DNA from: an uncultured Bacteroides sp. | Lineage (GTDB): Bacteria > Bacteroidota > Bacteroidia > Bacteroidales > Bacteroidaceae | DNA length: 57,956 bases | Assembly (NCBI GenBank): GCA_947646015.1 | Contig: CANSEY010000025.1 | Location: 1 to 57,956, forward strand | Reading direction: 5' to 3' | Shown: positions 1 to 57,956 of the stretch, one piece after another | How positions within the stretch are numbered: position 1 is the first letter of the stretch | Layout: each line of letters begins with the position of its first letter | Position numbers and translations under genes: made by a program | Notes under the pieces: model-generated | Database searches by the model: none | What the model was told of the DNA's origin: nothing | What the model saw: the letters and a program-made list of their open reading frames with translations, nothing else

Positions 1-2
1 TT

Positions 3-71
3 CGATTTGCTATAGCGATTCTTTTTTATACGGGTACTTTATCGGGGGCTTACAATACTATTTGCATTTGA
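3..71 (+). CDS. Possible 3' end of a membrane-protein gene (partial)
   Basis: The third frame is open from the window edge and stops with TGA at 69-71. It encodes about 22 residues, hydrophobic at first (RFAIAILFYTGTLSG) and ending in AYNTICI. This would suit the last transmembrane segment of a membrane protein. The terminator at 92-127 lies just beyond the stop. Too little is visible to name a family, and a chance open frame is possible. Confidence 0.3.
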   Translation, partial: RFAIAILFYTGTLSGAYNTICI

Positions 72-91
72 AATAATATTTTTGCATAAAC

Positions 92-127
92 AAAAAAAAG
101 AGCTACTTAATGTAACTCTTTTTTTTT
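92..127. terminator. Bidirectional rho-independent terminator
   Basis: A-rich and T-rich tracts flank a stem (AAAAAGAGYTAC type, about 12 bp with one wobble, loop ATTAA read on the minus strand). It follows the tRNA-Pro gene on the minus strand and could also end a plus-strand gene coming from the left edge. Confidence 0.75.
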
Positions 128-129
128 CG

Positions 130-204
130 TCGGGGTAGCGGGATTCGAACCCACGACCCCCTGCTCCCAAAGCAGGTGCGCTAACCGGACTGCGCTACAC
201 CCCG
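130..204 (-). tRNA. tRNA-Pro (anticodon TGG)
   Basis: Read on the minus strand, the sequence folds as a complete cloverleaf. The acceptor stem CGGGGTG pairs with TACCCCG through a terminal G-T wobble, with discriminator A at 130. The anticodon stem CTGCT/AGCAG carries loop TTTGGGA, so the anticodon is TGG (Pro). The T loop GGTTCGAATCC is canonical. The 3' CCA is not encoded, so it must be added after transcription. A terminator follows directly. Confidence 0.97.
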
Positions 205-239
205 CTACTTTTAAAGGGTTGTTCTTTTCAAAAGCGGTG

Positions 240-247
240 CAAAGATA
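240..247 (-). promoter_or_regulatory. Promoter -7 element for tRNA-Pro
   Basis: The minus strand reads TATCTTTG, a perfect match to the Bacteroides -7 consensus TAnnTTTG, 36 bp upstream of the tRNA 5' end. A TTG lies 19 bp further upstream, at the spacing expected of the -33 element. Confidence 0.6.
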
Positions 248-331
248 GGGAGTATTTTTTAATTATCAATAACTAAATGAATGTTTTTTATTGATTAAAT
301 TACAATCGACTGAAATTCATCTGTTTGCAAG

Positions 332-1087
332 TCAACTTTTTTTCTTGGCAGAAATAAGAAGCATCATTGGACGCCGAAGTTCGTCTTGCATTTCCGGAAT
401 AGTATCCAGCATCATTTCACTCGGTTGGGGCTCTATCAATTCACAAATTTCAAATCCGGTCTGAAGAAGACTATTAATATATGTAGTTAAAGTCTTATGA
501 TACTTCACGACTTCTTCTCCTAAAAAAATAGCAGTACGTTTGCCTTCACTGAAGTAGCGGTCTACAGGCCAGTGAGCACGTTTTCCATCTTGGTCGTAAT
601 ACCAATCCTGATTACCATAGGCTGTGAATATCGGATGCTCTACTGAAAAAACAAAAGAACCTCCTGCTGTGAGGCAGCTGTTGACTTTACGGCATATATT
701 AATAAAAGATTCCAGATAATGAAAGGTCAAGGAACTGATTACGATATCATAAGTATCCGGTTGAAAGTCGAAATCCTCGATTGCCATACATTTATATTCG
801 ATGAGTGGTGAAGAATTTCTTTTTTGAGCTTCTTCCAGCATCTTCCCGGAAATATCAATTCCTGTAACACACTTTGCTCCATGTTCGATGGCATAGATAC
901 AGTGCCAGCCAAATCCGCAGCCTAAGTCCAGTACTCTCTTGTCTGTAAAGTCCGGTAGCATTTTCTGTAATATATGCCATTCTCCGGCACCTTGTAATCC
1001 CTCTACAGAGCGTGACATTTGAGCATATTGGCTGAAGAAGCGGTCGTCGTCATATTTATTTTCTTTCATAACTTCAATGAGGTTCAT
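332..1087 (-). CDS. Class I SAM-dependent methyltransferase
   Basis: This 251-residue protein has a Rossmann-type methyltransferase fold. Motif I is VLDLGCGFG (about residues 52-60), and the acidic end of strand 2 is the D in VTGIDIS. Motif IV/post-I regions are IVISSLTFHYL and the loop before VFSVEHPIF. It resembles the UbiE/COQ5-like Methyltransf_11 group that Bacteroides genomes annotate only as class I methyltransferase, so the substrate cannot be told from sequence. It is a single gene with no obvious partner. The next gene, on the plus strand, is divergent. Confidence 0.85.
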   Translation of the reverse strand: MNLIEVMKENKYDDDRFFSQYAQMSRSVEGLQGAGEWHILQKMLPDFTDKRVLDLGCGFGWHCIYAIEHGAKCVTGIDISGKMLEEAQKRNSSPLIEYKCMAIEDFDFQPDTYDIVISSLTFHYLESFINICRKVNSCLTAGGSFVFSVEHPIFTAYGNQDWYYDQDGKRAHWPVDRYFSEGKRTAIFLGEEVVKYHKTLTTYINSLLQTGFEICELIEPQPSEMMLDTIPEMQDELRRPMMLLISAKKKS

Positions 1088-1216
1088 ATTAGATGGGCAA
1101 ATATATGCATTTATGCGATTATTGGGACGAATTAACTGAAAATAAAATCAGATAGGATGAACCATCTTTTGCTGTTTTCTGTTTTCAAAGTAGAAAACTA
1201 AAAATAAAAAAGCCAT

Positions 1217-1411
1217 ATGAAAACGGAAAAACAAAAAGAAACGAATGAAAAGGAAGTTCATTTGTTAGAACAAAAAGGATATGAAAGAATGGTCAATGAG
1301 ATTGTTCCGGTACAACAAGCGGAAACTTACCGTAAACCGACCCAGAAAGCGGTAAAAGATGCTGTAAAGGAGTTGAATCCTGATACAAATAGTTTGGGTA
1401 GCAGAGGATGA
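1217..1411 (+). CDS. Small hydrophilic protein, 64 aa, unknown function
   Basis: The frame encodes a charged, Lys/Glu/Gln-rich peptide without signal sequence, membrane segment or cysteine. Helical stretches are likely over most of its length. I do not recognise the family. That it is a real gene is supported by the terminator hairpin that begins inside its last codons and by the absence of another gene needing that terminator. No strong ribosome binding site is visible, which is common in Bacteroides. It could be a cytoplasmic small protein; function is not inferable. Confidence 0.55.
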   Translation: MKTEKQKETNEKEVHLLEQKGYERMVNEIVPVQQAETYRKPTQKAVKDAVKELNPDTNSLGSRG

Positions 1412-1430
1412 TTGAGTCCTCTGCTATTTT
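1400..1430 (+). terminator. Rho-independent terminator overlapping a stop codon
   Basis: A perfect 9-bp stem (AGCAGAGGA / TCCTCTGCT) with an 8-nt loop is followed by ATTTT. The TGA stop codon of the 64-aa gene is the first triplet of the loop. Confidence 0.7.
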
Positions 1431-1436
1431 AAGTAG

Positions 1437-1574
1437 ACGATCAGCAGGCTTAATGAATATTCGGGCTATACCGGACTCAGATTAGTCTATTCGTTTAGTG
1501 AAAAAACGATCATTCTGAAAAAAAGAATATTTAAACAGGCAGGAAGGGCTATAATTACATCTGTCATAAGCTAA
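1437..1574 (+). pseudogene. Possible gene remnant (beta-barrel-like C-terminus)
   Basis: A 45-codon open stretch without a start codon ends at TAA 1572-1574. Its translation begins around RLNEYSGYTGLRLVYSF and continues with a basic tail. The segment LRLVYSF resembles the last strand of outer-membrane beta-barrels. This is weak evidence: one short match and no upstream domain. It may be the tail of a deleted gene or chance. Confidence 0.22.
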
Positions 1575-1633
1575 GAATCAATAAACGCCTGCATTTTTAA
1601 ATAGGGAAGTACATAATTTCATTAATTGTCTGA

Positions 1634-1792
1634 TATACTGATCGACTTGAACTGCTCTTTCCCTTGTTGTTGATCATTAAGCTGGATGAATGGCTTAAGG
1701 ATAATCATTATGCTACTTCTTACCTTGCTTATAATTCTAATAAATCAGATGAAAATAAGCACCGAATCGCCTTTTTATCTCTTTCCCATTAA
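1634..1792 (+). pseudogene. Possible gene remnant, unknown family
   Basis: A 52-codon stretch between in-frame stops has no ATG start. The middle reads LDEWLKDNHYATSYLAY and the end is HRIAFLSLSH. Amino-acid composition looks protein-like rather than random AT-rich translation, but I do not recognise the family. Confidence 0.22.
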
Positions 1793-1823
1793 TGAAAAAT
1801 AGGTTCCTCGGTGAGCAAGGTAG

Positions 1824-1842
1824 CGTTGGTTTAAAACCAACG
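1824..1842. repeat. Perfect 19-nt palindrome
   Basis: The sequence CGTTGGTTT-A-AAACCAACG has 9-bp arms around one base. It is flanked by GGTTCCTCGG on the left and CGAGGTGTTCC on the right, which are themselves approximately inverted. It could be a hairpin terminator, a protein-binding dyad, or the end of a lost mobile element. Confidence 0.45.
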
Positions 1843-2043
1843 AGGTGTTCCTTTTAAGCCAATAAGTGTTTTGTACATACGAAAAGATGTATATATTATG
1901 CCGTTTTATGCAATATTAGGCTGCGTTTTCGTATATTATTGCATTTATTTATGCAGTTTATTTTCTGGTTTGTTGCTTTTGGTACAATAATTTTTCGACG
2001 TAATCTTAAGAATAGCACATCAAGATGCAAATATCAAAGGCTC

Positions 2044-3321
2044 TTATTTAGGAAAAGTAAGGATAAAACTGCTTCCTTTACCCACTTCCGACTTAACATT
2101 AATACTTCCTTCATGCAAAGTCATGATTTGCTTGCATAAACTTAATCCGATACCCGAACCGGATGTTTTGGTGGTAAAGAAAGGAACAAATATTTTATCC
2201 AGCACATCGGGCAGAATACCTTCTCCATTATCAGATATCGTTAATGTCGTATTTCCGGCAGAAAGTTTTCTTGCTTTTACCTGAATCTTCTTATCTGATT
2301 TTCGACTGCATGCTTCACGGGCATTTTTCAGCAGATTAATAAGAATCTGTTCTATTTGTGTTCGGTCCACATTTAATTTCAGTTCGGGTGAGGGAACCTC
2401 AAACTGAAACTCTTCTTCCGGAAATAATTTCTTTAAATCCGTGAATAATTCCGCAATAGAAATTTGTGTACGAATAGGAGCAGGGATTCGTGTGAGCCGA
2501 CGATAGTTCTCTACAAATTCCAGTAATCCTTTGCTTCTTCTGTGAATGGTCTGCATGGCTTGCAGCATAACAGAATATTCTTTTTCTCCCAGTTGACTGG
2601 GGATTCCTCTCTCGCTTAATGTTTCCGAAAGAGAAATGATTGGTGTGATAGAGTTCATGATTTCATGAGTCAGCACGCGTATCAGCTTTTGCCAGGCTTC
2701 CATTTCATTGCGTTCCAATACAGAATGAATGTTTTTTAAACTGATTAACTGCTGTTCTCTACCTTGAGTGGCAAATGTAGTGCGTGATATGGCCATTTCC
2801 AGCACAGTGCTATTTTGTTCGATACGGATGACGGGGGTGTCATGGGCAACAGAAGCTTTCAGCAATGTTTCCGGCAATTGTGATATTTGTCCTAAGTGGG
2901 TAACGGCCGCCTGATTCATCCATTCTATATGTCCGGCTTTATCGGCAACAAGCACTGCCGTATCAACTTTGTTCAATAAGTTCTCGTAGTATTGGTGCTT
3001 GATCTCTTCTGCCAGCAATCTTCCCCGAAAATCTTTTAAAGTATCCGAAAGTTCTTCCGCCCATTCATTCATTATTTTGTTATTGAAAGGTGGATGGAAA
3101 GTTTGCATCATGTCATTATAGCGGAGGCCGTCTGTCAATCGTCGCAACAGAGCAATTTGTTTGAACTGCATACGGTAAAGATGTATTCCAATGGTTATCA
3201 GTAATATAAGGCAGATGGTAGTACTGAACCATAACTGCTTTTGAAATAGCAGGTAGCTGCCGATAGAAAACAATACTATCAGTAAAATATGTAAAATTAC
3301 TCTGAATGCAAATCGTTTCAT
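2044..3321 (-). CDS. Sensor histidine kinase (NtrY/AtoS-like)
   Basis: This 425-aa protein has two transmembrane helices at about residues 7-26 and 33-50 with almost no periplasmic loop between them, so the signal is probably sensed in or at the membrane. A linker and PAS-like region (about 105-200) precede the HisKA domain with phospho-acceptor His219 (VLTHEIMNS). The ATPase domain has N-box Asn333, G1 box DNGEGI (364-369), FFTTK, and G2 box GSGIGLSL (388-395), so it should be active. Its start overlaps the stop of the response regulator by ATGA (3318-3321), so the two are translationally coupled and almost certainly form a cognate pair. No terminator is obvious after it. Confidence 0.93.
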   Translation of the reverse strand: MKRFAFRVILHILLIVLFSIGSYLLFQKQLWFSTTICLILLITIGIHLYRMQFKQIALLRRLTDGLRYNDMMQTFHPPFNNKIMNEWAEELSDTLKDFRGRLLAEEIKHQYYENLLNKVDTAVLVADKAGHIEWMNQAAVTHLGQISQLPETLLKASVAHDTPVIRIEQNSTVLEMAISRTTFATQGREQQLISLKNIHSVLERNEMEAWQKLIRVLTHEIMNSITPIISLSETLSERGIPSQLGEKEYSVMLQAMQTIHRRSKGLLEFVENYRRLTRIPAPIRTQISIAELFTDLKKLFPEEEFQFEVPSPELKLNVDRTQIEQILINLLKNAREACSRKSDKKIQVKARKLSAGNTTLTISDNGEGILPDVLDKIFVPFFTTKTSGSGIGLSLCKQIMTLHEGSINVKSEVGKGSSFILTFPK

Positions 3322-4694
3322 AAGCCTAGTTTTTCAAGTTTGCGATATAAGGCAAAGCGGGTAATACCTAAATAGTCAGCAGCACGTGAGATATTCCCTT
3401 CACTAAGTTTCATTGCTTTTTCAATGGTTTGCCGTTCCAGTTGTTCAAGGTTCAAAACAATTTCTTCTTCCTTTTTTTGCTTGGGGGTGACGTGGAACTG
3501 GAAGTTTTCGGGTTTTAATAAAGAACCGTCTCCCAGTATTACGACACGTTCCATTGTATGTTGCAACTCCCGTACATTACCTGGCCACGTATATTTCAGC
3601 AACTTATTTTTGGCTTCCCGTGTCAAGCCACGCATTTCTTTTTTATATTTGCGTGCATAACGGTCCAGAAAATATTCAGCAAGCAGAATGATATCATTCC
3701 CACGTTCGCGGAGCGGGGGGATATGTATTTCAATTGTATTAATACGATATAGTAAGTCCTGACGGAAACTTCCTTCATCCACCATGTGGCGGATATCCGC
3801 ATTCGTTGCGCAAATCAGACGAACATCAATAGGCATGGTCTGTGTGCTTCCTAAACGGCTGATCTGCCGTTTTTCGATCGCAGTGAGCAGCTTCGATTGC
3901 ATGGGAAGCGAAAGATTACCGATTTCATCAAGGAACAAAGTACCATTGGTGGCAACTTCCATCCGTCCGGCTTTTGACTTTTTTGCATCGGTGAATGCTC
4001 CCTTTTCAAAGCCGAACAGTTCACTTTCGAAAAGTTGTTCGGGGATACTTCCCAGGTCGATGGTAACAAAAGGTTTGCCGTATCGGGGGGAGTAGCGGTA
4101 TAGCAGTCGGGCAATCACGTCTTTTCCCGTTCCGTTTTCTCCCAAAATCAGAATGTTGGCATCTGTACTGCTAAGTTTGTTTATGGTTGCAAATACTTCC
4201 TGCATGATCGGAGATTCTCCGATAATATCCCCTTCTGGAGAACTTTGTCCGCTGAGTGCTTCTACTTGCTCTTTTAAGATGTTTACCTCCCGTTGAGATT
4301 GGCGCAGACGCATACCGGAGGTGAGAGTAGCCAGCAATTTTTCCTTCTCCCAAGGTTTGGGGATAAAATCTGTTGCACCGGCTTTAATGGCCCGTACAGC
4401 TTTATCTGTATCCGCATATGCAGTCATGAAGATGACAATAGCTTGCGGATCAATCTGCAAAATCTGCTTCAGACTTTCAAAACCTTCCTGACCGCTAATT
4501 GCATCACGGCTGAAGTTCATATCTAATAAGATAAGATCGGGCTGAAAGGTAGTCATAAAATGCTCAATCCGGTCGGGAGTGGTAGCTACCTTTATCTTTT
4601 CTGTATAAGGTTCGAGTAGTAGATTGAGGGCAAAGAGCACATCTTCGTTATCATCTACAATGAGTATCTTTCCTAGTTTGTTGACTTCATCCAT
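3318..4694 (-). CDS. Sigma-54-dependent response regulator (NtrC family)
   Basis: The 458-aa protein has the standard three domains. The receiver carries Asp14-Asp15, phospho-acceptor Asp58 (LILLDMN) and Lys113. The AAA+ sigma-54-interaction domain has Walker A GENGTGKD (185-192), Walker B LFLDEIGN (253-260) and an arginine-finger region FRQDLLYR. The C-terminal Fis-type helix-turn-helix follows LERQTIEKAM and includes GNISRAADYLGITR. The sigma-54 contact loop reads GAFTDA (232-237) where the textbook motif is GAFTGA. It is the first gene of the leftward two-gene operon and is divergent from the export operon, whose promoter region carries sigma-54 and enhancer-like sites. It is therefore the likely activator of that operon. 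Confidence 0.94.
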   Translation of the reverse strand: MDEVNKLGKILIVDDNEDVLFALNLLLEPYTEKIKVATTPDRIEHFMTTFQPDLILLDMNFSRDAISGQEGFESLKQILQIDPQAIVIFMTAYADTDKAVRAIKAGATDFIPKPWEKEKLLATLTSGMRLRQSQREVNILKEQVEALSGQSSPEGDIIGESPIMQEVFATINKLSSTDANILILGENGTGKDVIARLLYRYSPRYGKPFVTIDLGSIPEQLFESELFGFEKGAFTDAKKSKAGRMEVATNGTLFLDEIGNLSLPMQSKLLTAIEKRQISRLGSTQTMPIDVRLICATNADIRHMVDEGSFRQDLLYRINTIEIHIPPLRERGNDIILLAEYFLDRYARKYKKEMRGLTREAKNKLLKYTWPGNVRELQHTMERVVILGDGSLLKPENFQFHVTPKQKKEEEIVLNLEQLERQTIEKAMKLSEGNISRAADYLGITRFALYRKLEKLGL

Positions 4695-4776
4695 AGGGTA
4701 TGGGGTATATGATTCGTTACTTATCCTAAAGTTTTAATGCAAGGGCAAAGATATGGATAATAATCATGTGTTGTAT

Positions 4777-4811
4777 GTGCGATTGCGCACTAAATTTGTG
4801 CGTATTTGCAC
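4777..4811. promoter_or_regulatory. Tandem dyads, probable enhancer (UAS) for the NtrC-type regulator
   Basis: Two 14-nt dyads, GTGCGATTGCGCAC (4777-4790) and GTGCGTATTTGCAC (4798-4811), share the pattern GTGCGn5GCAC. Their centres are 21 bp apart, two helical turns. They lie about 80-115 bp upstream of the predicted start of the TolC transcript, the usual distance for dimers of a bacterial enhancer-binding protein. They also lie upstream of the regulator gene, so autoregulation is possible. That this regulator binds them is inferred. Confidence 0.65.
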
Positions 4812-4867
4812 GCTGCTTGTAACAGCGTAGTAAATGTAAATAACTGAATTAGAATGAAATATAAGAA

Positions 4868-4882
4868 TGGCACAGGTTTTGA
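4868..4882 (+). promoter_or_regulatory. Sigma-54 (-24/-12) promoter of the export operon
   Basis: The sequence TGGCAC-AGGTT-TTGAA matches TGGCACg-N4-TTGCa, with the exact 10-bp spacing between the GG of the -24 box and the final dinucleotide of the -12 box. The one deviation is GA for GC at -12. The predicted transcript would start near 4893, just upstream of the TolC start at 4909. Confidence 0.7.
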
Positions 4883-4908
4883 ATAGTAAATAACAAATAA
4901 ACCTAAGA

Positions 4909-6381
4909 ATGAATCTGAAAATACTCTATATAACACTCGGAATCCTGTCGACTGAACTGCTGGCTGCTCAAAATCAAACAATGGAGATGTCGTTGGAGCA
5001 GGTGGTGAAAATAGCCCGTCTGGAATCACCCGATGCACGAACTGCACGACATAGCTTTCGTTCCGCTTACTGGAACTACAAATATTATCGGGCTAACTAT
5101 TTGCCATCTTTGAGTTTGTCATCCGATCCTAATCTGAATCGTGCCATCAATAAGATTACAATGGGGGACGGTTCCATTAAGTTTGTCGAGCAAAATCTGT
5201 TGAATACCGATCTGACTTTGAACCTGTCGCAGAATATTCCCTGGACCGGAGGTTCTCTTTTTCTCGAAACATCTGCGCAACGCATGGACTTGTTCAGCGA
5301 ACATAAATACTCATGGCAAACTTCTCCTGTCATGATAGGATATCGCCAGTCGCTTTTTGGTTATAATAGTCTGAAGTGGGATAAACGTATAGAACCGGTA
5401 CGCTATCAGGAAGCCAAGAAAAGTTATGTGGAAACACTGGAACTTGTTTCCGCCAATGCAATTAATAAATTCTTCGCTTTGGCCACCGCTCAAAGTAATT
5501 ACGATATTGCTTCTTTCAATTATGCAAATGCCGATACGCTCTATCGTTACGCTCAGGGGCGTTACAATATAGGCACGATCACAGAGAATGAAATGCTGCA
5601 GTTAGAATTGAATCGTCTGACCGAAGAAACAAATCGTATGAATGCCCGTATAGAAATGGATAATTGCATGCAGGAACTTCGTTCTTATCTGGGCATTCAG
5701 GAAGATCGGGAACTTCGTGTGCGTATCAACTCGCAAGTACCGGATTTCAGTGTCAATCTGGATGAAGCATTGGCATTGGCATACGAAAACAGTCCGGACA
5801 TACAGGCGATGAAACGAAGAAAACTGGAAAGTGAGAGTGCTGTGGCAAGAGCCCGTGCTAATGCGGGACTGAAAGCGGATATTTATCTCCGTTTCGGACT
5901 GACGCAGACTGCCGAAAAGCTGCCGGATGCTTATCGAAATCTGTTAGACCAGCAATATGTAAGTCTGAGTATCGCTCTTCCTATTTTAGATTGGGGAAGA
6001 GGGAAAGGACAAGTGCGGGTAGCCCGTTCCAATCGTGATCTGGTATATACGCAAGTGGAGCAAAATCGGACGGATTTTGAATTGAATGTCCGCAAACTGG
6101 TGAAACAATTTAATCTGCAAACACAACGGGTACATATCGCTGCCCGTACAGATGAAACGGCTCAACGAAGAAATGAAGTTGCCCGCAAACTTTATATACT
6201 GGGAAAATCCACTATCCTTGATCTGAATGCTTCCATTGCCGAGAAAGATAGTGCCCGCCGTAATTACGTATCGGCTTTGTACAATTATTGGAGCTTATAT
6301 TACACACTTCGAAGTATGACACTTTACGATTTTGAACGGAATATGCTATTGACAGAAGATTACAATCTTCTTATAGAATAG
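4909..6381 (+). CDS. TolC-family outer-membrane efflux protein
   Basis: This 490-aa protein starts with a signal peptide (hydrophobic to about residue 20, AAQ cleavage region). It has the two internally related halves of OEP/TolC proteins, with long helical stretches such as ALATAQSNYDIASFNY and LDWGRGKGQVRVARSNRDLV. It should form the outer-membrane exit duct for the tripartite exporter encoded downstream. It is the first gene after the sigma-54-type promoter, and HlyD follows after 49 bp. Confidence 0.92.
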   Translation: MNLKILYITLGILSTELLAAQNQTMEMSLEQVVKIARLESPDARTARHSFRSAYWNYKYYRANYLPSLSLSSDPNLNRAINKITMGDGSIKFVEQNLLNTDLTLNLSQNIPWTGGSLFLETSAQRMDLFSEHKYSWQTSPVMIGYRQSLFGYNSLKWDKRIEPVRYQEAKKSYVETLELVSANAINKFFALATAQSNYDIASFNYANADTLYRYAQGRYNIGTITENEMLQLELNRLTEETNRMNARIEMDNCMQELRSYLGIQEDRELRVRINSQVPDFSVNLDEALALAYENSPDIQAMKRRKLESESAVARARANAGLKADIYLRFGLTQTAEKLPDAYRNLLDQQYVSLSIALPILDWGRGKGQVRVARSNRDLVYTQVEQNRTDFELNVRKLVKQFNLQTQRVHIAARTDETAQRRNEVARKLYILGKSTILDLNASIAEKDSARRNYVSALYNYWSLYYTLRSMTLYDFERNMLLTEDYNLLIE

Positions 6382-6430
6382 CAACTTACTTAGCTTTAAT
6401 AAATAAAAATATAAAATACCTGATAAAGTC

Positions 6431-7681
6431 ATGGATATAAAATTAGAAAAGAAACCTTGGTACATTCGATACAGATACTATCTGATAGGCGGACTTTTGT
6501 TTGCTGCCTTTCTGATTTATGTAATTGTTCTGTCATTAGGCCCCCGAAAATTACGTATTGATGCCGAAAATATTCAGATAGCGGAAGTGAAAGAGGATAA
6601 TTTTATGGAATATGTAGATGTGGAGGGACTGATTCAGCCTATACTGACTATCAAAATCAATACCCGCGAAGCGGGAAGCGTTGAAAGCATCGTTGGTGAG
6701 GAAGGGAGTCTGCTCTATCAGGGGGATACCATTATCGTCCTTTCCAATCCAGACCTGCTTCGCAGCATTGAAGACCAGCGTGACGAATGGGAAAAGCAAA
6801 TGATTACCTATCAGGAACAGGAGATTGAGATGGAACAGAAAAGTCTTAATCTGAAGCAGCAGGCTCTGACGAATAATTATGAACTGGAACGACTGAAAAA
6901 GAGCATTGCCCTTGATCGGGAAGAGTTTCAGATGGGAGTAAAGAGTAAGGCTCAACTACAAGTAGCCGAAGATGAATATAACTACAAACTAAAAAACGCG
7001 GCATTGCAACAAGAAAGCCTGCGACATGATTCGGCTGTTACGATGATTCGTAAAGAACTGATTCGCAATGACCGTGAACGGGAGCGCAAGAAATATGAAC
7101 GTACTCATGAGCGATTGAATAACCTGGTGGTGACGGCTCCTATAAAAGGGCAACTAAGCTTTGTCAGGGTTACTCCGGGGCAGCAGGTTTCTTCCGGCGA
7201 AAGCATTGCCGAAATAAAGGTACTCGATCAGTATAAGATACATACTTCGCTAAGCGAATATTACATTGACAGGATCACTACCGGACTGCCTGCTACCGTC
7301 AATTATCAGGGAAAGAAATATCCGCTGAAAATAACGAAAGTCGTCCCTGAAGTAAAAGACCGTATGTTTGATGTCGATCTTGTCTTTACCGGCGATATGC
7401 CCGATAATGTCAGAGTCGGCAAAAGCTTCCGTGTACAGATTGAATTAGGTCAGCCGGAACGGGCGCTTATTATTCCACGGGGTAATTTCTATCAGTCTAC
7501 AGGAGGACAATGGATTTACAAAGTGAATGCTTCGAAGACAAAAGCAATCCGTGTACCATTAAGTATTGGGCGGCAGAATCCGCAGCAGTATGAAATTACG
7601 GAAGGTTTGCAGACGGGAGATTGGGTAATTACGACAGGATATGATACCTTTGGCGATGCAGAGGAATTGATATTAAAATAA
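6431..7681 (+). CDS. HlyD/MacA-type periplasmic adaptor
   Basis: The 416-aa membrane fusion protein has one N-terminal anchor (about residues 13-33). The first half-lipoyl segment is around VEGLIQPILTIKINTREAG, and a long coiled-coil hairpin follows (about 105-230, rich in Glu, Gln and Lys). The second half-lipoyl region is LVVTAPIKGQLSF, followed by beta-barrel and membrane-proximal domains. It should link the ABC permeases in the inner membrane to the TolC-type duct. The next permease starts 14 bp after its stop. Confidence 0.92.
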   Translation: MDIKLEKKPWYIRYRYYLIGGLLFAAFLIYVIVLSLGPRKLRIDAENIQIAEVKEDNFMEYVDVEGLIQPILTIKINTREAGSVESIVGEEGSLLYQGDTIIVLSNPDLLRSIEDQRDEWEKQMITYQEQEIEMEQKSLNLKQQALTNNYELERLKKSIALDREEFQMGVKSKAQLQVAEDEYNYKLKNAALQQESLRHDSAVTMIRKELIRNDRERERKKYERTHERLNNLVVTAPIKGQLSFVRVTPGQQVSSGESIAEIKVLDQYKIHTSLSEYYIDRITTGLPATVNYQGKKYPLKITKVVPEVKDRMFDVDLVFTGDMPDNVRVGKSFRVQIELGQPERALIIPRGNFYQSTGGQWIYKVNASKTKAIRVPLSIGRQNPQQYEITEGLQTGDWVITTGYDTFGDAEELILK

Positions 7682-7695
7682 AAACACGCAATATT

Positions 7696-10071
7696 ATGAA
7701 GATTATACAGTTAGCTATCCGGACCTTATGTAGGTTTAAAATATATACGATTATCAATATCATCGGATTGGCATTAAGTATGGCTTGTGTCATTATTATA
7801 TTCCGTTATGTGGAACAGGAGCTTACTGTAGACAGCTATATTCCGGATAGAGATAGAATAGCTTTTCAGATACAGGAGGATAAAAGTTCTCCCGGAAGTC
7901 GTTTTGTTACCGGAGCTGGTTTCTCTGATCCGGATATAGAATGCAGTTCTACTGTCTTATGGTATAATAAGGATGTGATTATCTTGGACAAAGAACGCTT
8001 CGATGTAGAAACCATTGTTGCTGATAGCAACTTTGTGAAAGTGATGAAATTTCCGGTACGTTATGGTAATATTGCTTCTTTAAATGATAATCCACAAAAC
8101 GTCATAATTACGCAAATATTGGCCAATAAGCTTTTTGGTGACAGGAATCCTATCGGAGAGAAAATTACTTATTCAACAGGTGATCCGTTGACTGTGACAG
8201 GTGTTATCAGTATGCAAGATAGAAAAAGTTCGATACATTTTGATCTTTTGGTTTCAGATAAACTGCAAGAAGACTGGGTCGCTACTTTTCCAGTCAATGT
8301 AGTACTTATCCGCCAGGGGGCAAATCTGAACACAATAAATCAACGTCATGCGGCATACGAAACAGAACCCCGGACTGAAAAAGAAATACGAAATCAGTTG
8401 CTATCTATAAATGACAGCTATTTTGATTCTTCTGTCGTTTCATACAATGATATGTTACTACATGGAAGTCCTAAACAGTTACAGCGGTTGTCTTTAGTTG
8501 CTATCCTTGTGTTGTTAATCGGCATATTCAACTTCATGAGCCTCTATACTGTGATTTTATTGAAGCGGGGAAAAGAGTTCGGATTGAAGAAAATATTCGG
8601 TAGTACTCCGATACATTTGTTCGTACAACTCTACATTGAGAATTTATTTCTCATAGCTATTGCATTATGTCTTTCCTGGTTTTTAATTGAAATCTCTACA
8701 GGATTTATTGAAATACAGTTTGGAATGGCACAACAAAAAGAGATAGCCTTCGATGGTCTGTTATCTGTCTTATTTCTTCTCTTGTTACCGGGGATTGCTG
8801 TGATTTATCCTTTTTTACGATACCGACATATTACACCCGTCCGTTCATTGCAAAGTATATATATTGGAAATAAACTCACTGTGGTACGATATCTCTATTT
8901 AAGTGTCCAGTATGTCATTACCTTTACACTAATTGTTTTGTCTTTGTTTTTTGTCAGGCAGCTATACGAAATGTTGCATACAGAGACAGGCTATACAACG
9001 GATAACATAATCAGAGCAGAGTTCCAGATTTACGATCGAAAAACACCTACAACTAAAGAGGAATTCAGAGCTAGTTTGAGTAGAAGAGAGACTTCTTATA
9101 GTCAGATAGATCAGCAAATGAATGCTTCTCCATTGTTTACTGCGTGGGGATATAATTATCTTCCATACGAATACCAACTTGAAAATAGCAGCTTTAATTT
9201 TAAAAAGCCAATGGACAATGATTATAAAGCAGTTGCTTTGATACCTTCTACAGAATCTACTTCAAGACTTTACGGGTTCAAACTGTTGGAAGGACGTTTA
9301 TGGAATGATAGTATAGACCAGGAAGGAGATGCTAAATTGATTTTAAACCGGAAAGCTATGTCATTGTTCGGATTTAAAACTCTTAGCAAAGCTGAACTTC
9401 AAACAGAAAATCCGATATGGCCGCAGAAAAGTAATTCGCCCTATCAAATCATTGGAGTGATCGAAGATTTCTATTGCGGGCACCTGTCGAAACCTATCGG
9501 ACCAATAGCGTATATGTATTGCAAAACCTATTCCGATCAAGTGCCTATCGTGGCAGCCATCGTTCCTGGCAAGCAACAGGAAGCTATCGCCTTTTTGGAT
9601 AAACTTCATCACGAAACTATGGATGGAACATTTGAGTATGCTTTTGTGCAAGATGAGATCAGTAATTTGTATCGGGAAGACCGGCAAATTACGATTATAT
9701 ATTCTTCTTTCGCACTTCTGGGAATTTTGATTTCTTCATTGGGATTGTTCGGACTTTCATTGTTCGATATCCAACAACGTTATCGGGAAGTTGCCCTTAG
9801 AAAAGTGAATGGAGCTATGATGAAAGATATTCTGCCTTTACTTTTAAGACAGTACATTTTGATATTGGGTGCTTCGTTTGTAATAGCTATCCCTTTAGCT
9901 TATTGGGGAATTAATGTTTATCTGGAAAACTATGCCTACCGGACCGACATTAGTTGGTGGCTATTTGCTTTGGCAGCCATCATCGTCTTACTAATTTCAT
10001 TAGTAACCTTGATTTATCAGGTAAGAAAGGCTATTGCTATTAATCCGGCTACTATTTTGAAAGGACAATGA
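7696..10071 (+). CDS. MacB/FtsX-type ABC permease 1
   Basis: The 791-aa protein has no ATPase domain. It has the duplicated plan common in Bacteroidetes: an N-terminal helix (INIIGLALSMACVIIIF), a large MacB-PCD-like periplasmic domain, three helices ending near residue 375, then a fifth helix near 395-420, a second periplasmic domain and three C-terminal helices. The FtsX signature REVALRKVNGA follows the sixth helix, and the end reads INPATILKGQ. It is closest, by eye, to permease 4 at 15531. It probably exports or extracts an envelope substrate (peptide, lipid or toxic compound) through HlyD and TolC; the substrate is unknown. Confidence 0.88.
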   Translation: MKIIQLAIRTLCRFKIYTIINIIGLALSMACVIIIFRYVEQELTVDSYIPDRDRIAFQIQEDKSSPGSRFVTGAGFSDPDIECSSTVLWYNKDVIILDKERFDVETIVADSNFVKVMKFPVRYGNIASLNDNPQNVIITQILANKLFGDRNPIGEKITYSTGDPLTVTGVISMQDRKSSIHFDLLVSDKLQEDWVATFPVNVVLIRQGANLNTINQRHAAYETEPRTEKEIRNQLLSINDSYFDSSVVSYNDMLLHGSPKQLQRLSLVAILVLLIGIFNFMSLYTVILLKRGKEFGLKKIFGSTPIHLFVQLYIENLFLIAIALCLSWFLIEISTGFIEIQFGMAQQKEIAFDGLLSVLFLLLLPGIAVIYPFLRYRHITPVRSLQSIYIGNKLTVVRYLYLSVQYVITFTLIVLSLFFVRQLYEMLHTETGYTTDNIIRAEFQIYDRKTPTTKEEFRASLSRRETSYSQIDQQMNASPLFTAWGYNYLPYEYQLENSSFNFKKPMDNDYKAVALIPSTESTSRLYGFKLLEGRLWNDSIDQEGDAKLILNRKAMSLFGFKTLSKAELQTENPIWPQKSNSPYQIIGVIEDFYCGHLSKPIGPIAYMYCKTYSDQVPIVAAIVPGKQQEAIAFLDKLHHETMDGTFEYAFVQDEISNLYREDRQITIIYSSFALLGILISSLGLFGLSLFDIQQRYREVALRKVNGAMMKDILPLLLRQYILILGASFVIAIPLAYWGINVYLENYAYRTDISWWLFALAAIIVLLISLVTLIYQVRKAIAINPATILKGQ

Positions 10072-10120
10072 AAGATGAAAACATCAAGTACTATTATATA
10101 ATTTTAAAAATAATACAATT

Positions 10121-10795
10121 ATGATCAAGACAATTAATTTACAGAAGATTTTCAAGACCGAAGAAGTAGAAACCTGGGCGTTGAATAACGTAAGTATCGA
10201 AGTGAAACAAGGAGAGTTCGTTGCCATTATGGGACCTTCCGGTTGTGGAAAGTCAACATTGCTCAATATTCTTGGGTTATTGGACAATCCGACAGGAGGG
10301 GAATATTACCTCAATGGAACAGAAGTTTCCAAGTACACAGAGTCACAGCGTACCAGCCTTCGTAAAGGAGTGATCGGTTTTGTCTTTCAAAGCTTCAATC
10401 TGATAGATGAATTGAATGTTTATGAAAATATTGAATTGCCTTTGCTTTACATGGGTATCTCAGCTTCCGAACGTAAAAAGAGAGTGGAGACTGCTATGGA
10501 ACGAATGGCTATCACACATCGCAGCAAACACTTCCCGCAACAACTTTCCGGAGGTCAGCAGCAGCGTGTTGCTATTGCCCGTGCAGTAGTTGCCAATCCT
10601 AAGTTGATCCTGGCCGATGAGCCTACCGGTAATCTGGACTCAAAGAACGGTAAAGAAGTGATGGGGCTATTGAGTGAACTAAATAAGGAAGGAACCACTA
10701 TTGTGATGGTAACACATTCACAGCACGATGCCGGTTATGCCGACCGTATCATTAATTTGTTTGACGGACAGGTAGTAACGGAAGTCAGTATGTAA
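10121..10795 (+). CDS. ABC transporter ATP-binding protein (LolD/MacB type)
   Basis: This is a complete 224-aa nucleotide-binding subunit: Walker A GPSGCGKST (38-46), Q-loop Gln89, signature LSGGQ (141-145), Walker B LILADEP (161-167), D-loop GNLD, and switch His in MVTHSQH. The family powers mechanotransmission permeases such as MacB and LolCDE rather than classical transport through the membrane. It is the only ATPase gene among five permease genes, so it probably serves several of them. It lies between permease 1 and permease 2, 17 bp before the latter. Confidence 0.94.
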   Translation: MIKTINLQKIFKTEEVETWALNNVSIEVKQGEFVAIMGPSGCGKSTLLNILGLLDNPTGGEYYLNGTEVSKYTESQRTSLRKGVIGFVFQSFNLIDELNVYENIELPLLYMGISASERKKRVETAMERMAITHRSKHFPQQLSGGQQQRVAIARAVVANPKLILADEPTGNLDSKNGKEVMGLLSELNKEGTTIVMVTHSQHDAGYADRIINLFDGQVVTEVSM

Positions 10796-10812
10796 TATAT
10801 TCATAAAGTACC

Positions 10813-13158
10813 ATGATTAAACACTATTTGAAAGTAGCCTTTCGCAATTTGGTAAAGTACAAGACACAGAGCCTTGTCAGTATCATTGGATTAGCTGTTG
10901 GTTTCACTTGTTTTGCGCTGTCTGTCTTATGGATTCGTTATGAAATGACTTACGATACTTTCCATAACGGAGCCGACCGTATCTATATGGTACGTGCGCA
11001 TTATACTGATTCCCCTGGTAGTACATCCAATGTTACTCCTTACCCTTTGGCAAACTATTTACAGGAGAAAATGCCGGAGATAGAAGCTACTGCTTCCACT
11101 TCCATATATCGGGATATGAAATTCCGTATGGGAGATAATGAACAGGAGGTAGTAATGGCTACAGCAGATTCTGTTTTCATGAACTTTTTCAATATACGGC
11201 TGCTGAAAGGAACAGTCAACTTCCTGAAAGAAAATGATCCGGAAATCGCCATTACGGAAGAGTTTGCCCGAAAGCTTTTTGGCAGTGAAGAGGATGCTTT
11301 GGGGAAAGAAGTAGAACTGAGCGGACGTCCCCGTAAGATAGGCGCCATTGTGAGCGGATGGTCCCGTCATTCCAATATACCGTATAGTGTATTGAGTTCG
11401 GCAAGGCGCTATCCACGCTGGAGTAGTAAGGGAGAACAACTGTTTATCCGTGTTCGCGCAGGAGTGGATAGGGATACTTTTCAAAAGAAGATGGAAGACA
11501 TTGATATCTTGGATATTCCCAAAGAGAGCGAACTTGTGAAGCTTCTGATCACGCCCATTTCGGCTTTGCGTTATTCGGATTATGTTTCTAAAGTAGAGGT
11601 AGTTATCTCCTTCAGTTATATTTTCTATTTCTCTTTAGCAGGCGGATTGGTCATTATTTGTTCCTTATTCAATTACCTGACGCTTTATATCAGTCGGCTT
11701 TGCATGCGTAGTAGTGAAATGGCGCTTCGTAAAGTAAATGGTGCAAGTAATACATCTTTATCGGTGCAGTTTGCCATTGAACTGTTGTTGATTCTATGTA
11801 TCGCCCTGTTATGCGGACTGTTGATGATAGAGGTGAGTATGTCCAGCTTCCTGAACTTCACACAGATAGAGGCCAGTGTATATTATGGAGAGATCATTGC
11901 ATATCTTTTGATTGTAATCATTCTGTCTTTCCTGTTTGCACAGATACCTTTATCTTATTTTCGCCGTCGGACATTGCAGGAAGCGATAAAAGGGAATGTG
12001 GTAACTACCAGACCTTATCTGTTTCGTAAGATAGGAATTATCATGCAGTTAGTTGTCAGTCTTGCTTTTATCTTCTGTGCGGCTGTTATGATGAAGCAAC
12101 TCTATTTTCTGAAAAATACGGACTTAGGAATGGAACGCCATAATGTCGGTAATGTAGCCTTATGGAATGGTGATATTAAGCAATGGTCGGCGAAGATAGC
12201 TGCTTTGCCCATGGTGACAGAGGCTTTGCCCCCTTCGTATTTCCCGATTATTCCTACAGGACCGATGATGTATGTCGAAATAAACAACTGGGATGATTTG
12301 CCGAAAGCAGTGGAAGAACCTTTAACTGTTGGTATGATGCCTGCTAAAGAAGAATTCTTTGAATTTTATAAATTGAATTTATTGGAAGGCGAGTTTATAT
12401 CGGACAAGAATCAAGAAAATGAAGTCGTGATAGATGAAAATACATGCCGTAAATTTGGATGGAAACGGGCTTTGGGCAAAAGTTTCTATCATGAATATAA
12501 TGGTCAGCGTAGCCTATATAAGGTTGTCGGAGTAGTCAGGAACTTTAGCTATCGTTCTCCTACGAGTGAACCGGGACTGATTGCTTTTCAGCATCCTAAA
12601 GCGCAAGATTATCTGTTGAATCGTGCCAGCATTCTGTTTAAATTTAGAGAGGGCACGTGGAATGAATGCCGTGCGACCATAGAGAAACTGTACAGAGAGG
12701 AATTTTCGAATGCGTATATGCGATTGTTTAATGAAGAAGAGGAATATAACAAGTACCTCCGCTCCGAAGATGCACTGATGAAATTATTGAGTTTTGTATC
12801 ATTGGTTTGCGTCATTATTTCTGTATTCGGAGTTTTCTCATTGGTAACGCTGTCTTGTGAACAGCGTCAGAAAGAGATTGCTATACGTAAGGTGAACGGA
12901 GCGCAAATCCATCATATCCTGCAGATGTTCTTCCAGGAATATTTATTGTTATTGATCATAGCTGCCGTTATTGCATTCCCCACAGGATATGTTGTAATGA
13001 GGAGATGGATCGACAGCTACGTGAGACAAACATCGATAGATGGCTGGGTATATATAAGTATCTTTGTTGTGATAGCTATTATTCTTTTGCTTAGCATCAT
13101 TTGGAGAGTATGGAAAGCTGCCCGGCAGAATCCGGCAGAAATTATCAAGAGTGAATAA
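10813..13158 (+). CDS. MacB/FtsX-type ABC permease 2
   Basis: The 781-aa permease has the duplicated FtsX architecture described for permease 1. Its N-terminus (HYLKVAFRNLVKYKTQSLVS) and C-terminus (AARQNPAEIIKSE) are nearly the same as those of the next gene. The DNA around both ends is also very similar between the two genes, so they look like a tandem duplication. FtsX signatures EMALRKVNGAS and KEIAIRKVNGA follow the two helix bundles. It has no ATPase domain and presumably pairs with the ATPase encoded just upstream. Confidence 0.88.
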   Translation: MIKHYLKVAFRNLVKYKTQSLVSIIGLAVGFTCFALSVLWIRYEMTYDTFHNGADRIYMVRAHYTDSPGSTSNVTPYPLANYLQEKMPEIEATASTSIYRDMKFRMGDNEQEVVMATADSVFMNFFNIRLLKGTVNFLKENDPEIAITEEFARKLFGSEEDALGKEVELSGRPRKIGAIVSGWSRHSNIPYSVLSSARRYPRWSSKGEQLFIRVRAGVDRDTFQKKMEDIDILDIPKESELVKLLITPISALRYSDYVSKVEVVISFSYIFYFSLAGGLVIICSLFNYLTLYISRLCMRSSEMALRKVNGASNTSLSVQFAIELLLILCIALLCGLLMIEVSMSSFLNFTQIEASVYYGEIIAYLLIVIILSFLFAQIPLSYFRRRTLQEAIKGNVVTTRPYLFRKIGIIMQLVVSLAFIFCAAVMMKQLYFLKNTDLGMERHNVGNVALWNGDIKQWSAKIAALPMVTEALPPSYFPIIPTGPMMYVEINNWDDLPKAVEEPLTVGMMPAKEEFFEFYKLNLLEGEFISDKNQENEVVIDENTCRKFGWKRALGKSFYHEYNGQRSLYKVVGVVRNFSYRSPTSEPGLIAFQHPKAQDYLLNRASILFKFREGTWNECRATIEKLYREEFSNAYMRLFNEEEEYNKYLRSEDALMKLLSFVSLVCVIISVFGVFSLVTLSCEQRQKEIAIRKVNGAQIHHILQMFFQEYLLLLIIAAVIAFPTGYVVMRRWIDSYVRQTSIDGWVYISIFVVIAIILLLSIIWRVWKAARQNPAEIIKSE

Positions 13159-13173
13159 CATAAACACAATGTC

Positions 13174-15507
13174 ATGATATATCATTATTTAAAAATAGCT
13201 TTTCGCAATCTGATCAAGTACAAGACGCAGAGTATTGTAAGTATAGTCGGCTTGGCAATTGGTTTCACCTGTTTTGCATTGTCTGCCCTATGGATACGTT
13301 ATGAAATGACATACGATACGTTTCATGAAGGGGCGGAGCGCATCTACTTGGCAGGTAATAAATTTGATTTGCAGGGAGACGGATTTTCTTATTATTCATC
13401 CAGTTTGTTGGCTGATTATATAAAGAAAAACTGTCCGGAGGTGGAGAATGCTTGCCATATATATAATGGAGGTATAACTTCCATTGAACATGAGAAGAAT
13501 GTATATCATACATACCAGTTGGAAGTTGATTCTAACTTTATTTCAATGTTTAATATCATTGCGATAGATGGCGATAATCGTTTGAGACTGGGGGATAAAC
13601 AAGTTGCCATTACGGATAAAACCGCCAAAAAAATATTCGGAGAAGAATCCCCGATAGGCAAACAATTGCTATTTCCTGACAGAGGAAATGCTGAAATGAC
13701 GATTGTCGCAGTAGTAAAATCATGGGAAGGACATTCCATGTATCCTTTTGATATTTTGTTACCATATAAAGACCGAGATCCGGATTGGGGAAGACAGCAA
13801 TGCCATACTCTTTTCCGTATCTATCCGAATAGTGATGTAGAAGCTGTAGAGAAGAGACTGGCGAAATATAAAATACAACTGGACTCATATAGCCCGGTTA
13901 TATCTACTCCTATAGCTCCGTTATCAACATTGAGGAGTACTCATCCGAGGGAGGATATCAATGTCAAATTGAATCATGTTCGTCTTTTTGCTTGCATTGG
14001 AGCTTTGGTTATTATTTGCGGATTATGTAACTATTTAACAATGCTTGTAACCCGTATCCGAATGCGCAAGCGCGAATTGGCACTACGAAAAGTGAATGGA
14101 GCCTCCAATGGCAATCTTCTTTCATTACTCCTTTCAGAATTGATCTTGTTGCTTGTGCTGTCATTAGGCTTGGGAATCATGATGATAGAGTTAATTCTGC
14201 CTGTTTTTAAGGAGTTGTCGCAAATCGATGAGAGTACTTCATACTTTTATAGTGAAGTGTTTGTATATATATTATTATTGTTACTGATAACAATGGGTTT
14301 TGCAGCTATACTTGTGCGCTATGTCAACAAGCGGACATTGCTCGATAGTATCAATCACAAATCAAATCTTCATCTTTCCGGCTGGTTTTATAAAGGTAGC
14401 ATTTTATTCCAGCTTTTTATAAGTATTGGTTTTGTGTTCTGCACTTTGGTCATGATGAAGCAACTCAATTTTCTGCAAAATTCCAAAGAATTGGGATTGG
14501 AGAAACATAATGTGGGAGCCATTCTTTCTATTTATGGATTTGAAAATACTCCTTTCAAAGAGATACTAAAGCAGATGCCTGATGTAACAGAATGTTTATG
14601 TGGTTTTTCCAGTCCTATTCCTAAATCGTCATTTTCTTCTTATGAATTGAGGGAATGGGAAGGACAGACTGATAAAGAACAACGAATCAAATTAGAGAAT
14701 GAAACAATCAATCAGGATTATGTTGATTTCTTTCAGATAGACGTTATAGAAGGTGATATGTTGGATGAAAAAGACGGACAAGGAGTAGTGGTAATCAATG
14801 AAGCTGCCGTAAAAGCTTTCGGATGGTCTCAACCGATAGGTAAAAAGATATATCTGAATGAAGTTTGCACAGTGAAAGGTGTTATCAGAGATATATATTA
14901 TAATGCTCCGATTTATCCAGTGATTCCGGCTGTATTCTTTTTGCCGAAGGATAATCCGGGCAACGGAAACAGAGGGCCCTTTCTTTTTAAATTTAAAGAA
15001 GGTACATGGAAGACAGTATACCAAAAACTGCAGGAAGAGGCGCATAAGGACAATATGGATGCGGTATTGAACTTGATAAATATGGAAGATACCTATAATG
15101 AATACATGAAGTCAGAAAACACATTAAGCAAGTTACTGAGTGTTGTTTCTCTTATCTGTATCGTGATTGCCGTATTTGGCATATTCTCCTTAGTGACGTT
15201 ATCATGTGAACAGCGCCGGAAAGAGATTGCTATCCGGAAAGTAAACGGTGCAAGTGTAAAGGTCATTTTGAACTTATTTTTTAAAGAGTACTTGATTTTA
15301 CTTGTCATAGCGTCATTCATGGCCTTTCCATTAAGTTATCTCATCATGAAGTACTGGCTCGAAGGATATGTAAAGCAGACGCCGATAAACTTTTGGATAT
15401 ATGGAGGCATATTTGCAGGTATGTTACTTATAATATTCCTTAGCATCATCTGGAGAGTATGGAAAGCTGCCCGACAGAACCCGGCAGAAGTAATCAAAAG
15501 TGAATAA
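13174..15507 (+). CDS. MacB/FtsX-type ABC permease 3
   Basis: This 777-aa protein is the apparent tandem duplicate of permease 2, starting 15 bp after its stop. It begins HYLKIAFRNLIKYKTQSIVS and ends AARQNPAEVIKSE. The two proteins differ most in the periplasmic domains (about residues 65-260 and 425-630), which are where substrate or partner recognition would lie. The membrane parts and the RKVNGAS signature are conserved. A heterodimer with permease 2 is an attractive possibility but is inferred only. Confidence 0.88.
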   Translation: MIYHYLKIAFRNLIKYKTQSIVSIVGLAIGFTCFALSALWIRYEMTYDTFHEGAERIYLAGNKFDLQGDGFSYYSSSLLADYIKKNCPEVENACHIYNGGITSIEHEKNVYHTYQLEVDSNFISMFNIIAIDGDNRLRLGDKQVAITDKTAKKIFGEESPIGKQLLFPDRGNAEMTIVAVVKSWEGHSMYPFDILLPYKDRDPDWGRQQCHTLFRIYPNSDVEAVEKRLAKYKIQLDSYSPVISTPIAPLSTLRSTHPREDINVKLNHVRLFACIGALVIICGLCNYLTMLVTRIRMRKRELALRKVNGASNGNLLSLLLSELILLLVLSLGLGIMMIELILPVFKELSQIDESTSYFYSEVFVYILLLLLITMGFAAILVRYVNKRTLLDSINHKSNLHLSGWFYKGSILFQLFISIGFVFCTLVMMKQLNFLQNSKELGLEKHNVGAILSIYGFENTPFKEILKQMPDVTECLCGFSSPIPKSSFSSYELREWEGQTDKEQRIKLENETINQDYVDFFQIDVIEGDMLDEKDGQGVVVINEAAVKAFGWSQPIGKKIYLNEVCTVKGVIRDIYYNAPIYPVIPAVFFLPKDNPGNGNRGPFLFKFKEGTWKTVYQKLQEEAHKDNMDAVLNLINMEDTYNEYMKSENTLSKLLSVVSLICIVIAVFGIFSLVTLSCEQRRKEIAIRKVNGASVKVILNLFFKEYLILLVIASFMAFPLSYLIMKYWLEGYVKQTPINFWIYGGIFAGMLLIIFLSIIWRVWKAARQNPAEVIKSE

Positions 15508-15530
15508 CGTTATTATTTAATAAAAGCAAT

Positions 15531-17939
15531 ATGAAGAACCAATTATCTGCTATCAGGACTTTATCCCGTTTCAGAATATACACGATGATCAATATTATCG
15601 GGCTTGCAGTCAGTGTGGCTGCAACGTTGATAATTGTACGCTATATCCATCAGGAGATAACAGTTGACCATTTCTGTAAGGACCTGGACCGATTGTACTT
15701 GCTGACTATTCAAAGGAGTAATGGCAGCATTTCAATCACAGATAATACAGACAGGAATAATGATCCTAATTTTATAGACCCTTTAAAGAATCCGGAAGTA
15801 GAAGCATATTCTTATAGTGTTTCTTTTGACGATGATTATATTGTAGTCGATAATCACCGTTACCAGGCCAATGTTTTGGTAACTGATAGCTTGCTTTTGC
15901 AGTTGATGGACTATCCGATAGTTTCGGGAATTAAAACTATTCAGAAACCGGATGATGCAATTATTACCCGGAAATATGCCTGGCATATTTTTGGTGACGA
16001 AGACCCGATAGGGAAACAATTAACTTCATCGTCAGGTTCTGTACTTACCATTCGTGGCATTGTGGATGAACCGAGTACCAAGGCTTCTTTACAATTCGAC
16101 CTGATAGCTCCGGTGAATCAGGGGAAATATACAGACTGGAGTCGGATGGGATTCTGCATGGTCCGGTTGACAAACGGAACAGACCTGAAAAAGTATAATG
16201 AAAAGATTTCCAAGCCGCAGTCATTAATATGTTACAGTCATTCTCCCATACAGTACGGGCTTACTCCCTTGAAAGGATTGTATTTCAATAAGATTGTCGA
16301 ACCTTCGGCAGCTTCTTTTTTGCGGGGGAATATCAATCATGTGACGATTCTGACTGTAGTGGCTTGTATGCTGCTGTTGGTGGGAGTCTTCAATTTTATC
16401 AATATCTACACGGTTATCGTTCTAAAGCGGGCACGTGAGTTTGGTGTTAAAAAAGTATATGGTGCGAGCGGCTTTCAGATATTTATCCAGATTTATGTAG
16501 AGAATATATATATGGTGGCAGCCGCCTTGCTTATCATCTGGATGCTGATCGAAACTTCAGCCGGGATATTCGCCTCGGTATATGCAATTCCTGTAAAACC
16601 GGATATCGTTTTTGATCTGTCGCTGTCTCTCATTTTATTATTCGTATTGCCGTTGGTGACGTCTGTCTTTCCTTTTTTACGTTACAACTATTCTTCTCCG
16701 ATCACTTCTTTGCGTTCTGTAAATGCCGGAGGAAATTCAATTGTTTCCCGTGCAGTATTCTTATTTATTCAATATGTCATTACGTTCAGTCTGATAGTAG
16801 TCGCATTGTTTTTTGTTCGCCAGTTGTACACAATGCTGAATGCGGATTTAGGATATCAGGCAAAGAATATCATTTCATGCCAGTTCCTGTCATTCGAGAC
16901 ACAAAACAGAAGATATGCAAATGATGAAGAATGGCAGAAAGAACGTGACTTGGAGCGGCATAAGGTACAGGTTATTAAACAGAAGATGGACGCATGCCCT
17001 TTATTCATTTCATGGGGATATGGGGAAGCACCTATCAATCTGGAACCATACGTCAATGTGGAGAGTAACGGAGAGAAACATAAAATGGCTATCATGTATG
17101 TTAATAATAATTACATGAATATGTTTGGCCTGAAGCTGAAAGAAGGAAGAACGTGGAATGATAAAGACCAGTTTGCCCAATATAAAATGATGATAAATGA
17201 AACAGCCAGAAAGCTCTTCCGGATAAAAGATATTAATGAAGCTTCACTGCAAACCGAATCCCGTCTATGGTGGAGTGTGGGGACAGATGAGAGTAAAAAT
17301 CCTGCTTATCAGGTAGTAGGTGTGATAGAAGACTTCCGGACCGGACACTTATCTATGGGGGATGCATCACTGGCTATTCTGTATGATGAAGGAGAAAACC
17401 CTACCGAACCTTTAATGGCTAAAATAGCCGAAGGTAAACGCAAGGAAGCCATTCAATTCTTGAAGGAACTACACAACGAAGTAATGGGTGAGGGGGAGTT
17501 CAATTACTCCTTCGTCGAAGATGAAGTTGAAAAACTGTACGATGATGACAAGAGAACAACCCACATCTACGTCACCTTTGCCGGACTGGCTATCTGCGTT
17601 TCCTGCCTCGGATTGTTCGGGCTGTCATTGTATGACATTCGCCAGCGCTACAGGGAGATTGCATTGCGTAAAGTGAACGGAGCTACCGGCAAACAGATCG
17701 CTTTGTTATTGGTCAGGAAGTATCTTTATATTTTGGGAGCCGCCTTTGCTGTCGCTATTCCTTTGGTCTATTATATTATTAATGACTATACCAAAGACTT
17801 TGCGGTGAAAGCTCCGATAGGAGCAGGGATTTTTGTGACAGGCTTCATCCTTACCTTGCTTATCTCACTGGGTACATTACTCTGGCAGGTACGCAAAGCT
17901 GTCCGCATCAATCCGGCATTGATCATGAAGAACGAATAA
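15531..17939 (+). CDS. MacB/FtsX-type ABC permease 4
   Basis: The 802-aa permease has the same duplicated architecture and groups with permease 1: TLSRFRIYTMINIIGLAVS versus TLCRFKIYTIINIIGLALS at the N-terminus. It carries the same REIALRKVNGA motif and the same Arg-rich loop (DIRQRYRE versus DIQQRYRE). The C-terminus is INPALIMKNE. It could be the heterodimer partner of permease 1. It starts 23 bp after permease 3 and ends 27 bp before permease 5, so it lies within the same transcription unit. Confidence 0.88.
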   Translation: MKNQLSAIRTLSRFRIYTMINIIGLAVSVAATLIIVRYIHQEITVDHFCKDLDRLYLLTIQRSNGSISITDNTDRNNDPNFIDPLKNPEVEAYSYSVSFDDDYIVVDNHRYQANVLVTDSLLLQLMDYPIVSGIKTIQKPDDAIITRKYAWHIFGDEDPIGKQLTSSSGSVLTIRGIVDEPSTKASLQFDLIAPVNQGKYTDWSRMGFCMVRLTNGTDLKKYNEKISKPQSLICYSHSPIQYGLTPLKGLYFNKIVEPSAASFLRGNINHVTILTVVACMLLLVGVFNFINIYTVIVLKRAREFGVKKVYGASGFQIFIQIYVENIYMVAAALLIIWMLIETSAGIFASVYAIPVKPDIVFDLSLSLILLFVLPLVTSVFPFLRYNYSSPITSLRSVNAGGNSIVSRAVFLFIQYVITFSLIVVALFFVRQLYTMLNADLGYQAKNIISCQFLSFETQNRRYANDEEWQKERDLERHKVQVIKQKMDACPLFISWGYGEAPINLEPYVNVESNGEKHKMAIMYVNNNYMNMFGLKLKEGRTWNDKDQFAQYKMMINETARKLFRIKDINEASLQTESRLWWSVGTDESKNPAYQVVGVIEDFRTGHLSMGDASLAILYDEGENPTEPLMAKIAEGKRKEAIQFLKELHNEVMGEGEFNYSFVEDEVEKLYDDDKRTTHIYVTFAGLAICVSCLGLFGLSLYDIRQRYREIALRKVNGATGKQIALLLVRKYLYILGAAFAVAIPLVYYIINDYTKDFAVKAPIGAGIFVTGFILTLLISLGTLLWQVRKAVRINPALIMKNE

Positions 17940-17966
17940 GATTAAAAACGACTAAGATTACAACGA

Positions 17967-20324
17967 ATGGAACGAACTGCTATGGAAAACCTCGTACTAT
18001 TAAAACTTATATTCAGAAACTGGTGGCGCAATAAACTTTTTGCGGTCATCTCTTTGGTCAGTCTTGTGGTCGGTATTTCCTGTACCAATCTTCTGATCTC
18101 GTTTGTCATCCATGAATATACGATAGAAGGGGAAAATCCAAAGAAGGACCGTATCCTGCGCCTGACTCAGCGACTGCCATCCATGCAGAGCACCGGACAA
18201 GTATCATTTGTCTACGGAGGATCGGTTGCCGGAATGATAGCTCCGTTTCCGGAGATTGAATCTTATCTCCGGCTGACCGAGAAGGAGGCAACTCATATTG
18301 AAATTGAGAACCAGCGCTTTCCTCAACAGGTCATTGTTGAGGCCGACAGTTCTTTCTGCCGTTTTTTCCCGTACCAGATATTGTCCGGCAATATGAAAGA
18401 AGCCTTGACTAAGCCGGACTGTATTGCTTTGAGTGAAGAAAAGGCCATGCAATACTTCGGGAAGTTCGATTGTATCGGGCGAGAACTTTCTGTGGTATAT
18501 GGAGATAAAGTTGAAATGAAAAAGGTATCTGCCATATATAAGTTTTATGCGCAGTCAGCACTCCGTATTGATTTGCTTGGTAATTCTCAGAACCTGCAGG
18601 AAGAAGGAACTTCCTGTATGATTCTTCTCAAAGAAAAGACTGACGTGTCAGCCTTTCGCGAGCGTTTTGAGTCAACAGAACTGCCTACAGTGACAGGTCC
18701 CGGTTATTATAAACTCCAGACATTACAAGAATCCTACTTTGACACAAAACTGGCTGATTCCGTGAAAACATTCAGTCATCGGCAGATCGCTTTGTTGAGT
18801 ATCGGTTTATTATCAGCTTTTCTTGTCTTATTCATCGCTTGCTTCAATTACGTAAACCTAAGCTTTTCGCGCCTGCTGAAACAAGTAAACATGATTCATG
18901 TAGAGACATTGATGGGAGCTTCTCATTCATATATTTGCCGGCAACTTTTTATTGATACATTCCTTACCGTATTTATCGCTTTCATCCTTTCCATTCTTGT
19001 AATGGGGGACATACTTTCTCTTTTCAATTATTTCTTTGATGCCCGTCTGACTTTCGGTTTCATTCTTTCATGGAAAGTCTTTCCATTTATTCTTCTGTTT
19101 GTTTCTCTTTTGGCCATTATACCGGCCACCTATATGACGAAGAAACTGAACCGCATTTCTATCAGCGGATATCGGCAATTTTTTCAAGGGAGAAAAAGAA
19201 GAAGACTGGTAGCGACCCTTGTAGGCGTGCAAATGGTTATCTCCATCGGATTGATGACTGCCTTTATGATGATACGTACGCAACTTTCAACCATAGAAGG
19301 GCAGGGTGAACGCTTTAAAGGAGTTATAATCTTAGGTAATGAGGGGGCTGCCTTGACTATCCCTTTGTATAATGACATTAAAAACCTGCCCGGTATCCAA
19401 ACTGCCCTGTTATCCAAAGGGCGGATAACGAGTCCTTTTAATATCATCATTCCACTAAACAGGAATGGGCAGGAAGTAATGGTAAATAAAGTTTTATTGA
19501 CCGAGAACTATGGACTGCTGGACTTATTCAACATAGAACTTCTCGAACCGGAACGAACGGAGGATTTATTTTCCAAGGTAGCCCATCCGGTAGTTGTTAA
19601 TGAAGCCTTTGTACAGTTCTTTGTACCGGGAGGAGAAGATCCGGTGGGGCAGACCTTAAGCAAATATGAGCAGGACAACGCCGGTGAAGGAACTATTATC
19701 GGTGTGTGCAAAGATTTCAGACTGACTTCTTTCAACTCTGCCATTACTCCGATGCAGATTATTCTTCAAGAGATTCCGGTCGATCAGGCAACCTACCTGT
19801 CTTGTCGTATAGATGAGGGCAGACGCAATGAGATAGTAAAAAATCTCCGGTTGCTGTGGGAGAAACACGAGCCGGGACATTCTTTTGTTTACATAGACGC
19901 CTATCAGCAATATATATCCAACAATACAGATATGGTGAATTTCTCCCGATTATTACTGGCTTATGCTATAATCAGTTTGTTCCTGACCCTTTTTGGTATC
20001 TTTGGAATTACATGGTATGCGGTAGAACAACGAAAAAGAGAAATTGCGATTCGTAAAGTACACGGTGCCTCTTCCCGCCAAATTCTATTGTTGTTGAATC
20101 GTCCGTTCTTCTATTATATTCTGATAGCCGACATGATCGCTATTCCTATCGTATATGTCTTGATGAAACGGTGGAGGGAACAGTTTGTGTATCCTACGGA
20201 TTGGGGAATAGAAGTATTTATAGTACCTGTCGTCTTATTGATGCTTGTAACGTTTGTCACAGTTGTCCTTAACGGATATCATACGGCATTAAGTAATCCG
20301 GCTGAGACTATTAAAACGGAATGA
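17967..20324 (+). CDS. MacB/FtsX-type ABC permease 5
   Basis: The 785-aa permease is the last gene of the operon and the most diverged of the five. It begins after MERTAMENLVLLKLIFRNWW, and either Met1 or Met6 could be the start. It keeps the FtsX signature REIAIRKVHGASS and the closing SNPAETIKTE. Two periplasmic domains are separated by the first helix bundle around residues 275-385. With no paralogous partner in the operon it may act as a homodimer or couple with any of the others. A strong hairpin follows after about 125 bp. Confidence 0.87.
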   Translation: MERTAMENLVLLKLIFRNWWRNKLFAVISLVSLVVGISCTNLLISFVIHEYTIEGENPKKDRILRLTQRLPSMQSTGQVSFVYGGSVAGMIAPFPEIESYLRLTEKEATHIEIENQRFPQQVIVEADSSFCRFFPYQILSGNMKEALTKPDCIALSEEKAMQYFGKFDCIGRELSVVYGDKVEMKKVSAIYKFYAQSALRIDLLGNSQNLQEEGTSCMILLKEKTDVSAFRERFESTELPTVTGPGYYKLQTLQESYFDTKLADSVKTFSHRQIALLSIGLLSAFLVLFIACFNYVNLSFSRLLKQVNMIHVETLMGASHSYICRQLFIDTFLTVFIAFILSILVMGDILSLFNYFFDARLTFGFILSWKVFPFILLFVSLLAIIPATYMTKKLNRISISGYRQFFQGRKRRRLVATLVGVQMVISIGLMTAFMMIRTQLSTIEGQGERFKGVIILGNEGAALTIPLYNDIKNLPGIQTALLSKGRITSPFNIIIPLNRNGQEVMVNKVLLTENYGLLDLFNIELLEPERTEDLFSKVAHPVVVNEAFVQFFVPGGEDPVGQTLSKYEQDNAGEGTIIGVCKDFRLTSFNSAITPMQIILQEIPVDQATYLSCRIDEGRRNEIVKNLRLLWEKHEPGHSFVYIDAYQQYISNNTDMVNFSRLLLAYAIISLFLTLFGIFGITWYAVEQRKREIAIRKVHGASSRQILLLLNRPFFYYILIADMIAIPIVYVLMKRWREQFVYPTDWGIEVFIVPVVLLMLVTFVTVVLNGYHTALSNPAETIKTE

Positions 20325-20448
20325 TCACTATGAATATGTAGTTCTTCAGTATCCAGTTTCTAAGAAGATAAAACGTTCTTCTTTTGCCGTTGACTTTGAA
20401 GCTAATCAACCGTTGGAAAAACAGGAAAGGTGGCATCGGACAAAATAA

Positions 20449-20480
20449 AAGCTACTCTCTTTGGGGGAAGAGAGTAGCTT
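20449..20480. terminator. Terminator between convergent operons
   Basis: A perfect 13-bp stem (AAGCTACTCTCTT / AAGAGAGTAGCTT) has a 6-nt G-rich loop. On the minus strand it is followed by TTATTTTG, so it best terminates the leftward lipoprotein gene's transcript; it may also end the permease operon. Confidence 0.75.
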
Positions 20481-20539
20481 GACTTCAAGATACACTATAG
20501 AGTGCACTTGCTATAAAATACCTATCGAATGCTCATGTG

Positions 20540-21871
20540 TCAGTTAATAATAGTGCCCTTGACATCCAGTTCTCTGATAGCAGCGACAGTACTGTTTCCT
20601 CCGTCATCGGGAATCGTGAGTCTGATGTAACGTGCTTTGATCGATTTTACATAATATTCCAGGGCGGCATCCTGATTCGTGAATCCGAATCTGCCGATAG
20701 GAGTCCAGTTCACGTTATCTTCACTAGCTGCAAACTCGACCACTTTGATAGGATTGTTTGAACCTCTGCCGCGCGGAAGCAATTCCACCTGTGCTATTTG
20801 TATGTTTTGCTTCATATCTATCACAATATCATACGGTAGCGGGTCGCTTCCACCTTGCCATTTGGCATGCCAGAATGTTTCAGTGTCTCCGTCTATCAGA
20901 CATTTGGCTAATCCATTGCCGGCTCCTTCTCCCGAAGCTTCCTGTGTCGTAAAGGACAGAACTTCCCAGCCGCTCTTTGATATTTTCGTTCCTTCTTTTA
21001 TGATGCAGAATCCTGTGTAGGTGTCTTTATCCGCACGGATAGTGGCATCGGAAGTAACTTCGCCTATTTGCACAGGAAGCATATAATTTCCCGGAAGAAT
21101 GTTATCTTTCAGCTTGTAACTGACTGTGGTCTGATCAACTCCCTGAGACAATGACGGGGATTCGGGTTTGGTATAGCACTCTGCCGGCAGAAGACTGAAA
21201 TAAGTCTGATTGGCACTGTTGTACGTATCTACTACCGACTGGTTGTTGACTAATGTACAGTTGATGTTCCATTTATTGCTAAAAGGTACTCCAATGGTAA
21301 TCGGCAACTCTTTTACATTGTTGACATTGATTTCCTGTATACCATCGTTTATGATAGTTACAATGGGTTCGGAAACTTTAAATCCCAGTAGGAGGGTGGA
21401 ACGGCCGGGGTTCAACTTCTCTCCTGTAGTGCTTGCTTTGAGTGGGAGAATGTATTGAACATTGTCATAGCCGCACAACGCATGAATCTTTGTCGGGTCG
21501 TATACGATAGTGCCTTTTGCCAGTCTGTCACCGGCAGATACGTTAACCGTTGTGTTAGTCATTTGATAACAATCTTCCGGAAGTATCTGGTAACTGGTTC
21601 CGTCGGCAGTATTGAGTGAGTCGAGCAGGCTTTTGTCTACGGTGAAGGTGACGGTACTGTTATTCAGTTCCAGTCCTCCGTGTTGTATCCATAAGTCAGC
21701 ATTGTATTTTTCTCCTACATTATACGATTGCAGAATAGTCAGTCCGTTTTCAGACAATGACAAAATCCCTTCGGATGTATTGCTCGTATCAAAGGTTTCA
21801 TCACAACCGATAATAGAGAGAGTGATGCAACCTGATATTAGTATATAACTTATTTTTCTCATAATGCTCAT
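20540..21871 (-). CDS. Surface lipoprotein with DUF1735 and F5/8 type C (discoidin) domains
   Basis: The start is placed at ATG 21871; ATG 21862 is an alternative, and a TTG at 21892 lies upstream. The signal peptide ends in the lipobox LSIIGC. Two DUF1735-like modules follow, with repeated motifs of the type LLDSLNTADGTSYQILPEDCY and YFSLLPAECYTKP. The C-terminal part (WHAKWQGG, IAQVELLPRG, VKSIKARYIRLTIPDDGG) is a discoidin/F5-8C carbohydrate-binding domain. In Bacteroides such proteins sit beside SusC/SusD and act as surface glycan-binding proteins. It begins right after the SusD-like gene, so it is operonic. The ligand is unknown. Confidence 0.85.
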   Translation of the reverse strand: MSIMRKISYILISGCITLSIIGCDETFDTSNTSEGILSLSENGLTILQSYNVGEKYNADLWIQHGGLELNNSTVTFTVDKSLLDSLNTADGTSYQILPEDCYQMTNTTVNVSAGDRLAKGTIVYDPTKIHALCGYDNVQYILPLKASTTGEKLNPGRSTLLLGFKVSEPIVTIINDGIQEINVNNVKELPITIGVPFSNKWNINCTLVNNQSVVDTYNSANQTYFSLLPAECYTKPESPSLSQGVDQTTVSYKLKDNILPGNYMLPVQIGEVTSDATIRADKDTYTGFCIIKEGTKISKSGWEVLSFTTQEASGEGAGNGLAKCLIDGDTETFWHAKWQGGSDPLPYDIVIDMKQNIQIAQVELLPRGRGSNNPIKVVEFAASEDNVNWTPIGRFGFTNQDAALEYYVKSIKARYIRLTIPDDGGNSTVAAIRELDVKGTIIN

Positions 21872-21892
21872 TGATTTATTGTGCTTATACAA

Positions 21893-23791
21893 TTACCAGC
21901 CCGGATTCTGGACGAGGTTTTGTGTCTTTCTCATTTCGTGATCCGGTATTGGCTGTAAGTACATCTTTCTGTTGAATACAATTTTTTCAGTTTCCACTAC
22001 GCGGTTGAACTCTTCGGTATCATTGATAGTTCCCCGAACATTCATACCGTGTGCATATCCGTTCTGGCGTCCTTCACCGTCTTTGTCGGCAATCATCCAG
22101 CGGCGTACATCAAAATAACGTTGACCTTCCGTTGCCAGTTCAATCTGACGTTCGCGCTGAATGGCTGCTCTTTGCAATTCTTTATTACCTACGATACCGG
22201 GATTCAGTATTTCTACTTTCGGCAAGCCTGCCCGTTCGCGTACGAGGTTCAGATAAGTCAGTACGCGTGAGTCGCTCGGATTTACTTCGTTGGCAACTTC
22301 TGCATATATCAGATAGAAATCCGCCAGACGGAAGATTATGGAAGGACGGTTCTGACTAGCTACACCCGGACTGGTTTTGCTGATTGATCGGTTGAAGCGC
22401 TTGAAAAGCATATATCCGGTTGTAGTGGCTTGTCCTTCCTGAACGCCTGCATTACCTCCATTGTAGAACTGGACTTGTTTGCAGGTGACAGGCCATTGGC
22501 GTCCGTTGAAGAAGACAGTGTTGTAGAAACGTGCTTCACGATTCAGATAGCGGTTACTGACTGTTACGTTGGTGTAGTTCTTAGAGTATTTTCCGTCATT
22601 CTTGTCCTTGTAAGTTCCGTAACCATCTTCTTTATAAAGTGTTGATTTCGGCAGATAGTCGGTTTCCTTGATAGGAAGTCCGTCGTTCATATAGAAGGCG
22701 TCTACGAGTTCTTGCGTTACTCCGGTCGAACCCAAACCGTTCTTTTCGCAGCGAGGAACGATTCTTCGGTCGAATGCGTCACCGTCAAGTCCTCCCCAGT
22801 CGTTGTTGGCGGTGCCCCAGATGATTTCTTTATTGTATTTCTGAAAGAGGTTGTAAACGGAGGCATCTACGTCTAGAATCTGTTCACCGGTGCTGCTTGT
22901 TGTATATTCTTTGTATAACTCGTAGCGGTTTCCGGTTTCTGCGTAATCGATGAAATCTTTGCAGGCGTTTAATGCAGTATTCCATTTGTTGTCATCACGA
23001 TCCGGGAAGAGTCTTGTACCGTCTGGGTTGGTCAGAGACAGCGCTTCTCTGTATCCCCCGTTGAGAAGGGGGCTGGCTGCATATAGCCACAATTTGGCAC
23101 GTACGGCCAAAGCGACACCTTTGGTTGGCCATGCGCGGTAAGATTCATTTTCGTGCATCGGTTCCTGTGGCAGTTCATTAGCTACTTCACGTAGTTCCTG
23201 ATCAATATACGTGATAACTTCATCTACCGTATTTCTGGGAACATCCTGAGTCTCTGTCGCCTCGTATACCTTATCTTTTACGAGGATAATAGGACCGTAT
23301 TGTTCCAATAGCAGATAATTGTAAAATGCACGCATGAAGCGTACGTTGGCACGCATCTCATTCAGTTCGTCTTCTTCCAGTCTGTCGCCTTGCGTACCGC
23401 TGGTTGTAATCACATGAGCTTTCTCTAGGAAAATGTTAGCCTGCCGGATGTATTTATAGCAGTCGCCATAGCGGTGAAAACCAGCAGTCGCCGCATTCTT
23501 GTCCGAGTTGTTGGCCTTGGCAGCATTTCCATAACCTACTACTAGTTCATCGCAGATTGCAGCCCACGGATTTTTAAAGGCTCCTACATTCAGGCTGTTT
23601 ATTCCCGAATAATCGGGGATTCCTGCAAAGACATTGGCATACCATCGTTTGGTATAGGCTACGTTTTCAAATATTTGATCTGTATTTTGCAAGCCTCCTG
23701 ACATCTGGTCCGAAACAGCCAGATAATCACATGAACTGACGGAGAAGAATAATCCCATCAGCAACATATATATGTGACTTTTACTTTTCAT
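21893..23791 (-). CDS. RagB/SusD family nutrient-uptake lipoprotein
   Basis: The 632-aa protein has a signal peptide and lipobox (FFSVSSC). It has the SusD-like alpha-helical TPR core: ANIFLEKAHV, MRANVRFMRAFYNYLLLEQYGPIIL and the later KGVALAVRAKLWLYAASPL. The C-terminal RagB/SusD domain includes IIFRLADFYLIYAEVANE, LNLVRERAGLP and RERQIELATEGQRYFDVRRW. It would cap the SusC-type barrel and capture a glycan or peptide ligand at the cell surface. It starts 20 bp after the SusC-like stop. Confidence 0.93.
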   Translation of the reverse strand: MKSKSHIYMLLMGLFFSVSSCDYLAVSDQMSGGLQNTDQIFENVAYTKRWYANVFAGIPDYSGINSLNVGAFKNPWAAICDELVVGYGNAAKANNSDKNAATAGFHRYGDCYKYIRQANIFLEKAHVITTSGTQGDRLEEDELNEMRANVRFMRAFYNYLLLEQYGPIILVKDKVYEATETQDVPRNTVDEVITYIDQELREVANELPQEPMHENESYRAWPTKGVALAVRAKLWLYAASPLLNGGYREALSLTNPDGTRLFPDRDDNKWNTALNACKDFIDYAETGNRYELYKEYTTSSTGEQILDVDASVYNLFQKYNKEIIWGTANNDWGGLDGDAFDRRIVPRCEKNGLGSTGVTQELVDAFYMNDGLPIKETDYLPKSTLYKEDGYGTYKDKNDGKYSKNYTNVTVSNRYLNREARFYNTVFFNGRQWPVTCKQVQFYNGGNAGVQEGQATTTGYMLFKRFNRSISKTSPGVASQNRPSIIFRLADFYLIYAEVANEVNPSDSRVLTYLNLVRERAGLPKVEILNPGIVGNKELQRAAIQRERQIELATEGQRYFDVRRWMIADKDGEGRQNGYAHGMNVRGTINDTEEFNRVVETEKIVFNRKMYLQPIPDHEMRKTQNLVQNPGW

Positions 23792-23811
23792 ATTTTTATC
23801 TTTTATGGTTT

Positions 23812-26800
23812 TTAGAATGTGAAATCAAGACCGATTGTATAGGTTCGCGGCAGCGGATAGTTAAGTCCGGCATTCGCATTTCCGGCTTCCGGATCGAAAT
23901 ATTTGATATGATCCCATACTGCCAGGTTATATCCCATCAGATAGATACGGGCAGCTTCGAAGCCGATCTTGCTTAAGAATTTCTTAGGTATCTGATAGCC
24001 GATTTCTATATTCTTCAATCGGAGGAAAGAGCCATCGCGCAGCCACCATGTATTGGCAACGCGGTTATTAGCATTGTTCGCATTGCTCTTGTGCAGACGG
24101 GGAATAATTACATCCTGGCTCGGATTGTTCTCTGTCCAACGGTTTAATGCAAAGGTGCGATAGTTGGACTGGTCTACACCCCATGAGAATGGGTACCATC
24201 CTTCGGAAGTCTTTCCACCCAATAATACAGAAGTGTTCCCTGCTCCCTGGAAGAAGATGCTGGCGTAGATTCCTTTATATTCGGCATTTAAACCGAATCC
24301 GTAGATAATTTCCGGAGTTTCCGGATGACCGATTCCTCTTACACGGTCATAAGAGTCGATGATTCCGTCTCCATTGACGTCGGTATATTTGATGTCACCG
24401 GGACCAAGGAGTCCGCCTAAGGTTGGTTGTGGAATTTCCGAACGGAGTTTATAAGTCTTCAGACCGTTAGCGTTGGTGCTTACGGTAAAGTCGTCTTCGG
24501 TATAAAGTCGTTCTGCGATGTAATAGAGATTATCTTTATCACTGACACGTTTGCCCGTAATAGCTTGGTAGTCATACTTTGGAGGAAGTTCATCATATTC
24601 CAGAATTTTATTGCGGGTGAATGTGAATGTACCTCTTGCGCTAAGTTTTACCTTGCCTATATTTTGATGAGCGTTCACAGACATGTCAACACCTCTGTTG
24701 CGAACCTTACCGAAGTTTTGCCACGGATCGTCTCTCAGACCGCCAAGCTGGGGAACAGTCTGACGTTGCAGCAGAATCTGGCTTCTGGTAGAATCGAAGT
24801 AATCAAAGATAACTTCAAGACGGTTGTCAAACAAGCCGATATCGAAACCGTAGTTTTGTTTGTCTTCTACTTCCCATCCCAAGTAAGGAGCTGCAAAACG
24901 TCCTTCTATGATGCCGTTGCCGATACCGTTCAGACCGCCTCCGGTATCATTGTAACCTTGCGTAAAACCTCCGGCATCCATTTTGTAGGTCGGACGGTAC
25001 AAGAAACGGGTTCCTCCTGTATTGTCGTTACCGGCACGTCCGACAGAGGCTCTTAATTTGAGTTTGGGGACATACTTTTTGATTACTTCCGGGTAGAAAG
25101 ACTCATTGGAAATGTAGTAGGCAAGACCTACTGCCGGGAAGAAACCGAAACGGTTGCCCGAAGCAAATGCTTCCGAACCGGTGTATCCGAAGTTGCCTTC
25201 AATGAAATAGCGTCCGCCGTAACCGTAAGTTAAACGTCCTACCAGACCTTGCTTACGATAGGGAAGTGCTACATTGTGATATTGGGTTTCCTTTTGCATG
25301 TACAATAGCATGGCACCTACTTCGTGCTGGTCGAACGTACGTTTATAGTTGATGGCAGCATCTATGTAAATCTTCTTGGTTGCGCTTGTCGCACTATTCT
25401 TAGGGTCCTGCAATTCAGGGTTTCCGGATACGACTGTGGCAAATAATAGATTGCCGTTTTCGTCGCGTCCCGTAGCATGATATCTTGTCGGATTATATTC
25501 ACGGCGAACGATCATTTCACTATCATAGTCATAACTTGCGTTCAGGCGTACAGACAAACCTTTGGTGATAAAATCCAGTTTCTGGTCTACATAAACTTTG
25601 GATTGAATGGCAGTACGGTATTCTTTGGCGTATCCGGAGTTCATCAATAAGTTGTACGGGTTGCGCATGTTAGCGTCACGTTCCTGTGAGTAGGTTGAAA
25701 CAGTACCATCACTGTATACAGCCGGAAATGTATAAGGAGGAGTAATCAGCATGGAACGGAATATATTGGCAGTTCCTGTTCCCGGATAATTATTAACCAG
25801 ATACTGAAGTGCGAGGTCAACTCCTACAGTTGTAGTGCTTGATACGTTCATATCAATATTTGAACGAAGATTGATACGGTCGATGCCGATGTTTGTATTA
25901 TATTGTTTGGTAGGACTTCCTTTGAAAATACCACTTTCGTTGTAATATGCTGCCGAAACAAAGTATTTTGCTTTTTCTGTACCTCCACGTACATTCAAGG
26001 TATATCTGTGTGTGAATGTGTTTTTACGTAACATTTTGTCGATCCAGTTGGTATTTGGATATAGGTCCGGATCGTCATTGTTCCGGTAATGTGCAATTAA
26101 GTCATCCGAAAACTGCGGTAATTCCCCATCATTATGGAGTGCTTCGTTGAACAGGTCCAGATAGTCGGCCGAACCAACGAATTCGGGAAGACGGGTGGGG
26201 GAAGAAATGGTGTGTTCTGTCTTGAATGAAATCTTTGCCTTCTCTACACGTCCGCGTTTGGTAGTGACAAGTACTACACCATTGGCTCCCTCGGCACCAT
26301 AAATGGCTGTTGCAGCGGCATCCTTCAAAACCGAAAACGTTTCGATTTCGTCGGGTTCAATATCACTCATGCTTCTGGGTACACCGTCCACAAGTACCAG
26401 TGGAGATGTACCACCCGCAAAGGTACTTACGCCTCGAATCCAAAACTCTGCGTTATCATATCCGGGTTCACCCGAACGTTGTACTGCAATCAAACCGGCG
26501 ACTTGTCCGGCAAGACTGTTATTCAGGCTTCGCGAAGGGACAACGATATCCTTTGGTTTGATGGAACTCATAGAAACGACTACGCTTTCCTTTTTCTGCT
26601 GTCCGTAGCCGACTACTACAACTTCGTCCAGCGCTTTGGAGTCTTCGTTCAGCATCACATTGATGTTGCGGCGCCCTTTTACTTTTATTTCTTCGGTTAC
26701 GTATCCAAGATATGATACTTGCAAAATTGCATTGTCGGAAGGAATCATAATCTGATAACGTCCTTCTACATCGGTTATTGCTCCGACGTTTGATTGTCCT

Positions 26801-27024
26801 TTTACTACAACATTGGCTCCGATGATAGATTCTCCTTTGCTGTCTGTTACTACACCTGTTATTTTAATCTTATTTTGTTGCGTTGTTTCTGAACTCTCTA
26901 TGCCATTCATCGGCTTTTCCGCATTGCCGGCATTTATGAGTGGAGAAAAACATAAAGAAAAGAACAGAACACCGATTCGCGCGGTTGTGTGCACTTTGTT
27001 TGAAGTAAATAAAATGTTTTTCAT
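23812..27024 (-). CDS. SusC/RagA family TonB-linked outer-membrane protein
   Basis: This is a full-length 1070-aa transporter. The N-terminal signal segment (GVLFFSLCFSPLINA) is followed by a carboxypeptidase-regulatory-like domain (about 53-130). The plug begins after DEVVVVGYGQQKKESVV and includes LAGQVAGLIAVQRSGEPG, and then comes the long beta-barrel. The last strand ends YTIGLDFTF with a terminal aromatic, as in outer-membrane barrels. No STN or FecR-interaction domain precedes it, so control by an anti-sigma factor is not expected. It imports the ligand captured by the SusD-like partner. It lies downstream of an apparent invertible promoter. Confidence 0.94.
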   Translation of the reverse strand: MKNILFTSNKVHTTARIGVLFFSLCFSPLINAGNAEKPMNGIESSETTQQNKIKITGVVTDSKGESIIGANVVVKGQSNVGAITDVEGRYQIMIPSDNAILQVSYLGYVTEEIKVKGRRNINVMLNEDSKALDEVVVVGYGQQKKESVVVSMSSIKPKDIVVPSRSLNNSLAGQVAGLIAVQRSGEPGYDNAEFWIRGVSTFAGGTSPLVLVDGVPRSMSDIEPDEIETFSVLKDAAATAIYGAEGANGVVLVTTKRGRVEKAKISFKTEHTISSPTRLPEFVGSADYLDLFNEALHNDGELPQFSDDLIAHYRNNDDPDLYPNTNWIDKMLRKNTFTHRYTLNVRGGTEKAKYFVSAAYYNESGIFKGSPTKQYNTNIGIDRINLRSNIDMNVSSTTTVGVDLALQYLVNNYPGTGTANIFRSMLITPPYTFPAVYSDGTVSTYSQERDANMRNPYNLLMNSGYAKEYRTAIQSKVYVDQKLDFITKGLSVRLNASYDYDSEMIVRREYNPTRYHATGRDENGNLLFATVVSGNPELQDPKNSATSATKKIYIDAAINYKRTFDQHEVGAMLLYMQKETQYHNVALPYRKQGLVGRLTYGYGGRYFIEGNFGYTGSEAFASGNRFGFFPAVGLAYYISNESFYPEVIKKYVPKLKLRASVGRAGNDNTGGTRFLYRPTYKMDAGGFTQGYNDTGGGLNGIGNGIIEGRFAAPYLGWEVEDKQNYGFDIGLFDNRLEVIFDYFDSTRSQILLQRQTVPQLGGLRDDPWQNFGKVRNRGVDMSVNAHQNIGKVKLSARGTFTFTRNKILEYDELPPKYDYQAITGKRVSDKDNLYYIAERLYTEDDFTVSTNANGLKTYKLRSEIPQPTLGGLLGPGDIKYTDVNGDGIIDSYDRVRGIGHPETPEIIYGFGLNAEYKGIYASIFFQGAGNTSVLLGGKTSEGWYPFSWGVDQSNYRTFALNRWTENNPSQDVIIPRLHKSNANNANNRVANTWWLRDGSFLRLKNIEIGYQIPKKFLSKIGFEAARIYLMGYNLAVWDHIKYFDPEAGNANAGLNYPLPRTYTIGLDFTF

Positions 27025-27049
27025 AATTTTGATTTTAAAATAATAACTA

Positions 27050-27072
27050 GTTTACCGGTTTTGTTTGTAAAC
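27050..27072. repeat. Inverted repeat in the susC leader
   Basis: GTTTAC and GTAAAC arms are separated by 11 nt, 26-48 bp upstream of the susC-like start codon. It may be an operator or an RNA hairpin in the leader; nothing here decides. Confidence 0.35.
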
Positions 27073-27185
27073 GATAGGGATGGTAAATCATAATACTGTA
27101 ATATTTCCATAGGCATTGATTGTGTGTTGATTTTTGATTAAAAATTAGGTTGTGAAATATAGAATTTAGTAAACTCTAAGGCGGT

Positions 27186-27207
27186 ATAAGTTCATGGAGA
27201 ACTTGGT
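27186..27207 (+). repeat. Left inverted repeat of the inverton (IR-L)
   Basis: This 22-nt sequence is the exact reverse complement of 27445-27466. Its core is AGTTC-ATGGA-GAACT, a dyad with 5-nt spacer such as a tyrosine recombinase would bind and cross over within. Confidence 0.8.
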
Positions 27208-27352
27208 GGGATGAGTATTATGAGTACATATTAATTTCAAATACCTCCTGAAATATTACTTTATCAGAATTATAAAAGGAAAAGATAGGGTAAACGAAGA
27301 AATAACTTTTAAAAAAAGCATCAATTTATAGCGTATTTCTGAAAAATATAAC

Positions 27353-27360
27353 TATTTTTG
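27353..27360 (+). promoter_or_regulatory. Candidate -7 element inside the invertible segment
   Basis: TATTTTTG matches TAnnTTTG and points away from susC in this orientation. No good -33 TTTG is seen at the right distance, so the promoter assignment is tentative. Confidence 0.45.
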
Positions 27361-27444
27361 TCGCCAACAAAGCAAAGAAAATCATTCAATATTTGTAAAC
27401 CTTAAATTTTCAAAAGATGAAAGCTTATTTTTCTAAAATCTGCT

Positions 27445-27466
27445 ACCAAGTTCTCCATGAACTTAT
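27445..27466 (-). repeat. Right inverted repeat of the inverton (IR-R)
   Basis: The exact reverse complement of 27186-27207, with the same AGTTC-N5-GAACT core. Identity extends over 22 nt and then ends on both sides. Confidence 0.8.
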
Positions 27467-27708
27467 CTGAATATATCCTTAATTTATCTATTATTTATCT
27501 GATTATTAATATATTGTATGTTTGATCGGAATGAGCTAAAATAGTATTTAACATATTCCTGTTTTGTCTGTCTTATCCTTATTTTACGTTTTGTATAATT
27601 ATATATGTATCATTATTTTGTAATGAGCGTGTGCCGGTATAGAAAAACTTTTAATGCCTTATTTCAATTAATTTTAAGCAGGTTCATGGGAAAAACAATT
27701 TTAAAAAT

Positions 27709-27716
27709 TACCTTTG
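27709..27716 (+). promoter_or_regulatory. Promoter -7 element for the small lipoprotein pair
   Basis: TACCTTTG matches TAnnTTTG and lies 34 bp before the start codon at 27751. The gene therefore need not depend on the invertible segment. Confidence 0.55.
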
Positions 27717-27750
27717 CAATATTCTAAGTTTTATCTCAAATAAAAAGCAT

Positions 27751-28134
27751 ATGAACAAAATGAGAGTTTTTTTATTGTTTGCTGTTTTGGTTGGTGTGAT
27801 AAGTGCTTGTCAATCAAAGAGCGAACAGACTGCGGGACAAGAGCAGGATACTATGGATGATAGTCTGGCTGTTGCTCCTACAGAAGATGAGAAAACAATC
27901 TTCGGGGTAGTAGAAGATGCTTCGATGAATAATTTTATGTTGGTTACTTCGAAAGGAGATACAGTGTTCGTCAGTACGATGGATCAGGAGCCGAGTGAAG
28001 TCGGTGGCTTCGAACTGGGAGACACCGTACAGGTGAATTACATAGAAGAAGAGGAAGAGCCGGGATCGAATACGATACCAACTGCAAAGAAAGTGATTGT
28101 AGTAGGGAAGAAGGCGGATCGGACTAATGACTAA
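27751..28134 (+). CDS. Small acidic lipoprotein, unknown function
   Basis: This 127-aa protein has a signal peptide with lipobox VISAC, then an acidic Gln/Asp/Glu linker. A compact domain of about 80 residues follows, predicted mostly beta (KTIFGVVEDASMNNFMLVTSKGDTVFVS and later DTVQVNY). The beta pattern is reminiscent of small OB-like folds, but I cannot assign a family. It is followed after 25 bp by another lipoprotein gene and the two are likely co-transcribed. It faces away from the SusC operon across the inverton. Confidence 0.7.
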   Translation: MNKMRVFLLFAVLVGVISACQSKSEQTAGQEQDTMDDSLAVAPTEDEKTIFGVVEDASMNNFMLVTSKGDTVFVSTMDQEPSEVGGFELGDTVQVNYIEEEEEPGSNTIPTAKKVIVVGKKADRTND

Positions 28135-28159
28135 TTAATAATCTAATCAGAACTACAGA

Positions 28160-28507
28160 ATGAAAAAGAAAATGTTGGCAGCAACTCTGTTGATGGGTTT
28201 ATTGGCTGCATGTGGAGGTAACTCTGCCTCAATTGTTGGCTCATGGGTAGAACCTGTGCCGGGACTGGAAGGACAAGTACAAGGTATTAAGATGGAAGAA
28301 GGAGGCGTTGCTTCTTCTGTCAATATGGCTACTTTGGTTTATGAAAGCTGGAAACAGGAAGGAACTAAACTGATTCTGACAGGAAAAAGTATCGGTAATG
28401 GCCAGACGATTGAATTTGTGGATACGATGGATATCAAGAGACTGACGGCTGATTCTTTGGTTCTGGATAACCAAGGAATGGAAATTCGTTACGCAAAGCA
28501 GAAGTAA
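28160..28507 (+). CDS. Lipocalin-like small lipoprotein
   Basis: The 115-aa protein starts with a lipoprotein signal (LMGLLAACGG). It contains the phrase SIVGSWVEPVPG, typical of the first strand of Bacteroidetes lipocalin-like domains, followed by alternating strands (EGGVASSVNM, TKLILTGKSIGNG, DSLVLDNQGMEIRYAK). It is short for a complete eight-stranded barrel, but similar short forms exist in Bacteroides. Function is unknown. It is the second gene of a two-gene unit that ends at a strong hairpin. Confidence 0.7.
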   Translation: MKKKMLAATLLMGLLAACGGNSASIVGSWVEPVPGLEGQVQGIKMEEGGVASSVNMATLVYESWKQEGTKLILTGKSIGNGQTIEFVDTMDIKRLTADSLVLDNQGMEIRYAKQK

Positions 28508-28525
28508 TTTGTTTGCTGTAGAATT

Positions 28526-28573
28526 AAAAAAGCTACTTTCCTGATGATTTGTCTTTCGGAAAGTAGCTTTTTT
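28526..28573. terminator. Bidirectional terminator between convergent genes
   Basis: A perfect 16-bp stem (AAAAAAGCTACTTTCC / GGAAAGTAGCTTTTTT) with a 16-nt loop lies between the lipocalin-like gene and spt. The A-tract and T-tract form its ends, so it works in both directions. Confidence 0.88.
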
Positions 28574-28594
28574 ATAGCTTTTCAGAGATGCTGC

Positions 28595-29779
28595 TTACAA
28601 AAGGTCTAAAGCTTTGAAAGCTTTCACTAACTTTTCTACAGCACTGTCTATTTGTTCTTTGGTGTGAGTAGCCATCAATGCCACGCGTACCAATGTGTCT
28701 TGCGGAGCACATGCCGGCGGAATAACCGGATTGATGAATACACCTTCGTCGAAAGCTAACTTAGTAACCATGAAAGTCTTCTCCGTATCGCGTACATAAA
28801 GAGGAATGATAGGAGACTCAGTAGCACCGATCTCGAAGCCTGCTTCACGGAAACGTCTCAGAGCATAGTTGGTTGCTTCCCACAGAGCGTTCAGTCTTTC
28901 CGGTTCATTCTGGATGATATGAAGCGCTTCCAGAGCAGCTGCTGTTGCAGCCGGAGTGTTGGATGCACTGAAAATATAAGTACGTGCATTGTGTCGCAGC
29001 CAGTTGATGATAGAAGAATCAGCAGCGATAAAACCGCCGATAGAGGCCAGTGACTTACTGAAAGTACCCATGATCAGGTCTACTTCGTGTGTCAGACCGA
29101 AATGGTCGCATACACCACGTCCCTGTTTTCCGAATACACCCAAACCGTGAGCTTCGTCTACCATGATAGTAGCATTGTATTTATGTTTCAGGCGAACGAT
29201 TTCGGGTAGGTTTGCCAAGTCACCTTCCATAGAGAATACACCGTCTACTATGATCAGTTTCACTGAATCCGGATTGCACTTCTGAAGTTGCTTTTCCAGA
29301 TCCGCCATATCGTTGTGCTTATATTTTAATTGCTGTGAGAAGGAGAGACGACGGCCATCTACGATAGAGGCATGGTCACGGTCATCACATATTATATAAT
29401 CATTTCGGTCGGTCAGGCATGAGATAACTCCGGAATTAACCGTAAAACCGGTAGAGAAGCAAAGTGCTTCATCCTTGCCAACAAAGGCTGCCAGTTCTTT
29501 TTCAAGTTGAACATGAAGATCGAGCGTACCATTCAGAAAACGTGAACCGGCACAACCGGAACCGTATTTGCGCATGGCTTTGATACCTGCTTCAATCACT
29601 CTTTCATCTCCCGTAAGGCCAGTGTATGCATTGGACCCGAACATTAACACATGTTGTCCGCCCATTTCTACTTCTGTACCCTGCTTTCCCTCAATCTCAC
29701 GGAAATATGGGTAAACGCCCTGTGCCATAAATTTCTGTGGCAGGTCGTACTTAGCTAACTTCTCTTGTAATAATCCCAT
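28595..29779 (-). CDS. spt: Serine palmitoyltransferase (sphingolipid synthesis)
   Basis: The 394-aa PLP enzyme belongs to the alpha-oxoamine synthase family. It carries PLP-stacking His136 (DRDHASIVDG), Asp208 of VDEAHGLG, and the Schiff-base Lys242 in GTFSKSLASIGG. Length and motifs fit both serine palmitoyltransferase and glycine C-acetyltransferase. The N-terminus (KFMAQGVYPYFREIE) and the neighbouring lipid kinase match the Bacteroides SPT that condenses serine with a fatty acyl-CoA/ACP to 3-ketosphinganine, the first step of Bacteroides sphingolipids. Many pipelines label it Kbl; I favour SPT. It is cytoplasmic and a single gene, with a TAnnTTTG element upstream at 29865. Confidence 0.85.
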   Translation of the reverse strand: MGLLQEKLAKYDLPQKFMAQGVYPYFREIEGKQGTEVEMGGQHVLMFGSNAYTGLTGDERVIEAGIKAMRKYGSGCAGSRFLNGTLDLHVQLEKELAAFVGKDEALCFSTGFTVNSGVISCLTDRNDYIICDDRDHASIVDGRRLSFSQQLKYKHNDMADLEKQLQKCNPDSVKLIIVDGVFSMEGDLANLPEIVRLKHKYNATIMVDEAHGLGVFGKQGRGVCDHFGLTHEVDLIMGTFSKSLASIGGFIAADSSIINWLRHNARTYIFSASNTPAATAAALEALHIIQNEPERLNALWEATNYALRRFREAGFEIGATESPIIPLYVRDTEKTFMVTKLAFDEGVFINPVIPPACAPQDTLVRVALMATHTKEQIDSAVEKLVKAFKALDLL

Positions 29780-29806
29780 GAATTATAATTTATTATACTC
29801 ATACTC

Positions 29807-29826
29807 AGATCATTCGCTGATGATCT
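29807..29826. repeat. Short inverted repeat in the spt leader
   Basis: AGATCAT and ATGATCT arms flank a 6-nt loop, between the spt promoter element and start codon. It may be an operator or a leader hairpin. Confidence 0.3.
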
Positions 29827-29864
29827 AATTTCCTTTTATCTTAACAAGTGTTTAAAACAGGGGG

Positions 29865-29872
29865 CAAAGATA
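29865..29872 (-). promoter_or_regulatory. Promoter -7 element for spt
   Basis: The minus strand reads TATCTTTG (TAnnTTTG), giving a leader of roughly 80 nt to the spt start codon. Confidence 0.5.
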
Positions 29873-29955
29873 ACAAAATTTGCTTTTATCTGTTCTTTTT
29901 AAAAGAAAAAAGTTGCTCCCATGAGATTAGAAACCTCTAATAGATCAAAATTTAA

Positions 29956-29974
29956 TATATTTGTATTACTTTTG
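29956..29974 (+). promoter_or_regulatory. Promoter region of the lipid kinase
   Basis: Two overlapping-range -7 matches occur, TATATTTG (29956-29963) and TACTTTTG (29967-29974). Both lie just upstream of ATG 30000, which supports that start over the TTG at 29961. Confidence 0.5.
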
Positions 29975-29999
29975 TCGTCTACAATTGACAAAGATTAGC

Positions 30000-31025
30000 A
30001 TGAACGAAAGAATGAAAAGAATAATATTCGTCGTCAATCCTATTTCGGGAACACAAAGTAAAGAATTGATTCTTAACTTGCTGGATGAAAAAATTGATAA
30101 GGCGAGATACACTTGGGAAGTAGTGTATACGGAAAGAGCCGGTCATGCAGTAGAGATAGCTGCCAAAGCTGCGGAAGAGAAAGCTGACGTCGTTGTGGCT
30201 ATCGGGGGGGACGGAACAATTAATGAAATAGCTCGTTCGCTGGTACATACTGATACCGCATTGGGAATTATTCCCTGCGGATCGGGGAATGGACTGGCGC
30301 GGCATCTGCACATACCTATGGAACCTAAGAAGGCACTGGAAGTGCTCAATGAGGGATGCTTGGATACCATAGATTATGGTAAGATTAATGGTACGGACTT
30401 TTTCTGTACCTGTGGAGTAGGGTTTGATGCATTTGTCAGTTTGAAATTTGCTCATGCCGGAAAGCGCGGACTATTGACTTATCTCGAAAAGACGTTGCAG
30501 GAAAGTCTTAAATATCAGCCCGAAACATATGAACTGGAAACGGAAAACGGAGTCAGCAAGTATAAAGCTTTCCTTATTGCCTGCGGAAATGCGTCGCAAT
30601 ATGGAAACAATGCATATATAGCTCCACAAGCCACATTGACGGATGGTTTGCTGGATGTGACCATCCTCGAGCCTTTTACCGTTTTGGATGTACCCTCTCT
30701 TGCTTTCCAGTTATTTAATAAAACTATTGATCAGAACAGCCGGATCAAGACATTCCGTTGTAAGAAGTTGTGTATTCGACGGGCTGTGCCGGGAGTCGTG
30801 CATTTTGATGGTGACCCGATGGAGACGGAGGCGGATGTAAATATCGAACTTATTAAAAGCGGATTACGCGTAGTTGTGCCGAAGACAGAAGAAAAAGATG
30901 CGGCCAACGTTCTTCAAAGAGCACAGGAATATGTGAACGGAATAAAACTGATTAATGAGGCGATTGTGGACAATATAACAGATAAAAACAAGAAAATATT
31001 GAAAAAGCTGACAAAGAAAGTCTGA
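30000..31025 (+). CDS. Diacylglycerol kinase-family lipid kinase (YegS/BmrU-like)
   Basis: The start ATG 30000 gives about 341 aa; a second ATG is at 30012. The catalytic domain shows FVVNPISGT, the nucleotide-binding GGDGTINEIA and the loop CGSGNGLARHL, all diagnostic of the DAGK_cat family. The C-terminal half (DFFCTCGVGFDAFVS, ACGNASQYGNNAYIAPQA, LLDVTIL, HFDGDP) is the beta-sandwich lipid-binding part. It phosphorylates a membrane lipid using ATP. Divergence from spt suggests a role with sphingoid bases, ceramide or diacylglycerol, but the substrate is not fixed by sequence. Confidence 0.88.
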   Translation: MNERMKRIIFVVNPISGTQSKELILNLLDEKIDKARYTWEVVYTERAGHAVEIAAKAAEEKADVVVAIGGDGTINEIARSLVHTDTALGIIPCGSGNGLARHLHIPMEPKKALEVLNEGCLDTIDYGKINGTDFFCTCGVGFDAFVSLKFAHAGKRGLLTYLEKTLQESLKYQPETYELETENGVSKYKAFLIACGNASQYGNNAYIAPQATLTDGLLDVTILEPFTVLDVPSLAFQLFNKTIDQNSRIKTFRCKKLCIRRAVPGVVHFDGDPMETEADVNIELIKSGLRVVVPKTEEKDAANVLQRAQEYVNGIKLINEAIVDNITDKNKKILKKLTKKV

Positions 31026-31053
31026 AATAAATGCCGATTTCTGATTTATTGTG

Positions 31054-31061
31054 TACTTTTG
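31054..31061 (+). promoter_or_regulatory. Promoter -7 element for aspS
   Basis: TACTTTTG matches TAnnTTTG, 39 bp before the aspS start codon at 31101. Confidence 0.55.
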
Positions 31062-31100
31062 CAAGCTACTTAACGAAAAATATCATAAATATTAGAAAAT

Positions 31101-32864
31101 ATGTTCAGAACGCACACATGTGGAGAACTGAGAATCTCCGATGTTAATAAACAAATCACGCTGTCTGGATGGGTACAGCGCAGCCGTAAAATGGGAGGTA
31201 TGACTTTCATTGACCTTCGCGACCGTTACGGTATTACCCAGTTGGTTTTTAATGAAGAAATTAATGCTGAACTTTGCGACCGTGCCAATAAACTGGGTCG
31301 TGAATTCGTGATTCAGATCACAGGAACAGTGAATGAGCGTTTCAGCAAGAATGCAAACATCCCTACCGGAGATATTGAAATTATCGTTTCCGAACTGAAC
31401 GTTCTGAACACCGCCATGACTCCTCCGTTTACAATTGAGGATAATACGGATGGTGGTGATGATATCCGTATGAAATACCGTTATCTGGATTTGCGTCGTA
31501 ATGCCGTACGCTCTAATTTGGAATTACGTCATAAGATGACAATCGAAGTACGCAAGTATCTTGATAGCCTGGGCTTTATAGAGGTAGAAACTCCTGTACT
31601 GATCGGTTCTACTCCGGAAGGTGCACGTGACTTCGTGGTACCTTCACGCATGAATCCGGGACAATTCTATGCACTTCCGCAATCTCCGCAGACATTGAAA
31701 CAGTTACTGATGGTTTCCGGGTTCGACCGTTATTTCCAGATTGCAAAATGTTTCCGTGACGAAGACTTGCGTGCCGACCGTCAACCGGAATTTACACAGA
31801 TTGACTGTGAAATGAGTTTCGTAGAACAGGAAGACATCATTTCTACTTTCGAAGGAATGGCCAAACATCTGTTCAAGACTCTTCGGGGTGTTGAACTGAC
31901 CGAACCGTTCCAGCGTATGCCTTGGGCTGATGCCATGAAATATTATGGCAGCGACAAACCGGATTTGCGTTTCGGCATGAAGTTCGTTGAACTGATGGAC
32001 ATCATGAAAGGTCATGGTTTCTCTGTATTCGATAATGCCGCATACGTTGGCGGTATCTGTGCGGAAGGGGCTGCAACTTATACCCGTAAACAACTCGATG
32101 CCTTGACTGAATTCGTCAAGAAACCGCAGATTGGTGCGAAAGGTATGGTGTATGCTCGTGTAGAAGCAGACGGTACGGTGAAATCAAGTGTAGACAAATT
32201 CTATACACAGGAAGTGCTGCAACAGATGAAGGAAGCATTTGGCGCTAAACCGGGTGATTTGATTCTGATTCTTTCCGGCGACGACGTGATGAAAACACGT
32301 AAGCAACTTTGTGAACTCCGTTTGGAAATGGGTTCCCAATTGGGATTGCGTGATAAGAATAAGTTTGTTTGCCTTTGGGTGATTGACTTCCCAATGTTCG
32401 AATGGAGTGAGGAAGAAGGCCGTCTGATGGCTATGCACCATCCGTTTACACATCCGAAAGAAGAAGATATTCCATTGCTGGATACTGACCCGGCTGCTGT
32501 GCGTGCTGATGCTTATGATATGGTTGTCAACGGCGTGGAAGTCGGTGGAGGATCTATCCGTATTCACGATGCCCAGTTGCAAGCCAGAATGTTCGAAATC
32601 CTTGGTTTCACACCGGAGAAGGCACAGGCTCAGTTTGGCTTCCTGATGAATGCCTTCAAGTATGGTGCACCTCCTCACGGTGGTTTGGCATACGGTCTTG
32701 ACCGTTGGGTGTCTCTTTTCGCCGGTCTGGATTCTATCCGTGACTGTATCGCATTTCCCAAAAATAACTCAGGGCGCGATGTAATGTTGGATGCACCGTC
32801 TGAAATTGATCAGACTCAACTTGACGAACTCAACCTGATCGTTGATATCAAAGAAAATAAGTAA
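31101..32864 (+). CDS. aspS: Aspartyl-tRNA synthetase
   Basis: The 587-aa class II synthetase charges tRNA-Asp. It begins with an OB-fold anticodon-binding domain ([24 protein letters not shown]). The catalytic core has motif 1 near [23 protein letters not shown], motif 2 [18 protein letters not shown], and motif 3 [17 protein letters not shown] insertion domain lies between motifs 2 and 3. Length equals the bacterial-type enzyme (about 590 aa), not the shorter archaeal form. The LTA-synthase-like gene follows after 3 bp, so the genes are co-transcribed. Confidence 0.98.
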
Positions 32865-32867
32865 ACG

Positions 32868-34805
32868 ATGAACAAATATTGTTCTCTTTATAATACCACC
32901 CTGTCACTCATAATTAATTTATTATTAGTGATGGGGTGCTTTATTCTCTGTCGTGTCATCTTTCTGATAGAAAATTTGAAGGCTTTTTCCGATCTTTCAG
33001 CCGGACGAATCTGGAGAATGTTCGAGGGAGGATTCCTTTTTGATACTTCTGCCATTCTTTATACGAATCTTCTGTATATTTTCCTAATGCTGATTCCGCT
33101 TCATTATAAGGAAAATGTAATATATCAGAAGATTACAAAGGGGATTTTTGTGACAACCAACCTGATTGTCATTATTATGAACCTGATGGATACGGTTTAT
33201 TTCCAATATACCCATCGAAGAACGACTGCGTCCGTATTCAGCGAATTTAAGAATGAAGGGAATCTGGGAGGTATTATAGGGACAGAATTATTGAATCACT
33301 GGTATCTGACGTTGTTTGCCATTGCTTTTGGTTATGCTTTATTTAAGTTGTATCGTAAGCCGAAGCCGGTAAAGGTAGAGCGTATGCCAGTTTATTATAC
33401 GGTTCATTTGCTTACTTTGGGGCTTGGAGTGTACTTGTGTATCGGCGGAATGCGTGGCGGATTTACCGGCATGGTGCGTCCAATCACAATCAGCAACGCC
33501 AATAAGTATGTAGACCGGCCGATGGAGACGGGGATCGTACTGAATACCCCTTTTTCTATCTTCCGCACGTTTGGAAAGACCTCATTTGCCATACCTCAGT
33601 ATTTCGATAAAGAGAAGATGGAAGCTTTGTACACGCCGGTGCATATGCCTGCGGATAGTGTGCAATTCAGGCCGTTGAATGTGGTTGTTTTTATTCTGGA
33701 GAGCTTTAGCAAAGAGAATAGCGGCTTTCTGAATGAAGAACTGGACAATGGAACCTATAAGGGATATATGCCTTTCCTTGATTCGTTGATGGCTGAAGGT
33801 CTGACTTTTAAATATTCATTCTCTAATGGTATGAAGAGTATCGACGGAATGCCTTCCGTATTGTCGGGTATCCCGATGTTTATAGAACCGTTCTTTCTGA
33901 CACCATCTTCTTTGAACACGGTATCCAGTATAGGCGGGGAGTTGGGCAAAAAAGGATATTACACCGCTTTCTTCCACGGGGCGGACAATGGCTCTATGGG
34001 ATTTGAAGCTTTTGCACGTACGGCAGGGTACACCAATTACTTTGGTCGTACGGAATATAATGAGGCTAATCCGGGTAACAAGGATTTTGATGGGCATTGG
34101 GGAATTTGGGATGAGAAATTCTTCCAGTTCTTTGGCAATACTTTATCCGGTTTTCAGCAGCCTTTTGCAGCTGCGTTGTTCAGCCTTTCTTCCCACCATC
34201 CGTTTGCAGTTCCAGCAGAATACGAAGGCGTTTTTCCGAAAGGGAATAAAGCTATTCGTCAGTGCATCGGATACACGGATCATGCTTTGAAGTTGTTCTT
34301 TGAAAAGGTTTCGAAAGAACCGTGGTATAAAAATACGCTGTTCGTATTTACAGCAGATCATACCAACTCGCCGGAACGTCCGGAGTATGAGACGGAAAGC
34401 GGGTTGTTCTCTGTTCCTGTAGTGTTTTATCAGCCGGGAAGTAATTTGAAAGGTTTCCGTAAAGATGTGATAGCACAACAAATTGATATTATGCCTACTG
34501 TATTGGGGTATTTAGGGTATGATAAACCATTTGTTTCCTTTGGGTGTGATTTATTGAATACGCCTGCTGAGGATACGTATGCCGTAAATTATATCAATGG
34601 AATATATCAATTCTTTAAAGGTGACTATTTATTGCAGTTTGATGGCCGGAACGCCGTAGCCATGTATGCGTTTAAAACGGATAAATTGCTGGAACATAAT
34701 CTTCTGGGTCAGATTGATGTACAACAGTCGATGGAAGATGAACTGAAAGCAATCATTCAGCAGTACATGATACGAATGAATAACGACGAACTTGTTGTGA
34801 AATGA
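32868..34805 (+). CDS. LTA synthase-family sulfatase-fold membrane protein
   Basis: The 645-aa protein has about five N-terminal transmembrane helices (first two near 12-33 and 60-78, last near 180-198). An extracytoplasmic alkaline-phosphatase/sulfatase-fold domain follows, starting at VVVFILESFSKENSGF. The metal-binding motif TADHTNS and the nucleophile region GMKSIDGMPSVLSG are present. Family members transfer phosphoglycerol or phosphoethanolamine to envelope polymers or lipids, or act as sulfatases. Gram-negative Bacteroides lack lipoteichoic acid, so modification of a surface glycan or lipid is likelier. Its stop overlaps the next start by ATGA. Confidence 0.85.
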   Translation: MNKYCSLYNTTLSLIINLLLVMGCFILCRVIFLIENLKAFSDLSAGRIWRMFEGGFLFDTSAILYTNLLYIFLMLIPLHYKENVIYQKITKGIFVTTNLIVIIMNLMDTVYFQYTHRRTTASVFSEFKNEGNLGGIIGTELLNHWYLTLFAIAFGYALFKLYRKPKPVKVERMPVYYTVHLLTLGLGVYLCIGGMRGGFTGMVRPITISNANKYVDRPMETGIVLNTPFSIFRTFGKTSFAIPQYFDKEKMEALYTPVHMPADSVQFRPLNVVVFILESFSKENSGFLNEELDNGTYKGYMPFLDSLMAEGLTFKYSFSNGMKSIDGMPSVLSGIPMFIEPFFLTPSSLNTVSSIGGELGKKGYYTAFFHGADNGSMGFEAFARTAGYTNYFGRTEYNEANPGNKDFDGHWGIWDEKFFQFFGNTLSGFQQPFAAALFSLSSHHPFAVPAEYEGVFPKGNKAIRQCIGYTDHALKLFFEKVSKEPWYKNTLFVFTADHTNSPERPEYETESGLFSVPVVFYQPGSNLKGFRKDVIAQQIDIMPTVLGYLGYDKPFVSFGCDLLNTPAEDTYAVNYINGIYQFFKGDYLLQFDGRNAVAMYAFKTDKLLEHNLLGQIDVQQSMEDELKAIIQQYMIRMNNDELVVK

Positions 34806-35191
34806 AAGAATCAGTGCGCATATTTCGCTTTATAGTAATCGGAACGATGAATGCTTTGATCATGGCCCTTGTTGTGTGGCTGATGATGAGAGAAATGTCA
34901 TTCGAAGGTGACTATATGGTGGCTAATGTAACTGCGTATATTATAGCCCAGATTCATAACTTTATCTGGTGCAAGTATTGGATATTCCCCGTAGAAAAAA
35001 GAAAGAACAATGTCTGGAAACAGATACTATTCTTCTGTTCTGCTTTCGGGGTTGCTTACACTGCGCAGTTTTTATTCCTTATTTTGTTGGTAGAAGGTCT
35101 GGATGTTAATGAATATCTGGCCCAGTTCCTTGGATTGTTTATTTACGGAGCTGCCAACTTTATTGCTAATAAGAAGATTACTTTCCAATAA
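34802..35191 (+). CDS. GtrA-family membrane protein
   Basis: The 129-aa protein has four hydrophobic segments. GtrA hallmarks are present: RFIVIGTMNALIMALVVW at the N-terminus, the central YIIAQIHNFIWCKYWIF, and the ending GAANFIANKKITF. GtrA proteins are thought to flip or position undecaprenyl-linked sugars for glycan decoration. The ATGA overlap with the LTA-synthase-like gene implies coupled translation and a shared role in envelope glycan or lipid modification (inference). Confidence 0.88.
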   Translation: MKESVRIFRFIVIGTMNALIMALVVWLMMREMSFEGDYMVANVTAYIIAQIHNFIWCKYWIFPVEKRKNNVWKQILFFCSAFGVAYTAQFLFLILLVEGLDVNEYLAQFLGLFIYGAANFIANKKITFQ

Positions 35192-35202
35192 AAAAAGGAT
35201 AT

Positions 35203-35260
35203 AATACGGAGATTCACAAGAGTTGCTATTCAGGCTTTTCTCTTGTGGACCTCTTGTATT
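35203..35260. terminator. Long imperfect hairpin between convergent genes
   Basis: An 8-bp perfect stem (CACAAGAG / CTCTTGTG) extends outward through wobbles to AATAC / GTATT. There is no strong T-run, so it is a weaker terminator candidate between GtrA and aguB. Confidence 0.5.
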
Positions 35261-35293
35261 ATTTCTATCGGTGATTAATTGTGATTCTGCTCG

Positions 35294-36178
35294 CTAATCC
35301 AAAAAACGTTTGGTGAGTCCGTCATATTCATCAATTCGACGGTCACGGAGAAAGGGCCACCAGCGGCGGACGTTCTCCGAACGTTCCATGTCTATTTCAA
35401 CTACCATGTTTTCAGGATGATCGTTGCTTGCCTGTGCCAAAAACTCTCCTTGCGGTCCGGCTACGAAACTATTTCCCCAAAACTGTATGCCGTTCGTTTG
35501 ACCGGAAGGGTCGGGCTCGTGCCCTACACGGTTGACAGAGATAACCGGAAGACCGTTTGCCACTGCATGAGCACGCTGGGAGATTATCCACGCATTGAGC
35601 TGACGGGCTTTTTCATCGTCCGTATCGTTGCTTTCCCAGCCGATGGCGGTAGGATAAATTAGAAGTTCAGCCCCTTTTAGTGCCATCAGACGGGCAGCTT
35701 CCGGGTACCATTGATCCCAGCATACCAGTACTCCTAGTTTGCCTAAGGATGTCTGGATCGGTTCGAAACCGATATCTCCGGGGGTGAAATAAAACTTTTC
35801 GTAATAGGCAGGATCATCGGGAATGTGCATTTTCCGATATTTTCCGGCAATACTTCCGTCGCGGTCGAAAACGATAGCTGTGTTATGATATAGGCCCGGT
35901 GCGCGTTTTTCAAAGAGTGAAGCAACAAGCACTACCTTATTAGCCGCTGCCAGTTCGGAGTAGAAACCTGTAGATGGGCCGGGGATAGGCTCAGCAAGGT
36001 CAAACAGATTCGTATTTTCTGTCTGGCAGAAATAAAGTGAATTGTGCAACTCCTGCAGCACGATCAGTTGTGCTCCGTGAGCAGCACAGGCTTCAATGCT
36101 TTTAGCGAGGTTCATCAGGTTGACCCGAATATCTGCGGTATTGGATTGTTGGATTAATCCTACTTTTATCTTTTTCAT
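35294..36178 (-). CDS. aguB: N-carbamoylputrescine amidase
   Basis: The 294-aa nitrilase-superfamily amidohydrolase has the catalytic triad Glu43 (LIVLQELHNS), Lys116 (KYRKMHIPDD) and Cys153 (LVCWDQWYPE). It closely fits AguB, which hydrolyses N-carbamoylputrescine to putrescine, CO2 and ammonia. The preceding gene in the same orientation is agmatine deiminase, which makes its substrate, so the two form a complete agmatine-to-putrescine pathway. The gap between them is 36 bp. Confidence 0.94.
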   Translation of the reverse strand: MKKIKVGLIQQSNTADIRVNLMNLAKSIEACAAHGAQLIVLQELHNSLYFCQTENTNLFDLAEPIPGPSTGFYSELAAANKVVLVASLFEKRAPGLYHNTAIVFDRDGSIAGKYRKMHIPDDPAYYEKFYFTPGDIGFEPIQTSLGKLGVLVCWDQWYPEAARLMALKGAELLIYPTAIGWESNDTDDEKARQLNAWIISQRAHAVANGLPVISVNRVGHEPDPSGQTNGIQFWGNSFVAGPQGEFLAQASNDHPENMVVEIDMERSENVRRWWPFLRDRRIDEYDGLTKRFLD

Positions 36179-36214
36179 GATGAATAATTATTTAATATGC
36201 TACTGAAATGTCCG

Positions 36215-37258
36215 TTATTGGATAACACCTGACGGATACTGCATGGTGACGCAATGCAGAGAACCGTGTTGCTTGATTAATGCCCGGCAATCAATACCGA
36301 TGACCTGATGTTTAGGAAATGCTTGTTGCAATACTTCTCCCGCTTTCCGGTCATTATCTGGCTGTTGATAGGTGGGGTAAAGAATTGCATCATTCATAAT
36401 CAGAAAATTGGCATAGGTAGCAGGCAGTCGTTCACCGTCTTCTTCTACCTTGTCTGCCATTGGCAAAGCCAGCAGGCGATAGGGCTCTCCTGTCAATGTG
36501 CGGAATGTTTTTAATTGTTCCTCCATGGCATGCAGTGCTTCATAATGTTCGTCTTCGGTATTGTCGCATTTCACGTAGGCAATGGTGTCGGTGGAACAGA
36601 AGCGTGCCAAGGTGTCGATATGACTGTCGGTATCATCGCCGGCCAGATAACCGTGATCCAGCCAGAGGACTTTCTGCAGGTGGAAAGTTGATTTGAGATA
36701 TTCTTCTATTTCTACTTGATTCAGTTTCCCGTTCCGGTGGGGGGAGAGCAGGCATTCGGTGGTGGTAAGCAGTGTCCCCATACCGTCGCTTTCGATGGAA
36801 CCTCCTTCGAGAACGAAGTCAAGACAGTCTATATACTGGCCTTTCAGCGCTCCGGCTTTTACAGCCTGTCCGGTAATCAGATTATCCAGTTCGGAGGCGA
36901 ACTTCAATCCCCAGCCGTTGAATGTGAAGTCGAGCAGGGAAGGGTTGCCGGTATCTATCATGGTGATAGCTCCGTGGTCGCGTGCCCATGTATCGTTTGT
37001 CTCACATCTCAGAAAGCGGACATTGTCCATGTTTACGGTAGCCACTATCTGTTTCTTTACTTCTTCGGGCTCGGGAGTCACGATTAATAATAACTCACGT
37101 TTGGCTATTTCTCTGGCTATATTGACAAAACATTCTTGTACTTCTTTCAGCATATATGCCCAATCTGTACCGGCATGCGGCCATGTCAACTGTATGCCGC
37201 TTTGCAGATGCCATTCGGCAGGCAGGTGAGGAGCTCTCATTTCTACCTGTACAGTCAT
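36215..37258 (-). CDS. aguA: Agmatine deiminase
   Basis: The start is placed at ATG 37258, giving 347 aa, because GGAAAG lies 5 nt upstream and the family sequence begins there (MTVQVEMRAPHLPAEW). The frame stays open to ATG 37330, which would add 24 atypical residues. Family features are TWARDHGAI, FTFNGWGLKF, the YLAGDDTDSHIDTLARF region and the nucleophile Cys near the C-terminus (GSLHCVTMQYP). It converts agmatine to N-carbamoylputrescine and ammonia. It is first in the operon with aguB. Confidence 0.94.
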   Translation of the reverse strand: MTVQVEMRAPHLPAEWHLQSGIQLTWPHAGTDWAYMLKEVQECFVNIAREIAKRELLLIVTPEPEEVKKQIVATVNMDNVRFLRCETNDTWARDHGAITMIDTGNPSLLDFTFNGWGLKFASELDNLITGQAVKAGALKGQYIDCLDFVLEGGSIESDGMGTLLTTTECLLSPHRNGKLNQVEIEEYLKSTFHLQKVLWLDHGYLAGDDTDSHIDTLARFCSTDTIAYVKCDNTEDEHYEALHAMEEQLKTFRTLTGEPYRLLALPMADKVEEDGERLPATYANFLIMNDAILYPTYQQPDNDRKAGEVLQQAFPKHQVIGIDCRALIKQHGSLHCVTMQYPSGVIQ

Positions 37259-37400
37259 ATTCTTTCCAAAGTTCAATTGCAAATCTTTTTCCGAGCCACT
37301 GGGGCTGGGAAGTCCAACCATGATTCCCATCAGATTATATTATATTTAGTTATAAAATCAGTTTATAAAATGAGCAGGTACCAGTCTTTTGACACATACC

Positions 37401-37943
37401 TTATGCTTTGGTTTCCTGTTTCGGCTTCCGGTCAAAGAATGGATTCTTTGAAGAGGCGCTCACCGGAATAGCCATAACCATTTTGCAGTCTTTCAGCCAA
37501 TTGAGGCGTTGTGCTGCCAATCCGGCAGAGAACATGACACGGGTATCTACACGCATATCGGCTGCTGTGGCACAAGCGGAGCCGATGGCGATGCCAACGT
37601 CAATACTGTTCAATGCACAGGGGACGTCTTCCGTGCGTCCGGCACATGTCGCAAATCCGCAATGTCCGCAATTCAAACCTTGTGCCTGTTCGCGTGTTCC
37701 TATCAATACAACACATTCGGCACTCAAGATGTTGTCGGCATCCCGAAGGAAAAACTTCATTCCGTGTTCTTCTACCATAGCTATCATTTTGTCCGACAAC
37801 AGTTTAATATCTTCATCGGTAATCAAGGCCACTTCAATGATATCAATCCCTTTTCCTTTCGGAGCAGTGCGTGCGGCGGTCATCATTTGGCGTGCTACCT
37901 GTAATATATGCTCATGACGGGCATCTCTTTCGTTCAGTATCAT
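37401..37943 (-). CDS. DUF2148 ferredoxin-like protein
   Basis: ATG 37943 (MILNERDARHEHIL) is preferred over the upstream start at 37988. The 180-aa protein carries the cysteine pattern LNCGHCGFATCAG followed by VPCAL, suited to an iron-sulfur cluster, and conserved helices around VDVGIAIGSA-type sequence (IDVGIAIGSACATAADM). DUF2148 proteins are common in anaerobes and of unknown function; redox or metal handling is plausible. It is a single gene, divergent from fetA. Confidence 0.82.
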   Translation of the reverse strand: MILNERDARHEHILQVARQMMTAARTAPKGKGIDIIEVALITDEDIKLLSDKMIAMVEEHGMKFFLRDADNILSAECVVLIGTREQAQGLNCGHCGFATCAGRTEDVPCALNSIDVGIAIGSACATAADMRVDTRVMFSAGLAAQRLNWLKDCKMVMAIPVSASSKNPFFDRKPKQETKA

Positions 37944-37969
37944 AACTTTTCTCGAATTAATTAGTGAGG

Positions 37970-38004
37970 CAAAGATAACGTTTTTCAAGAAAATACTACC
38001 TTTG
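37970..38004. promoter_or_regulatory. Divergent -7 elements between DUF2148 gene and fetA
   Basis: The minus strand carries TATCTTTG at 37970-37977 for the DUF2148 gene. The plus strand carries TACCTTTG at 37997-38004 for fetA. The two promoters are back to back within 35 bp and may compete or share control. Confidence 0.5.
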
Positions 38005-38029
38005 CCGGAAAGAAAGAATTGAAAACGCC

Positions 38030-38650
38030 ATGCTACATATCAACAATGCTTGTATCGCTTTTGGGACAGAAGTACTTTTTTCCGGATTAAATCTGAATCT
38101 GGAGAGGGGGAAAACCGCCTGTATTGTAGGGCAGTCCGGCTGTGGAAAGACCTCATTGCTAAATGCGGTGATGGGCTTTGTGCCGTTAAAGGAGGGGACC
38201 ATAAAAGTAGGAGATACCTTGTTGGATAAATCAACTATAGATATAATCCGGCGGCAAATTGCATGGATTCCACAAGAACTGGCCTTGCCTTTTGAATGGG
38301 TAAAGGAAATGGTGGCTCTTCCGTTTGATCTGAAAGTAAATCGTTCCGTTCCTTTTTCGGAAGAAAGGCTCTATGAATATTTTGATGATCTGGGGCTGGA
38401 ACATGATTTGTATACTAAAAGGGTGAATGAAGTCTCAGGCGGACAACGTCAGCGTATCATGCTGGCAGTGGCTGCGATGCTCAACAAACCTTTGATCATT
38501 ATTGATGAACCGACATCAGCGTTGGATGCCGGGTCAACAGACAAAGTGCTGGCTTTCTTCAGGCGGCAGGCAGAGAAAGGGGCGGCTGTGTTAGCTGTAT
38601 CACATGATAAAGACTTTGCTTCGGGCTGTCATTATTTAATAGAACTATAA
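38030..38650 (+). CDS. fetA: ABC transporter ATP-binding protein (FetA-like)
   Basis: The 206-aa subunit has Walker A GQSGCGKTS, signature VSGGQRQRI, Walker B LIIIDEPTSALD and a switch His in VSHDKD. It is short, as FetA/YbbL proteins are. The next gene encodes a UPF0014/FetB permease, and this pair is the basis for the assignment. In E. coli FetAB promotes iron export under oxidative stress; the metal or substrate here is inferred from homology only. Confidence 0.85.
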   Translation: MLHINNACIAFGTEVLFSGLNLNLERGKTACIVGQSGCGKTSLLNAVMGFVPLKEGTIKVGDTLLDKSTIDIIRRQIAWIPQELALPFEWVKEMVALPFDLKVNRSVPFSEERLYEYFDDLGLEHDLYTKRVNEVSGGQRQRIMLAVAAMLNKPLIIIDEPTSALDAGSTDKVLAFFRRQAEKGAAVLAVSHDKDFASGCHYLIEL

Positions 38651-38684
38651 ACGATATTTAATACTAGCATAAAGGGAATTTATT

Positions 38685-39479
38685 TTGGGAACCATCGATA
38701 TTTCATATTATAATTTATTTATTGGCTTGCTATTGCTTGCCATTCCGTTCTTTTATCTTTGGAAGTTCAAGACGGGGTTGCTGAAACCTGCCGTGATAGG
38801 TACGCTTCGAATGATTATCCAGCTATTTTTTATCGGTATATATCTGAAGTATCTTTTCTTGTGGAATAATCCCTGGATTAATTTCCTTTGGGTGATTATC
38901 ATGATATTTGTTGCCGGACAAACAGCGTTGGTACGTACTCAACTGAAACGGAGCATCTTGCTGATACCGATTTCTATAGGTTTTTTGTGCAGTGTAGTAG
39001 TGGTTGGATTGTACTTTATCGGTGTTGTCCTCCAGTTAGATAACATTTTCAGTGCTCAGTATTTTATTCCAATATTCGGTATTTTAATGGGGAATATGCT
39101 TTCAAGTAATGTGATTGCATTGAATACTTATTATAGCGGACTGAAGCGGGAACAACAATTATACCGTTATTTATTAGGAAATGGAGCTACACGCCAGGAA
39201 GCTCAGGCACCATTTATAAAACAGGCCATCATCAAGTCATTCAGTCCTTTGATTGCGAATATTGCAGTGATGGGATTGGTGGCTCTGCCGGGTACGATGA
39301 TCGGACAAATTTTGGGAGGAAGCAGTCCGAATGTGGCAATCAAATATCAGATGATGATTATGGTTATTACCTTCACGGCTTCCATGCTGTCACTGATGAT
39401 TACTATTTCACTGGCTTCCCGAAGATCATTTGATGCATACGGGAAGTTATTGGAAGTAACGAAAGAAACGAAGAAATGA
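38685..39479 (+). CDS. fetB: UPF0014/FetB-family permease
   Basis: The start codon is TTG at 38685, with AAGGGA about 8 nt upstream; there is no ATG in frame before the preceding stop. The 264-aa protein has about seven membrane helices (LFIGLLLLAIPFFYLW at the start). It carries the family features GTLRMIIQLFFIGIYL, PIFGILMGNMLSSNVIALNTY, and the conserved LLGNGATRQEA and VALPGTMIGQILGG loops. It forms a transporter with FetA. Its stop overlaps the next gene by ATGA. Confidence 0.88.
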   Translation: MGTIDISYYNLFIGLLLLAIPFFYLWKFKTGLLKPAVIGTLRMIIQLFFIGIYLKYLFLWNNPWINFLWVIIMIFVAGQTALVRTQLKRSILLIPISIGFLCSVVVVGLYFIGVVLQLDNIFSAQYFIPIFGILMGNMLSSNVIALNTYYSGLKREQQLYRYLLGNGATRQEAQAPFIKQAIIKSFSPLIANIAVMGLVALPGTMIGQILGGSSPNVAIKYQMMIMVITFTASMLSLMITISLASRRSFDAYGKLLEVTKETKK

Positions 39480-39754
39480 CTGTTACCGACCGGATATTCC
39501 AAAATGTGGCGGAACTGTCTGTTCCGAATTTTTTCATTACTGTAGAGTTCTCGGTAATGGGAAATGAAATGCCGGAACATATCGAATCTTTCGTTTTGGA
39601 AAAATATCAAGCTATTCTTCATGGTGCAAACGGACGCAAATTTGTCTATACAGAAGGAGGGTGGCGTCTTTTTTTCACTTTCTTTCCTACAGACAAAGTG
39701 GTAGATGAACGGTATGCACTAAAGAATAAGGTGCAGATGAAGTTTCACAAATAA
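39476..39754 (+). CDS. Small protein coupled to fetB, unknown function
   Basis: The 92-aa cytoplasmic-looking protein has no signal peptide or membrane helix. It has mixed alpha/beta character (FFITVEFSVMGNEMP, RKFVYTEGGWRLFFTFFP). ATGA overlap with fetB (39476-39479) indicates coupled translation, which supports that it is real and possibly linked to the transporter. I do not recognise a named family. Confidence 0.65.
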   Translation: MTVTDRIFQNVAELSVPNFFITVEFSVMGNEMPEHIESFVLEKYQAILHGANGRKFVYTEGGWRLFFTFFPTDKVVDERYALKNKVQMKFHK

Positions 39755-39788
39755 ATATTTCTTCCATTCAGGAAAGAGATCCGGTGAG

Positions 39789-40205
39789 TTATTGCATAGC
39801 TTGCAGTTTCTCCCTCATACAGCGAAGCTGAACGAATTGTTCTCCTGTTTGTATATACCCGCCTTCCAACATTCGTTTTGAAATTTGGAATTTATCAAGA
39901 TGATGGAGTATGTACTTTTCCACACCTGATGATTGCTTTTTGGTGAAAGACAGGAAGTCAACCTTTCCATTTTCGTGAATAAATACTTTCGCTTTAATCG
40001 TACGGAGCCCCGAATCTTTGCAATGTTTGGCTTCTGCTTTATCTATCCAAAAGATAGCTGTAGCTTTTACAGTATCTACCATACAAGTTTCTGTATTATC
40101 AACGCTCATGTTTTCATCGATTGACTCATCGGAATTCTGATTCTGTTTCATTTGGCAGGAAACAGCCAGAATAATTACTAAACAGCAGGATAGAATTGTT
40201 TTCAT
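39789..40205 (-). CDS. DUF4891-type lipoprotein
   Basis: The 138-aa protein has a signal peptide with lipobox LAVSC and an acidic linker (residues about 22-40). The conserved part includes ATAIFWIDKAEAKHC, VFIHENGKVDFLSF and ILHHLDKFQISKRMLEGG, as I recall for DUF4891, a Bacteroides-only family of unknown function. It stands alone and is divergent from the NIF3-like gene. A minus-strand TAAATTTG at 40232-40239 is its likely -7 element. Confidence 0.72.
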   Translation of the reverse strand: MKTILSCCLVIILAVSCQMKQNQNSDESIDENMSVDNTETCMVDTVKATAIFWIDKAEAKHCKDSGLRTIKAKVFIHENGKVDFLSFTKKQSSGVEKYILHHLDKFQISKRMLEGGYIQTGEQFVQLRCMREKLQAMQ

Positions 40206-40231
40206 CGTGTTCTAATTTTAAGGATATACGA

Positions 40232-40290
40232 CAAATTTACTAAAAAAACGATAAGATGGGAGCTTATTCCTATTTTATTTGCTATATTTG
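40232..40290. promoter_or_regulatory. Divergent -7 elements for DUF4891 and NIF3-like genes
   Basis: TAAATTTG on the minus strand (40232-40239) precedes the lipoprotein. TATATTTG on the plus strand (40283-40290) precedes the NIF3-like start at 40312. Both fit TAnnTTTG. Confidence 0.5.
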
Positions 40291-40311
40291 CAACCAAATT
40301 TTCTCTAAATA

Positions 40312-41406
40312 ATGAAAATTAAGGAAATAGTAAGCGCCCTTGAACGATTCGCGCCTCTGCCATTGCAAGACGGATTTGATAATGCCGGCCTGCAAATCGG
40401 ATTGACAGATGCGGAAGCAACAGGGGCTTTGTTGTGTCTTGACGTTACTGAAGCTATCTTAGATGAAGCTATCGCGTTGGGGTATAACCTCGTCATATCG
40501 CATCATCCTTTGATATTTAAAGGTTATAAATCCATTACTGGCAAAGATTATGTGGAACGCTGTATGCTGAAAGCAATAAAAAATGATATTGTGATCTATT
40601 CAGCACACACTAATCTTGATAATGCACAGGGAGGGGTAAATTATAAGATAGCCGAAAAAATCGGATTAAAACATCTGAAAGTGCTTGAACCAAAAGAAAA
40701 TAGCCTGATGAAGCTGGTGACTTTTGTCCCCATTGCTCAGGCGGATATTGTAAGGAACGCACTTTTTGCTGCCGGTTGCGGTAATATTGGTAACTATGAT
40801 TCATGTAGTTACAATCTGGAAGGGGAAGGGACATTCCGTGCCAAAGAAGGAACACATCCTTTCTGTGGAGTGATTGGAGAACTCCACCGGGAAGGAGAGG
40901 TGAGAATTGAAACAATTCTTCCTGCATTCAAAAAGTCGGAAGTAGTCAGGGCACTATTGTCTGTTCATCCTTATGAGGAACCTGCATTCGACTTGTATCC
41001 GCTACAAAATGAGTGGGCACAGGCAGGATCGGGAATCGTTGGCGAACTGGAAGAGCCGGAAACGGAGATGGAATTCTTGAAACGTATAAAGAAAACGTTT
41101 GAAGTAGAGTGTCTGCGTCATAACAAACTGACAGGGAGAGAAATACAGACAGTGGCATTGTGCGGAGGTGCCGGAGCATTTTTGCTTCCGCAGGCAATCC
41201 GGTCGGGAGCCGATGTTTTTATTACAGGTGAGATTAAGTATCATGATTATTTTGGTCACGAAGGAGATATCCTGATGGCAGAAATCGGTCATTACGAAAG
41301 CGAACAATATACAAAAGAAATTTTTTATTCCATAATCCGGGATTTATTTCCTAATTTTGCGCTCCAATTGAGTAAAATAAATACGAATCCCATAAAATAT
41401 TTGTAA
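40312..41406 (+). CDS. NIF3-like dinuclear-metal-centre protein
   Basis: The 364-aa protein has the two conserved NIF3 halves: DGFDNAGLQIG and the metal-binding ISHHPLIFKG and SAHTNLDNAQGGVN in the N-terminal part, and CGGAGAFLL, DVFITGEIKYHD and IGHYESEQYT in the C-terminal part. A PII/CutA-like insert lies between them (about 130-235), as in the longer YqfO-type members. The biochemical role of NIF3 proteins is unsettled; it is sometimes annotated as GTP cyclohydrolase I type 2, on weak grounds. The zinc-ribbon gene follows after 5 bp, a common pairing. Confidence 0.92.
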   Translation: MKIKEIVSALERFAPLPLQDGFDNAGLQIGLTDAEATGALLCLDVTEAILDEAIALGYNLVISHHPLIFKGYKSITGKDYVERCMLKAIKNDIVIYSAHTNLDNAQGGVNYKIAEKIGLKHLKVLEPKENSLMKLVTFVPIAQADIVRNALFAAGCGNIGNYDSCSYNLEGEGTFRAKEGTHPFCGVIGELHREGEVRIETILPAFKKSEVVRALLSVHPYEEPAFDLYPLQNEWAQAGSGIVGELEEPETEMEFLKRIKKTFEVECLRHNKLTGREIQTVALCGGAGAFLLPQAIRSGADVFITGEIKYHDYFGHEGDILMAEIGHYESEQYTKEIFYSIIRDLFPNFALQLSKINTNPIKYL

Positions 41407-41411
41407 GTAAA

Positions 41412-42242
41412 ATGGCTAGAGAAGCAAAAAAAGATCCGAATGAGTTGACGGTGGAACAGAAGTTGAAAACACTGTTCCAGCTGCAAACTATGTTGTCTAA
41501 GATTGATGAAATCAAGACATTGAGAGGTGAACTTCCATTGGAAGTGCAGGACCTTGAAGATGAAATCGCTGGTTTGAGTACCCGTATCGACAAGATCAAA
41601 GCTGAAGTGGATGAACTGAAATCTGCTATTGCAGGTAAGAGAGTAGAAATTGAAACGGCAAAAGCTTCAGTAGAAAAATATAAGTCACAACAAGACAACG
41701 TCCGCAACAACCGTGAATATGATTTCTTGACGAAGGAAATTGAATTCCAGAGCCTGGAAATCGAACTTTGCGAAAAAAGAATCAAAGAATTCAGTGCGGA
41801 CAGAGAAGAAAAAGAAGCTGAAGTAGTAAAGAATGAACAAATACTCAGCGAAAGACAAAAAGACCTCGAACAGAAGAAGGGCGAACTGGATGAAATTATC
41901 TCTGAAACTAAACAGGAAGAAGAGAAGCTAAGAGATAAAGCCAAAGATCTGGAAACTAAGATTGAACCGCGTTTGTTGCAGTCATTCAAACGTATCCGTA
42001 AGAACTCCCGCAATGGATTGGGCGTTGTATATGTACAACGTGACGCGTGCGGTGGTTGCTTTAACAAGATTCCGCCTCAGAGACAGTTGGACATCCGTTC
42101 CCGTAAGAAAGTGATCGTTTGCGAATATTGCGGACGTATTATGATCGACCCGGAATTGGCTGGTGTACAAATTGAGCATAAAGTAGAGGAAGCTCCGGCT
42201 ACTACTACCAAAAGAGCAATCAGAAGAAAAACTGCTGAATAA
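41412..42242 (+). CDS. Coiled-coil protein with C4-type zinc ribbon
   Basis: The 276-aa protein is a long charged coiled coil through about residue 195. A zinc ribbon follows with CGGCFNKIPPQ and, about 24 residues on, VCEYCGRIM, giving a CxxC...CxxC site. The tail is Ala/Thr/Arg/Lys-rich. The fold resembles YbzG/Hp0958-type zinc-ribbon coiled-coil proteins, proposed to act in nucleic-acid or chaperone roles. It is co-transcribed with the NIF3-like gene and ends at a terminator. Confidence 0.87.
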   Translation: MAREAKKDPNELTVEQKLKTLFQLQTMLSKIDEIKTLRGELPLEVQDLEDEIAGLSTRIDKIKAEVDELKSAIAGKRVEIETAKASVEKYKSQQDNVRNNREYDFLTKEIEFQSLEIELCEKRIKEFSADREEKEAEVVKNEQILSERQKDLEQKKGELDEIISETKQEEEKLRDKAKDLETKIEPRLLQSFKRIRKNSRNGLGVVYVQRDACGGCFNKIPPQRQLDIRSRKKVIVCEYCGRIMIDPELAGVQIEHKVEEAPATTTKRAIRRKTAE

Positions 42243-42267
42243 GATACCATATTTGAATATGTATTCG

Positions 42268-42298
42268 AAAGCCTCGCATTATTGCGGGGCTTTTTTTA
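42268..42298 (+). terminator. Rho-independent terminator
   Basis: An 11-bp stem (AAAGCCTCGCA / TGCGGGGCTTT, one wobble) with a TTAT loop is followed by a run of T. It ends the NIF3/zinc-ribbon unit. Confidence 0.9.
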
Positions 42299-42379
42299 TT
42301 TCTTCTAACTTTACTATCCCTTTAAACAAACCTAACCTTGAATTGTTATCTTTTCATTTCATAAAAACCTAAACCGAAT

Positions 42380-43777
42380 ATGAATGTACGAGCGTGGAGC
42401 GTATCGCTCCTTTTGTTTCTTTCAACTGTAACTGCGGTTGGACAGACAGTGAACCGCTATTTGAATACTCCTCTTCCTAAAGAATGGGAAGAGAGTGGAG
42501 AAGTGTTTCAACAGACTCTTCCGGTGGACGACCACTGGTGGAAGTCTTTTCAGGACACCAAACTGGACTCTTTGATTGCTTTGGCAGTAGATCGCAATTA
42601 TTCCGTAGCGATGGCAATTAATCGTATAGCTGCTGCACGTGCCAATCTTTGGGCAGAACGTGGAAATTTCTTTCCATCTATCGGACTGAATGCCGGATGG
42701 ACCCGACAGGAAACCAGTGGAAATACCAGTACCTTACCTCAGTCTACAGATCATTATTACGATGCTGCACTCAGTATGAGTTGGGAAATCGATGTCTTCG
42801 GCAGTATCCGTAAACGGGTAAAGGCGCAGAAAGAAAACTTTGCCGCCAGCAAAGAGGAATATGCGGCGGTTATGGTTTCTCTGGCATCAGAGGTAGCCTC
42901 AGCTTATATTAACCTGCGGGAATTGCAGCAGGAACTTGAAGTGGTAAATAAGAATGTAGCTTCTCAGGAAGAAGTTTTGAAAATCACGGAAGTACGGTAT
43001 AATACCGGACTTGTTGCCAAGTTGGATGTGGCACAGGCCAAATCCGTTTTATACAGTACTAAAGCCTCTATACCACAATTAGAGGCAGGTATCAATCAAT
43101 ATATTACGACACTGGCTGTTTTGTTGGGTATGTATCCGCAAGAAATACGTCCTGTATTGGAAACTACTGGAACATTACCTGATTATATGGAACCGATCGG
43201 AGTAGGTATGCCGGTTGATTTATTACTGAGAAGACCAGACGTACGAAGTGCGGAGAGAAGTGTGAATGCCCAAGCTGCATTACTTGGCGCTTCCAAGTCC
43301 GATTGGCTGCCGAAGATCTTTCTGAAAGGTTCGTTTGGCTATGCAGCCCGTGATTTGAATGATCTGGTGAAAAGTAAAAGTATGACCTATGAGATTGCTC
43401 CGTCATTGAGTTGGACTATTTTTAGTGGAGGACAATTAGTGAATGCAACAAGACTGGCTAAGGCACAGTTGGATGAATCTATCAATCAATTTAATCAGAC
43501 AGTTCTGACTGCGGTACAGGAAACGGATAACGCCATGAACTCCTACCGGAACTCGATCAAGCAGATTGTAGCTTTGAGGGAAGTGCGTAATCAAGGTGTT
43601 GAAACTCTGAAACTTTCACTGGAACTTTATAAACAAGGGCTTTCTCCTTTTCAGAATGTGCTTGATGCACAACGGTCTTTGTTATCTTATGAGAATCAAC
43701 TGGTACAGGCGCAGGGTAGCTCGTTACTGCAACTGATAAGTCTTTATAAAGCGCTGGGAGGCGGTTGGAGAGAATAA
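42380..43777 (+). CDS. RND efflux outer-membrane factor (NodT/OprM-like)
   Basis: The 465-aa protein has a cleavable signal peptide (about residues 5-21) and no lipobox Cys, unlike many NodT-type members. Two OEP repeats follow; typical segments are IDVFGSIRKRVKAQKENFAAS, VPxDLLLRRPDVR-type (VDLLLRRPDVRSAERSVN) and SWTIFSGGQLVNATRLAKAQ. It should form the outer duct of the RND pump encoded next. Placing the outer-membrane gene first is usual for Bacteroides in some loci but not the common mex order. Confidence 0.92.
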   Translation: MNVRAWSVSLLLFLSTVTAVGQTVNRYLNTPLPKEWEESGEVFQQTLPVDDHWWKSFQDTKLDSLIALAVDRNYSVAMAINRIAAARANLWAERGNFFPSIGLNAGWTRQETSGNTSTLPQSTDHYYDAALSMSWEIDVFGSIRKRVKAQKENFAASKEEYAAVMVSLASEVASAYINLRELQQELEVVNKNVASQEEVLKITEVRYNTGLVAKLDVAQAKSVLYSTKASIPQLEAGINQYITTLAVLLGMYPQEIRPVLETTGTLPDYMEPIGVGMPVDLLLRRPDVRSAERSVNAQAALLGASKSDWLPKIFLKGSFGYAARDLNDLVKSKSMTYEIAPSLSWTIFSGGQLVNATRLAKAQLDESINQFNQTVLTAVQETDNAMNSYRNSIKQIVALREVRNQGVETLKLSLELYKQGLSPFQNVLDAQRSLLSYENQLVQAQGSSLLQLISLYKALGGGWRE

Positions 43778-43810
43778 AAGAATCTATAAATAAAATATAA
43801 CCTAACGGAT

Positions 43811-44920
43811 ATGAAAAAACTAATGTATATTTTTCTTGTGTTGTCGGTATTGACTGGTTGCAAGGAGAAAAAAGACGCCGGAGCAATGAAGGGAATGCCG
43901 ACTCTGGCAATTAGCGTAGCGAAACCTATAGTGAAGGACATCACTTTGACGAAAGATTATCCGGGCTATCTGACAACGGAAAAAACTGTAAATCTTGTGG
44001 CCAGAGTGAACGGAACATTACAGTCTGTCTCTTACGCACCGGGTGGACGGGTAAAAAAAGGGCAGTTGCTGTTTGTAATAGAACCTACCTTATATAATGA
44101 TAAGGTGGCACAAGCGGAAGCTGAACTGAAAACTGCTCAGGCACAATTGGAATATGCCCGTAATAATTATAGCCGTATGAAGGAGGCTGTGAAAAGTGAT
44201 GCTGTGAGTCAGATACAGGTGTTGCAGTCGGAATCGTCTGTGACAGAAGGAGTAGCAGCTGTCAGCAATGCGGAAGCTGCTTTGAGTACAGCGCGTACAA
44301 ATTTAGGATATTGTTATGTTCGTGCCCCTTTTGACGGGACAATCAGCAAGTCGACAGTGGATGTCGGCAGTTATGTCGGCGGTTCTTTGCAGCCGGTTAC
44401 GCTGGCTACCATTTATAAGGACGATCAGATGTATGCGTATTTTAATGTTGCTGATAATCAATGGCTGGAGATGTCGATGAACAATCAGCAGCCAACGAAG
44501 GAGCTTCCGAAAAAGATCATGGTTCAGCTTGGGAAAGAAGGTACGGAATCCTATCCGGCAACACTGGATTATCTGTCACCGAACGTAGACCTGAATACAG
44601 GAACTCTGATGGTACGTGCCAATTTTGATAATCCGCAGGGAGTACTGAAGAGTGGATTGTACGTCAGCATTACCTTACCTTATGGAGAGGCCGATCATGC
44701 AATTCTTGTGAAAGAGGCTTCCATCGGAACCGATCAGCTCGGTAAATTCCTGTATGCCGTCAATGATTCGGACATAGTACACTATCGGCATATTGAAATA
44801 GGACAACTGATTAATGATACCTTACGGCAGGTGTTGGGAGGACTTTCACCACAGCAACGATACGTTACCGAAGCTCTGATGAAGGTCAGAGATGGAATGA
44901 AGATAAAGCCGATACCCTGA
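43811..44920 (+). CDS. RND periplasmic adaptor lipoprotein
   Basis: The 369-aa membrane fusion protein has a lipobox (LSVLTGCKE), so it is lipid-anchored like AcrA and MexA. Lipoyl halves are around VARVNGTLQSVSYAPGGRVKKGQLLFVI and CYVRAPFDGTISK, with an alpha-hairpin between (about 90-150). Beta-barrel and membrane-proximal parts follow (DYLSPNVDLNTGTLMVRANF). It connects the RND pump to the outer-membrane factor. Confidence 0.94.
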   Translation: MKKLMYIFLVLSVLTGCKEKKDAGAMKGMPTLAISVAKPIVKDITLTKDYPGYLTTEKTVNLVARVNGTLQSVSYAPGGRVKKGQLLFVIEPTLYNDKVAQAEAELKTAQAQLEYARNNYSRMKEAVKSDAVSQIQVLQSESSVTEGVAAVSNAEAALSTARTNLGYCYVRAPFDGTISKSTVDVGSYVGGSLQPVTLATIYKDDQMYAYFNVADNQWLEMSMNNQQPTKELPKKIMVQLGKEGTESYPATLDYLSPNVDLNTGTLMVRANFDNPQGVLKSGLYVSITLPYGEADHAILVKEASIGTDQLGKFLYAVNDSDIVHYRHIEIGQLINDTLRQVLGGLSPQQRYVTEALMKVRDGMKIKPIP

Positions 44921-45002
44921 TGCGGTCGGCTTGTTGGTTATCTTCAGACGATGCAGGAAACTGTTTGTCCTTATATAAATATTAATCGTAAACTTATATA
45001 TT

Positions 45003-48000
45003 ATGTTTTCTAAGTTTTTCATTAACCGACCAATTTTTGCTACCGTACTTGCCCTGCTCATTGTGGTAGCCGGTTTGGTCGCACTCAATATATTGCCCGT
45101 GGCGCAATTTCCGGAGATTACACCTCCGACGGTTCAGGTATCGGCTGTCTATCCCGGTGCGAATGCCGAAACTGTAGCCCAAACGGTAGGACTCCCCATC
45201 GAGCAGCAGGTAAATGGGGTGGACGGTATGCTCTATATGTCTTCAAATTCTTCCTCTTCGGGAGCATATTCGCTGACAATTACATTTGCCGTCGGTACAG
45301 ATATCGATATGGCTACCGTACAAGTACAGAACAGGGTAAGTGTTGCGCAATCATCCTTGCCGGAACCGGTAGTGGTGCAGGGGGTAACTGTGCAGAAACA
45401 GTCTTCGAACATTGTCATGTTCCTGACAATGACTTCGAAAGACTCCGTCTACAACAGTCTCTATCTGACTAACTATGCCAAATTGAATTTGGTCGATCAG
45501 TTATCACGTGTGCCTGGCGTAGGAGCTGTTAATGTTATGGGAGCAGGTGATTATTCCATGCGTATCTGGCTGGATCCTGAAGCCATGCGCATCCGGAATA
45601 TTTCTCCGGCGCAAGTATATCAGTCCATTCAGTCTCAGAATATGGAAGTGTCCGCCGGCTATATCGGTCAACCGATCGGACAGGACAATAAAAATGCCTT
45701 TCAATATACACTTAATGTACAGGGGCGACTTACTTCTCCGGAGCAATTCGGGAATATTATCATTCGTCGGGAACAGGATGGGGCAATGCTTCGCCTGAAA
45801 GATATTGCGCGAATAGATTTGGGGTCTGCTTCTTATAGTGTAGTATCACGATTGAAGGGGATGCCTACCGCAGCGATTGCTATCTATCAGCAGCCGGGCT
45901 CCAATTCGCTGGACGTTTCAAAAGGAGTGAAGGCTAAGATGGAGGAACTGGCGACCAGTTTTCCTACAGGAGTAGCCTATAACGTAACTTTGGATACAAC
46001 GGATGTAATTCATGCTTCTATTGATGAAGTAATGGTGACATTTTTTGAGACAACGCTGCTGGTAGTACTGGTTATTTTCCTGTTTTTGCAGAACTGGAGA
46101 GCGGTTATTATTCCTTGTATCACAATTCCTGTATCGCTGATCGGTACATTGGCAGTTATGGCGGCATTTGGTTTTTCGATCAATACGCTGACTCTGTTCG
46201 GATTGATTCTGGCAGTTGCCATTGTAGTGGATGATGCTATTGTGGTGGTTGAGAATGCTTCAAGATTGCTGGAGACCGGACAATATTCAACTCGTGAAGC
46301 AGTCACAAAAGCTATGGGGGAAATTACGGGGCCGATTGTCGGAGTGGTGCTTGTTTTGCTTGCCGTGTTTATTCCGACGATGATGATCAGCGGTATTTCG
46401 GGGCAGTTGTATAAGCAGTTTGCACTGACAATTGCTGCTTCTACCGTATTAAGCGGTTTTAACTCACTGACACTGACACCTGCTCTTTGTGCTCTATTCC
46501 TCAAAAAGAGCAAACCGTCTAACTTCTTTATATACAAAGGATTTAATAAAGCGTATGATAAGACGCAGGGAGTCTACGATAGTACGGTGAAATGGTTGCT
46601 TCAACGTCCGCTTATCTCTTTTGTATCTTTTGCTATTCTGACAGTGATTGCCGTAATACTCTTTATGCGTTGGCCGTCGACATTTATTCCGGATGAAGAT
46701 GATGGTTATTTTATTGCAGTTGTTCAGCTTCCTCCGGCAGCCAGCCTGGAACGTACACAAGCTGTCGGGGATAAAATCAATGCTATTTTGGATTCTTATC
46801 CGGAAGTGGAGAATTACATTGGAATCACTGGTTTCTCCGTGATGGGCGGAGGTGAGCAAAGTAACTCCGCAACCTATTTTGTTGTCCTGAAAAACTGGGA
46901 CGAAAGGAAAGGGAAGGAGCATACGGCTGCTGCCGTTGTCGACCGTTTTAATGGCGAAGCGTATATGGAGATACAGGCAGGACAAGCATTTGCTATGGTT
47001 CCTCCGGCTATTCCAGGATTGGGTGCTTCCGGTGGCTTGCAACTTCAATTGGAAGACCGGAGGAATCTGGGACCGACAGAAATGCAGCAGGCTATTGACG
47101 CATTGCTTGCTTCTTCTCATTCCAAACCGGCCTTAGCTTCTGTATCCAGTCAGTATCAGGCAAATGTCCCTCAATATTTTCTGAATATCGATCGTGATAA
47201 GGTGCAATTTATGGGCATTGCTCTGAATGATGTATTTTCTACATTAAGCTATTATATGGGGGCGGCATACGTTAATGATTTCGTTGAATTCGGTCATATT
47301 TATCAGGTGAAGATCGAAGCGCGTGATCAGGCACAACGCGTCATTGATGATGTCTTAAAACTCAGTGTGGCTAATTCGGCAGGAGAGATGGTCCCCCTTT
47401 CTTCTTTTACCAAAGTGGAAGAGCAGTTGGGACAGGATCAGATCAATCGTTACAATATGTATTCAACAGCTGCCTTGACTTGTAATGTAGCGCCCGGAAG
47501 CAGTTCCGGACAGGCTATTCAAGAAATGGAAACTTTGTTTAAAGAACAGCTGGGAGATGAATTTGGCTATGAATGGACGTCAGTTGCCTATCAGGAAACA
47601 CAGGCGGGAAATACGACCACCATTGTTCTGGTCATGGCCTTGATTGTAGCATTCCTTGTTTTGGCTGCGCAATATGAAAGCTGGACCAGTCCGGTGGCTG
47701 CCGTGATAGGTTTGCCGGTGGCCTTGTTGGGAGCAATGATAGGATGTATGATAATGGGAACTCCGGTCAGCGTATATACACAAATTGGTATTATCCTGCT
47801 TGTTGCACTTTCGGCAAAGAATGGTATTCTGATTGTAGAGTTTGCCCGTGATTTCCGTGCTGAAGGAAACTCAATTCGTGAGGCTGCATACGAAGCAGGA
47901 CATGTCCGCTTACGTCCGATCTTGATGACTTCTTTTGCTTTTGTATTGGGAGTAATGCCTTTGCTGTTTGCTACTGGGGCTGGTGCGCAGAGCCGTATAG

Positions 48001-48149
48001 CGTTGGGTACTGCGGTTGTTTTCGGTATGGCGATGAATACTTTATTAGCGACAGTCTATATTCCTAATTTCTATGAATTGATGCAGAAACTGCAAGAGAA
48101 GTTTAGCAGGAAGAAAAATGATGATGTGAAAAAAAATACGGATATGTAA
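45003..48149 (+). CDS. RND-family multidrug efflux transporter (HAE-1, AcrB/MexB-like)
   Basis: The 1048-aa inner-membrane pump has twelve predicted helices and two large periplasmic loops. It begins [20 protein letters not shown]. The proton-relay pair is in [15 protein letters not shown], and the partner Lys is in [18 protein letters not shown]. Length equals AcrB. Substrates are not predictable; the family exports drugs, bile salts and detergents. It is third in the outer-membrane factor/adaptor/pump operon, 82 bp after the adaptor. Confidence 0.96.
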
Positions 48150-48195
48150 AAATAGAATATCGATTGAAAAGCTTTCGGAGACAAGAAAAAGATGG

Positions 48196-48266
48196 TGTCA
48201 CTATGTGCTTGGGATACTTACACTATGTGTGTGGTATAGTGTAAGTATCCTGACCTTATAGTGACA
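48196..48266. repeat. Nested inverted repeat (long two-part hairpin)
   Basis: A perfect 15-bp inner stem (GGATACTTACACTAT, 48212-48226, with its complement at 48236-48250) lies inside a perfect 9-bp outer stem (TGTCACTAT / ATAGTGACA, 48196-48204 and 48258-48266). Small internal loops separate the two. It sits between convergent genes and is probably a bidirectional terminator or a miniature mobile element; no T-run follows immediately. Confidence 0.7.
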
Positions 48267-48272
48267 TTATCT

Positions 48273-48722
48273 TTATAGCGCGTTATAATCGGGAATATCC
48301 TGAAGAAAGGTATAGCTCTGATGGGCGTAATCCATCCGGCAACAATAATGCTGCATTCCATTACTTACTATCAGATAGTCAACTTTCAATACCATATTAT
48401 AGCGGGTTATCTGATCGAATACCGCTTGTGTGATCTCGATGTGCGGAGCTTTGTATTCTACGATCATTCGTGCTGAAAGGTCTCTCCGGTAAAGCACCGT
48501 ATCACATCTTTTAGTTGTGCCGTTCAGCTTTACCATTACTTCGTTAGCAAGGAGTGCGTTCGGATATCCTTTGTGTGCAATAAGAAAGTGAACAAAGTGT
48601 TGCCGTACCCATTCTTCCGGGGTAAGTGCGACATATCGTTTGCGAATCACGTCGAAAATTACATTTTTTCCGTTTCGTACGTTTATTTTAGTGTCGAATA
48701 CTGGTAGGTTTAACGATAACAT
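48273..48722 (-). CDS. Solitary HsdR_N-type nuclease-fold protein
   Basis: The 149-aa protein corresponds to the N-terminal domain of type I restriction HsdR subunits, with the PD-(D/E)xK layout: Glu61, Asp74 (RCDTVLY) and Glu89-Tyr-Lys91 (IVEYKAP). There is no helicase domain and no HsdM or HsdS gene nearby. Similar stand-alone proteins are widespread in Bacteroidetes next to housekeeping genes, so DNA repair or an unknown nuclease role is likelier than restriction. It is divergent from amn; TAAATTTG on the minus strand (48768-48775) is its probable -7 element. Confidence 0.78.
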   Translation of the reverse strand: MLSLNLPVFDTKINVRNGKNVIFDVIRKRYVALTPEEWVRQHFVHFLIAHKGYPNALLANEVMVKLNGTTKRCDTVLYRRDLSARMIVEYKAPHIEITQAVFDQITRYNMVLKVDYLIVSNGMQHYCCRMDYAHQSYTFLQDIPDYNAL

Positions 48723-48726
48723 TTAT

Positions 48727-48775
48727 TATTTTTGTAAGTTAAATAACGGTTTCCATTATTGGAACCACAAATTTA
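48727..48775. promoter_or_regulatory. Overlapping divergent promoters of the HsdR_N gene and amn
   Basis: TATTTTTG on the plus strand (48727-48734) serves amn, starting at 48786. TAAATTTG on the minus strand (48768-48775) serves the HsdR_N-type gene, starting at 48722. The two transcription starts cross, so the promoters may interfere. Confidence 0.5.
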
Positions 48776-48785
48776 ATAGATAATT

Positions 48786-49562
48786 ATGAAAACGAAAGAA
48801 GAAATCGTAGCTAATTGGCTGCCCCGTTACACAAAACGTAACCTGGAAGATTTTGGAGAGTATATTCTGTTGACTAACTTCAACAAGTACGTAGAGATTT
48901 TCGCAAATCAGTTTGATGTTCCTATTTTGGGTAGAGATGCCAATATGATTTCCGCTACAGCCGAAGGCATTACAATGATCAATTTCGGTATGGGAAGCCC
49001 TAATGCCGCTATTATCATGGATTTATTAGGAGCTATTCATCCGAAAGCCTGCTTATTTTTAGGTAAATGTGGTGGTATCGACAAGAAAAATCAAATTGGC
49101 GATTTAATCCTTCCTATTGCCGCTATTCGTGGTGAAGGAACATCCAATGATTATTTTCCACCTGAAGTTCCCGCTTTGCCTGCATTTATGTTGCAGCGTG
49201 CTGTTTCTTCGTCCATTCGTGACTATGGCCGTGATTATTGGACGGGTACTGTCTACACCACCAATCGCCGTATTTGGGAGCATGACGAAGCATTCAAGGA
49301 GTATCTGAAAAAGACACGTGCGATGGCGGTTGATATGGAAACGGCCACTTTGTTCAGCTGTGGCTTTGCCAATCATATTCCGACAGGAGCATTGTTATTG
49401 GTATCTGACCAGCCTATGACTCCGGATGGAGTGAAAACTGATAAAAGCGATAATCTGGTTACCAAGAACTATGTAGAAGAGCATGTTGAGATTGGTATCG
49501 CTTCTCTGCGTATGATTATTGATGCAAAGAAAACTGTAAAACACTTGAAATTCGACTGGTAA
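48786..49562 (+). CDS. amn: AMP nucleosidase (short form)
   Basis: The 258-aa protein belongs to the PNP/UDP phosphorylase superfamily: INFGMGSPNAAI, LFLGKCGGID, AVDMETATLF and VSDQPMTPDG. It matches the Bacteroides proteins annotated as AMP nucleosidase, which split AMP into adenine and ribose 5-phosphate. It lacks the N-terminal domain of the 484-aa E. coli enzyme, so a purine-nucleoside phosphorylase or related activity cannot be excluded. holA follows after 25 bp. Confidence 0.85.
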   Translation: MKTKEEIVANWLPRYTKRNLEDFGEYILLTNFNKYVEIFANQFDVPILGRDANMISATAEGITMINFGMGSPNAAIIMDLLGAIHPKACLFLGKCGGIDKKNQIGDLILPIAAIRGEGTSNDYFPPEVPALPAFMLQRAVSSSIRDYGRDYWTGTVYTTNRRIWEHDEAFKEYLKKTRAMAVDMETATLFSCGFANHIPTGALLLVSDQPMTPDGVKTDKSDNLVTKNYVEEHVEIGIASLRMIIDAKKTVKHLKFDW

Positions 49563-49587
49563 CTGCCGGTCTTTCTAAAAAATATAT

Positions 49588-50607
49588 ATGGCAAAACAAG
49601 AGCTGACCTGTGATGACATCCTCAAAGAACTGAGGGCAAAGCAGTATCGTCCCATCTACTATTTGATGGGAGAAGAATCGTATTATATCGATTTGATTGC
49701 CGATTACATTACTGATAATGTCTTGAACGAAACGGAAAAAGAGTTCAACCTGACTGTAGTGTACGGTGCTGATGTGGATGTAGCGACAATCATAAATGCT
49801 GCCAAACGCTATCCTATGATGTCCGAACACCAAGTGGTGGTAGTCAAAGAAGCGCAAGCGGTCCGGAACATCGAAGAATTATCGTACTATCTTCAGAAAC
49901 CGCTTCATTCCACTATTTTGGTGATATGCCATAAGCATGGAACATTGGATCGTAGGAAAAAGTTGGCAGCTGAAGTAGAAAAGACTGGTGTTTTGTTCGA
50001 GTCTAAGAAGATAAAAGATGCCCAGCTTCCGGCCTTTATTGCTTCCTACATGAAGAGAAAAGGAATAGATATGGAACCTAAGGCAACAGCTATGCTGGCT
50101 GATTTTGTCGGCTCGGATTTAAGTCGTTTGACAGGTGAATTAGAAAAGCTGATTATCACTTTGCCTACGGGACAGAAACGTGTAACTCCCGAACAAATTG
50201 AGAAGAACATAGGCATAAGCAAAGATTATAATAACTTTGAATTGCGGAGTGCTCTGGTTGAAAAAGATATTCTGAAAGCAAATAAAATAATAAAATACTT
50301 TGAGGAAAATCCCAAAACGAATCCAATTCAAATGACATTGTCTTTGTTATTCAGCTTTTATTCAAACTTGATGTTAGCATATTATGCGCCTGATAAATCG
50401 GAGCAGGGTATTGCTAATATGCTAGGGCTAAGAACTACTTGGCAAGCTCGGGATTACTCAATTGCGATGCGCAAATATAGTGGAGTAAAGACAATGCAGA
50501 TTGTTGGTGAAATACGATATGCCGATGCAAAATCAAAAGGAGTGAAAAATAGTTCAATGTCTGACGGAGATATTCTTCGTGAATTAGTGTTTAAAATTTT
50601 GCATTAG
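49588..50607 (+). CDS. holA: DNA polymerase III delta subunit
   Basis: The 339-aa clamp-loader subunit shows YYLMGEESYYIDLIADYI (degenerate AAA+ region), VVVVKEAQAV, then the helical lid (MLADFVGSDLSRLTGELEKLI) and the C-terminal collar domain (IQMTLSLLFSFYSNLML). It opens the beta clamp during clamp loading. The start at ATG 49588 is 25 bp after amn, suggesting one transcript. A terminator hairpin follows. Confidence 0.93.
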   Translation: MAKQELTCDDILKELRAKQYRPIYYLMGEESYYIDLIADYITDNVLNETEKEFNLTVVYGADVDVATIINAAKRYPMMSEHQVVVVKEAQAVRNIEELSYYLQKPLHSTILVICHKHGTLDRRKKLAAEVEKTGVLFESKKIKDAQLPAFIASYMKRKGIDMEPKATAMLADFVGSDLSRLTGELEKLIITLPTGQKRVTPEQIEKNIGISKDYNNFELRSALVEKDILKANKIIKYFEENPKTNPIQMTLSLLFSFYSNLMLAYYAPDKSEQGIANMLGLRTTWQARDYSIAMRKYSGVKTMQIVGEIRYADAKSKGVKNSSMSDGDILRELVFKILH

Positions 50608-50633
50608 GAAAACTGAATACTCTAAATAAACAA

Positions 50634-50680
50634 AAGGCATATACTTTTACTGTAAAACAGATTAAGTATATGCCTTCTTT
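50634..50680 (+). terminator. Terminator after holA
   Basis: A perfect 13-bp stem (AAGGCATATACTT / AAGTATATGCCTT) with a 17-nt loop is followed by CTTT. Confidence 0.82.
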
Positions 50681-50861
50681 ATATACTGCAAATTAGTTGT
50701 GTCAGACTCATAACCAAATCTTCTTTTATAGACGAATATTTTACAATGGATCTGTTGTTCTCTTTTTCCTGACTTTTATGAATGGAAAGGAATTTGAAGA
50801 TCTTTTGCTTCTCTTCTTTAAGTTCAATTTTGGTAATTTCTCTCTTTTCTAGTTTTTGAGG
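50679..50861 (-). pseudogene. Possible leftward gene remnant
   Basis: A 60-codon open stretch without a start codon ends at TAA (50679-50681). It is Lys/Glu-rich at first, with KIFKFLSIHKSQEK, and ends EDLVMSLTQLICSI. It could be the C-terminus of a deleted gene, but AT-rich DNA gives such frames by chance. No family is recognised. Confidence 0.2.
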
Positions 50862-50922
50862 TTATGTTATATTCATTTTCAAAATTGAAAAAATCTGATT
50901 TAATTCAGACTATAAATATAGA

Positions 50923-51140
50923 ATGGCAAATCGTATTAGCATAAATGGTTTTGCATAAATTGGAAGGATCATCTTTCTTTTCCTGAATTGATAAAATGTC
51001 ATTTTGATAATTTGTGGGATAATTGGGATATTTTGCTGTCATTTTTCTAGTTGATCTTAATTTGGGTATTGATAAAATAGGTGTAATTTATTATAATACA
51101 GGTGTTTAATTCAATTTTAGAGCTTCTAGAATTGAAAAAA
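50923..51140 (+). pseudogene. Decayed barstar-like gene (relic)
   Basis: An ATG at 50923 opens MANRISINGFA, like the start of barstar proteins (xVxINGxxF). A different frame (50943-51050) then reads LSFPELIKCHFDNLWDNW, matching the barstar core LxxPE-x6-D-x-LWD with identical spacing. A third frame further on gives VFNSILELLELKK, like the C-terminal helix. Stops and frameshifts break it, so it is not functional. The assignment rests on this one motif and needs a profile search. Confidence 0.4.
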
Positions 51141-51728
51141 AACAATTGATCGACTGAATGTGCGGAAATATGGCAAGGATTTACGATTTGCGAGGTACTT
51201 CAGAAGAAAATGTAAAAGAAGATTTGAAGAGTTCTCAATATACATAAGTAAATAATGCATTTTATTCCTTGATTTATTGTTTTTGCAACTATTGATATTT
51301 ACGTTTGTGTAATCATGCCTGTTTGTTTGTGAAGTTTATATCTGTGAATAGATTACAAATGTTATCAATCCAGCTGAATCACAAAAGTATACTGATTGTT
51401 TTACAGTAGTAATATGCAGTTTATAAATGTAATAGGAGAGTGGTTAACAATTTGTTTTTTATATGTTATATCATTGTATACCATATAAATATACTCTAAT
51501 ATTGAATTATAGCTCTAAAATTACTGTTTGAGTGAAGCATATTTTTGTGAATATTGTATTTACTTATTTCTTATCCGTATATATAATGCTGTAAATCAAT
51601 ATAATATATTGTTTTGTTAAATCTAAAATATCATTGTAATTTATGTTTTATTTTGTGTTTTACAAACGTATTAGTCTAATTGTGATAATGATCACACATT
51701 TGTAATATTGTTATTTTTATACTTGTAA

Positions 51729-51760
51729 TTTGCATTTGTGATTTGTAATGTTTACCTTTG
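51729..51760 (+). promoter_or_regulatory. Promoter of the XRE regulator
   Basis: TTTG at 51729-51732 and TACCTTTG at 51753-51760 are separated by 20 bp, a full -33/-7 match to the Bacteroides consensus. The leader to ATG 51836 is about 68 nt. Confidence 0.65.
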
Positions 51761-51835
51761 TATATCCGTAGTGGTTATTAGTATTTTTGTGAAACCAACG
51801 TTTAATACATACAATTGTGACAAGAAAGAAGCTGT

Positions 51836-52306
51836 ATGGAGATAAAAGACAGAATTAGAATGATAATGGAGAGAGAAAAAGTTCCTCCAAGAGTTTTTGC
51901 TGAGACAATTGGAGTCCAGCAATCTACTCTCTCGCATATTTTGAATGATCGGAATAAACCAAGCTTGGAGGTTGTAATGAAGGTACATCAGACCTATAAT
52001 TATGTAAATCTTGAATGGTTGCTTTATGGTAAAGGCGAAATGATAGCATCTGCAGAAGATGCTTCTGCAGTTTCTTCCAATGGAGATTATCAGCCTTCTT
52101 TGTTTGATGAGAATCCTGTAAATCCGTCCAAAGAGACGATTAATCCGGAAAATCGCAAGGAAATGGCATTAAGAACAGCCGAAAATGCACCTAAAGAGAT
52201 TGTAAAACAGGAGATTAGGTACATAGAAAAGCCTGCCAGAAAAATCACTGAAATAAGAATATTCTTTGATGATAATACTTATGAAACCTTTCGACCTGAA
52301 AAATGA
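51836..52306 (+). CDS. XRE-family helix-turn-helix regulator
   Basis: The 156-aa protein has an N-terminal HTH_XRE domain (about residues 5-62): ETIGVQQSTLSHILNDRNKPSLEVV. A polar linker follows, and then a conserved C-terminal segment (IEKPARKITEIRIFFDDNTYETF). This architecture is common and conserved among Bacteroides, usually as a single gene. It probably acts as a dimeric repressor or activator; targets are unknown. It is followed after 75 bp by pyrK with its own promoter element. Confidence 0.88.
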   Translation: MEIKDRIRMIMEREKVPPRVFAETIGVQQSTLSHILNDRNKPSLEVVMKVHQTYNYVNLEWLLYGKGEMIASAEDASAVSSNGDYQPSLFDENPVNPSKETINPENRKEMALRTAENAPKEIVKQEIRYIEKPARKITEIRIFFDDNTYETFRPEK

Positions 52307-52338
52307 GAGGTAAAATCGGTGGTTTGAGCAAATTCCTG

Positions 52339-52346
52339 TATCTTTG
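52339..52346 (+). promoter_or_regulatory. Promoter -7 element for pyrK-pyrD
   Basis: TATCTTTG matches TAnnTTTG, 35 bp before the pyrK start at 52382. Confidence 0.55.
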
Positions 52347-52381
52347 CACCGGAATACGAATTTATACTTTTATATCCATAC

Positions 52382-53158
52382 ATGAAGAAATTTATTTTAG
52401 ATCTGACAGTTACTGAGAATATCAGATTGAATGCAAACTATGTATTGCTGAAATTGACATCTCAGTCATTGCTGCCCGAGATGTTGCCGGGGCAGTTTGC
52501 CGAACTTCGGGTGGACGGTTCATCTACTACATTTTTACGCCGTCCTATTTCTATTAATTTTGTAGACAAGCGACAAAACGAAGTGTGGTTCCTTATTCAG
52601 TTGATTGGAGACGGAACAAGACGTTTAGCAGAAGTAAATTCGGGCGATGTGATCAACGTAGTACTTCCTTTGGGGAATGGCTATACAATGCCTCAAAAGC
52701 CTTCTGATAAGCTTTTGCTTGTGGGCGGAGGTGTCGGAACAGCCCCTATGTTATATTTAGGTGAACAATTGGCGAAAAATGGTCATAAACCTACCTTCCT
52801 TTTAGGGGCTCGTAGCAATAAAGACTTGTTGCAGCTGGAAGAATTTGCTAAATATGGAGAGGTATATACTACTACAGAAGACGGAAGTCACGGAGAAAAA
52901 GGATACGTCACCCAGCATTCTATATTAAATCAGGTACATTTTGAGCAGATTTATACTTGTGGTCCTAAACCGATGATGATGGCTGTGGCAAAATATGCCA
53001 AAAGTAATCAGATAGAATGTGAAGTTTCTTTGGAAAATACAATGGCTTGTGGAATTGGAGCATGTCTCTGTTGTGTGGAAAATACGACAGAAGGACATTT
53101 GTGTGTATGTAAAGAAGGTCCTGTTTTTAATATAAATAAACTACTATGGCAGATTTAA
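52382..53158 (+). CDS. pyrK: Dihydroorotate dehydrogenase B electron-transfer subunit
   Basis: The 258-aa iron-sulfur flavoprotein has an FAD domain ([26 protein letters not shown]) and a C-terminal [2Fe-2S] site with cysteines in [19 protein letters not shown] and CVCKEGP. It passes electrons from PyrD to NAD+ in pyrimidine synthesis. Its last 13 bp overlap the start of pyrD, so the two subunits are translationally coupled. Confidence 0.96.
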
Positions 53159-54057
53159 GTGTAAACATTGGTGAATTGCAGATGAAGAACCCGGTGATGA
53201 CTGCATCTGGTACATTTGGATATGGTGAAGAGTTCTCGGATTTCATTGATATAGCGCGAATAGGCGGTATTATTGTAAAAGGAACTACTCTTCACAAACG
53301 TGAAGGTAACCCATATCCTCGTATGGCAGAGACTCCTTCCGGTATGTTAAACGCTGTAGGACTTCAAAATAAGGGAGTTGATTACTTTGTGGAACAGATA
53401 TATCCTCGTATAAGAGACATTCAAACGAATATGATTGTAAACGTGTCAGGGTCTGCTATTGAGGATTATGTGAAAACTGCAGAGATCATTAATGAACTTG
53501 ACAAAATTCCTGCTATAGAACTAAATATCTCGTGCCCTAATGTAAAGCAAGGAGGTATGGCTTTTGGTGTGTCAGCAAAAGGTGCTTCTGAAGTAGTAAA
53601 AGCGGTACGTGCAGCTTACAAAAAGACACTTATAGTTAAACTCTCTCCGAACGTTACTGATATCACAGAAATTGCCCGTGCAGCAGAAGAAAGTGGTGCG
53701 GATAGTGTATCATTAATCAATACATTGCTGGGAATGGCTATTGATGCGGAACGTAAACGTCCTATTCTGTCAACTGTGACAGGAGGAATGTCCGGTGCTG
53801 CTGTGAAACCGATTGCCTTGCGTATGGTTTGGCAAGTTGCAAAGGTGGTAAATATTCCTGTCATAGGCTTGGGAGGTATTATGAACTGGAAAGATGCTGT
53901 TGAGTTCATGCTTGCCGGTGCTTCTGCGATCCAGATTGGTACGGCAAATTTTATAGATCCGGCTGTTACAATTAAAGTTGAAGATGGTATAAATAATTAC
54001 TTGGAAAGACACGGATGTAAGTCAGTAAAAGAAATTATTGGTGCGCTTGAGGTATAA
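53146..54057 (+). CDS. pyrD: Dihydroorotate dehydrogenase B catalytic subunit
   Basis: The 303-aa class 1B enzyme oxidises dihydroorotate to orotate with FMN. Visible are the N-terminal [13 protein letters not shown], the catalytic Cys in [12 protein letters not shown], the FMN-binding [17 protein letters not shown] and IQIGTANF. It works as a heterotetramer with PyrK, encoded just upstream with overlapping reading frames. Confidence 0.97.
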
Positions 54058-54216
54058 TTGAAAACATACAATAACCCTTCGCATATAATACGAAAGAAAA
54101 ATGCTATTTTACTTTTTAAGTATATTGAATAAAATCAGTACCGGAATGATAGATGAAAAGAGATTCCCAGTGCGAAGAGTAAAATAACAGATTTGTCTTT
54201 CTTATAGAACATAAAT

Positions 54217-54259
54217 AAAAACGACGGTGAAAATTCTCATATTTTTCACCGTCGTTTTT
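54217..54259. terminator. Bidirectional terminator between pyrD and trmD
   Basis: A perfect 17-bp stem (AAAAACGACGGTGAAAA and its complement) with an A-tract before and a T-tract after lies between convergent genes. Confidence 0.9.
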
Positions 54260-54273
54260 ATTTACATATATTT

Positions 54274-54951
54274 TTAGTCTTCCAGTAAGTCAGGGCGAAG
54301 TTTTTTGGTTCGTTCTAAAGATTGCTGTAGCTCCCATTCTTTTATTTTTGCTTCATGCCCGGATAACAAAATATCGGGTACTTTCCAGCCTTTATAGTCG
54401 GCAGGACGAGTATATACAGGTGCCGCCAACAGATTATCCTGAAAAGAATCAGAAAGTGCCGACTGTTCATCTGAAATCACTCCGGGGATGATACGGACAA
54501 TTGCGTCCGCCATGACTGCTGCTGCCAGTTCGCCTCCTGTCAGCACATAATCTCCGATACTGATTTCTTTGGTGATCAGGTGTTCACGGATACGATAATC
54601 AATACCTTTGAAATGTCCGCAAAGGATAATCAGGTTTTGGGCCAAAGAAAGGCTGTTGGCCATTGGCTGATTGAACTGTTCTCCGTCGGGGGTCGTAAAA
54701 ATCACTTCATCATAGTCGCGTTCAGCCTTCAGAGCGTTAATGCAGCGTTCGATAGGCTCTATCTTCATGACCATGCCGGCGAATCCGCCAAAAGGATAAT
54801 CATCGACACGACGATATTTGTCTTCGGTATAATCGCGCAGATTGTGGATATGTATTTCTGCAAGTCCCTTATCCTGAGCTCGTTTCATGATGGAACAATT
54901 GAAGAAGCCTTCAATCATCTCGGGTAAAACTGTTATAATGTCAATACGCAT
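54274..54951 (-). CDS. trmD: tRNA (guanine-37-N1)-methyltransferase
   Basis: The start is placed at ATG 54951 ([12 protein letters not shown]), the family's usual N-terminus; an upstream start at 54972 would add 7 residues. The 225-aa SPOUT enzyme shows [12 protein letters not shown] and the trefoil-knot SAM region [16 protein letters not shown] with [15 protein letters not shown]. It methylates G37 of tRNAs to prevent frameshifting. It stands alone, divergent from ligA. Confidence 0.96.
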
Positions 54952-54969
54952 AATCTTTATAATTTTTCG

Positions 54970-55007
54970 CAAAAGTACAAATATTCAAAGATAAACCTGT
55001 ATTTTTG
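54970..55007. promoter_or_regulatory. Divergent promoter elements of trmD and ligA
   Basis: On the minus strand TACTTTTG (54970-54977) and TATCTTTG (54986-54993) precede trmD. On the plus strand TATTTTTG (55000-55007) precedes ligA. All fit TAnnTTTG. Confidence 0.5.
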
Positions 55008-55027
55008 CCTTAAACAATCGAAGAAAT

Positions 55028-57028
55028 ATGGATATAAAGGAAAAAATAGAGGAATTGCGTGCTGAACTTCATCGGCATAACTATAATTATTACGTTTTGA
55101 ATGCTCCCGAAATTTCAGATAAGGAGTTTGATGATAAGATGCGTGAACTCCAGGATCTGGAGCTGGCACATCCGGAATATAAAGATGAAAATTCGCCCAC
55201 TATGCGTGTCGGCAGTGACATTAGCAAGAATTTCACGCAGGTTGCGCATAAATACCCTATGTTGTCTTTGGCAAATACATACTCTGAAAGCGAAGTTACA
55301 GATTTTTATGAGCGTGTACGAAAAGCGTTGAATGAGGATTTTGAGATTTGCTGTGAGATGAAATATGATGGTACTTCCATTTCTCTGACCTACGAAGATG
55401 GAAAACTGGTTCGTGCCGTTACACGCGGAGATGGAGAAAAGGGCGATGATGTGACAGATAATGTAAAGACAATCCGTTCTATTCCACTTGTGCTCCATGG
55501 TGACAATTATCCTTCTTCTTTTGAGATTCGTGGGGAAATTCTTATGCCCTGGGAAGTATTTGAGGAGTTGAACCGCGAAAAAGAAGCACGTGAGGAGCCG
55601 CTTTTCGCTAATCCGAGAAATGCAGCCTCAGGAACATTGAAGCTTCAGAATTCTTCTATTGTAGCTTCTCGCAAGCTGGATGCGTATTTATATTATCTTT
55701 TGGGAGATAATCTGCCTTGTGACGGACATTATGAAAATCTTCAGGAAGCCGCAAAATGGGGATTTAAAATCTCTGATTTGACGCGTAAATGCCAGACGTT
55801 GGAAGAGGTTTTTGAATTTATCAATCATTGGGATGTAGAACGAAAGAATCTGCCTGTAGCTACTGATGGAATCGTCTTGAAGGTAAATAGTCTGAGACAA
55901 CAAAAGAATCTTGGTTTTACGGCGAAATCACCCAGATGGGCAATTGCCTATAAATTTCAGGCAGAACGTGCATTGACACGATTGAATATGGTAACTTATC
56001 AGGTAGGCAGAACAGGCGCTGTAACTCCTGTTGCCAACTTAGATGCTGTTCAGCTATCCGGAACGATTGTCAAACGTGCTTCATTGCATAATGCGGATAT
56101 TATTGAAGGGCTTGATTTGCATATCGGAGATATGGTTTATGTAGAAAAAGGTGGCGAGATCATTCCTAAAATTACAGGAGTGGATAAAGATGCCCGTAGC
56201 TTTATGCTTGGTGAGAAGGTCAGGTTTATTACCAATTGCCCCGAATGTGGCAGCAAATTAATTAGATATGAAGGCGAAGCTGCCCATTATTGTCCTAATG
56301 AAACTGCATGTCCCCCTCAGATTAAAGGTAGAATAGAGCATTTTATTAGTCGGAAAGCCATGAATATTGATGGGTTGGGTCCTGAAACGGTGGATATGTT
56401 CTATCGTTTAGGATTGATTCATAATACGGCGGATTTGTATGAATTGAAAGCCGATGATATCAAAGGGTTGGATCGTATGGGAGAAAAATCTGCTGAGAAT
56501 ATTATTACGGGGATTGAGCAGAGTAAGACAGTTCCTTTTGAACGCGTCATCTTTGCTTTGGGAATTCGGTTTGTTGGCGAGACGGTAGCAAAGAAAATAG
56601 CCAAGTCGTTCGGAGACATTGACGAGCTGCAACAGGCTGACCTTGAAAAGCTGATAAGTATCGATGAAATCGGGGAAAAAATAGCGCGAAGCATTCTTCT
56701 GTATTTCTCAAATGAGTCTAACCGAGAGTTAGTTGGCAGGTTAAAAGAGGCTGGGTTACAGCTCTATCGTACAGAAGAAGATATGAGTGGATATACGGAT
56801 AAATTAGCCGGTCAGTCTATTGTGATCAGCGGCGTATTTACGCATCATTCACGGGACGAATATAAAGACCTTATTGAGAAAAATGGCGGTAAGAATGTGG
56901 GAAGTATCTCTGCTAAGACCAGTTTTATCCTTGCCGGTGACAATATGGGGCCAGCCAAACTGGAAAAAGCAAAAAAACTTGGAGTAACCATACTAAGCGA
57001 GGACGAATTTCTGAAACTTATATCGTAA
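55028..57028 (+). CDS. ligA: NAD+-dependent DNA ligase
   Basis: The complete 666-aa enzyme has the Ia domain ([14 protein letters not shown]), adenylated Lys112 in the KxDG motif ([11 protein letters not shown]), and an OB fold ([13 protein letters not shown]). The C4 zinc finger is CPECGSKL...[10 protein letters not shown], followed by helix-hairpin-helix repeats ([28 protein letters not shown]) and a C-terminal BRCT domain. It seals nicks in replication and repair. Length equals the E. coli enzyme (671 aa). Confidence 0.98.
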
Positions 57029-57045
57029 GATATGAAAAATATTCG

Positions 57046-57053
57046 TACTTTTG
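57046..57053 (+). promoter_or_regulatory. Promoter -7 element for dapA
   Basis: TACTTTTG matches TAnnTTTG, 34 bp before the dapA start. Confidence 0.5.
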
Positions 57054-57087
57054 CGCCTAATAAAATTAGAGATTATAATTAAAACTC

Positions 57088-57956
57088 ATGATACAGACTA
57101 AATTGAAAGGAATGGGGGTAGCACTGATTACTCCTTTCAAAGAGGATGAAAGCGTTGATTATGATGCGTTGATGCGTTTGGTAGACTATCTATTGCAGAA
57201 TAATGCGGATTTCTTGTGTGTGCTGGGGACTACAGCCGAAACACCGACTCTTACCGAGGAAGAGAAGAAAACCATCAAAAAGATGGTGATTGACCGCGTT
57301 AACGGAAGAATTCCTATTTTGCTGGGTGTAGGCGGTAACAATACACGCGCAATAGTAGAAACATTGAAAAATGACGATTTTACAGGAGTTGACGCTATAT
57401 TGTCTGTAGTGCCATATTATAATAAGCCATCGCAAGAGGGAATTTATCAGCATTATAAAGCCATATCGGAAGCTACGGAACTTCCTATCGTGCTATATAA
57501 TGTGCCGGGGCGTACAGGAGTAAATATGACTGCTGAGACAACCTTGCGCATTGCCCGTAATTTTAGTAATGTAATCGCTATTAAAGAAGCTTCCGGTAAT
57601 ATTACTCAAATGGATGACATTATCAAGAATAAACCGGATAATTTCAATGTTATTTCCGGTGATGATGGTATTACTTTTCCATTAATAACCTTGGGAGCTG
57701 TTGGAGTGATCTCTGTAATCGGCAATGCTTTCCCGCGTGAATTCAGTCGTATGACACGTTTGGCGCTTCAAGGTGATTTTGCTAATGCACTCACTATTCA
57801 TCATCGATTTACTGAGCTATTTGATCTTTTGTTTGTGGATGGAAATCCGGCAGGAGTAAAATCTATGCTGAATGCAATGGGGATGATTGAAAATAAACTT
57901 CGATTGCCGTTGGTTCCGACTCGAATTACGACATTTGAGGCAATACGTAAAGTCTT
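57088..57956 (+). CDS. dapA: 4-hydroxy-tetrahydrodipicolinate synthase (3' end beyond window)
   Basis: The frame is open from ATG 57088 to the window edge, 289 codons of the usual ~297, so only the last few residues are missing. TIM-barrel signatures are GTTAETPTL, the Tyr138 region LYNVPGRTG, and Schiff-base Lys166 (VIAIKEASGN). It condenses pyruvate with aspartate semialdehyde in the lysine/diaminopimelate pathway, needed for cell wall. It follows ligA by 59 bp but has its own -7 element. Confidence 0.97.
   Translation, partial: MIQTKLKGMGVALITPFKEDESVDYDALMRLVDYLLQNNADFLCVLGTTAETPTLTEEEKKTIKKMVIDRVNGRIPILLGVGGNNTRAIVETLKNDDFTGVDAILSVVPYYNKPSQEGIYQHYKAISEATELPIVLYNVPGRTGVNMTAETTLRIARNFSNVIAIKEASGNITQMDDIIKNKPDNFNVISGDDGITFPLITLGAVGVISVIGNAFPREFSRMTRLALQGDFANALTIHHRFTELFDLLFVDGNPAGVKSMLNAMGMIENKLRLPLVPTRITTFEAIRKV

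Follow-up and report, generated by a model that had tools for sequence, protein, structure and literature searches.

A nutrient-importer operon of a gut Bacteroides that seems to have swapped its sensing system for a random switch

Introduction

Among described systems, the one closest to the locus considered here is the Tsr0667 (BF0667) regulon of Bacteroides fragilis, for which Nakayama-Imaohji and colleagues reportedly described, in 2009, promoter inversions together with shufflons at SusC/SusD clusters. We take the site consensus of Tsr0667 to be AGTYYYN4GDACT, and the class assignment of both the repeat arms and the enzyme discussed below depends partly on this premise. Invertible SusC/SusD promoters are already known; some importer operons switch randomly and others sense their substrate. 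In an excerpt of PMC4747536, Tsr0667 is credited with the shufflon inversions at SusC/SusD clusters, and the study of its regulon is cited in a passage of PMC12632263. Searches of open-licence PubMed Central papers for the repeat sequence of our locus or for AGTYYYN4GDACT found only primers and unrelated papers.

Here we analyse a stretch of 57,956 nucleotides from an uncultured Bacteroides sp. (contig CANSEY010000025.1, positions 1 to 57,956; hereafter the window), in which a SusC/SusD operon is preceded by an element bounded by inverted repeats (Table 1).

Results

An inverted-repeat element upstream of susC

The initial annotation had reported perfect 22-nt inverted repeats around 237 bp upstream of susC, each containing AGTTC-ATGGA-GAACT, and this description holds: each arm carries one copy of the core or of its complement, and arms and inner segment together form an element of 281 bp, whose left arm begins 161 bp upstream of the susC start. 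No perfect inverted repeat at the element exceeds 22 nt. When the window was shuffled 30 times under a first-order Markov model, inverted repeats spaced by less than 1000 bp had a maximum length of 12–15 nt, and the 22-nt repeat is thus not a product of chance. The arm site AGTTCTCCATGAACT matches the Tsr0667 consensus, on one strand only. An excerpt of PMC7366714 gives TAnnTTTG as the -7 consensus for the housekeeping sigma factor of Bacteroides, and its sole occurrence in the inner segment, TATTTTTG at 27353 on the plus strand, points away from susC; no leftward TAnnTTTG was found across 27025–27750. On both counts we agree with the initial annotation, which had the only inner motif facing away from susC and none facing leftward in the segment or between it and the gene. 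A search for a -33 box found no TTTG 17–23 bp before the -7 box at 27353. Inversion would place TATTTTTG on the minus strand at 27292–27299, leaving 268 bp between it and the susC start. In the transcript predicted for that state, an open frame of 31 codons (27021–27116, minus strand) overlaps the susC start codon and could possibly be either a leader peptide or a chance frame.

Table 1 Features of the operon, the element and their surroundings (window coordinates, except in the last row, where locus and position are given)
Feature	Position	Strand	Remarks
FtsX-domain gene	17967-20324		inside the stretch missing from G101
Stretch missing at the matching place in G101	17940-27690		FtsX-domain gene, operon and switch
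Third operon gene	20540-21892	-	BT_3987-like N-terminal and F5/8 type C domains; 64% identical to the G109 counterpart
susD, 632 aa	21893-23791	-	80% identical to the G109 counterpart
susC, 1070 aa	23812-27024	-	TonB-receptor Plug and CarboxypepD-like domains; no STN domain found
Left arm, perfect 22-nt inverted repeat	27186-27207	+	ATAAGTTCATGGAGAACTTGGT; core AGTTC-ATGGA-GAACT at 27189-27203
Inner segment, 237 bp	27208-27444		putatively invertible
TATTTTTG, sole TAnnTTTG (-7 box) in the segment	27353-27360	+	points away from susC
Right arm, complement of ATAAGTTCATGGAGAACTTGGT	27445-27466	-	core at 27449-27463
TACCTTTG, likely own -7 box of the gene at 27751	27709-27716	+	TATCTTTG at the same place in G101 and G012
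127-aa ORF on the far side of the switch	27751-28134	+	lipoprotein by eye; no Pfam family
Lipocalin_3 gene	28160-28507		comes after the 127-aa ORF at 27751
GGATAATACCC, leader motif	L188:13708, L189:6029, L190:13968, L191:10456, L192:10581		sites in five loci

Orientation of the element

The locus recurs in a sister genome, G059 (CAMQVH010000014.1, an uncultured Bacteroides MAG, ERR8099095), which is 97% identical to the window over 19.9 kb and in which arms and -7 box are unchanged and lie in the same orientation. Among 158 genomes of the genus, the exact arm core occurs only in G059 and in the window's own bin, and one orientation was found in both genomes carrying the locus. The comparison of orientation among related genomes that the initial annotation had proposed turned up no reversed copy, either in the one other genome with the locus (0/1) or among 14 loci that form six ortholog groups of elements of this kind (the window element included), a comparison from which the L089–L118 duplicates of other loci and ambiguous paralogous SusC clusters were excluded. 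The window element was assembled without a break, and one orientation therefore dominated in the sample.

Contig ends at other elements of the bin bear on the activity of the class. In three contigs (C21, C49 and C90) the end falls no more than one base from an AGTTC core, against an expectation of 0.012 such ends (Poisson p 3e-7). C21 and C49 match the outer flanks of one and the same element of G109, a genome of the B. fragilis clade, at 99.8 and 99.7%, the 428-bp inner segment of that element being missing between them. Such a gap would be expected if both orientations coexist in the sample, and points indirectly to activity of the class.

The bin (G000) appears to be composite, with DNA from two or more Bacteroides species: the compared stretches of contigs C1, C21 and C49 are 99.5–99.8% identical to G109, C6 is 86–89% identical to G001, and the window contig is 97% identical to G059. 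Claims about the window's species therefore rest on G059.

The site class and a candidate recombinase

In the window's bin, AGTTCN5GAACT occurs 18 times, against seven for a reversed control pattern, and AAGTTCN5GAACTTGG was found in 41 of the 158 genus genomes, against 14 for the control (counted from table). Across 49 loci, most of them picked because they hold such a site, 28 inverted core pairs lie 60–900 bp apart, and 24 of these lie no more than 700 bp from a SusC start; cores of the same class enclose different inner segments before other SusC genes. By its arms, the window element is very probably a new member of the already known Tsr0667 class of invertible SusC/SusD promoters. The direction of TAnnTTTG in 24 elements (a count that leaves out G037, G126, G058, G151, G159, G049, G174, G178, G043, G188, G047:C33 and some others) is away from SusC in 12, towards it in three and both ways in five, with no motif in four. 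Away-facing motifs are thus in excess of those facing SusC (12 to 3, binomial p 0.035; 8 to 3, p 0.23, once orthologs are grouped, one of the eight, L139, having a SusC frame on each side), and this excess therefore fits a default OFF state without proving it.

Sites of the class also stand before a different kind of gene. At the end of contig C90 (L018, position 1), an AGTTC core lies upstream of a gene for a 181-aa ECF sigma factor (Pfam), and a complete core pair precedes the homolog of this gene in G001 (contig C47; L169, 3670–4104), where, as at C90, the ECF sigma factor itself may be switched by inversion.

The candidate enzyme is a tyrosine recombinase of the L032 family (domains Arm-DNA-bind_5, SAM_5 and Phage_integrase in two G000 copies), members of which were found in 95 of the 158 genus genomes at E <= 1e-60. 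The gene is intact in G059 (C17:9426–10607), and the mixed bin holds two homologs. Perfect inverted copies of AGTCTTTGCAGAACT, which matches the Tsr0667 consensus, bracket the recombinase gene in three places: G059, contig C1 of the bin, and G109. In the first two of these, two divergent SusC-type genes flank the recombinase, one of which lacks an N-terminal CarboxypepD-like domain, and after them comes a SusD gene; by this arrangement, the G059 cluster appears shufflon-like, and the setting fits the part in such inversions that PMC4747536 ascribes to Tsr0667. The G109 copy, at 0.71 Mb, presumably lies near the position expected of BF0667, and from the SusC/SusD setting and this presumed position we infer that the recombinase is an ortholog of Tsr0667. 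The recombinase co-occurs with paired sites in 17 of 18 genomes (Fisher test, p 0.0008), but a control recombinase of another site class does so in 15 of 18 (p 0.009; genome lists for both tests were compiled by hand), and because the control is also significant, co-occurrence was not used as proof. Seven other tyrosine recombinases of G000, of about 315 aa, were rejected as the enzyme, as GTTAC-N7-GTAAC, a different site class, comes after each gene; this motif lies about 10–50 bp past the stop codon in L043, L044, L045, L047, L048, L049 and L052.

Absence of the STN domain, FecR and ECF sigma factor

Close homologs of the window SusD (E <= 1e-180) occur in eight of the 158 genus genomes, the bin and G059 included, and a scan of genome contigs found 15 loci across Bacteroidota; from both scans together, 16 distinct homologous loci were examined. 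At all 16, a FecR gene lies upstream on the same strand and the SusC protein (1138–1160 aa, versus 1070 aa in the window and G059) has an STN domain at E <= 0.001, above the Pfam cut-off in 14; an ECF sigma gene lies upstream on the same strand at 15 of them, none having been found at L209. By comparison, neither the window SusC nor that of G059 has an STN domain at E <= 0.001, and no ECF sigma or FecR gene was found at E <= 1e-4 in window 10001–40000 or in G059 (L143, L197). The best match of the G109 FecR anywhere in G059, a MAG that is 71% complete, is 38% identical, and the best in G000 is 33%. Residues 45–1070 of the window SusC are 86% identical to residues 128–1150 of the STN-bearing SusC of G109, and between the window and G059, SusD and SusC are 98% and 99% identical.

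In a maximum-likelihood tree that included 14 of the 16 STN-type SusC proteins (L202 and L203 were left out), the window and G059 sequences join three STN-type SusC of the B. fragilis clade (five rows, 100/100), and this group nests, with a midpoint root, within the set of 14 STN-bearing rows. From this nested position, the lack of STN is most simply explained as a derived loss. Outside the STN-bearing set stand the other rows without STN, those of L210 and of the second operons in the B. fragilis clade. The leader motif GGATAATACCC is absent from window 27025–27750. This motif is kept between FecR and the STN-type susC in five genomes, where by eye it lies within a short inverted repeat. In a homologous operon of B. 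fragilis Q1F2 (L199:11914–13232), the BT_3987-like gene appears to be split into two frames.

A Pfam scan covered 12 of the 24 SusC genes that neighbour AGTTC core pairs (those of the window and G059, which are orthologs, that of the second operon in G109, and nine others), and 11 of these lack STN. The second SusC/SusD operon of G109, G014 and G113 adjoins the sigma-controlled operon and has an AGTTC element in front, and in G109 its SusC is among those without STN. A derivation of the window's switch from this neighbouring B. fragilis invertible element was considered and found no support, as the match between the two is confined to 47 bp at the arm (E 0.033). The one SusC that does bear STN, that of L172, has a FecR gene on the far side of the element; the L172 core fails the Tsr0667 consensus on both strands and its inner segment of 137 bp contains no TAnnTTTG, and L172 could therefore simply be a sigma-type operon of the usual kind whose core pair arose by chance. 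STN-less SusC and inversion appear to go together in these few cases.

Chromosomal site

The equivalents of window positions 17939 and 27691 are separated by about 30 bp in G101, and in G012, G102, G106 and G001 the operon is likewise missing, the FtsX-domain gene that ends at 17939 adjoining the gene at 27751 (in G001, 532 bp lie between the matches that flank the operon-free site). These five genomes thus lack a stretch of about 9.75 kb made up of operon, switch and one FtsX-domain gene. The window operon stands at a new chromosomal site. A row of similar-sized genes (777–802 aa) occupies window 7696–20324; its last two genes, the only ones scanned, have FtsX domains, and the very last is missing at the G101 site.

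Discussion

We consider it very likely that the 281-bp element is a phase-variable promoter of the Tsr0667 class, and that the operon behind it is a derived relative of operons controlled by ECF sigma factor, FecR and STN which has lost these parts and taken up a new site. Under this explanation, a trans-acting tyrosine recombinase, the species' own homolog, would recombine the two AGTTC-N5-GAACT arms and so flip the 237-bp segment: in the sequenced state the promoter would fire away from susC (OFF), and in the flipped state it would fire into susC (ON), the distance from -7 box to start codon then being 268 bp. The ancestral operon would have been governed by three parts that were later lost, namely an ECF sigma factor, the anti-sigma factor FecR and the STN domain carried by SusC. 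With moderate confidence, we further posit that this control went together with the STN domain, that a random, recombinase-driven switch at a new site stands in its stead, and, more generally, that the two modes may exclude each other.

We infer that this copy inverts and that an enzyme of the G059 type inverts it. Were the element instead a relic, with arms and promoter kept on a segment that has stopped inverting and an operon that is silent or read from elsewhere, one would expect what we see in part: one orientation in both genomes, an assembly without a break and six ortholog groups without a reversed member. Yet arms and -7 box are unchanged despite a divergence of 3–4% between the genomes here, SusD and SusC are nearly identical in the two, and G059 keeps an intact recombinase with flanking sites, all of which make a relic improbable. 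The 281-bp unit with its terminal inverted repeats could also be read as a small, MITE-like transposable element, the repeats being its ends and not recombinase sites; with no direct repeat of 2–10 bases abutting the arms, with cores of the same class enclosing different segments before other SusC genes, and with a variant of the core flanking the recombinase gene, we give this reading almost no credence.

Two further readings accept inversion and differ on what it would control or on the state that was sequenced. The segment might act as a two-way toggle, driving susC in one orientation and the gene at 27751 in the other, and the -7 box does currently face that gene with no ORF of at least 100 aa between. 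The gene at 27751 has, though, its own likely -7 box (TACCTTTG at 27709), with TATCTTTG as its match in G101 and G012; both of these genomes lack the switch yet retain the box, which argues against a toggle, as does a further TATGTTTG at 27517, and we hold the toggle to be very improbable. Alternatively, the element may be invertible and have been sequenced in the ON state, its real promoter being something other than TAnnTTTG, a reading that clashes with our preferred explanation on the state only. The 27353 site has no -33 box and away-facing motifs are common among such elements, both of which would suit an ON state, but no leftward TAnnTTTG lies inside the element or between it and susC, and in three comparable elements the motif does face SusC; an ON state is on balance unlikely. 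Under the preferred explanation, then, the window element was probably sequenced in the OFF state, inversion of this copy would change that state, and expression of the operon would follow orientation. What stands of the phase-variable promoter proposed in the initial annotation is the site class, the link to SusC and the matching kind of recombinase in the sister genome, whereas inversion of this particular copy stays an expectation; the OFF call made there fits the direction of the -7 box, but turns on one -7 box without a -33 box and falls short of proof. The change of regulator lies outside the coordinates 27186–27466 that the initial annotation covered.

In one nutrient-importer operon of a gut Bacteroides, random switching seems to have replaced control by a sensing system. 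Both modes occur among close relatives whose SusC proteins are 86% identical: the B. fragilis-clade operon has its sensor parts and the window operon its switch. The two make up a matched natural pair in which it becomes testable whether random switching arises from the liability of an importer (as a phage or immune target) or from an unpredictable substrate. Among open-licence PubMed Central papers, we recognised from titles and the starts of abstracts no description of STN/ECF sigma control being exchanged for inversion of a SusC promoter, and such a replacement of sensing by random switching within a single operon may be new.

Comparison with known systems

Mpi and Tsr19 probably act at repeat sequences other than the AGTTC-N5-GAACT arms. 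These two B. fragilis systems resemble the window locus in that promoter inversion controls surface molecules, but, according to an excerpt of PMC4747536, they act on other genes (capsule and EPS/vesicle promoters), and Mpi is a serine recombinase. In FecI/FecR-type control, in which an ECF sigma factor and an anti-sigma factor act with an STN-bearing SusC, the parts accompany the homologous operon at the 16 loci examined (the sigma gene at 15 of them), whereas STN, sigma factor and FecR are all missing from the window operon and its surroundings; the window operon differs in this from its relatives, B. fragilis strains included, which have the system. With respect to the Tsr0667 regulon, inversion is reported there and predicted here from sequence, and the likenesses are these: the arms fit the consensus, a promoter-sized segment lies before susC, and the recombinase homolog of the sister genome sits in a SusC/SusD cluster with inverted sites.
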